From a virus, in the IMG/VR virus record IMGVR_UViG_3300006119_000028, positions 1-37,002 of that record: DNA of 37,002 nt. One strand, 5' to 3'. Under the pieces are notes generated by a model. It did not search any database and had not been told where the DNA came from. It saw only the letters and a program-made list of their open reading frames with translations. Every line of letters begins with the position of its first letter. Position 1 is the first letter of the stretch. Below are positions 1-37,002 of the stretch, piece by piece. Position numbers and translations under genes: made by a program.

Positions 1-507
1 GTTAATACCTGTACCAGTTGGGTGACTGCATGTTAATGCTAATTGACCGCCACTGTTAAAGAAATAACGAGCAGCATCGCCGTTGGCAAATGTAGCAGTA
101 AATGTGAATGTTAACGCACTACTCCATGTGCTACCAAAAGTTGCTGTGTTTGATGTTGTTGAACCTTGGCTAGCAGCATTAAGTCTGCTATTATAAATTG
201 TTGTTAAGTTTGTTGAAATAGCACTTACATATGTAATTGTGTTGCCAGCTACAGGTGCTGTGACTGCTGTAATGCTTGTGCCCTGGTGTGTAGCTGCGCT
301 TGCTGTGTTACTAACTAATGCATTCCATTGACCTGCGGCTGTTACAGTGCCGCCTGCTGTTACTTGACCTACTGCTGTTTGTCCATATCCTGCACTACCA
401 CCACCTGTTGCCCAAACCGTATTAAGTGTGCCTGCTGTAAAGTTAGTAGTGCCAACTAACGTGTTAAAATCTGTTGCTTGTATCAATCCATACTGTGCGT
501 AAGTCAT
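1..507 (-). CDS. Tail structural protein, N-terminal part (truncated by window edge)
   Basis: An open frame begins at an ATG at 507 and runs 169 codons without a stop to base 1, so the C-terminus lies outside the window. It begins MTYAQYGLIQATDFNTLVG and is rich in Thr, Ala, Asn and Gly, with no signal peptide or membrane segment. A later stretch contains 'FANGDAARYFFNSGGQL', a motif that I associate with virion/tail proteins of T4-like marine phages. An AGGG about 7 nt before the ATG can serve as ribosome binding site. It sits 12 nt after the stop of the 407-aa fibre-like gene, whose TAA is followed at once by an in-frame TAG, and no GATAAATA box lies between them, so it is probably co-transcribed with that gene. 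A role as a tail fibre or fibre-associated protein is inferred from position and composition; no enzymatic motif is visible. Confidence 0.7.
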   Translation of the reverse strand, partial: MTYAQYGLIQATDFNTLVGTTNFTAGTLNTVWATGGGSAGYGQTAVGQVTAGGTVTAAGQWNALVSNTASAATHQGTSITAVTAPVAGNTITYVSAISTNLTTIYNSRLNAASQGSTTSNTATFGSTWSSALTFTFTATFANGDAARYFFNSGGQLALTCSHPTGTGIN

Positions 508-519
508 TTCTAAACCCTA

Positions 520-1743
520 TTATACTATCATTACTATGGCTTCTACTGTGCCAATTCCATCTGTTGTTTTACTATTTAGTGCGCGACCAATTACGTTAAA
601 TGCTGTAATTTCATTTCTGTTTGCTGCTCTAGCAAGACCATTTCCCGCACTTACTAATCTATCATTTTTGTTAACTTTACCAGTAACTTTTACTTGTACT
701 CTACCTGTAACCGCTACTGGAGGATGTGTGTCATCATCGCCTGCGCCGCTATTCATCAAATAAGCAGCAGTATTACTTATAACACCAAATACATCTTCAC
801 TTAATTCATATTTTACAGCAGTAATTTCTTTTTCACCACCTAATTCTACAACTGTGCCCGCGTCATATGCTTCGTCAGCGGCAAATCTTTCTGCCAAGTC
901 AGCGTATGTAGCTACTAATCTTGATCCTGCTGTTAATGCCCAGTTACCTGTAATTGAACCTGGGTTAGTGTTTGCGCCAGTTGTTATTACGTTTGCTGTA
1001 ATTTGAGTAACTAATATATTACCGCCATATGTTGGCAGATACGCTGCTACGTTGCTATTGCTGTATGTACCAGCGAAACTAATAGGGTTACCATTGGCAT
1101 AATAATAGTTATCAGTTCTAATACCGATATTACCGCTACCTCGAACTAATAAATTGCCACCTGTAATGTACATTGCTGTACCTGCTGCGCCATTGGCAGT
1201 TCCTGAACCTGTTGCTGTCCATACACCTGTGATTGATCCTGATGTAGAAGAACCACCTGTTGTAATTACTTGTGTTGTTAATGTGCCAATGTTAGCAGAA
1301 GTTATGCTAGCGTTGCCTATTGTGGCATTGCTATTTACAGTAAGAAAATTAACACTAGCAGCGTTTGCTGTTGTAGTATTAACAATAGCTGCGTTATTAG
1401 CAGACAAGTTGCCTGTAACTGTTACTGCGCCGAATGTTGTGTTACCACCGCTTGCTGTAGCTGTAAGTGCTAACCAAGATGCTTGATTAGTTGTGCCATC
1501 AGCAGGGCAAATATACATTGTGCTGTTGTTTGTATTAAACCAAAGTTGACCTGCTAAAGGATTAGCAGGAGGAGTTGATTTGGCAAAATTTTCAACTAGA
1601 TATACAAAGTTTTCATCTAATGCTTGACCATAACCAGCATAGTTTCTGCCAGGTAAGCCTAAACTAGTACTTGTTGTATTAATTGTGCCGTCAGCAATAG
1701 TTGTTAATACTGTACCATTGCTTTTAACTATCGTATATGCCAT
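520..1743 (-). CDS. Fibre-like virion protein with C-terminal 'LAERF' domain
   Basis: 407 aa. Residues 1-85 form a module (DGTINTTSTSL.LPGR.Y.GYGQ, then PLAGQLWFNT) that is nearly repeated at the start of the 820-aa fibre next door. I recognise it from structural proteins of T4-like marine phages. Residues about 90-275 are Asn/Thr/Ala-rich and low in complexity, typical of trimeric fibre shafts. Residues about 277-407 are different: charged and compact, starting YADLAERFAADE, followed by G..V.LGGEKEIT, VFGVIS..AAYLMN, and PPVAVTGRVQVKV.G.V.KNDRLV. This resembles the C-terminal domain of several phage tail appendages, including the Peptidase_G2/intramolecular-chaperone type. Whether it self-cleaves cannot be told from the sequence. 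A GATAAATA late-promoter-like box lies 19 nt upstream, and a GGAG ribosome site about 9 nt before the ATG. Likely a fibre or fibre-base protein. Confidence 0.82.
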   Translation of the reverse strand: MAYTIVKSNGTVLTTIADGTINTTSTSLGLPGRNYAGYGQALDENFVYLVENFAKSTPPANPLAGQLWFNTNNSTMYICPADGTTNQASWLALTATASGGNTTFGAVTVTGNLSANNAAIVNTTTANAASVNFLTVNSNATIGNASITSANIGTLTTQVITTGGSSTSGSITGVWTATGSGTANGAAGTAMYITGGNLLVRGSGNIGIRTDNYYYANGNPISFAGTYSNSNVAAYLPTYGGNILVTQITANVITTGANTNPGSITGNWALTAGSRLVATYADLAERFAADEAYDAGTVVELGGEKEITAVKYELSEDVFGVISNTAAYLMNSGAGDDDTHPPVAVTGRVQVKVTGKVNKNDRLVSAGNGLARAANRNEITAFNVIGRALNSKTTDGIGTVEAIVMIV

Positions 1744-1762
1744 TCAAAAAACTCCGTTACTG

Positions 1763-1770
1763 TATTTATC
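1763..1770 (-). promoter_or_regulatory. Late-promoter-like box GATAAATA for the 407-aa gene
   Basis: On the minus strand this reads GATAAATA, one base from the T4 late promoter core TATAAATA. It sits in the 36-nt gap between the 820-aa and 407-aa genes. Transcription would start around 1757, leaving a short leader that carries a GGAG ribosome site before the ATG at 1743. This is one of six copies found upstream of leftward genes. Confidence 0.6.
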
Positions 1771-1779
1771 TAAATTAAA

Positions 1780-4242
1780 TTATGCTGGTCCAAAAGCTAC
1801 CCATGTAAAGCCGTTAAGGTTACCTGAACTACTTGTTGCTCTTTGATATTGAACCGAGAAATTATAGTTATTCGTAAGTCCCCAAACTACCTGAAGCCAT
1901 AAGTCCACAGTCCCGCTAGCCCCGTTTATATAAGGAGTAGCTATTACAGACCATGGTGTATTGCTAAAAGGTACAGGATAAGCTACTGGACCCACAAGTT
2001 GTTCATTAGCAGTGTAGTCAAATTTGCCCCATTGCATTAATATTCCACCTGGCAAAGTAATATATCCTGGACTACCTGCGCTTGGATTAAAATTGCTTGT
2101 ATTTAAAAATCCTGATGGGTTGGTTGAGTTATAAGGTGTAAATCCCAATGCACTTATAATTTGAGGTGAATTTAATGTAGTAACTGTAGAGGCTAGCCCA
2201 GCATTTGTGGCGTATCCTGCGTTTGCTGCGTAGGTTGCGTTAGCAACTGTACCTGTCACGTTTGCGCCAGTTATATTAGCTAATCCGCCACCATCACCAG
2301 ATAGTGAACTTGCGCTTAAACTTCCTGAAACACTTAGACTGCTTAATGTACCTACACTTGTAATGTTTGGTTGTGCTGCTGTTGTAACAGTGCTTGCTGT
2401 TCCGGCACTTGTCGCAAATGTGCTTGTTCCTGCGCTATTAGCGTAATTAGCATTAGCTGAATTAGTTGAGTTAATTGCGTTGCCAGCATTATCGGCATAA
2501 CTTGCGTTAGCAACTTTGCCTGAAACATTACCACCCGCTACGCTGTTAGCTACAGCGGCGTAGCTGACTTGTCCTGATACGTTAACCCCAGCTACACTAT
2601 TTGCTACTGCTGCGTAAGTGGCGCTGTTAACTGTTCCTGAAACATTACTTCCTGATACGCTATTAGCTACATTTGCTACTGAAACTGATCCTACTACGTT
2701 AGCACCTGCTACGCTATTTGCGCTGGCAGCCACTGTGGCACTTGCTACTGTTCCTGAGACATTTGCTGCAGCTACACTATTAGCTGTAGTTGCGTATGCT
2801 ACTGCTCCTGTTACATTGGCACCATTTATATTACTAATGCTGGCTCCATTTCCTACAAAATTGCCTATAAAACGCAACCCTGTTATATTACCAGAAGATG
2901 TTAAGTTGGTAAGTGTACCTACACTTGTAATATTAGGTTGAGAACCAAATACTACTGTTCCAGCAAAATTTGCGTAATTTGCGTTTGATACTGTAGCAGA
3001 TGATATGTTTAAATTTGTTAATCCATGCCCATCACCAACAAAGTAGTTTGCTGTTACTACATTTCCTAAACTTGCGTTAGCTGTTGTTATATTTCCGGCT
3101 ACTGTTAAACTATTTAATGTGCCAACAGTTGTAATATTAGGTTGACTTCCTGTAATCAAGCTTCCAACATAACCGCCATTTGCTGTTACAGTGCCAGCTA
3201 CGTTTACACCTGAACTTGTAAAAACAACAGTATTAGGAATACCAAATACAGAAACAGTTACGTTCGCATCTGCTGAAGCAATATTAACATTACTTGCGCC
3301 ATATCCAATATTTGGTTGTACTCCCTTGTTAACTCCGGTTAAATAATAACCATTGCCTAAAATAAAGTTACCATTAACATTACCAAAATTATCTCTTATA
3401 ACTGCTGTATAAGGAGTGTTTGATATATTACTGCTGTATCCATTTAATAAATTAGCGTTTAAATTAGCAACTAGTGTGTTGCTAGCAATATTAAATGGGC
3501 TTGTTCCTTGTGGAGTAGTAGAAGTATAGATGTTTGAGGTTATCCCACCTGATACTGTTAGATAAGTTAATGTTCCTAATACATTAATATTAGGTTGAGC
3601 ATTGGCTGATACTTCGCTAGCTACTGTAGCAACATTGGCACTAGCTACGCTGCCAATAATATTTGCTGCTGAAATGTTTAATCCGTAAATATTTGAACCT
3701 ATACCAAGAGTCCAGTTACCGGTAAGAGTGCCATTTGTTGATGAACTTCCTGTAGTAATATTAGTTGATAAAATTGAATTTAGTGTGGCATTGCCATTTA
3801 CTGAAATATTTGCGATATTGGCATTGTTTTTAACTGTCAAGTAATTAACGTTCGCAAGATTAGCTGAGACATTATTAGTTGCTGATATATTATTAGCAGC
3901 AATATTTCCATTTACAGTTAAGTTTCCTAATATTAAATTGGCGCTTGATGGACTAATACTTACAACAGTTTGCCAATTGGCAGCATTACTTTCGCCGTCA
4001 ATAGGACACAATTGTAAAACATTGTTTGATGTATTATACCATAATTGTCCTGCTAAGGGATTTTGTGGTACATTACTACTAGCAAAATTTTGAAGTAACC
4101 AAACAAAGTTTGTATCTAATACTTGACCATAGCCTGGATATAATCGTCCAGGCAATTGAAGTGAAGTCGATGTGGTATTAATAGTGCCATCTGGTATAGT
4201 TGTTAATATTGTACCATCAGTTTTATAAATTACATATGACAC
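1780..4242 (-). CDS. Long tail fibre with tip-like C-terminal domain
   Basis: 820 aa, starting with GTG rather than ATG. A GGAG lies 8 nt upstream, and the nearby ATG (in CATATG) is in another frame. Residues 1-95 repeat the N-terminal module of the 407-aa neighbour, probably the part that docks on the baseplate. The shaft carries about four copies of 'QPNI..VGTL..L.V.G' (near residues 212, 362, 432 and 621) and five 'NSVAG.NVSG.V' repeats (about 454-580) whose lengths alternate 21/18/21/18/21 residues. From about residue 722 the sequence becomes globular: GYITLPGGILMQWG, then VPFSNTPWSV and a final F.WVAFG. This fits the gp53-like tail-fibre C-terminal family, which forms the receptor-binding tip in several phages. 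It is the best candidate in the window for host recognition. It lies 13 nt downstream of the 211-aa gene. Confidence 0.87.
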   Translation of the reverse strand: MSYVIYKTDGTILTTIPDGTINTTSTSLQLPGRLYPGYGQVLDTNFVWLLQNFASSNVPQNPLAGQLWYNTSNNVLQLCPIDGESNAANWQTVVSISPSSANLILGNLTVNGNIAANNISATNNVSANLANVNYLTVKNNANIANISVNGNATLNSILSTNITTGSSSTNGTLTGNWTLGIGSNIYGLNISAANIIGSVASANVATVASEVSANAQPNINVLGTLTYLTVSGGITSNIYTSTTPQGTSPFNIASNTLVANLNANLLNGYSSNISNTPYTAVIRDNFGNVNGNFILGNGYYLTGVNKGVQPNIGYGASNVNIASADANVTVSVFGIPNTVVFTSSGVNVAGTVTANGGYVGSLITGSQPNITTVGTLNSLTVAGNITTANASLGNVVTANYFVGDGHGLTNLNISSATVSNANYANFAGTVVFGSQPNITSVGTLTNLTSSGNITGLRFIGNFVGNGASISNINGANVTGAVAYATTANSVAAANVSGTVASATVAASANSVAGANVVGSVSVANVANSVSGSNVSGTVNSATYAAVANSVAGVNVSGQVSYAAVANSVAGGNVSGKVANASYADNAGNAINSTNSANANYANSAGTSTFATSAGTASTVTTAAQPNITSVGTLSSLSVSGSLSASSLSGDGGGLANITGANVTGTVANATYAANAGYATNAGLASTVTTLNSPQIISALGFTPYNSTNPSGFLNTSNFNPSAGSPGYITLPGGILMQWGKFDYTANEQLVGPVAYPVPFSNTPWSVIATPYINGASGTVDLWLQVVWGLTNNYNFSVQYQRATSSSGNLNGFTWVAFGPA
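2470..2880 (-). repeat. Tandem 21/18-residue repeats in fibre shaft
   Basis: Within the 820-aa fibre, the codons for NSV(A/S)G recur near bases 2537, 2591, 2654, 2708 and 2771. The spacings are 54, 63, 54 and 63 nt, giving a higher-order unit of 117 nt (39 residues). The consensus is roughly NSVAG.NVSGTV..A..A. The copies are diverged but alignable at DNA level (for example GCTAC(G/A)CT(G/A)TT on the plus strand). Such repeats usually form an elongated trimeric shaft and can change copy number by recombination. Confidence 0.75.
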
Positions 4243-4255
4243 TATCTAAGCTCCA

Positions 4256-4891
4256 TTAAACCTGTGAAGGACTTGTTGTAACTAAGTTTGTTAAACTTTG
4301 AATACGAATTGTATAATCAATTTGAATCTGTCTATTCAAACTTTTTTGAACTGGATGAAATACAACATGTGTTAATAAACTTGTAATAACTTGCCCATAT
4401 GTATCTACACCATTATTTGCTAATAACCCCAATTCATCGAAAATAAACGAACTATTAGTTTGCGTGCTGTTGTCAAAAGCATTTTGACCAGCAGGTTCGC
4501 CGTAGTCTAATAAACACTGAACTAATATATCACTATAAACTGTGCCACTTGTATGATACACGGTCATATTATTGCGTGTTGGATCTGTGTTAAAAACGCT
4601 GTTATCATCTACTATTTTGGCATATGTTTGGTTGTAAAGCGAAGCGTTTTGCCCTGTAGTATTTGGGGGAAGATATGTAATTACCCCTGTGCTGTCTACG
4701 CTGGCTGCGCCATTACCAAATGCCATTTGATAGATTTCACCATAGCCTCTGTTACTTAATGTGTTTGCTAATGCTATACTCATGTTTTCATAGTTAATAG
4801 CATTTTTCTTTTCTACAAACACTTCTAAATTGTTTGGATCATAAATTTTTAAAAAGCCTTCAACTTTTAGGGCATAATTGATTATTGACAT
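4256..4891 (-). CDS. Virion structural protein of unknown role (211 aa)
   Basis: 211 aa. It begins with a short module, 'VEGFLKIYDPNNLEVFVEKKNAINYENMSIALANTL' in outline, which also occurs in shortened form in the 50-aa gene directly upstream. I have seen the 'IYDP...V...KNAI.YENMS.AL' pattern in structural genes of T4-like marine phages, without a settled function. The rest is mixed alpha/beta, with no signal peptide, membrane segment or catalytic motif. The ATG at 4891 directly follows the TAA (4892-4894) of the 50-aa gene in the same frame. A strong AGAGGGG ribosome site lies 8 nt before it, inside the upstream gene. The position between the giant baseplate-region protein and the fibres suggests a connector or fibre-attachment protein; this is inference. 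Confidence 0.8.
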   Translation of the reverse strand: MSIINYALKVEGFLKIYDPNNLEVFVEKKNAINYENMSIALANTLSNRGYGEIYQMAFGNGAASVDSTGVITYLPPNTTGQNASLYNQTYAKIVDDNSVFNTDPTRNNMTVYHTSGTVYSDILVQCLLDYGEPAGQNAFDNSTQTNSSFIFDELGLLANNGVDTYGQVITSLLTHVVFHPVQKSLNRQIQIDYTIRIQSLTNLVTTSPSQV

Positions 4892-5044
4892 TTAATTATC
4901 CCCTCTTTTATTAACCAAAACTTCTTTGGTATTAGGGTCATAAATCTTCACATGCGATGAAAATTGTATTGATCCTAGTTCATTTGGCTTTTTAGCTGGA
5001 TTGGAAACCACAGTGTTTTCCTTCTTTTCTTTATTTAAATTCAT
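4892..5044 (-). CDS. Small protein (50 aa), partial paralogue of the 211-aa gene
   Basis: A short ORF of 50 codons plus TAA. Its C-terminal half, 'SSHVKIYDPNTKEVLVNKR', matches the N-terminus of the 211-aa protein ('EGFLKIYDPNNLEVFVEKK') over about 18 residues, which supports it as a real gene. The N-terminal part is Lys/Asn/Glu-rich and looks disordered. Two starts are possible. The first is ATG at 5044, with no ribosome site but lying about where a transcript from the GATAAATA box at 5050-5057 should begin, so it would be leaderless. The second is GTG at 5011, which has AAGGAA about 7 nt upstream and would give 39 aa. The TAA is followed immediately and in frame by the ATG of the 211-aa gene, so readthrough would give one 262-residue protein. 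Function unknown. Confidence 0.65.
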   Translation of the reverse strand: MNLNKEKKENTVVSNPAKKPNELGSIQFSSHVKIYDPNTKEVLVNKRGDN

Positions 5045-5049
5045 AGAAT

Positions 5050-5057
5050 TATTTATC
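5050..5057 (-). promoter_or_regulatory. Late-promoter-like box GATAAATA for the 50-aa/211-aa pair
   Basis: GATAAATA on the minus strand, inside the 20-nt gap after the giant gene's stop. By analogy with T4, where the start is about 6 nt after the box, transcription would begin at or next to the A of the ATG at 5044. It would allow the small structural genes and fibres to be transcribed independently of the 19-kb gene upstream. Confidence 0.58.
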
Positions 5058-5064
5058 ATAGTTT

Positions 5065-8000
5065 TTAATCCGATTGTAAGAAGGTCGCTGGCGTTGTATC
5101 AGCAATTTGTAATGGATCTCCCTCTGTTACATTATAAACACCAGGAATTGGATTCCAAGTTTGATTATAATATATTTCAGGCAATAGATTTCGTTGTAAT
5201 AATCCTAATACAGGAGTATTTACTGGAATATAAGTTTGCTGTGCTGTACCGTTTGCCCCTCTTTGTATTCCACATAATGTATTTTGACTGACTGCTGTGC
5301 CAGTTCCTGTACCAATTTGTGTACCGTTTGGATTACTTGAAATACCATCATTTGCTACAAATGTGACCCCAACTGTATTGCTACTTGCGCCTATTCGTGT
5401 AAAGTCAGTTGTACCTATGTAATCAATGGTATAAGTTTGTCCTTTGACGATATAACCAGCTTGAACTGGGCCATTGATACTTGTAAACTTGATTTGTTCT
5501 CCGTTTACGTAAACTGTGTTACCTTCTAATGCTGTGATTGTAAGATTATCACCTACATTTACGCCATTTGTTATAAAGACATAAGGATATAAGTCAATAA
5601 GTTGTACATAATAATCACTAGTTGGCAAGTAACTTGCTGTATTGTTGTTGTAAACTGTAAGACTGCTTAATGTTCTCTTATCTACATTTAATGGAATTTC
5701 GATAATATTATTAGTTTTACTTGGGGCAACTACATTTTGAACAATTGTTTGTGTTAATTGTGTCACATCTTTAACATAGATTGTGCTATCTAAATCACCA
5801 ACTGGTAATATTAACCAAGTAGTTGAACTATTAGCATTGTACACTGTTGGAACGCCATAACGATTTACATTTAAGTAGTAGCGCATCATATTAGGAGTTG
5901 CTGAAGGAACCATGCTTGTAATAGTTACACTGTCAGATTGTTGAATTGTACTTAAAATACTTATGTAATTGCCTGGATTAACACGCAATGAACTTGAAGG
6001 AACTCTGTACCCATTAATAGTTACATACAATCTATCAACATTTGTTTGTTGCCATTGGGTTACATTTACTGTTTGACCGCTAGTTGAACCCAATGTTAAA
6101 TTTGTACCATAACGACTTGTGCTTACATAGAAATGAGTGCTATCTACAATGTCGTTGACATAGTATTCTGTGCCTGTAGTAATTGCCCCTAATACTGTTT
6201 GTCCCAGACTTCCCTGAGGTGTTGTAAAATACACAGGTGTTCCAATTTGTAAACCGTTAGTTGATGATACTGTGATTTCCCCTTGTACTGTTGAAGCTGT
6301 GGCTGTTGTATCACTTATAATATAAGTACCATCTATCCAAGCATAACCACCACTTTGATAGGTTGAAACTCCAACTACTGGGCTATTTACACCTGACATA
6401 GTGTAACTTGATGTGTAAATGTCAAAATTGTTACTATCAATTACATGTACGTAATATGTGTTATTGTTAAGTTGGCTACTACCTATAATGCCATCAAGTC
6501 TTACAATGTCGTTAGTTGAAAGATTATGTGCTATTCCTGTTGTAATTCTTGTTGTACCAGCCACAGACATAACATTGTTGTTGACAAATACAATATTAGC
6601 AACTGTATTATTTGTTATTCCTGATTGAGTATGCAAATACTGATAATCGGTCAAGTTATATGTAGTTACCGCTATTGTGCCAGACGGAGCGCTGTTAAAT
6701 GTAATATTGTTATATGCTGGGCTTATAGTGTAAGTTGAAGGATCTACTCTTAAACCCTGTACTTCTACAATTGCGTTTACACTGCTGTCAGTATCAATAT
6801 AATTTGATAAATTAAATACTGTTGTCGAACCATTACCTGTAAAGATTTGAGTTTCAGGCATAGTATAACCATATTGAACTGGTGTTGTTTGACCAAACAA
6901 TGTATAACTTATGTAGTCGCTACTACCATAATTACCACTGAATATTATATCACTAGTTAAACTATCCTTTGCCAATCCAATAGCGTAATCATAAGTTACA
7001 AAACTTGAACTACCAGTAGCATTACTTAGTGTAAATGTTGAGCCGCCGTTTGTAGCTGAAATTGTAAAACTATTATTAGTTGGGTTAACTGTTTTAACAT
7101 AATATGTTTGTAAAGGAGTTATGCCACCAAAAATATTTTTATCAAATGTAACTGGTGTTCCAGATACTAATTGACTTACGCTTGCGCAAACAATAGAATT
7201 TGTGCTCGATATTGTTGTTGAAACAAAGTTTAATTGTCCAGCAACAAGTTTAGTTCCATTGTGATAAACAATTGGACTTGTCCAATAAACACCTGTTGAT
7301 CCAGCAATAATACATGTCATATCACCAATGTCATCAGCCAACGCAAAAGTTGCGCCAGCTATGCCTGTACTATTGTCAATAGTATCAGATATTGTTATAC
7401 TGCTTGTAATAGTACTAATGCTTTTAACATAATATGTTGTACCTTCAACAATATTACCAAATACGGTGCCTTGGAAGCTAATAGGTTTGTTTAATGTAAA
7501 ATTGCTTATTCCAGTAACTGTTATAGAATTTGTGCTGCTGCTTGTTGCTAATGCGTCTACTTCAATTGGCTGTGTTCCTGGTCTGATTACCCCGTTGCCA
7601 CTAGAAATCTCTCCTGCGTAATTAGCAGGAGTATGAATTGTTTCAAACCCATTTGAATTAATTACTATTGGATTATATTGTGTGCTTGATTTTACTAACT
7701 GATAACCGTTACCAACCTCATAAACATCTATTCTTAAACTATCAGTTACTGAACCGAAAGTTAAAGGTGAACTTAATGTTACTGTTTGATTAATATAATT
7801 TACAGTATAGTTATAAATTTTTGTACATAATCCAGTACTACCACTGATTACATATACTGCTATAGTTGATGGTACTTGAACTTCTGCTGAAGCAAAACTA
7901 TACACAGTTTGTAATGCTGTAGTTGGAGTTAATTGAATGCTTGTAACGCCAAATCCTGTATGCGCATATTCTGTTGGATCCCAGTTTGTACCTGGTCTTG

Positions 8001-11000
8001 TATTGACAATCATACTTAAATTGTCTGACACTACACCTGCTACTAATTCTTCAGGTCCATAACCAAAATCAAATGGAGCACCTGTTACATTATATATGGC
8101 ACTTGGAGTTTCAAATATGCCAGTTTGTGTCCAAGTTGATAAGTTATTTGATTGAATTACTGTATTATCATAACCAACCACAGTATAAGTGCCACTGTGA
8201 TAAGTAGATCCTGTTAAGTTTTGTGTTGTACCAGAAGTTTGACTTGCCCAAGTTATTCCATCTGTACTTGTTTTTATTAACCCTGTATTACCTACTGCTA
8301 CAAAATGTCCGTTAATATAATTTACATTTGTTAAGTCTGTTGTATATGGATAAGCGTACATTAATGCTAATCCAACAGTTGGATTAGTTCCGTTTAATGT
8401 AACTGCTGATCCGCCACTTGTTAAAGAAACTTGTACTTGTGTGCCATTTACTATATTTTTAATATAGTAAGTTGTGCTTGATGATATTACGTCAAATGAT
8501 TGTGTAAATCTTACAGTTTCCCCTACGGTAAATCCTGAAGTATTGCCTACGTTTATTACATTTGTATTTGTGTTGACGCCAACAATATTTGTTTCGTTGA
8601 TACCATTCCAATTTGTGCCATTGGCGCTTGTGTAAATTGCGCCGTTTTGGCCAACTGCTACTAATGTATTATTATTTGCTGTTACACTATAGAATCCATG
8701 ATAAGCAAATGATGGCACTACATTCCAAGAACTACCATTTGTACTTGTTAATACTATGTCCGTTGGTACAATTTCTGTAAAGCCAGTGCTATAATCAAAT
8801 CTTTGGCCAATGCCCACAGCAACGAATCCTGTGAATCCATTTAATGTCACATATGTTACGCCATATAACATTTCTGTCAAGTTATTATTAAATGTAAATG
8901 TTTGATTCCAATTTGTAGCATCAGTGCTTGTAATAATTGAAGACCCAACTGCTACATATACTCCATTACCATACGCGCTGTCTTGAAGTGTTAAGCCAGC
9001 TAAATTTAATGTTGTTGTTGTGCCACTTGTATAATAGCCTAAGCTACTCCAAGTTATACCGTCAACGCTTCTAAGTATAGGCGTAGCACTGTTACCTGTT
9101 GTCAATAAGTATTTGTTGTTTACAAAATTAATTGAGGTAATATCTGAATTGCTTGTTGTTAAACTTGTTACATTCCATATGTCATCAGATGTATTTGTAG
9201 CCAATGCTGCCCCTTGACTTGTATTAGCCGGAGATACATATGTTACACCATTGTAAATAATGCCAGCTAAATTAATTTGCGATGGATAGAATGGTTTATC
9301 TTGTAATTCTACATCAACTGGCAATTCTAAACTTGGCTGGAAGTAATTACCAAAATATGTGCTGTATGGATATATGGTGCCAGTCAACAACTGACTCATA
9401 TCAATAACAGGTATACCTAATTGTATTGCTCTGTCTTGATAATAACCATAACCTGGCATATTGACAGTTGGTTGATAATATCCTATAATTCTATCTAAAG
9501 CGTTTAACTCTCTTGAACCACTGTCAAGAAGTTGCCATTTACCATAGATAAACTCTTTGTCATTGTTACTGACAATACAAATATATACTTGCCCATTGAA
9601 GCGTACAACGCTTTGTTGGAAATAGAATGGTTCAGGTAAGAAAGCATAACTGCCTGCTTTGGCCATTGTCATACTTCCTGATGAAGTACCTAGGCTGATT
9701 GCTGAACCGCCTACAGTATTTGAAATTGTAATACTTGTACTTGGTGTTATACTTGCTATATAATAAGTTTGACCTAAAACGATGTTTGAATTAAAAATTG
9801 TTCCAGTAAAGACTACTGGATCATAAACATTAAATCCACTAGTGCTTGCTACTGTAATTGTTGAACTACTAGTTGCTGTAGCTGTTGTAGTCGTGAAACC
9901 AACATATGGGAATACATCAGGTAATCCGCTGACTGGTGCTGTCAACAATGGATTACTATACACTTCAAATGTATTTGTTCCTGTTACTCTCATGTAATAT
10001 TGATTTGATGTATCACTTGGAGGAGTTCCTGATACTTGAACACTTAAGATTGCTCCATAACTATCAATATTGTTTACACGCAATGTTATATCGTTAGCAG
10101 GTGAAAGCCCATCCGGTGTAATAGTTGTTCCGCTAATAGTAATAATATTGTCTATAGCAAAACCCTGTCCAGCACTTTCAATAATAGCATTATACCCACC
10201 TATTACATAACTAACTGAGAATGATGGTGTGCTTACTGGTGTTTGTTCATATGTTACAGGACCAAATTCTGTATGGCTAATTGTTACAGGAGTTGGGGTA
10301 GTACTTAATGGATTACCTGTTTCTAATGTAATATATGGTGTACCTGTTCCAATCATTAAACCATTATCATTTTGTAATACAGATTCAGAATAGTCGATAA
10401 ATCCAATCATTGGATATGTTGGTGAACTACTTGTTAGAGTTAATGCGCTTCCGCCTGGTGTAGCACTTATTGTAAAGTGTGTTAAGTCTACAATAGTTTT
10501 TACATAATATTCTGTATTCTTTGTGACTCCACCTGTGACATCTGCTACAAATGTGATTGGTGTTTCAGGGGCTAAATTTAAAGTACTATCGCAAGTAAAC
10601 TGACTTGTATTTGATCCTGTAATTTTTACAGTTTTAATTGGTGTGTAGCTAATTGTAAAGTGTTGACTATCAGTAATTGTGAATACAAAATACTGTTGAC
10701 CAATTACAACTGTTCCTAAACTTACACCTGTGAATATAATTGGCATGCCAGGATATAATACATCTGTGTTACTACAGGTTAATAAGTTTCCAGTTGATGA
10801 TGTGTTTGTTACTGTTACTGAAATGTTACCAATAGTACTTACATAATATAATCCAGCACTTAAACCATTAAATCCTGACCCAACAGTAAATGGCATATTA
10901 ACATACATATGATTTGTGCTATTAACTGAAACATAGTTAGTTGTTGTCAAAATAGCATTGATGTTGCCACTTAATTGATTGCTTATTACACCACTAGTAA

Positions 11001-14000
11001 TGCCAGCATATTGTTTGCTTGTTTGATATAATGTAAACAACTGATTTTGAACTTGACCAGGGCTGACAGGTAATGACAAGTTAATAGTCATACTGCCTGT
11101 AGCAGAACTTAATAACAATGTGTCAGATTGACTTGTTAATGTTGCGCTAGTTTCGTCATTTGCGCTTACATTACCTGGATCAAACACATTACCATTATAT
11201 TGAGTAGAAATTGTAATTTGTGTGCTATTAATAATTTGACTTACATAATAGATTGTTGATGAACTGATATTACCAAAGGTAGAACTTGCTGTTCCGTTTA
11301 TAATAGCATCGTTGATCACAAATGGTTCGTTTACGCTTAACCCAACTGTTGTTTCTAATGTTACGTATTTCGTACTTGAACTGGCTGAAACTACACCAAA
11401 TGTGGTTAAATCTGTTGTTTGAGACAATGTAAAGTTTTGTTTATCTAAAATAGTATGTACATAGTAAGTTACATTTTCAATAACTCCACCAAATACATCA
11501 CCTACAAAGAATACAGGTAATCCAATATAGAATCCAGTTGTGCCACCTGTACCTGTTGAGTTCAATGGAATAGTGAAATAACCTCTGTTTACATAACCAT
11601 TGGCTGTTGTACTTGTAACTTGTCTAATACCAGGATAATTTACAGTTAATGTTGCTGTGTTTACAACTTGAGCAACAAACATTGAACATCCTGCTACTGA
11701 AATTATCTGATTGTTTAAGCTTAATGTAGGTCCACCAACTGTTGCTGAAATTGTAAAATCAGTTAAGCTTAAAATTTCTTTTACATAATAAACTATACCA
11801 ACACTTAACCCACTGTTGCCTACACTTCCAGCAAATTGAACTGGCATGTCAACTGTCATACCAATTGTACTGCCTGAGGCATTTTCTAAATTACCGCTAT
11901 CAAGTTTTAAGCTGACGCTATTAGTTGCGCTAACAGTAGCATAAACATATCTTACTGAGCTTGACCATTCAACTTGTTGATTGTTGCCAACACTTACTAT
12001 TTCAAAACCGGCGCCATGTGCGCTAGCTAAGATGCTGCTAATTGGAGGTTGAGAATTTTGTAAAGATAGATCACTACTACTGACTTGCTCAACATTTAAT
12101 AAATCGCCAGCAAAGAAGCTACCATAGAATGCGTCTGCTTTCCAGTCTGTAACTTTTGTATTATATGTTGTTCTGTCATATTTTAATGTTACAATATTTT
12201 CTCTTACTGGAACTGCGGTTGAAACAGCACTAGCACGAGCGGTTAAGTTTAATGTATGGTTATTGCCTGTTCCTGTGCTTAAAATATTAATACGGTTTGT
12301 GTCGTTTACGCAATCAGCATAATTTTCATACAAAGCAACAATAATAGCTGGAACGGTTTCAAGTACATTTAAATAGTACCATTGATTGTTTTGTAATCCA
12401 CCTACATTCACTCCATTAGGATCACTTAAGTATTTTATTAAGTCTCCTGTTTGGAACTGTGGAGCGTAAATTTGAATTGTGTTATTTAAAATATTGACAT
12501 TGTTGCTACTGAATGGAACTGTAACTGCTGTGTCAAATATAATTTCTGGAAGAACGGCATAGCCTCTGCCTGGATTAATAACATTTACACCTACTACAGT
12601 ATCTAAACTCATGACTGCTTCTAACACTGCTGCTTCTTTTGGAGCAGGGTATATGCTTGTGTCAATATAAGCTAGTACTCTTGGTGGGTTTTGATAGCCT
12701 CGTGAACCATTCAATAACAGCACAGCAGGCAAATCTATTATAATATCTGATCCTGGTAAGTGAGTTTGAACAGTTGTTTGGTTGTAACCTCTAATTAATT
12801 GACTTAAAACATTTGTAGCACGATCTACATGTCCATAGGCAATTTGTTCAGTACCAATAGTAATCACACCATTGATTGGGAAACCACTAGCATTGTACAC
12901 AACAATGAAGCTGCTGCCTAAACTTATATATGCTTTTAATGTTGTGATAGTTACATCAGTTTGACCTGTTAAACTTACACCATAATTTTCAAACCAGTCA
13001 TTGTATTGTTGTTCTTGCCAAATTTCTGCTGTTGGCAAGTAAGTTGTAGTATTGTCTGGATTTTCATAGACAAGTTCTGGACTTACAAACTGTTCAATTG
13101 TAGAATTATAACCAGCAGGTAAATCAAAATCAGTTAATGTACCAGCATACAATTCATTACCTGTATAAACATATGTAAAGTTCTTAATAAAGACGTGGAA
13201 TGGTAATGCTTCAGTCAAGTATTTTGATAAGAAATCTTGATTATCACTTTGATAATTTTCTAATGGAAGCAAGTTTCTAATATTGTGAGATACATCAACT
13301 AAGCTTGTTTTGTTTAACCATGTAAGATAATTTTGTGATGATGTTGCTTCACTTTGAATATATTCAAACATCAAAATCAAACTTTGATTTCTATAAATTA
13401 ATAATTCACTTGTGTAAATTTGTTCATTTAATGCTCTAATAATCCAATATGTTTCTTCTGAAGGATAATTGTCATAACTACTTGTGCCATAGAAATTACC
13501 TGCCCAGCCATATCCCGCGCTAGCATAATCATATAGACTACTGCTAAACTGTATAGTTCCGTTTTGTAATCCTATTCTAATCCAGCTATCAGTAGCACTT
13601 GAATAGATATACCATTCATTTAAACCTTTACCGTTTTTCTGAACTTTTGCTATTGTTTTGTCTGCTACTGTTAGTGTTGACAAATCAGCATAAATGCTAA
13701 CAACAACATTTGCTCTTACACTATCATCATAGCCTGGTGCCCACCAGTTTACATAAGTCCAATAATCTTGTGTGTTATAAAATTCGCCGCTGGCAAACAA
13801 GAATGTAGCATTTTCTCTTGTTTCAGCTATAGGATATTGTGCCAATGTACTATTAGCAAATAAAATATAGTTTTGTAAGGCAATAAATCTGTCTAAGAAG
13901 AAACTTTGTCTTGGTCTTGCGCTAATACCAGTTTGTACTGCTAGCGGCAAGAATGGATCTGGTACTACTTGTCCTAAACCGTCAACGCCTGACAAGCTGT

Positions 14001-17000
14001 ATAAGAATCTACGATATAATAATGTTGGTTCAGGAGTTTCTAGTGTTGGCAATCCTGGCAAGAAATCTTCATAATAATTTTGTTTAATTAAAGCATATTC
14101 ACTATGATATTCGTCATCTGTTTTTCCAGTTGAATATCCAATGTTAAGAACACTTGTATTGCCGTTTAATAATTGTTGACTGTTATAAACACTAAACACA
14201 CTTGGCAAGACTGGTGCTAGATAACTTATACCAGAATAGAATGGATAAGCAATATAAGTTGCTATAGTATTATCACTTAATGTTTTGCCTATATTTTCAA
14301 AAATTATGCTACTATTTCTTACCCAGAAATAATAAACAACTGTTGCTTCTTGTGAACTGTTTAATATAGTTTCAATAGAGAATAAGTTTGTGTTGTATGG
14401 TATACCTGGACCTTGATAGCTACTAGGTGGAACTGCGCTTTCTATCCATGAATAGACAGCGACATCACTGCCTGGGAATACTGTTCCCCAGTATGCGCTG
14501 TTATATGTAACATCATTTTGATGATAGTTTACAAAACGTACGTTTGATGTATTAAACCAAATATTACCAACTTTTTCTTTGCCCCATACTACTGATTGTT
14601 GTGTTACATTACCGTTGTTATAGCTAGCAGGGTCGATTTGACTAACAACATCAATGTTTTCTGCTACTATACCAAATAATTTTCCTTGTAGTGGATCAAA
14701 ATAATCTAAATGTAAAAGTGTTTGGTTATTTTGAGAATTAAAAATTTGAGTATAACCAATACGATTAATATCAACGATTGGAGATGTTTGACGCAATACT
14801 GACCAGTCTTGAGTTCCTACAGTGTTTACATAAGTTACAACTTGTCCGTAACCTAATGTAAAGCTATCATTGAAGTTATTGGGAATGCCAGCAAATTTAC
14901 TTGAGCCTATTACAACTCTATTACCTACAAAGTCTAGTGCTGTGCCATACATTGGCTGATTGCCATACACTAAATCATTTGCGTTTACACTTTGAGCATA
15001 AACAAAATTTCCAACATTGTTTATTGTTTCATTGAAATCTTCTAAGTAATCAAACATATAAACAGCACCAGCATTTGGGAATGTGTCAATAAACTGTGTG
15101 GTGTTGTTATCAAAGATTGTATCATTGTCTGGATATTGTATGTTATCAAATGTTGTATCTTCATATCTTGTGCCAACTGGCGCACTAGCTACAAAGCTGC
15201 CATATTCATTGAATTTAACAGTTGTACCAAACTGTGTTGCCCCATCTTCGTGTGGACAAAGTATTGTTTGAGTTAATGTATATGGAGTAATACCTAATTC
15301 TGTTAAAGCTGCGCTATCAAGTGTTGAAATTAACAATTTTTCATTTGCTTGTGCTAAGTCATTATTAATTATACTAATTGTTAAAATGTTATTACTTGCT
15401 GATGCTGTAACATTTATAATATTAGCTTGAATGATTGCCTGTGCTGCTGATGCTGCGTCACCAACTGGAAGAACAGCTTCAAATCCATTGATTAAAATAG
15501 TTCTTTGTTGTGTTAGATTAACAGCACTTGTGCCTGTGATGGTACCAAATCTACCGCCACTATTTGTGAATCTATATACAGCGCCTTCAACTAATTGAGT
15601 TGTTAATTCAAACGGTGCGCCAACAATGATTTCTGTGCCATATGCTGTTGTATCAACACTGTTACCAAACTGTACACCTACTTCAGGTGTTGATTCTGTA
15701 GTTAAAGATTGAACTTTTGTGAATACATTGTCACTGACATTAACAATGTCACCAGCTGTTAATTGTCCTGTGTAAATTAATGTTGATCCAGCAACAGCGT
15801 AATTGCTGTCATCTACAAGATTACCATTTACACTTACATATAAAGGATCTGTTTGTACATTGACATTGAAATATAAACCAGTCGCATTAGTTAATGAAAC
15901 TGGGGTTGTTGATGATCTTGAAGTTTTAATGGTGATGTTACTGCCACTGATACTGTTTATGTAATAAACAACATATGGAACTACACCACTGTTGCCAAAA
16001 TTCACTGATGCTAATGCTGTGCCAGTTCCTGACCCTACGCCTGTTGCTGTAAATACTACACCAACGTTATTACTACCTGCGCCAATAGCTGTGAAGTCTG
16101 TAGTACCTACGCTGTCAATAGTGTAAGTTACACCTACAACAAAACTACCTGCTACTGTTGGAGTTGTAAATGCTGTAAACATCACGGGTTGATTTACACT
16201 AAATCCTGTCATGTCGGCATTACATTGTATAATAGTACCGCTGCTTACAGCATTTGCTGTTCTATCTACGTGTGTTGGTGTCCATGCTAAATTAAATTTG
16301 CTAATTATGTCAATATTTGTAAATTGTGCTACGAAGTTTTGAACGCTACGTTGATAGACATATGAACTACCCCAATTTGAAATTGTTGAAGGAACATATT
16401 CAACTCCTGGTGCGCCAATCACAACTGTGTCGCCATAATAGTCAGTTGCTATGCTGTTACCAAATTTATCTCCACTTGAACTAAAGAGGCTACCATCGAT
16501 AACTGTAGAATATTTGTATGATATTTGTGTAGCTGTGCCTGTGCCTGACCCTGCGCCTGTTGCTACAAATATTGTACCTACTGTGTTTGTAATCGGTGTA
16601 GCGCAAATAGTCTTAAAGTTAGTTGTGCCAACACTAGTAATGATATATGTTTCACCTGCTACAAAATATCCTGCTTGTAAAGGTATATTTTGTTTTCTAT
16701 AAACATAAACTTTATTGTCAGCACTATCACCAACATATAACCAGTTAGTGTCATTAGACAATGCCAAACTATTTCCAAAGACTGTAGCCCCACCGGGTGC
16801 GGCTATCTCTTGTGTTTCTGTTAAATAATCGCTTAATATTGAATTGTTAAGTGTGTAAATGTAAATTTTAGGTGTGCCAGTTGGTTGACTGATAACATAA
16901 GTTAAACCTTCATTGACCATGCTAGTGCCATATGATACATCACTACCTGTTAATGTTTGGAAAATATCATAATTTGTTGTAATAACATTATAGTCATAAC

Positions 17001-20000
17001 GATATACTTCGCCTAACTTGTTATCACTAATTAGATATCCACCTAATAATTCATTATAAAGCACTGCCGCGCCAAAAGCTAAAGTTTCAGCGTGATTTAT
17101 TTCTTGTTCATAATTGTAGTTTAATGTTTTTTGATATACTGCCCAACCACCATCTGTGTTTGTATCTACCCAAACAGTGTTTGGTTCAAATTCAAATGCT
17201 AATAAAGGCAAGTTAGCTATATCACCTGGAGTACTTACTCTTTGCGATGATAGCATCATGCCTACACCTATACCATTGATTGCTCTTGTTGTAGTGCTTA
17301 GTGATAATGAAATTGTTACTTGTGTTAAACTTACAACATTCAATACTGAATAATAACCATTTACATTAGTGTTAAAGTTTACAATAGCAAACAAATCATA
17401 TTGTTGTAAATTATGTGGTGTGGCAAATGTTACAACACATGTGCTGTTTAAATTGTTTTGTACATTAATAACTTGGTTAATTGCTATAGGCGTGTAGACA
17501 TTCCATTTGTTTAGATAGTTTGCTATCCATACATAATCACCTACATAAAAATTGCTTAATGGTACAAGTGTGCCTTGTTGATTAACTGCTGAACCTAATT
17601 GACTGTAAAAATATGAAACCATTTTTACATCGTTATAGTTTACATAACCTGCGTCAGGTAATAAAACACTAGGAGCATATGGTATTGTTGGCAGTACGTT
17701 AACATCGTTTACTGGCTCACTAAAGTTGTAAAGTGAGTATAACGGAACTTCTTGTTCTACCCCTGGTATTGAAACTCCATCAGTTAACCCAACAATAAAT
17801 GGATTTCCTGCTAACTGTGCTGCGTCTAACTTAAATTGAATAAAGTTGTTATTTAATACACCGCCATATTTTGATGTTTGAATAGCCCAGTTTTCGTATA
17901 CGTTGTAATTAATTGAACCTTGTGGTAAGTTTGCCCCAACAAATGCGCTTACAGCATTTGTACTACCTTTTGTTTTAATTAAATTTTGATAGACATTAAC
18001 TTGTGTTTCGTCAGTTAAATCAACTAACGCAGCATAGTCTCTTGGTCTGTACCCAATCAAACTGTAACCTAATAGGTTAGCATCTGGATTTAAAGCAGTT
18101 GAATTAATATCATAGTATCGTGTGCTATCTAAGCTGTTAGTACTGCTGTTTGGCAATAAACCATTTTGAATCTGTCCATAATTACTAATCATCCAATATT
18201 TTTGTTGGAAGGTTGCGCTTGGTTGAACAATTTGTTGTGCGACCCAATATTGATTTTTGTAAAGAACGATTTCGCCTTTGGTATATCTTAATGAAGGATC
18301 CCACTGTTGTATGTTTGTCTGATTTATGATAAAGCCTGAAGCATTATATGTGCCGTCCCAGTTAGCTGTTTTAGCACCTCTTACATAAATTCTGTTTTGT
18401 CTTATGCCAGTAATTAAATCATAAATTGTATCATTAAACAATGTGTAATTATCAAACACTACAGCGTTTTCAAAATTGCTTAAATTAAATTGACCATAGC
18501 TAATTGTATCGCCTTTGTTTAATGCTGCTACTGTAAATTCTGTTCCATTACGAACAATGTTTAAATCTGAATTTTTAATTGGATATAAGTTTTGATTTAA
18601 TACAAAGTTAATACCTTGTAAACTCAATGGCTGTACAATTTGATTTTCTTTGTCAATAGTTAATTCATAAGCAGCAGGGTTAAGTGCTATAGTAGCACCT
18701 GCTGACCAACCAACTTGTGTCCAATATAAATATTCCGCTATCATTTGTTGCCAGTCAACAACGACACTATCAACTTGATATTGATAGGCAGCGCCTTGAC
18801 TGACTAAGTATGCGCCATAACTCGCTAAGAATTGTGCTACTTGATTAGTATTAATAAAAGTTGTTCCATATGGTACAACTTCGACTGTATCGCTATAATT
18901 TTTTGCTACTTTAACTGTTACGTTGTCTATAGTAATAAAGTTATATTGTCCATCATTCTTTGGTTTTAATACATTGAAATAAGCTGTTGTTTGACTGTTT
19001 CCATTAACACTATAGAAATATTGTGGTGTTAGTTGAACAAGCACACTACTGTATATAAGTTTTTCATATGGAGGATTGCTATATAGCAATACTTGATAGC
19101 TAGCATCAGGTATCAACAATGAACTGTTGTTGCTATTTGGATTTGTACTTTGTACATAGAAGTTTAATAAGTTTTGATCGCTATAACCAGCTAAACGATA
19201 TACTAAACGTACATCAATGTTGTTTAGTAATTCAGTTAGTGTTGTTGTACCATCAATACCAAATTGTTTTTGATAGTCTACTATCCAGTTGATATAACTT
19301 GTAACTGGTGTGCCATTGCCATATACAGGAATGTCAGTAATAATAAGATGACTTCTGTTGTTAACAAGATATTGATTAAATTCACTGTTGTATTTGTAGT
19401 CATCTACCCAAACACCTAAATTGAAAAATTCTGCTGGTTTAGTTAACGCCTGTATTCTCATTAAATCAAACGGCCAAGTGCTGCTGCGTCTGTAACTTAA
19501 TTCTACAGGGCCAACATCTCCAACTTGCCAATTGTTTTCAAAACTACCCGAGTAGTAATTTCCTACAACGCTTACAAATGGGCTGACAAGATTACCTTGA
19601 GTGTCAACTGGCAATATAGTTGTAAGACCTGGTCTTACAGCTTCAGGTATTATTCTGCTGTCGCCATTGTTATAATCAAATCCTATTTCAAGGTCTCCCC
19701 ACAATACTAAGTTGTTACTTGTATATGGAGCACTACCATAACGACTTGTCCACCAAGTTGGTTCGTTGCTATAACCTAACATTTCCCATGGAGTTGTGTT
19801 AGGAGTAAATGTGTCATAGAAATATTGATAGATACCTCTCCAGTAACCTATGCCTATTTGTGAATTATCTAACTTATTATTAGTTGTTCTATAGTTCCAA
19901 CTTAATTCATCTGTTGAACTATAATATTGAGTTTGATATGTTAATCTATTTTGACCAACCCAATTTAAGAATCCTTGTTGATAGATTTCGATAAATTCTT

Positions 20001-23000
20001 GGTAGCTATATTGATTATTTCTAAAGTAACCAGGCAAAATGTCATACAGTTGAACTGGAACTGTATTACTTAATTTTAAGTTGTTGTATATTCTTTTTTC
20101 AAATTCTAATAAAGCTTGGTCTCTATAATCTACTAATGTGTCTGTTTCAACAATATAGTCGCCATATAGTTTATTATAACTGCCATCATGCCCTTTAATA
20201 AAATATGTTGGCTGACTATAATCGCTATCTAATACAACTTCTGGAATAAATGCTGGATACAATCCAAGTTTTGTAGGTGTATTTGGTACAAAACTACCAT
20301 AAGTTTGGTTGTACTCGTTAATTGTAACTACATCGCCTGGCATCAATTCAATAACGATTTCTAAACTAGGAGCAGTAGAACTGACAATATAATCTACTCC
20401 ACGTACTAATTGTTTTGTTGTTGTAAGATTATCTACTGTTCTAGCCAAGTATACAAGTACACCGTTATAGTTAGCTTGTGAAAAATCATAAACTTGACTT
20501 AAAGGATATACTGTAACTTGTAAATTGTTTTCAAAGGTATAAACATTTGAAGCATAAGGAGATTTTGCTGGTAGCATGTCGCTCCAGAAGAAACTTTGAT
20601 TATTACTTTTTGTTGCTGTAATAATATCCAATGCTGTGTTTAATACATATGCTGGATCATAACGTTGATCAAATGGATAATTGTTAACCGTAGCTACAAT
20701 TAAATTTTTGTAGTTAATATATTGTTTGCTGTTGTATGACAATGAATCAAAAAGATTGAAATCTAAATTGCGTAAGAATGTTCCTGGCAATACTAAGCTT
20801 GCGCTGTTTTGAATGATAGCATTACCATAAGGAACAATGTTTCCTAAGTTTCTATAGTTGTTATTGCCAAATACATCACCTGTAATGTAAGGACAATTAT
20901 TAAAGATACTTACATATTGTCTTCTTATATCGCCAACGTTGGCTGTTGTAATATTACCATTTAATGGGTTATTACTTAAGTTGATAGGTACTTGATAGTA
21001 TGCTACGCTGCTTACATCATTGCTTAATACTAAGACTTGAATTAAAGTATTTGTAATTTCTACAGGTACAGTTACTGTGACAGTTGTAATCGGTGTGCCA
21101 TTAGCTAATGCCCCAAGTGTTACAGTATAATTACTTGAATTTTGAATTACATTGTTTACATAAACTTGTAGTACAGGCCATGGACTGTCAGTTGAAGGTA
21201 TTGGTTGTACATCTAATACAAATGTAGCTGTTGGGTTTGAATCACGATACCAGTTATATTCAAATATTTGATATTGTACACTTGGCCCTACTGCTGTTTG
21301 CCAGCCCAATAATCTTTCATAAGTTGTTAAATCAATATCATTATAAACATAACCTGTATTAACATTTACTGTAACAGGATTACTTTCGCTTACATAATTA
21401 AATGTATCGCTGTTGAATGAAATATCAAAACTAATATCACCTATATTGTCTACAGAACTATAACGTAGTGGAAATCCTAAAATAGGATCGTTTGTGCCTG
21501 TGCCAATACCGTAGGCTATTAATTTACAGCCGGCAAAACTAGTTCCTAGATATACGTCACTGTTACCAAAACTAATACCATTGCTGTCAAATACATCAAA
21601 CAATGGAGCTTGATTGTTATTTGTTTTTTCTTGTGATTGTGTCCAAACTAAACCATTATACCAATAACTATAACCCTGACTGTTATAACCTCTGAAAACA
21701 ACTACTTGGTTGTTTGCTTCTATTGTGCCATCTGGTGCTTCAGATAATGTGATCACAGGGGGTTGTCCTGCTGTAATGACACTAAAGCTAGTTACAAATA
21801 TTTTTGCGTTTTGTTCTGGGTCGTTGGCAAATACTATTCTTGCGCCAGGAAAAAGTTTGTAATTGTTATTATTTGCTGGGTTAGCAACAAGTGATAAGTT
21901 ATTTGTTAAACTTATTGTTTTGTTATAGTCATAGCCAATTCCAATTGTCAAAGTTGTACCATCATTAGCTAATGAAGTAATTTGACTGTTTGGTGGTAAT
22001 ATATTTTGACTATCATTGATATACATACCAACAGCAAATGTGCCACTTATATCATCTAACGGAACTGTTGCTGTTGTAAATAATGCGTTAGCTGTTCCAG
22101 TACCTGATGCTGTTGTAACAACATTAACAATCATACCTGCTTGGTATGTTACTCCTGTAGTACCTGCTACTGTATTCCAATTAGTAGTACCTGTACTTGT
22201 AATAACATAGTTTTGTCCAACTACTAAACTACCACTATTAACATTTAGTGAACTTGCGTCAAGTGTAGCATTGTATGTTGTGTAAACATCAACGTCAGGA
22301 TAATATACATATTGTCCAGCAACTTGATTTAAACAGTCAGTTGTTCTAAAATCAATAAAGTCAATAGGATCTTTGCCTACTGTGCCACTGTTAAACAATC
22401 TTAGATTTGGGTAAAACTCAATAATAGGTCTTACTGCTTTAAACTGTTCATTAGCATATGTTGTTAAGATACTAGGATCATTGTTATACTGTGCTGTAGC
22501 TTGAATAACATCGATGTGGAACCAACGATTACCTCTAGACCAAGCATTTCTATTAATTGCTTCTCTGGCAATAGTAATATAATCAGGGGTAACAGGAATA
22601 TACAAACTATCGTCATAGTTAGCTGTGTCATAGTTTGTACTAGCGTATGGAGTTAAAATGTCGCCTGTGAATTTTTCTGGTACGACAAAATTTGTAACTG
22701 GTAATAATTCAATAGCAACACCAACACCTTGTACATAATATTGACCAGTCAAATAACTAGAAGGAATAATATCTCCTACAAATTGTACTTTTAATCCATT
22801 TGTAAAGACTACACCATTGCTTGCTGTATAATTCTTTTTACCTAATATCTCTGTTTCAATATCAATTTGATTTGTAATATTAGCATCAGCAATTTTAATT
22901 ACACCAACTTGATCAGGATTTGTACCGTCTTGATAGTATAGTGTTGTTAATGGAGCAGAAATGTATGGTATCATTTCAATATTGTTATATTGATCTAAGA

Positions 23001-24417
23001 AGAAATTTAATCCGCCGTATGTGTTACCATATACTGCTGTAATTTTTTGATTTACTGGGATTTGTCCTGCTACGCTCAAGCTAATAATAGGATTGTTTGG
23101 ATCTCCAATATATGTTATTTTGTAGAAATTTGAATTTACAACGCTATAGTATCCTTGTTCGTATTCCATAGCATTGATTTGACAATTCATAGTGCCAGTT
23201 GCGTTCTGCATTGCTACAACTGGGCCACCAATTACTAAACTAATTGTAAATTCTGTGGCACTAACAATTTCACTGACATAATATAATACAGCTTGTGTGA
23301 TATTACCTTGACTATCAGTAAGTGAAGGAATAATTGTACCAATTGGTGTACCTGTAAAAGCAACTGTTTGATTTACAAACATTCCTGTTGTACTATTACA
23401 TGTAATTACATTGCCTGTGCTTGATGTACTTGTAATTGTAATATTTTGAGGTGCTGTGATATCATTATCGTTTTCAGCATATGGAGTATAATCTAAAAAG
23501 TTTGATGTATATCCCTGCTCATTTGGTACTCCAGTATCATAAAACATTACTGTTAAGCCATTAAGACTTGTTACACCATCAATATTTTGTAATGACGATA
23601 AGGGTTTACCATTTAAATTTTCATATGAAACGTTACTGACAACACTTACTAGATTGTTACCAGGGAAATTGTATCCATTTTGTGCGTCGGCAGGAGGAAC
23701 AGTAAATGTTACTACTCCTGATTCAGCGCCATTGTTGTTAACACCTAAAATTTGTCTTACACTTTGATTTGGATTGTTTGCGCTTTTGCCAGAAACTCCT
23801 GGTTCGCCCTGAATCCAAAATTGTGTATTTTGATTTACAATAAATTCATAGACACCATCTCTTAGTAATGTAATAGTAGGATTAATACTACCGCCTAGTG
23901 CTCCTGCTAAAGCAATTTGATAGCCACTTGGTTCTGGTGTCACTACAAATGTTTCTGTGCTATAAACAGTTCCTGCGCCAACTGTTACAGCTGGAGGACC
24001 TACATCTAACCAGTAATATTGATTATAGTTTATCAATGAGTCAAGGTTAATAAAACTATCCCAAGAATAGAATTGACCATTGAATAATCTATTATTATTG
24101 TCTGCTATACCCCCATTTTGATTTACAGCATCAATAATACCAGGATAACTTATAAAATCTTTGGCTGTACTTGTATTTGGTTGAGTAAAAACAATACCTG
24201 GGTCAAGTTGATAGTTTGTTCTTGTTCTATCAGGTTCTGTTACATAATAATCATTAGCGTTAACACCGTATCCAAAACGATTGCCTACGTAGCCTTGTAT
24301 TTGTTCTAAATTAGGTGGATTTACTAATTGATCGAGAGTAGCACCTAAAAACTGTTGGTTAGTAGTTGTTTGAAATATCTCTGGTAAAAAATCTAAAGTT
24401 CTAATTAATGGTGCCAT
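5065..24417 (-). CDS. Giant baseplate/tail structural protein (6450 aa)
   Basis: A single uninterrupted frame of 6450 codons. I chose the ATG at 24417 (MAPLIRTLDFLPEIF); a TTG two codons upstream at 24423 is better spaced from an AGGAT and cannot be excluded. Residues 1-150, with 'FLGATLDQLVNP' and 'DSFINLDSLINYNQYYWLD', resemble the start of the very large structural protein that follows gp6 in T4-like marine phages, the place of T4 gp7. Residues about 2450-3190 hold FG-GAP-like blades ('FGNS....G..VVIGAP....VYVY'). Residues about 4150-4670 hold an array of 'YYV..I....FTIS' repeats. Residues about 5080-5430 hold Asp-box/Ycf48-like repeats ('G.FVAVG..G.I.TS.DG..W'). The 'GTT(D/N)F' module appears four times. 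Near the C-terminus there is 'FTGNGSTTVFNLS', common in tail fibres. No enzyme motif, signal peptide or membrane segment is seen. T4 gp7 is only about 1030 aa, so this may take over several wedge or fibre functions. Confidence 0.85.
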   Translation of the reverse strand: MAPLIRTLDFLPEIFQTTTNQQFLGATLDQLVNPPNLEQIQGYVGNRFGYGVNANDYYVTEPDRTRTNYQLDPGIVFTQPNTSTAKDFISYPGIIDAVNQNGGIADNNNRLFNGQFYSWDSFINLDSLINYNQYYWLDVGPPAVTVGAGTVYSTETFVVTPEPSGYQIALAGALGGSINPTITLLRDGVYEFIVNQNTQFWIQGEPGVSGKSANNPNQSVRQILGVNNNGAESGVVTFTVPPADAQNGYNFPGNNLVSVVSNVSYENLNGKPLSSLQNIDGVTSLNGLTVMFYDTGVPNEQGYTSNFLDYTPYAENDNDITAPQNITITSTSSTGNVITCNSTTGMFVNQTVAFTGTPIGTIIPSLTDSQGNITQAVLYYVSEIVSATEFTISLVIGGPVVAMQNATGTMNCQINAMEYEQGYYSVVNSNFYKITYIGDPNNPIISLSVAGQIPVNQKITAVYGNTYGGLNFFLDQYNNIEMIPYISAPLTTLYYQDGTNPDQVGVIKIADANITNQIDIETEILGKKNYTASNGVVFTNGLKVQFVGDIIPSSYLTGQYYVQGVGVAIELLPVTNFVVPEKFTGDILTPYASTNYDTANYDDSLYIPVTPDYITIAREAINRNAWSRGNRWFHIDVIQATAQYNNDPSILTTYANEQFKAVRPIIEFYPNLRLFNSGTVGKDPIDFIDFRTTDCLNQVAGQYVYYPDVDVYTTYNATLDASSLNVNSGSLVVGQNYVITSTGTTNWNTVAGTTGVTYQAGMIVNVVTTASGTGTANALFTTATVPLDDISGTFAVGMYINDSQNILPPNSQITSLANDGTTLTIGIGYDYNKTISLTNNLSLVANPANNNNYKLFPGARIVFANDPEQNAKIFVTSFSVITAGQPPVITLSEAPDGTIEANNQVVVFRGYNSQGYSYWYNGLVWTQSQEKTNNNQAPLFDVFDSNGISFGNSDVYLGTSFAGCKLIAYGIGTGTNDPILGFPLRYSSVDNIGDISFDISFNSDTFNYVSESNPVTVNVNTGYVYNDIDLTTYERLLGWQTAVGPSVQYQIFEYNWYRDSNPTATFVLDVQPIPSTDSPWPVLQVYVNNVIQNSSNYTVTLGALANGTPITTVTVTVPVEITNTLIQVLVLSNDVSSVAYYQVPINLSNNPLNGNITTANVGDIRRQYVSIFNNCPYITGDVFGNNNYRNLGNIVPYGNAIIQNSASLVLPGTFLRNLDFNLFDSLSYNSKQYINYKNLIVATVNNYPFDQRYDPAYVLNTALDIITATKSNNQSFFWSDMLPAKSPYASNVYTFENNLQVTVYPLSQVYDFSQANYNGVLVYLARTVDNLTTTKQLVRGVDYIVSSTAPSLEIVIELMPGDVVTINEYNQTYGSFVPNTPTKLGLYPAFIPEVVLDSDYSQPTYFIKGHDGSYNKLYGDYIVETDTLVDYRDQALLEFEKRIYNNLKLSNTVPVQLYDILPGYFRNNQYSYQEFIEIYQQGFLNWVGQNRLTYQTQYYSSTDELSWNYRTTNNKLDNSQIGIGYWRGIYQYFYDTFTPNTTPWEMLGYSNEPTWWTSRYGSAPYTSNNLVLWGDLEIGFDYNNGDSRIIPEAVRPGLTTILPVDTQGNLVSPFVSVVGNYYSGSFENNWQVGDVGPVELSYRRSSTWPFDLMRIQALTKPAEFFNLGVWVDDYKYNSEFNQYLVNNRSHLIITDIPVYGNGTPVTSYINWIVDYQKQFGIDGTTTLTELLNNIDVRLVYRLAGYSDQNLLNFYVQSTNPNSNNSSLLIPDASYQVLLYSNPPYEKLIYSSVLVQLTPQYFYSVNGNSQTTAYFNVLKPKNDGQYNFITIDNVTVKVAKNYSDTVEVVPYGTTFINTNQVAQFLASYGAYLVSQGAAYQYQVDSVVVDWQQMIAEYLYWTQVGWSAGATIALNPAAYELTIDKENQIVQPLSLQGINFVLNQNLYPIKNSDLNIVRNGTEFTVAALNKGDTISYGQFNLSNFENAVVFDNYTLFNDTIYDLITGIRQNRIYVRGAKTANWDGTYNASGFIINQTNIQQWDPSLRYTKGEIVLYKNQYWVAQQIVQPSATFQQKYWMISNYGQIQNGLLPNSSTNSLDSTRYYDINSTALNPDANLLGYSLIGYRPRDYAALVDLTDETQVNVYQNLIKTKGSTNAVSAFVGANLPQGSINYNVYENWAIQTSKYGGVLNNNFIQFKLDAAQLAGNPFIVGLTDGVSIPGVEQEVPLYSLYNFSEPVNDVNVLPTIPYAPSVLLPDAGYVNYNDVKMVSYFYSQLGSAVNQQGTLVPLSNFYVGDYVWIANYLNKWNVYTPIAINQVINVQNNLNSTCVVTFATPHNLQQYDLFAIVNFNTNVNGYYSVLNVVSLTQVTISLSLSTTTRAINGIGVGMMLSSQRVSTPGDIANLPLLAFEFEPNTVWVDTNTDGGWAVYQKTLNYNYEQEINHAETLAFGAAVLYNELLGGYLISDNKLGEVYRYDYNVITTNYDIFQTLTGSDVSYGTSMVNEGLTYVISQPTGTPKIYIYTLNNSILSDYLTETQEIAAPGGATVFGNSLALSNDTNWLYVGDSADNKVYVYRKQNIPLQAGYFVAGETYIITSVGTTNFKTICATPITNTVGTIFVATGAGSGTGTATQISYKYSTVIDGSLFSSSGDKFGNSIATDYYGDTVVIGAPGVEYVPSTISNWGSSYVYQRSVQNFVAQFTNIDIISKFNLAWTPTHVDRTANAVSSGTIIQCNADMTGFSVNQPVMFTAFTTPTVAGSFVVGVTYTIDSVGTTDFTAIGAGSNNVGVVFTATGVGSGTGTALASVNFGNSGVVPYVVYYINSISGSNITIKTSRSSTTPVSLTNATGLYFNVNVQTDPLYVSVNGNLVDDSNYAVAGSTLIYTGQLTAGDIVNVSDNVFTKVQSLTTESTPEVGVQFGNSVDTTAYGTEIIVGAPFELTTQLVEGAVYRFTNSGGRFGTITGTSAVNLTQQRTILINGFEAVLPVGDAASAAQAIIQANIINVTASASNNILTISIINNDLAQANEKLLISTLDSAALTELGITPYTLTQTILCPHEDGATQFGTTVKFNEYGSFVASAPVGTRYEDTTFDNIQYPDNDTIFDNNTTQFIDTFPNAGAVYMFDYLEDFNETINNVGNFVYAQSVNANDLVYGNQPMYGTALDFVGNRVVIGSSKFAGIPNNFNDSFTLGYGQVVTYVNTVGTQDWSVLRQTSPIVDINRIGYTQIFNSQNNQTLLHLDYFDPLQGKLFGIVAENIDVVSQIDPASYNNGNVTQQSVVWGKEKVGNIWFNTSNVRFVNYHQNDVTYNSAYWGTVFPGSDVAVYSWIESAVPPSSYQGPGIPYNTNLFSIETILNSSQEATVVYYFWVRNSSIIFENIGKTLSDNTIATYIAYPFYSGISYLAPVLPSVFSVYNSQQLLNGNTSVLNIGYSTGKTDDEYHSEYALIKQNYYEDFLPGLPTLETPEPTLLYRRFLYSLSGVDGLGQVVPDPFLPLAVQTGISARPRQSFFLDRFIALQNYILFANSTLAQYPIAETRENATFLFASGEFYNTQDYWTYVNWWAPGYDDSVRANVVVSIYADLSTLTVADKTIAKVQKNGKGLNEWYIYSSATDSWIRIGLQNGTIQFSSSLYDYASAGYGWAGNFYGTSSYDNYPSEETYWIIRALNEQIYTSELLIYRNQSLILMFEYIQSEATSSQNYLTWLNKTSLVDVSHNIRNLLPLENYQSDNQDFLSKYLTEALPFHVFIKNFTYVYTGNELYAGTLTDFDLPAGYNSTIEQFVSPELVYENPDNTTTYLPTAEIWQEQQYNDWFENYGVSLTGQTDVTITTLKAYISLGSSFIVVYNASGFPINGVITIGTEQIAYGHVDRATNVLSQLIRGYNQTTVQTHLPGSDIIIDLPAVLLLNGSRGYQNPPRVLAYIDTSIYPAPKEAAVLEAVMSLDTVVGVNVINPGRGYAVLPEIIFDTAVTVPFSSNNVNILNNTIQIYAPQFQTGDLIKYLSDPNGVNVGGLQNNQWYYLNVLETVPAIIVALYENYADCVNDTNRINILSTGTGNNHTLNLTARASAVSTAVPVRENIVTLKYDRTTYNTKVTDWKADAFYGSFFAGDLLNVEQVSSSDLSLQNSQPPISSILASAHGAGFEIVSVGNNQQVEWSSSVRYVYATVSATNSVSLKLDSGNLENASGSTIGMTVDMPVQFAGSVGNSGLSVGIVYYVKEILSLTDFTISATVGGPTLSLNNQIISVAGCSMFVAQVVNTATLTVNYPGIRQVTSTTANGYVNRGYFTIPLNSTGTGGTTGFYIGLPVFFVGDVFGGVIENVTYYVHTILDKQNFTLSQTTDLTTFGVVSASSSTKYVTLETTVGLSVNEPFVINDAIINGTASSTFGNISSSTIYYVSQIINSTQITISTQYNGNVFDPGNVSANDETSATLTSQSDTLLLSSATGSMTINLSLPVSPGQVQNQLFTLYQTSKQYAGITSGVISNQLSGNINAILTTTNYVSVNSTNHMYVNMPFTVGSGFNGLSAGLYYVSTIGNISVTVTNTSSTGNLLTCSNTDVLYPGMPIIFTGVSLGTVVIGQQYFVFTITDSQHFTISYTPIKTVKITGSNTSQFTCDSTLNLAPETPITFVADVTGGVTKNTEYYVKTIVDLTHFTISATPGGSALTLTSSSPTYPMIGFIDYSESVLQNDNGLMIGTGTPYITLETGNPLSTTPTPVTISHTEFGPVTYEQTPVSTPSFSVSYVIGGYNAIIESAGQGFAIDNIITISGTTITPDGLSPANDITLRVNNIDSYGAILSVQVSGTPPSDTSNQYYMRVTGTNTFEVYSNPLLTAPVSGLPDVFPYVGFTTTTATATSSSTITVASTSGFNVYDPVVFTGTIFNSNIVLGQTYYIASITPSTSITISNTVGGSAISLGTSSGSMTMAKAGSYAFLPEPFYFQQSVVRFNGQVYICIVSNNDKEFIYGKWQLLDSGSRELNALDRIIGYYQPTVNMPGYGYYQDRAIQLGIPVIDMSQLLTGTIYPYSTYFGNYFQPSLELPVDVELQDKPFYPSQINLAGIIYNGVTYVSPANTSQGAALATNTSDDIWNVTSLTTSNSDITSINFVNNKYLLTTGNSATPILRSVDGITWSSLGYYTSGTTTTLNLAGLTLQDSAYGNGVYVAVGSSIITSTDATNWNQTFTFNNNLTEMLYGVTYVTLNGFTGFVAVGIGQRFDYSTGFTEIVPTDIVLTSTNGSSWNVVPSFAYHGFYSVTANNNTLVAVGQNGAIYTSANGTNWNGINETNIVGVNTNTNVINVGNTSGFTVGETVRFTQSFDVISSSTTYYIKNIVNGTQVQVSLTSGGSAVTLNGTNPTVGLALMYAYPYTTDLTNVNYINGHFVAVGNTGLIKTSTDGITWASQTSGTTQNLTGSTYHSGTYTVVGYDNTVIQSNNLSTWTQTGIFETPSAIYNVTGAPFDFGYGPEELVAGVVSDNLSMIVNTRPGTNWDPTEYAHTGFGVTSIQLTPTTALQTVYSFASAEVQVPSTIAVYVISGSTGLCTKIYNYTVNYINQTVTLSSPLTFGSVTDSLRIDVYEVGNGYQLVKSSTQYNPIVINSNGFETIHTPANYAGEISSGNGVIRPGTQPIEVDALATSSSTNSITVTGISNFTLNKPISFQGTVFGNIVEGTTYYVKSISTITSSITISDTIDNSTGIAGATFALADDIGDMTCIIAGSTGVYWTSPIVYHNGTKLVAGQLNFVSTTISSTNSIVCASVSQLVSGTPVTFDKNIFGGITPLQTYYVKTVNPTNNSFTISATNGGSTFTLSNATGSSSFVTYDYAIGLAKDSLTSDIIFSGNYGSSDYISYTLFGQTTPVQYGYTMPETQIFTGNGSTTVFNLSNYIDTDSSVNAIVEVQGLRVDPSTYTISPAYNNITFNSAPSGTIAVTTYNLTDYQYLHTQSGITNNTVANIVFVNNNVMSVAGTTRITTGIAHNLSTNDIVRLDGIIGSSQLNNNTYYVHVIDSNNFDIYTSSYTMSGVNSPVVGVSTYQSGGYAWIDGTYIISDTTATASTVQGEITVSSTNGLQIGTPVYFTTPQGSLGQTVLGAITTGTEYYVNDIVDSTHFYVSTSRYGTNLTLGSTSGQTVNVTQWQQTNVDRLYVTINGYRVPSSSLRVNPGNYISILSTIQQSDSVTITSMVPSATPNMMRYYLNVNRYGVPTVYNANSSTTWLILPVGDLDSTIYVKDVTQLTQTIVQNVVAPSKTNNIIEIPLNVDKRTLSSLTVYNNNTASYLPTSDYYVQLIDLYPYVFITNGVNVGDNLTITALEGNTVYVNGEQIKFTSINGPVQAGYIVKGQTYTIDYIGTTDFTRIGASSNTVGVTFVANDGISSNPNGTQIGTGTGTAVSQNTLCGIQRGANGTAQQTYIPVNTPVLGLLQRNLLPEIYYNQTWNPIPGVYNVTEGDPLQIADTTPATFLQSD
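5300..5440 (-). repeat. GTTDF module, copy 4 (giant protein, about residues 6326-6372)
   Basis: Encodes 'YTIDYIGTTDFTRIGASSNTVGVTF', in outline, followed by a Gly/Thr-rich tail ending GTGTGTA. It matches the copies near 16015-16130 and 16540-16655 and, more weakly, 22090-22220. It lies close to the C-terminus and ends next to a predicted strand leading into the final domain. Confidence 0.7.
8110..9180 (-). repeat. Asp-box / Ycf48-like repeat region in giant protein
   Basis: About residues 5080-5430 of the giant protein repeat the pattern 'NN.(Y/F)(V/L).(V/T)G......(I/L)..S.DG..W', for example ILRSVDGITWSS, IITSTDATNWNQ, VLTSTNGSSWNV, IYTSANGTNWNG and IKTSTDGITWAS. The S-x-D/N-G-x-x-W turn is the hallmark of BNR/Asp-box and photosystem-assembly Ycf48-type beta-propellers. 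Six or so blades can be counted, with a 'YYI..I' repeat inserted in the middle. In virions such propellers are usually binding platforms; no sialidase catalytic residues are evident. Confidence 0.65.
10400..11960 (-). repeat. Array of 'YYV..I...FTIS' repeats in giant protein
   Basis: About residues 4150-4670 consist of six or more copies, roughly 60-80 residues each, of a unit with the order 'L......P(V/I).F.G...GG....TYYV..I.....FTIS...GG....L'. More scattered copies occur near bases 23150-23430, 9650-9880, 8340-8560, 7300-7560, 7020-7220 and 6110-6300. The units look like small all-beta domains that build a long stalk or plate edge. The copies are diverged at DNA level. Confidence 0.7.
16015..16130 (-). 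repeat. GTTDF module, copy 3 (giant protein, about residues 2762-2800)
   Basis: Encodes 'YTIDSVGTTDFTAIGAGSN', then VGVVFTATGVGSGTGTA. It lies between two FG-GAP-like blades and is very close in sequence to the copy at 16540-16655. Confidence 0.72.
16540..16655 (-). repeat. GTTNF module, copy 2 (giant protein, about residues 2590-2625)
   Basis: Encodes 'YIITSVGTTNFKTICATPI', then NTVGTIFVATGAGSGTGTAT. It is inserted right after the blade ending VYVYRKQN. It is the nearest neighbour of copy 3, about 520 bp away, and probably arose from the same duplication. Confidence 0.72.
22090..22220 (-). repeat. GTTNW module, copy 1 (giant protein, about residues 735-775)
   Basis: Encodes 'YVITSTGTTNWNTVAGTTG', then VTYQAGMIVNVVTTASGTGTA. 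It keeps the same order as the other three copies (Y-I/V-I/T, GTT-N/D-aromatic, V/A, small Gly/Thr tail GTGTA) but is the most diverged. Confidence 0.6.
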
Positions 24418-24423
24418 TTCCAA

Positions 24424-24431
24424 TATTTATC
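24424..24431 (-). promoter_or_regulatory. Late-promoter-like box GATAAATA before the giant gene
   Basis: GATAAATA on the minus strand, directly after the TAG stop of gp6. The A of the chosen ATG is 7 nt after the box, so a T4-like start would make an almost leaderless transcript. The AGGAT that overlaps the box could alternatively act as ribosome binding site on the gp6 readthrough transcript. Confidence 0.5.
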
Positions 24432-27400
24432 CTACACAGCAATCTGTAATTCTGCTGGTGTAAGGGCAGGTATTACAACAATGTTATTAGCGGTTGCGGC
24501 ATTTACAAAAATTTCATAAGGTGCTGAATAAATTTCATATAAACTACCAAATGGTTGACTTGGGTCATTTGAAACTAATACAGCACTACTTACATACTGT
24601 CCAACAGTATTATGTAAATAAGCAGCAAGTTCACTAAAGTAAAAAGTATCACCGAAATTCCAATTATTTATGTTGAAATAATCATTCATTGCTGAAAGTA
24701 CAGCACTTATAATTTCACTATTGCTAGCACTTGTATTAGCAACTGGAACTATTTTAATAGTACCTTGAAGTGCTGGGTTAGCTTTAGGACCAAACAATGG
24801 CTTAAACACTACGCTGTTTGGAATTAAGCTATCGCTTACCATTTTATAATCTTGTAATTGACCATAGTCTTGATTTAATTCATCAATAGTTGGCATTAAC
24901 GGTTCTGGTATTGTACCTGTGGTATCTTGAATATAATTTTGATATTGTGTGTAATAACTTTGTGTTACTAGATACAAGTCAATAATATTTGTTGTTGTAG
25001 GATCAATACGAGTTGTGTTATTGCTATTATGTCTGTATTGATAGAACAATCCTTGTCTGCCTGTTTTATAACTATAGTTTGGAGCTACAACTAATGAATA
25101 GTCAGGTGTTAATGATGTTGGACTTTGTACTGTTGTAAAGAAAATACCAGTGTTGCCTAAACTATCAGTTTCTCCATAGGCAAAGAATATTTGTCCAAGT
25201 GGGTATTCATATTTTACAAGTTCAATTTGTGTACTTGTGGAATATTGATAGACAACATCTGATGTAGGAATTAATGTATATCTTGTTAAATTGAACGCAT
25301 CTGTAATTGTTTGGAAAAATACGTACACGCCATAGTTGTTAGAATCAGGATTATATCCTGTAACAAAACTAAAGAAGTCAGGATTTAAAATTAATTGTTG
25401 ATTGTTAATACTTGTAGCAGATACTTCTACTTCAAAGTCATCTGTGTAACCATCTGGTTCAATAGGCTGACCTGTAATACTTATTTTTAACGGAACAGCT
25501 TGTGATGAATTGCTAAATGGCAATGTATTAGTTGGTAATATATTAATGTAATCTTGTAAAATTTTTCCAGAAAATGGATCATAGATAATTGTATCGCTTG
25601 GGCTAGCAAATCTTGTTTCACTAACACTACCAAAGTAATAAGTTAATTGTTTGTATGTGACTGTATATGTGTTATTACCACCTACAGCCGTACTCAAGAA
25701 ATTTACAAAAGCATTAGGATCGTTATAATAACTAATTGACCAGCGTTCTTGGTTGATTGGAATTGAGTTATCAAATACTAAACTAAAACTTAATTGTAAT
25801 TGTAATTTAATTGTTGCTTGTTGTATAATATCAACTGGCAGTGTGTTGCCAAAAGTTGGTATGATAGTTGTTAATATAGCTGTGTTTGGCACATAGCCAT
25901 TTAATGTAATTGGACCTGTACCATTGGCAAAGCTTCCCATGCCATTGTTGCTACCATCACCAATAACATTTAATGTCGCTGTCCAAAAACCTGTAGTGTC
26001 ACTTGGTCCTGGAACACCTTGAACTAATCTGTGGTTACTGTCAAAATAATATCCAGTTGGAGCTGTAAAGTATAATAGTGCGCCCTGTGTTACATATTCT
26101 AGATATGTTGTTGAATATGTGCCTACTTGTACTGGGATATTTTGGTCGCCATTGACATAATAAAAATACCCACTACCACTACTGACATCGACTGTGCTGT
26201 TTTGCCAATATATAACACCAGGCGCTGTAGATAAACTTAATGTATATCTAGGATAATACTGAACATAATATTGATTTGCTTTTAAATTTGCCAATGCTGC
26301 ACTTAATGTTGATGTTAAAAATATAATAATGTCACTGTTGCTGTTAATTGTTAAACTTAAAAAGCCTAATGAGTTATCTTGATAAAGTGCGCCATCATCA
26401 CCAAAACTATTGGTGCTGCTATATTTGCCTGTACTGTCTAATAGGTCTATGTTTTTACTAATACCAATGCTACTTCTGTTAATTGCTGTTGATTTAATAA
26501 TTGAACTGTAATAACTATATGGGAAATTTGTATAGTCTTGACCGTTTACCATACGATTTTGTGTGTAGTAACCAGCTGGTGCTCTTTGTTTGATATCAGC
26601 AATTGTTTCTCTTGCTTGAGCATTGCTGACAGTTTGTTGTAATTCTAAATTAAAAGTTAATGTTTCAACTGTGCCTAAACGAGTAACGTATTGGAAAGAA
26701 ACAGCTACACCCTGCATATCGCTAGGATAAATTGTATATGTTAATCCATTGCTACTGCGTACATAGCTAATGAAATTGCCAACTGGGATTTCGCTGAATA
26801 CGCCGTCACCAAACACATATGTAACTGTATCATTAAATCCTGATGTCACAGAAAATATGCTACGCATACTTCCATTAGTTTGATTTTGTAAGTAAGCATT
26901 AGCGTAAATGTTATCTACTTGTGTCCATTGACCCAAACTTTGATTGCTATCACTAACTTGATATAACCAAGTATCTGTATTGTTAACGCCTTGTATGTTG
27001 CCAATTGCTATTGTTTGGTTAGCGATTTGCTGTGCTATTGTGAATGCATAATTTTGCAATGTTCCCTGTTTGAAATAGAAGAACCAACCTGTGTTTGGAC
27101 TGCCATATCCAAGTTGATCGTTGCGGAACAACATATTGAACTGACTTGTGGGTGCTGGTGGAAGTTCATAGATATAGCTTTCACCAACACTACTAACGCT
27201 AACTAATTCAAAATTGTTGCTTGCGCCATTAATCGTTGCTGTAAAAGGAACAATTGGTAGTGTGTTGTTAGGAATATGAATAGCATACTCGCTTGTTGTC
27301 GCGCCTAAAATATCTGCTGTGTTGCCAGGTCTACCAACAAATTGACTGTTAATTAAACAAGCATTAACTATTGTGTTGAATTGTTCTTGCCAACTTGGAT

Positions 27401-27848
27401 TACTTGGGTCATTCCAAAGTACAGGAATATTACTTAAGTTAATACCATTTAAATCTGTGATGTTCTGTGTAGTTTGTATGCTAACTACTTTTAAATAACC
27501 CTGTCCAGCTAAGTTTCGTTTTGGAGTATAGCTTACAAGATTTGCTAATTTAACTACACTATCTCTACGTTCTGCTGTATCAATAAAGTTTTCACGGGCA
27601 TTTAAGTCGTTGCGAAACGCTAGACCTTGCCCCATGAACGCTATAACATCAAGTAAAGCAATAAACTCGCTGCTTTCAATATAATCATTAAATGTTTCTG
27701 GATATGTAATTTTGATATAATTGATAAAACTTTGACGTAAAGTTTCATAGTTATAACTTGTAAAATCAGCGCCGGCATAAGTTTGGTAGACTTGTGTCCA
27801 GTAATTTATACCAAAAAGATTGCTTTGTCTATTACTTGATAATGCCAT
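24432..27848 (-). CDS. gp6: Baseplate wedge protein gp6-like (Baseplate_J family)
   Basis: 1138 aa. The N-terminal 130 residues follow the gp6/Baseplate_J plan: 'YETLRQSFINYIKITYPETF', then ESSEFIALLDVIAFMGQ, then FRNDLNARENFIDTAERR and SVVKLANLVSYTP. The C-terminus has 'NSEIISAVLSAMNDYFNINN', then 'FGDTFYFSELAAYLHNTVG', the usual end of gp6-like wedge proteins. In T4, gp6 forms dimers that join the six wedges into the inner baseplate ring with gp25 and gp53. T4 gp6 is about 660 aa, so this protein carries some 480 extra residues, mostly in its beta-rich, Asn/Thr-rich centre, perhaps as decorative domains. It is preceded by gp25 and a GATAAATA box. The ATG at 27848 has only a weak GGA about 9 nt upstream. 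Confidence 0.88.
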   Translation of the reverse strand: MALSSNRQSNLFGINYWTQVYQTYAGADFTSYNYETLRQSFINYIKITYPETFNDYIESSEFIALLDVIAFMGQGLAFRNDLNARENFIDTAERRDSVVKLANLVSYTPKRNLAGQGYLKVVSIQTTQNITDLNGINLSNIPVLWNDPSNPSWQEQFNTIVNACLINSQFVGRPGNTADILGATTSEYAIHIPNNTLPIVPFTATINGASNNFELVSVSSVGESYIYELPPAPTSQFNMLFRNDQLGYGSPNTGWFFYFKQGTLQNYAFTIAQQIANQTIAIGNIQGVNNTDTWLYQVSDSNQSLGQWTQVDNIYANAYLQNQTNGSMRSIFSVTSGFNDTVTYVFGDGVFSEIPVGNFISYVRSSNGLTYTIYPSDMQGVAVSFQYVTRLGTVETLTFNLELQQTVSNAQARETIADIKQRAPAGYYTQNRMVNGQDYTNFPYSYYSSIIKSTAINRSSIGISKNIDLLDSTGKYSSTNSFGDDGALYQDNSLGFLSLTINSNSDIIIFLTSTLSAALANLKANQYYVQYYPRYTLSLSTAPGVIYWQNSTVDVSSGSGYFYYVNGDQNIPVQVGTYSTTYLEYVTQGALLYFTAPTGYYFDSNHRLVQGVPGPSDTTGFWTATLNVIGDGSNNGMGSFANGTGPITLNGYVPNTAILTTIIPTFGNTLPVDIIQQATIKLQLQLSFSLVFDNSIPINQERWSISYYNDPNAFVNFLSTAVGGNNTYTVTYKQLTYYFGSVSETRFASPSDTIIYDPFSGKILQDYINILPTNTLPFSNSSQAVPLKISITGQPIEPDGYTDDFEVEVSATSINNQQLILNPDFFSFVTGYNPDSNNYGVYVFFQTITDAFNLTRYTLIPTSDVVYQYSTSTQIELVKYEYPLGQIFFAYGETDSLGNTGIFFTTVQSPTSLTPDYSLVVAPNYSYKTGRQGLFYQYRHNSNNTTRIDPTTTNIIDLYLVTQSYYTQYQNYIQDTTGTIPEPLMPTIDELNQDYGQLQDYKMVSDSLIPNSVVFKPLFGPKANPALQGTIKIVPVANTSASNSEIISAVLSAMNDYFNINNWNFGDTFYFSELAAYLHNTVGQYVSSAVLVSNDPSQPFGSLYEIYSAPYEIFVNAATANNIVVIPALTPAELQIAV

Positions 27849-27866
27849 AATTTAATCCATTTTAAT

Positions 27867-27874
27867 TATTTATC
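27867..27874 (-). promoter_or_regulatory. Late-promoter-like box GATAAATA before gp6
   Basis: GATAAATA on the minus strand in the 53-nt gap between gp25 and gp6, the second-longest intergenic gap in the window. Transcription from about 27861 would leave a leader of about 13 nt. It follows immediately after a small T-rich hairpin, so this gap looks like a boundary between transcription units. Confidence 0.6.
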
Positions 27875-27880
27875 GTACCT

Positions 27881-27896
27881 AAAAACGCAGTTTTTT
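27881..27896 (-). terminator. Possible weak terminator between gp25 and gp6
   Basis: On the minus strand AAAAAC-TGC-GTTTTT forms a 6-bp stem with a 3-nt loop and ends in a run of Ts, shortly after the gp25 stop. Only one pair is G:C, so the hairpin is weak. It is symmetrical and could work on either strand. Its position just upstream of a promoter box is the main reason to list it. Confidence 0.3.
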
Positions 27897-27901
27897 ATGT
27901 T

Positions 27902-28351
27902 TTATTGTAAGACTGCGCTATTGGTGTTAGGGTTAAAATAAATGTTTAACACCCCTGGATTATTGAATGGATTTATTGAAATTTGAACCTGAAGTAATAT
28001 TCCATTTTCTTGAGGGAACGCTTGAACGTATCCTAACTGTATTCTAGGGTCTAAATCTATAAGTCTTTTGATTTCTGCTTCTATTTGATATTGAGTATCA
28101 GAACTATTTGGTTCAAAAATAAATGACCACAGTGTGGTTCCATATTGCGGTTGCCCTACTTTTTGTCCCTGTGGTATGTTTAAACTATTTAAAAAGTCTC
28201 TTATAATTAATTGTTCATCTACTAACATGAATTTGTTACCATAACTAACAGGTTTTAATACGCTGCCAGGCGCTACACCTGTGCCACTATTTAAAGTAGT
28301 AGTTCTAGGATCGTTTGCTTGTATTGTTGAAAAACCTATATAGTTTGGCAT
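27902..28351 (-). CDS. gp25: Baseplate wedge protein gp25-like (GPW_gp25 family)
   Basis: 149 aa; T4 gp25 is 132 aa. The middle has the family signature: 'LVDEQLIIRDFLNSL' followed by 'VGQPQYGTTLWSFIFEPNS' and then 'IEAEIKRLIDLDPRIQL' and a final beta hairpin ('ILLQVQISI.PFN'). The family includes T4 gp25, P2 gpW and type VI secretion TssE, which sit at the wedge core next to gp6 and trigger sheath polymerisation. The ATG at 28351 has an AGAG about 7 nt upstream and a GATAAATA box 16 nt upstream. The gene precedes gp6, the usual partner order. Confidence 0.9.
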   Translation of the reverse strand: MPNYIGFSTIQANDPRTTTLNSGTGVAPGSVLKPVSYGNKFMLVDEQLIIRDFLNSLNIPQGQKVGQPQYGTTLWSFIFEPNSSDTQYQIEAEIKRLIDLDPRIQLGYVQAFPQENGILLQVQISINPFNNPGVLNIYFNPNTNSAVLQ

Positions 28352-28367
28352 ATCATTACTCTTTTAA

Positions 28368-28375
28368 TATTTATC
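28368..28375 (-). promoter_or_regulatory. Late-promoter-like box GATAAATA before gp25
   Basis: GATAAATA on the minus strand, spanning the TAA stop (28371-28373) of the 837-aa gene. Transcription would start near 28362, about 11 nt before the gp25 ATG, with the AGAG ribosome site inside that leader. Confidence 0.58.
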
Positions 28376-30884
28376 CAGCAGTTGTTTGTTTCAAAGCTGT
28401 GTACGTTTGTTGTGCTTGAATAATTCTTGGATCGCCCTGTGGATAATTATTTTGAGCATATTGTAAATTATTATAAGCATTTGTAACTTGACTGTTTAAC
28501 GCAATTAAGTTGTTGCTTGATGTTTGTGCGGCCGTTTGTGCTGTAGCTATAGAAGCCGCTGTCTTTAAGTTTGGTGTTGTGAAAGTTCCTCCCAATAAAG
28601 TAGGAGGTGTGGCAACACCGTTTAAAATTCTTAATACAGCAGCATTGACTGCTGTTCTAACAATGGTATTAGTTGCTACTGTTGGAGTAATTATACCACC
28701 AGTTGCTGTGCTACCGCCGTTTCCTCCACTTACTGAACTGCTACCTGCAAACATTTGAGCAGCACCCGAATTTGTTAAACTATTAACTAGCGATTGTAAT
28801 GGGCTGCTAGTAATTTGATCTGGAGCAACCGCCACACTTGCTATTTCACTGTTAAGCTGTGATTGCGCTATCTCCTCGTCTGTTGCCTGTGTGTTATCAT
28901 TCCAAGCATCAGGATTAAATGCGTCAGCACCACTCGGCGTTGTGTCTACTTGATATTGAGCGTTTGGACTTAATTCTATTTCTTGTAATCCATTGTTGCC
29001 TGAAGATGCGTTTTGTGCTTGTACCGCAATAGATGTTGAGCCTGGTAAATTGCTATTTGTAGTATCACTTAAATCTACTGTGCTTGCTGTTGAACCGATT
29101 CCACCTGGTAATATTAATGCTCCTGCGGCAATTTCGGCAGCGTTTTGTCCACTAGCTATATTTTGAGCAAGAGGGGTTAATTCGCCTTCTCCTACTAAAA
29201 GGGTTGTACTGCTAGCAGCAAAAGTATTGTGGCACAAATCATCAGTTAAATTACCTGTACTTTGTTGTATTGGTATTGCGTTTGCTGTATTACTATAATC
29301 AGGTTTTAATGCGTTTGTAATTGATGTTGTAACAGAGTTAAGTGCGCCTTGTATGCTAGTACCAACTGCTTTACCTGCTGATTGTCCTAAGGCAGACACA
29401 ACTGCATTTCCTGCCTGTCTTAGTGTACTACTTGCTATGCTACTTGCTATACTTGAAGCTGAACTTGGGCTTTTTGCTACACTTGCTACTAAAGTTGTTT
29501 TAGCTACGTTTACTAGTACTGCTGTTAAATTTACTGGGACACCAACTTGTAATTTAGGCATACTTGATGCTATAGCAGTAAAGGCTGTTGCTGCTGTGCC
29601 TCTTTGTGAACTGTTTAATTGTGCGTAACTTGGAACTGTACTTAATCCACCCAATGCTGTTTTTAAACCACTTAAGTTGGGGCCACCGCCGCCAAATAGT
29701 CCGCCAATAATATTACCAACACCTAAGGCTTGTAATCCTGCTCCTAGTGCTGCTCCAGCAACACTGCTGACAGCACCGCTAAAGGCATTACCTAGTGCGC
29801 CACCTACTTGACTACCAAAGGCACTTGTTAAACTACCACTTACACTCTGAGTTAAACTAGTTAATGCGCCACCAGTAAGATTATTAATACCTGCCGTAGC
29901 TATGCCTCCTAATCCGCCACCTATTGCCCCAGTGACGCCTGATATTCCTGCGCCAGCTGCGTTTTGTGCCACATTAAATCCTAAACTGCTTAATCCACTT
30001 TGAACTAAACTATTAACACCGCTACTTACAACATTTGTTAATGCGCCTGTGACTGCTTTACCTACGACACCACCTACGTTTTTTCCTAATACGCTGGTAA
30101 ATGCATTATTAATACTGCCGCTGACGCTACCTACTAACATTCCTCCAACACCTTTGCTCAGTGATGTTCCAATGTTTACTACGGCATTATTAACCGATGT
30201 TCCCAAACTAGCAGGACTTGATGGATCTCCTATATAAACATTAGCATAGAAACTTGGACTTGATGGACCAAAACCGCCTGCTGCTATGCCTGTAACTGTT
30301 GGGACAGTTGATTGTGCTACTGGCTGAATACTGTTTAAACCTTTTACTAAAGTTATAGTTTGTGGTACACCAACTAAAGACCCAGCTAATACAGCACCTG
30401 CTATTTGACTACTATCTTCTTTACCTGTAATTAATCCTGAGTTTGTTAATTGTGTTTGTGATTGTTGTAAATTGGTTACAGCTACACTAGCTTGTGCGTT
30501 TTGATTTAATATTAGACTGTCAACATCAGTAACTCCTAACTTACCTGTGAAAAACTGTGTTGGCATAGCTGTGCGTATATCGGCGCCGCCTGCTATTTGT
30601 GAGGCAACTAAATTACTACTACCTGGTTTGAGAATTCCCGCGCTTTCTAATTGGTAAGGAGTAAGAGCATATGCTCCTACAACAAGTTGATTGATTCCTT
30701 GGTCGTTTGGGCTAATAGCATACCCTACTGTGCTAGCGGCGACAGTATTTGTATTGTATGCTGTAAAAGCTGCGATAGTCCCCAACAATGCTGTTGTTGT
30801 AGACTTGTCAATGCTTTGACTGACAGCTTGAACTTCAGGCTGACTATTAATAATACCTGTGCCAAACTGAACCGTAGAACTCAT
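28371..30884 (-). CDS. Gly/Ala-rich tail protein with hydrophobic segments
   Basis: 837 aa, of uncertain role. Residues about 70-180 contain 'LTPYQLESAGILKPGSS', 'FFTGKLGVTDVDSLILN', then Q and L repeats and 'GVPQTITLVKGL'; I recall this KPG/FTGK module from large tail proteins of T4-like marine phages but cannot name a function. Residues about 238-401 are a long run of Gly/Ala/Ser/Val-rich glycine-zipper-like segments (GVGGMLVG, GGVVGKAVTGAL, GGGLGGIATAG, GAALGAGLQALG, NIIGGLFGGGG), unlike any neighbour and suggestive of membrane insertion. The remaining part is Ser/Asn/Gln-rich, and the last 60 residues look helical. No peptidase or lysozyme motif is evident. The ATG immediately follows the TAA of the gp5-like gene in frame, with a strong AGGAGGTG about 10 nt upstream. 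It may act with the spike during membrane penetration; this is inference. Confidence 0.8.
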   Translation of the reverse strand: MSSTVQFGTGIINSQPEVQAVSQSIDKSTTTALLGTIAAFTAYNTNTVAASTVGYAISPNDQGINQLVVGAYALTPYQLESAGILKPGSSNLVASQIAGGADIRTAMPTQFFTGKLGVTDVDSLILNQNAQASVAVTNLQQSQTQLTNSGLITGKEDSSQIAGAVLAGSLVGVPQTITLVKGLNSIQPVAQSTVPTVTGIAAGGFGPSSPSFYANVYIGDPSSPASLGTSVNNAVVNIGTSLSKGVGGMLVGSVSGSINNAFTSVLGKNVGGVVGKAVTGALTNVVSSGVNSLVQSGLSSLGFNVAQNAAGAGISGVTGAIGGGLGGIATAGINNLTGGALTSLTQSVSGSLTSAFGSQVGGALGNAFSGAVSSVAGAALGAGLQALGVGNIIGGLFGGGGPNLSGLKTALGGLSTVPSYAQLNSSQRGTAATAFTAIASSMPKLQVGVPVNLTAVLVNVAKTTLVASVAKSPSSASSIASSIASSTLRQAGNAVVSALGQSAGKAVGTSIQGALNSVTTSITNALKPDYSNTANAIPIQQSTGNLTDDLCHNTFAASSTTLLVGEGELTPLAQNIASGQNAAEIAAGALILPGGIGSTASTVDLSDTTNSNLPGSTSIAVQAQNASSGNNGLQEIELSPNAQYQVDTTPSGADAFNPDAWNDNTQATDEEIAQSQLNSEIASVAVAPDQITSSPLQSLVNSLTNSGAAQMFAGSSSVSGGNGGSTATGGIITPTVATNTIVRTAVNAAVLRILNGVATPPTLLGGTFTTPNLKTAASIATAQTAAQTSSNNLIALNSQVTNAYNNLQYAQNNYPQGDPRIIQAQQTYTALKQTTAG

Positions 30885-32390
30885 TTAGGGGCCACCTCCT
30901 GCTATACTATTTACGTTAGACAATGCTGGGTTAGCGTTGCTAGGGAAGTTTGCTGAGGCATCAAGATCAGATTTTACAGCTACACCCTGATTAGCATTTA
31001 GCCATGGCATATGTGCTGGACATCTGCTTGTAATTGACAATAAACTATTTGGTGCTGCCAAAAAGCCTTTATCGTTGTCAAAAAGTGTATCTGTTTGGGC
31101 AGCAAATGGAATTGAACTTTGTCCTTGTGGCTGAGTGCCAATTTGCCCTGTGTTTAATAAAACTTTTGTTCCTGTCACATAAGCCGCTGCTGCTCCAGCA
31201 ATACCTATTTCTGCGCCAGAACCTAAACTACATGACCCTCCTGATAATACTGTAAATGTTTTATCAGCACTTATATTATAATCTGCGCCTACTCTATGTT
31301 TTGCGCCTGCTTCAGTATTAATGTTTAAAGCATTACTATGTATGTTTAATGTTTTAGTAGCGTGTATGTTAATATTATTATCTGCATGTAGGTTTAAATC
31401 ACCCTGTGTTCTAACATTAAAACTATTAGTACTATAAATGTCTACTGTGCCTTCTTTGCCTAATTCAATATAACTTTGTCCATTACTATGTAAAATTGTT
31501 AGTACTTGACCATCGTCACTCATAGTAATTTGATGACCCAAGGCAGTTCGTATTCTTATTAACTGATCACGTCCTGCGATATCGCCATCATCCATTACTA
31601 TACTATGACCGCCTTTGCGGCTAATTACATCTAATGAACTGGCTGGTGCCGTGTTAGCGTCTTGAATTGCTGTGGCATCATCATATCCACCTTGATAAAT
31701 TGGTCTACCTGGAGTGCTTACACCCCAGCCTACAGTACTTGGTGTTTCACGATTTGCGCTACTGCTAATTGGGCCTCGTATTGGATCTCTAATAGTACCC
31801 TGTTGAAACATTATTGCTGCTTGATAGCTATGAATAGGTTTAGGAGCACTTAAGTAAGTTGCTCCATCACTTATTCCTGAATTATCACCATTGATATTAG
31901 TTACTGGCAATCTTGGTGCGCCGCCTAAACTATTTGCTTCGCCATCATTGTTAGGCACAACACTATCAACAGCACCTATAGCAGGTACCATTTGCAGTGC
32001 GCTTTCGTCTGGCACACAGCCTATATAATAACCTAAGCTAGGATCTCCATTAACAAATACACAAATAACATTTGTGCCAACGTCAGGTGGACTATTCCAC
32101 ATACCATAACTTATTGGATTGCTACCGAATCCACCATAGCCTGTATTATTACTATTACCCGATAATTGTCCATAAAACGGACTAGCAAAATTTACTTGCA
32201 TCCAGCTAGTAGGATCTTCAGGTGGTTTATTGTTAATACCTGCTATATAAACCATTAGTTTGCCTGAACGTGTAGCATCAATATTGCTTTTAACAACGCC
32301 TAATACAGGCCAACTTATACTAGCTGCTCCGCCTGCCTCGGGTTTATTTGCTTTACTAACGCCTTTTTGTTTAATATTATCTTGTGCCAT
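30885..32390 (-). CDS. gp5: gp5-like baseplate spike (OB fold plus beta-helix, no lysozyme)
   Basis: 501 aa. Residues about 26-130 fit the gp5/VgrG OB fold: 'GVVKSNIDATRSGKLMVYI', then 'SWMQVNFASPFYGQ', then 'PDVGTNVICVFVNGDPSLG' and YYIGCVPD. Residues about 260-430 carry the spike beta-helix: GHSIVMDDGD, IRIRTALGHQITMSDDG and a run of short alternating strands such as 'DLNLHADNNINIHATKTLNI'. The T4 gp5 lysozyme domain, which would sit between the OB fold and the helix, is missing; the linker holds only Ser/Gly/Pro-rich sequence. The product should be the trimeric puncturing device under the tube, with cell-wall cutting done by some other protein. The ATG is preceded by AAAGAGAA. The gene is followed in frame, after one TAA, by the 837-aa gene. 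Confidence 0.85.
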   Translation of the reverse strand: MAQDNIKQKGVSKANKPEAGGAASISWPVLGVVKSNIDATRSGKLMVYIAGINNKPPEDPTSWMQVNFASPFYGQLSGNSNNTGYGGFGSNPISYGMWNSPPDVGTNVICVFVNGDPSLGYYIGCVPDESALQMVPAIGAVDSVVPNNDGEANSLGGAPRLPVTNINGDNSGISDGATYLSAPKPIHSYQAAIMFQQGTIRDPIRGPISSSANRETPSTVGWGVSTPGRPIYQGGYDDATAIQDANTAPASSLDVISRKGGHSIVMDDGDIAGRDQLIRIRTALGHQITMSDDGQVLTILHSNGQSYIELGKEGTVDIYSTNSFNVRTQGDLNLHADNNINIHATKTLNIHSNALNINTEAGAKHRVGADYNISADKTFTVLSGGSCSLGSGAEIGIAGAAAAYVTGTKVLLNTGQIGTQPQGQSSIPFAAQTDTLFDNDKGFLAAPNSLLSITSRCPAHMPWLNANQGVAVKSDLDASANFPSNANPALSNVNSIAGGGP

Positions 32391-32402
32391 AAATTCTCTT
32401 TA

Positions 32403-34685
32403 TTAGGGACCTCTTCCTTGATTTGTAAATAATATGCTTTGTGTATTGTTTTGACTTTGTACAGATATTGGATTTTGATCATCGTTGGTACTAGGTACAG
32501 TTGGTGTTAAATTGGATGTAGACAATGCGCCTGCTTTAATACCAAAATAACTTTCTACAAGACTTGGTTGAGTTTTTGTTGGGCTATTAGTATTATTATT
32601 GTTAGTGTTTCTATTTTGCGATGAGTTTGTATTATCTTTCGTAGCCAATTGCCATTGCGCACCATTCAATGTCAACTCTTGTTCAAATACACCTTGTCTA
32701 AAAGTATTGTTTACATCTAAAATCCACAATGGTATACCATTGAATTTGATTCCATTTGGCAATGGTCCAAAACTTATATTGCTGTTTAAGTCTAATAATC
32801 CTGTACTATCATTATAATCTGTTGATTCTCTAATATTAACTTCTACAAATACTTGCGAACTATTTGGATTTACTGTAAATGAATTAAAATTATAGTATTT
32901 GTTGTAGGGGGCATATGCGTTTAAATTTGGATTCATTAAAAAATCTGGATCTCCTATGATTTTCATTCTAACATTTACATAAGCTCCTGGATCTTCTAAA
33001 AATGTTCTATAACTGTTAATTGCTTCCATTGTTGGACCAATTTTTCCTTGTTGATTAACATTATTCTTTTTGCCTGGAGCAATTGGAACATTACCGCCAT
33101 TGTTTGCGCTATATGGATTATTAGGGTCATTTGTTATAAAACCATAATAGTAAAGATTATCAAACTCAAAATGTAAATCTAATATTTCACTATTTTTTCC
33201 TGTAAAAATATAATTATAAAGTTTATATGCTCCAGGATAAGGAGGAGTGTTGGTACCAACAGAAGGTGCCTGAATAGCTGGAGTATCATAAGTTGTTATA
33301 ATTAATATTATTTTGTAAACCCAGTCTCCTCTTTTTTTGTCCCAACCTTTTACCTCAACATGCGAACTTAAATTATACCAACTGATTGTACTTGGCGATG
33401 CTATGGGCAAATCACTTTCGGCTCCTGTAGTAGGATCAGACTCACTTGTACTTTTAGGTATGTTTGCTAAAGCATCTGTTATGTATGTGCTTTGCCCTAT
33501 TATTTGTCCAATTATTGAACTTAAATTTTGACCAGAGCCAAAAGATAATGTTCTTTGATTTGGATCAGGCTGTGTGGTAATTGATGTTACGGGATTTACT
33601 TGACTTGGATTTGTTATAGTACTTGGAGTAGCACTCCATGTTGCTTTGTTAACATCGGCAGGAGTAACTAATTTAGCAGTTCGTATTTTATCAGCATCTG
33701 GACCTTTGTAGATTATACTATATTCATTTGCTAATTCAGCAACACCATCAGCGCTAACATATGATTGTTCAGTTTTATTAAAAGTATTGACTACATCATT
33801 TAAGGCATCTTCAACTGTAGCGCCATTTACTGTTATTGTACTATCTAAACTGCCTCTTTTACTGCTTATTGCCTCGCCTGGAGGTAAACTTACTGCTACT
33901 ATATTATAAACTGAGGGTTTCCCAGATAATTTAAATTTAAGTGTATTAATTTTTAAATCATAGTAAGTATTGAAAATTCCATTGTTGTTGCCTTGATTAT
34001 CTAACGTTACACCATTATAAACTTCACTGCCATTCGCTATGCTACCATCTTTATTGTAACCTAAAAATTTTATACCTAAAATAAAAATACCTCTTAATGC
34101 GGTACTTGGTTTATCGCTATTACTTCCCTGAACACTACTATCTGGTTGTCCATATAACTGATCGCTAGCATAAGCTATATTTTTAATAAAACTAAAACCA
34201 TAGGGTTCTATAATATCAAATTCAAAATTAATATTAAAATTATCACCGCCTGCTGCTTTAGCAGTCATTAGTGTGTGAAATCTTAAATTGTCAATATAAT
34301 AATCATATTGAAACCCTGGTGCTCTATTTGTTGTTTTATCATTTATGCCACCACTTTGAGCAATTAAATATACACCATTGTTGCTGTTTGGTTGATTTTT
34401 AACTTGAGTAATATCATTTCTACCAGACTGAACCCATAGATTATACGCTGCGCTAGTAACCATATACAAACTTAATTGATAGGTATAATCAGCCAAATAT
34501 CCTAATGGATTTTGTTGTCTAACGCCTGGAGTACTTACTTGATTTGGATTAGCTGTTGTACTTGGTGCTGCTGTTGATGTTGGGTTGCCTGCCGCGCCAC
34601 TGCTACCCTGTCCATAAACACTGGGATTTTGTTGTTGATTAGAACTTGGATTGTTACTTGCTGATTGATCGTCATTTGGTGCCAT
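32403..34685 (-). CDS. Putative baseplate hub protein (gp27 position)
   Basis: 760 aa. The first 55 residues are Ser/Asn/Gln/Pro-rich and probably flexible. Two sections then look like the paired tube-like domains of contractile-tail hubs: 'LGYLADYTYQLSLYMVTS' through 'NINFEFDIIEPYGFSFI', and 'YNYIFTGKNSEILDLHFEF' (about 490-515). Towards the end come 'VNVRMKIIGDPDFLMNPN' (about 567-585) and 'PLWILDVNNTFRQGVFEQ' with LTLNG (about 645-672). The last two patterns ('IxGDPxFL', 'FxxGxFxQxLxL') are typical of hub proteins such as T4 gp27 and phage late-control D proteins. The order gp53, this gene, then gp5 also fits a hub. T4 gp27 is about 390 aa, so this one is roughly twice as long. The ATG at 34685 lies 3 nt after the gp53 stop, in the same frame, and ribosome binding is weak, so translational coupling is likely. 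Confidence 0.68.
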   Translation of the reverse strand: MAPNDDQSASNNPSSNQQQNPSVYGQGSSGAAGNPTSTAAPSTTANPNQVSTPGVRQQNPLGYLADYTYQLSLYMVTSAAYNLWVQSGRNDITQVKNQPNSNNGVYLIAQSGGINDKTTNRAPGFQYDYYIDNLRFHTLMTAKAAGGDNFNINFEFDIIEPYGFSFIKNIAYASDQLYGQPDSSVQGSNSDKPSTALRGIFILGIKFLGYNKDGSIANGSEVYNGVTLDNQGNNNGIFNTYYDLKINTLKFKLSGKPSVYNIVAVSLPPGEAISSKRGSLDSTITVNGATVEDALNDVVNTFNKTEQSYVSADGVAELANEYSIIYKGPDADKIRTAKLVTPADVNKATWSATPSTITNPSQVNPVTSITTQPDPNQRTLSFGSGQNLSSIIGQIIGQSTYITDALANIPKSTSESDPTTGAESDLPIASPSTISWYNLSSHVEVKGWDKKRGDWVYKIILIITTYDTPAIQAPSVGTNTPPYPGAYKLYNYIFTGKNSEILDLHFEFDNLYYYGFITNDPNNPYSANNGGNVPIAPGKKNNVNQQGKIGPTMEAINSYRTFLEDPGAYVNVRMKIIGDPDFLMNPNLNAYAPYNKYYNFNSFTVNPNSSQVFVEVNIRESTDYNDSTGLLDLNSNISFGPLPNGIKFNGIPLWILDVNNTFRQGVFEQELTLNGAQWQLATKDNTNSSQNRNTNNNNTNSPTKTQPSLVESYFGIKAGALSTSNLTPTVPSTNDDQNPISVQSQNNTQSILFTNQGRGP

Positions 34686-34688
34686 AAA

Positions 34689-35003
34689 TTAAATGCCCAA
34701 TGCTTGTTGAATTGTTGTTTGCTGTGGTAAGTAGATAGAAATTCCTGCGACTAAATTAAACACAGGGTCAGGACCTAATACATTTGGATTTCGTGACGCA
34801 AATACCCACCATAGTTTACTATCACCATATAAGTCATAGGCTAACAAATCAGGTCTATATTGATAAACAATTGGCACTTGATAGTACACATCGCTAACTA
34901 AAGCGGGAATAGGACGATATACCATGACATCTAAAAATTTATTGTTAAAAACGTCTGTGTTATAGTAGTTGCTTATTTTTGGGTATATATTTTGATTTGA
35001 CAT
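34689..35003 (-). CDS. gp53: Baseplate wedge protein gp53-like
   Basis: 104 aa, shorter than T4 gp53 (about 196 aa) but with its core: 'YYQVPIVYQYRPDLLAYDL' then 'YGDSKLWWVFASRNPN' and a final PVFNLVAGISIYLP. The 'RPDL.AY..YG...LWW......N.' pattern is the gp53 / LysM-like wedge fold. In T4, gp53 clamps adjacent wedges around gp6 and gp25. Its ATG overlaps the stop of the 469-aa gene (TAATG), with AGGA about 8 nt upstream, so the two are probably translationally coupled. Confidence 0.88.
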   Translation of the reverse strand: MSNQNIYPKISNYYNTDVFNNKFLDVMVYRPIPALVSDVYYQVPIVYQYRPDLLAYDLYGDSKLWWVFASRNPNVLGPDPVFNLVAGISIYLPQQTTIQQALGI

Positions 35004-36412
35004 TACCAGTATCCTTTACTTAGCAGATTTCCTGTAGCGTAATCTTTTACGCTAAAGTTGTTGCTGATATCGTTTCTGCTGACAATTGGGTATGCTGATA
35101 TTTGAAGTTGCATCATTGTAGGAACATACGTAGGCGATACAGTTCCAATAGGTGGAATTCCAAAATCAGGTGGAGGTACACTGCCTCCCTGTGTTACAGT
35201 ATTACCTAATCGTTGTTGAGAAAGAGCGGGAGCGTTTGCTAAAGCACTGCTGCTTACACCAGGATTTACAGTTTGTGTGCCTGCTCTAATATAATCTACA
35301 TCATTAGGTAAACTATAATTAAAATTTGTTATTACTAATGGATGATTATTAAATTGAAAAGCTCCCAATCCATAAAGATAGCACAATGGGGGTGGAACTC
35401 CTGGCTTACTATCTTGTCCATAAAACATTTTTGTAACAGTTCTAAAAAAATGTATAACTGCTAACAAATATTCTGCTTCAGCATTATCTTGTGCTGTAAA
35501 ATCACAGCCTATAGTTATTTCATCTACGCTGCTACTTTGATAATTGTAAATTTTATAATTACTATGTGTTGGGCTTAATGACTCATAATTAGCACCATAT
35601 CTTACTTGTACTACTGGGGTATATGGGAAAATTACCCCTTGAGTACGTGCTAGTGGCCCAAGTATGCCTGGAACTTTAGCTTTATACAGTATAGGAGGAG
35701 TATTTGGAGCAAGCATTAATTTAACTCGCCAGTCATTTCCTTGTTGATAGTTTGTGCTATTTTGTAATGACGCTTGTTGTTTTGCGGCATTAGTTTTACT
35801 AGGAACACCACTATTAGAATTACTAGGGTTAGAAGTTGTACCTGACCCAGTGTTAATTGGGACTGAAGTATTACCAGTTGATACTGTGGTACCCGTTAGT
35901 GTAGTTTGTACCCCAGAAACAGGTGAGGGGCTAGTTACAATTGTAATTGGTGTTGACACTGCTTGGCCAACTGCGGTTGAGCCGCCGATATTTAATTGGC
36001 TTCCATTGTTTAATTTAACATTACCAAATAAACCAGAAATAACACCGCTAGCTATGTTAGCTACATTTGATGATTGCTGTGGGACAGGGTTCTCTGGTTG
36101 AGTTGTCGGACCAACTTCATCGTCTAACTGAGCATTAAATTCAGCAGATAAGTTATTATTATCTCCTATAATTTTTTGTGCGTCTGCATACGATAACGAA
36201 CCATTTGATACAGCCAATGACAAATATGCTGCTTGTTGACCAGTTGGGGCACCTGTAGCTACTAAATCATTAAATTGTTGCTGTGCTTGGTCAAAGGTAA
36301 TGCCAGGATATGGCTCTTGTTGGTCCACAGGAGGAATAACTATATTACCTACATCAGGTACTTCTATTCCCGGATCCTGACCTTGGTCTACTGTTGTATT
36401 GTCATCTGCCAT
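35003..36412 (-). CDS. Baseplate tube-cap/initiator-like protein (gp48/gp54 type)
   Basis: 469 aa, first gene of the leftward block. Residues 1-225 are low-complexity (Gln, Pro, Asn, Ser, Thr) with 'YLSLAVSNGSLSYADAQKII', a short helix-turn-helix-like stretch of no clear meaning. Residues about 226-469 are folded: DWRVKLMLAP, 'GPLARTQGVIFPYTPVVQV', 'YGANYESLSPTHSNYKIYNY', 'DFTAQDNAEAEYLLAVIHFF', 'TKMFYGQDSKPGVPPPLCYL', 'NNHPLVITNFNYSLPNDVDY' and a terminal GYW. This block is strongly conserved in T4-like marine phages and is usually called baseplate tail-tube cap (gp48) or initiator (gp54); I cannot decide between the two. Such proteins cap the hub and nucleate the tail tube. A GATAAATA box lies 39 nt upstream and a GGGA ribosome site before the ATG. 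Confidence 0.75.
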   Translation of the reverse strand: MADDNTTVDQGQDPGIEVPDVGNIVIPPVDQQEPYPGITFDQAQQQFNDLVATGAPTGQQAAYLSLAVSNGSLSYADAQKIIGDNNNLSAEFNAQLDDEVGPTTQPENPVPQQSSNVANIASGVISGLFGNVKLNNGSQLNIGGSTAVGQAVSTPITIVTSPSPVSGVQTTLTGTTVSTGNTSVPINTGSGTTSNPSNSNSGVPSKTNAAKQQASLQNSTNYQQGNDWRVKLMLAPNTPPILYKAKVPGILGPLARTQGVIFPYTPVVQVRYGANYESLSPTHSNYKIYNYQSSSVDEITIGCDFTAQDNAEAEYLLAVIHFFRTVTKMFYGQDSKPGVPPPLCYLYGLGAFQFNNHPLVITNFNYSLPNDVDYIRAGTQTVNPGVSSSALANAPALSQQRLGNTVTQGGSVPPPDFGIPPIGTVSPTYVPTMMQLQISAYPIVSRNDISNNFSVKDYATGNLLSKGYW

Positions 36413-36451
36413 TTTATTTCCCAGCGTTAAACATAAATAGTTTGCTTATAA

Positions 36452-36459
36452 TATTTATC
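36452..36459 (-). promoter_or_regulatory. Late-promoter-like box GATAAATA heading the structural block
   Basis: GATAAATA on the minus strand within the divergent intergenic region. Start of transcription is expected near 36446, leaving a leader of about 34 nt with a GGGA ribosome site. This is the first late promoter of the leftward baseplate operon and the copy with the longest leader. Confidence 0.65.
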
Positions 36460-36481
36460 GCCGAAAAAATCACCAATTTAT

Positions 36482-36496
36482 TCAATAACTTATTGA
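36482..36496. promoter_or_regulatory. Palindrome over the -35 box (possible operator)
   Basis: TCAATAA-C-TTATTGA is a perfect 7-bp inverted repeat with a 1-nt centre. It overlaps the TTGACA of the rightward promoter, and the half-site TTCAATAA recurs at 36525-36532, around the predicted transcription start. This layout would suit a repressor that shuts the early promoter; no repressor gene is in the window. Confidence 0.4.
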
Positions 36497-36521
36497 CATT
36501 ATCTAATGTATAGTGTAATAT
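36493..36521 (+). promoter_or_regulatory. Host sigma-70 type promoter (TTGACA-17-TAATAT)
   Basis: A perfect -35 TTGACA (36493-36498) and a near-perfect -10 TAATAT (36516-36521) are separated by exactly 17 bp. Transcription should start near 36528, giving a leader of about 17 nt with AAGGAAG just before the ATG at 36545. It is the only strong sigma-70 promoter that I see, and it points away from the structural block, as expected for an early gene read by unmodified host polymerase. Confidence 0.8.
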
Positions 36522-36544
36522 GTGTTCAATAATATAAGGAAGCT

Positions 36545-37002
36545 ATGACAGTCGCAAAAAAACCAGTCAATTATTTAAACAATAAAGACATTTTGAAAGA
36601 AATTCACGCAAGCAAAACAAGTTATTGCTGTTATACCAAACAAGAATATCATCAATATGACTTAATTATAGATACACCTGACAGTAGTTTAGAAAATTCG
36701 GTAAAACATATAATAAAACCTAGTAAAATTAAAGAAGCCAAAGAAAACCGTGCTGCCAGATTATCAATTGGGTTAGAAGAAAAATTAACACATAAAGACA
36801 TACCCACAACTGATTTAGTATTTCGTGTAATGACTTGGGATCATATCCCAGTTAGTGCTAAACAACCAAAGAAAGTTGTTAAAAAGAAAACTGCTAAAGA
36901 TATTTTAGAATTTATTGACGATGAAGAAAATGAATTTGACGATTTAGAAGATACCACTACTAAAGATGAAGTAGATGACATGGTACATGTCAAAGTAAAC
37001 TT
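36545..37002 (+). CDS. Probable late-transcription sigma factor, gp55-like (N-terminal part)
   Basis: 152 codons from ATG at 36545, running off the window. The only rightward gene. The start 'KPVNYLNNKDILKEI' resembles the N-terminus of T4 gp55 as I remember it ('YNYVNNKELLQAI'). The following 'SYCCYTKQEYHQYDLII', 'IPTTDLVFRVMTWDHIP' and the final HVKVN fit a family in T4-like marine phages whose sigma-70-like core comes later in the chain. Between these lie Lys-rich and then Asp/Glu-rich linkers (KKVVKKKTAK; DDEENEFDDLED). T4 gp55 replaces the host sigma factor at late promoters together with gp33 and the gp45 clamp. The conserved sigma helices lie beyond the window, so the call rests on the N-terminal motif and context: an early sigma-70 promoter here, and six late-type boxes on the opposite genes. 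It could instead be another early protein. Confidence 0.6.
   Translation, partial: MTVAKKPVNYLNNKDILKEIHASKTSYCCYTKQEYHQYDLIIDTPDSSLENSVKHIIKPSKIKEAKENRAARLSIGLEEKLTHKDIPTTDLVFRVMTWDHIPVSAKQPKKVVKKKTAKDILEFIDDEENEFDDLEDTTTKDEVDDMVHVKVN

Follow-up and report, generated by a model that had tools for sequence, protein, structure and literature searches.

The 37,002-base viral stretch analysed here, referred to throughout as the window, encodes an exceptionally long open reading frame at the place where T4 has separate baseplate genes 7, 8, 9 and 10. A preliminary description proposed that the product may be either a fusion of such proteins or an extreme expansion building the outer baseplate as one chain. 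The question raised by this locus is therefore whether the frame is authentic, to which family its product belongs, and what part such a chain might play in the tail.

Authenticity of the giant open reading frame

The frame starts with an ATG at position 24417 (complement), its coding portion spans 5068-24417 and its stop codon occupies 5065-5067. Coordinates, codon count and stop analysis all confirmed the earlier claim of a single frame of 6,450 stop-free codons that takes up 52% of the window. A stop-free run of this length has a chance of approximately 10^-221 at the base composition of the window, GC content by codon position was steady along the frame, and stops were abundant in the other five frames. 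The entire window was found to be base-for-base identical to part of a 70,561-base IMG/VR contig, and 14 of 16 related IMG/VR contigs had one uninterrupted frame of 6,218-6,911 aa at the same place, some of these 14 being near-identical to one another. Ten distinct further orthologues (6,216-6,902 aa) could be aligned end to end with the window protein, at 50-53% identity. Repeated modules within the chain, described below, could confuse an assembly, but the identical longer contig and the ten divergent orthologues, all collinear with it from N to C terminus, demonstrate that the frame is neither an assembly join nor mis-read; a sequencing artefact joining several genes, which had been named as one of the observations that would undo the proposal, was thus ruled out, with negligible probability remaining.

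Genetic context of the giant gene

The gene set of the window is that of a contractile-tail baseplate operon (Table 1). The same-strand order, upstream first, comprises genes for a phrog_12050 protein, the gp53-like, hub-region and gp5-like proteins, an 837-aa protein, gp25 and gp6, with gp53 and gp25 as separate genes; downstream of gp6 are the giant gene, a gene for a 211-aa protein, two fibre-like genes and a cut-off gene. The placement of the giant gene directly after gp6 was likewise borne out, as only 14 bases separate the two and the upstream gene is gp6-like by PHROG profiles; HMM-HMM comparison of this protein with T4-like gp6 returned an E value of 5.8e-6. The gene order 53-27-5-25-6-giant is conserved, with a 303-kb contig (G002) displaying nearly the same order as the window, and PA5oct and RaK2 displaying it with small changes.

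Homologues of the 211-aa protein were identified near the giant gene in G002, PA5oct, Atu_ph07 and RaK2, and its assignment as gp8, gp9 or gp11 was not supported. The two fibre-like proteins have an N-terminal anchor domain in common, and the weak Peptidase_G2-like C-terminus of one of them (520-1743) suggests a self-cleaving fibre tip. Between the gp5 and gp25 genes (28371-30884) lies the gene for the 837-aa protein, which is serine-, alanine- and glycine-rich, has a GC content above its surroundings, and is without a match in Pfam and PHROGs, in G002 and in the loci of PA5oct, Atu_ph07 and RaK2 that were searched. In Atu_ph07 (L002 38175-44336), the giant and fibre genes are followed by radical-SAM genes, and the corresponding place in G002 (170-184 kb) has several ORFs with cysteine-rich starts; a conserved link of these ORFs to the tail module is possible.

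Table 1. Genes of the window, and blocks, domains and modules of the giant protein, with window coordinates.
Feature	Residues or length	Coordinates	Strand	Evidence or remarks
Fibre-like protein	 	520..1743	(-)	Peptidase_G2-like C-terminus (below Pfam cut-off)
Fibre-like protein	 	1780..4242	(-)	N-terminal anchor domain and Gp53-like_C tip
211-aa protein	211 aa	4256..4891	(-)	phrog_11259
Giant ORF, phrog_10938 virion structural protein (expanded)	6,450 aa, 702 kDa	5065..24417	(-)	
gp6-like baseplate wedge protein	1,138 aa	24432..27848	(-)	phrog_10646 E=1e-237; phrog_219 E=1.7e-17
gp25-like baseplate wedge protein	 	27902..28351	(-)	Pfam GPW_gp25
gp5-like hub/lysozyme-family protein	 	30885..32390	(-)	
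Hub-region virion protein	 	32403..34685	(-)	phrog_11190
gp53-like wedge protein	104 aa	34689..35003	(-)	Own gene
Giant: N-terminal block	1-150	23968..24417	(-)	Common to PA5oct, Atu_ph07 and RaK2; E 4.7e-18 to 3.5e-34
Giant: beta domain	~180-260	23638..23880	(-)	Placement inferred
Giant: M2 module (FCCH-like barrel)	329-409	23191..23433	(-)	
Giant: conserved core block	520-700	22318..22860	(-)	
Giant: M1 module (GTTDFT type)	729-776	22090..22233	(-)	
Giant: main conserved core	890-2220	17758..21750	(-)	Motifs PWEMLGF and FY..LI..KGT
Giant: M1 module	2583-2629	16531..16671	(-)	
Giant: FG-GAP repeat	2647-2688	16354..16479	(-)	Above Pfam cut-off
Giant: M1 module	2757-2801	16015..16149	(-)	Nested within M2 module
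Giant: conserved core block	3190-3800	13018..14850	(-)	
Giant: M2 module cluster	4160-4915	9673..11940	(-)	
Giant: BNR/Ycf48-like repeat region	5090-5480	7978..9150	(-)	Repeat pattern read in sequence
Giant: further M2 modules	5282-6115	6073..8574	(-)	
Giant: M1 module	6321-6375	5293..5457	(-)	Within C-terminal domain

Membership of a jumbo-phage virion protein family

Profile searches matched the giant protein to phrog_10938 (E=7e-188), and it is an enlarged member of this known family of jumbo-phage virion proteins. Its N-terminal 2,500 residues were matched in only 57 annotated phage records, belonging to PA5oct-like and RaK2-like phages, CBB, GAP32, 121Q, Atu_ph07, Phosso, SCTP-2 and similar large phages, whilst nothing in the annotated phage collection matched its C-terminal 1,950 residues. 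At least 589 stretches in IMG/VR encode relatives of its core. Core relatives were also found on contigs assigned to MAGs that bear the names Pelagibacter, Rickettsiales, Porticoccaceae and Betaproteobacteria (L204-L207), and these are probably phage contigs.

The cultured-phage homologues, RaK2 ORF070 (3,326 aa), CBB_236 (3,340 aa), PA5oct gp355 (3,857 aa) and Atu_ph07 gp180 (4,449 aa), are considerably shorter than the 6,450-residue window protein, but share its order of blocks and its place, the homologue being located directly after gp6 in PA5oct, Atu_ph07, RaK2, CBB and G002. Window profile segments covering residues 1-150, 520-700, 890-1375, 1370-1830, 1830-2220 and 3190-3800 matched the jumbo-phage proteins collinearly, with further, weak landmarks near residue 4950 and at the C-terminus. 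The record annotation of the PA5oct homologue gives ESI-MS/MS detection in virions, and 21 peptides of CBB_236 were obtained from CBB virions (PMC5259590); virion detection thus pertains to these two homologues, the window phage being uncultured. Records of phrog_10938 carry nothing beyond ‘virion structural’, and the available portions of the RaK2, Atu_ph07, MIJ3 and Alcyoneusvirus papers give no function. Giant predicted proteins of up to 7,694 aa have already been noted in huge phages (PMC7162821), and in the available portion of that paper some of these proteins, which are of the same size class as the window protein, were tentatively called structural, but, unlike here, were not assigned a family, place or growth mechanism.

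Several domains were recognised outside the collinear blocks. The beta domain at residues ~180-260 was present in the class of 6k proteins and in five of six other members checked, and was not detected in the jumbo isolates. This domain, for which Foldseek of the N-terminal model returned weak laccase matches, is probably of the YHYH/cupredoxin type that occurs in fibre and connector proteins of cyanophages. The FG-GAP match recurred in six of nine family members and marks a probable propeller region, and a BNR/Ycf48-like Pfam match was obtained in one of nine (E 1.9e-5). Sequence searches of the PDB with profiles of all parts of the giant protein yielded nothing useful.

Comparison with T4 gp7, gp8, gp9 and gp10

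Consistent with the earlier remark that none of these genes is seen separately, gp7, gp8, gp9 and gp10 profiles returned no match across the 70-kb contig of which the window is part. The T4 gp7 profile recognised T4 but gave no match in eight related records, and no credible gp8 or gp9 emerged from the relatives searched, which extend to 490 kb; the Tail_P2_I model was uninformative, missing T4 itself as well. As the giant protein occupies the place of these genes, such results would be expected of a true fusion, in which a single chain unites the gp7, gp8, gp9 and gp10 functions and makes up the entire outer baseplate. The tested parts of the chain were nevertheless without similarity to these proteins: when the N-terminal block, the core and block 3190-3800 were each compared by HMM-HMM with T4-like gp7, gp8, gp9 and gp10, probabilities stayed below 1%, whilst the positive control, gp6 to gp6, gave E=6e-6. 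Matches of phrog_438 in the Atu_ph07 giant were to repeats at profile positions 185-280, essentially outside the stretches of this profile that match T4 gp8 (3-86, 139-185 and 441-478). Comparison of the FY..LI..KGT motif with FYSTKGIEAS of T4 gp7 reached a profile probability of 1.6%, and this likeness is consequently retained as a lead only.

Structure prediction, suggested earlier as a means of recognising T4 baseplate proteins within the chain, did not recover them in the N-terminal and core regions modelled. A pLDDT of 84.8 was reached for the N-terminal 1,200 residues, and no T4 baseplate chain was among the PDB matches listed by Foldseek for this model. The core was modelled less well (pLDDT 71, with the KGT-motif stretch mostly below 50), and its matches were mainly to barrels of the FCCH type (UBA1/UBA6) and to endosialidases of phages. 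The fold comparison therefore covers the N-terminal and core models, is uninformative at the KGT-motif stretch, and has the C-terminal 2,600 residues outside its range.

The search for separate genes had a divided outcome, the window genome itself being incomplete: gp7, gp8 and gp9 were not found in the relatives, whilst gp10-type domains are on genes of their own, as a gp10-like C-terminal domain in PA5oct (gp358, E=2.7e-13) and a gp10-type N-terminal motif on a 179-aa protein in G002. The half-length relatives in RaK2, PA5oct and Atu_ph07 (3.3-4.5k aa) likewise lack any detectable separate gp7, gp8 or gp9, hence the 6,450-residue form has swallowed no extra genes relative to its family. The absence of gp7-gp10 similarity in the tested blocks and the separate gp10-type domains favour an expansion of the protein's own family over a fusion of T4 genes. 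Of the two alternatives first put forward, it is thus the expansion that is supported, by gene order, virion homologues and collinear size classes, whereas the fusion, which is also at odds with growth through small modules, appears quite unlikely.

The great length and many domains of the chain might also be accommodated by a polyprotein cut after translation into several baseplate proteins, whose separate products would account for the unseen gp7-gp10 genes; no protease domain was found in the giant protein with Pfam, and we consider such processing very improbable.

Growth of the chain through small beta modules

Three collinear size classes were distinguished, of 3.3-4.4k, 4.7-5.0k and 6.2-6.9k aa. 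Two types of module, M1 and M2, are distributed unevenly among them: none was found in the PA5oct, Atu_ph07 and RaK2 homologues, members of 4,669-4,985 residues show the landmarks of the N-terminus, the core and the C-terminus in unchanged sequence with almost no M1 or M2, and proteins of the largest class each carry 8-16 M2 and 1-11 M1 modules. M2 is FCCH-like by Pfam in eight of nine members, the same barrel type that Foldseek returned for the core model. The M2 cluster at residues 4160-4915 is largely missing in the 4.7-5.0k class, and the window protein alone, among 11 aligned orthologues, carries M1 at residues 6321-6375. Where a block occurs in only some of the orthologues, it was largely built of M1 and M2 modules, and module count correlated with length (rank correlation 0.65, 11 sequences), which explains size only in part. 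The size series and module counts show that the chain grew as small beta modules, some of them nested, were inserted in frame.

The M1 copies of the window are not recent duplicates, since their DNA identity is only 60-74%. M1 and M2 peptides gave no tblastn match in annotated phages, possibly owing to the low-complexity filter. Within the best 80 IMG/VR loci (L208-L287), 83 M1-bearing ORFs were detected, and only 16 of these matched the giant family; the others include complete ORFs of 262-1,795 aa. Judged by its sequence distribution, M1 looks like a promiscuous in-frame cassette.

A proposed role in the baseplate wedge

The (gp6)2-gp7 assembly is the conserved wedge core of contractile machines, and gp7-type partners range from 242 aa (XM1 gp17) to 1,032 aa (T4) (PMC10457771). 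The giant protein holds the gene position of the gp6 partner in every relative checked, directly after gp6 as is T4 gp7, and like T4 gp7 and XM1 gp17 it is presumably a one-chain partner of the gp6 dimer, though at 6,450 aa it is far larger than either, and neither its sequence nor its well-modelled N-terminal fold points to T4 gp7, the KGT-motif core region being poorly modelled. We propose, with a probability of roughly 0.6, that it serves the contractile tail of a jumbo phage as a single-chain scaffold of the baseplate wedge, placed where gp7 would be and expanded toward the outer baseplate. Equivalence to gp7 is based on gene order and not on detected homology, and gene position alone does not fix the function of the protein.

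In such a scaffold, each of the six wedges would combine a gp6 dimer with the conserved parts of the chain (residues 1-150, 520-700, 890-2220 and 3190-3800); the core would meet gp6, with the KGT-motif region as a candidate contact. The small beta modules would have been inserted in-frame into the loops and linkers of this collinear scaffold and, together with the propeller-like regions, may form arms of the outer baseplate; these would bear the fibres whose genes lie immediately downstream and keep them apart, and might also contact glycans. In T4, each tail contains six copies of gp7 (PMC3004832); six copies of the giant protein, if built in as T4 gp7 is, would by arithmetic add ~4.2 MDa to the virion. 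Wedge location, copy number, arm geometry and glycan contact are all features that we infer. Module uptake by wedge proteins has a precedent in the Herelleviridae, where one such protein contains inserted carbohydrate-binding modules (831 versus 341 aa; PMC11406892). A bolder version of the scaffold model, in which one 700-kDa chain per wedge with new folds replaces gp7, gp8 and gp9/gp10 and is remodelled by small, mutually nested beta cassettes that pass from loop to loop among phage proteins conserved in other respects, is doubtful.

The giant protein could instead be a tail-fibre or whisker protein, that is, a long appendage encoded after gp6 by chance and not part of the wedge. Its repetitive T/N/V/S-rich beta modules, the domain it has in common with cyanophage fibre and connector proteins and the fibre genes directly downstream are all compatible with an appendage, but the position after gp6 is fixed in distant phages, the conserved core is long and collinear, and the separate fibre genes have an anchor domain of their own. 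Moreover, the family occurs in both the whiskered CBB and RaK2, whilst the whiskers of CBB are a departure from the typical RaK2-like form (PMC5259590). An appendage is accordingly unlikely.

Implications for the family

The family to which the giant protein belongs was already known; it is the size of the protein that is unusual, and its mode of growth that is informative. With the scaffold proposal, phrog_10938, which is common in IMG/VR and present in cultured jumbo phages, gains a role based on gene order, and its members provide a clear size series for how a baseplate protein could grow from 3.3k to 6.9k residues whilst keeping a collinear core.
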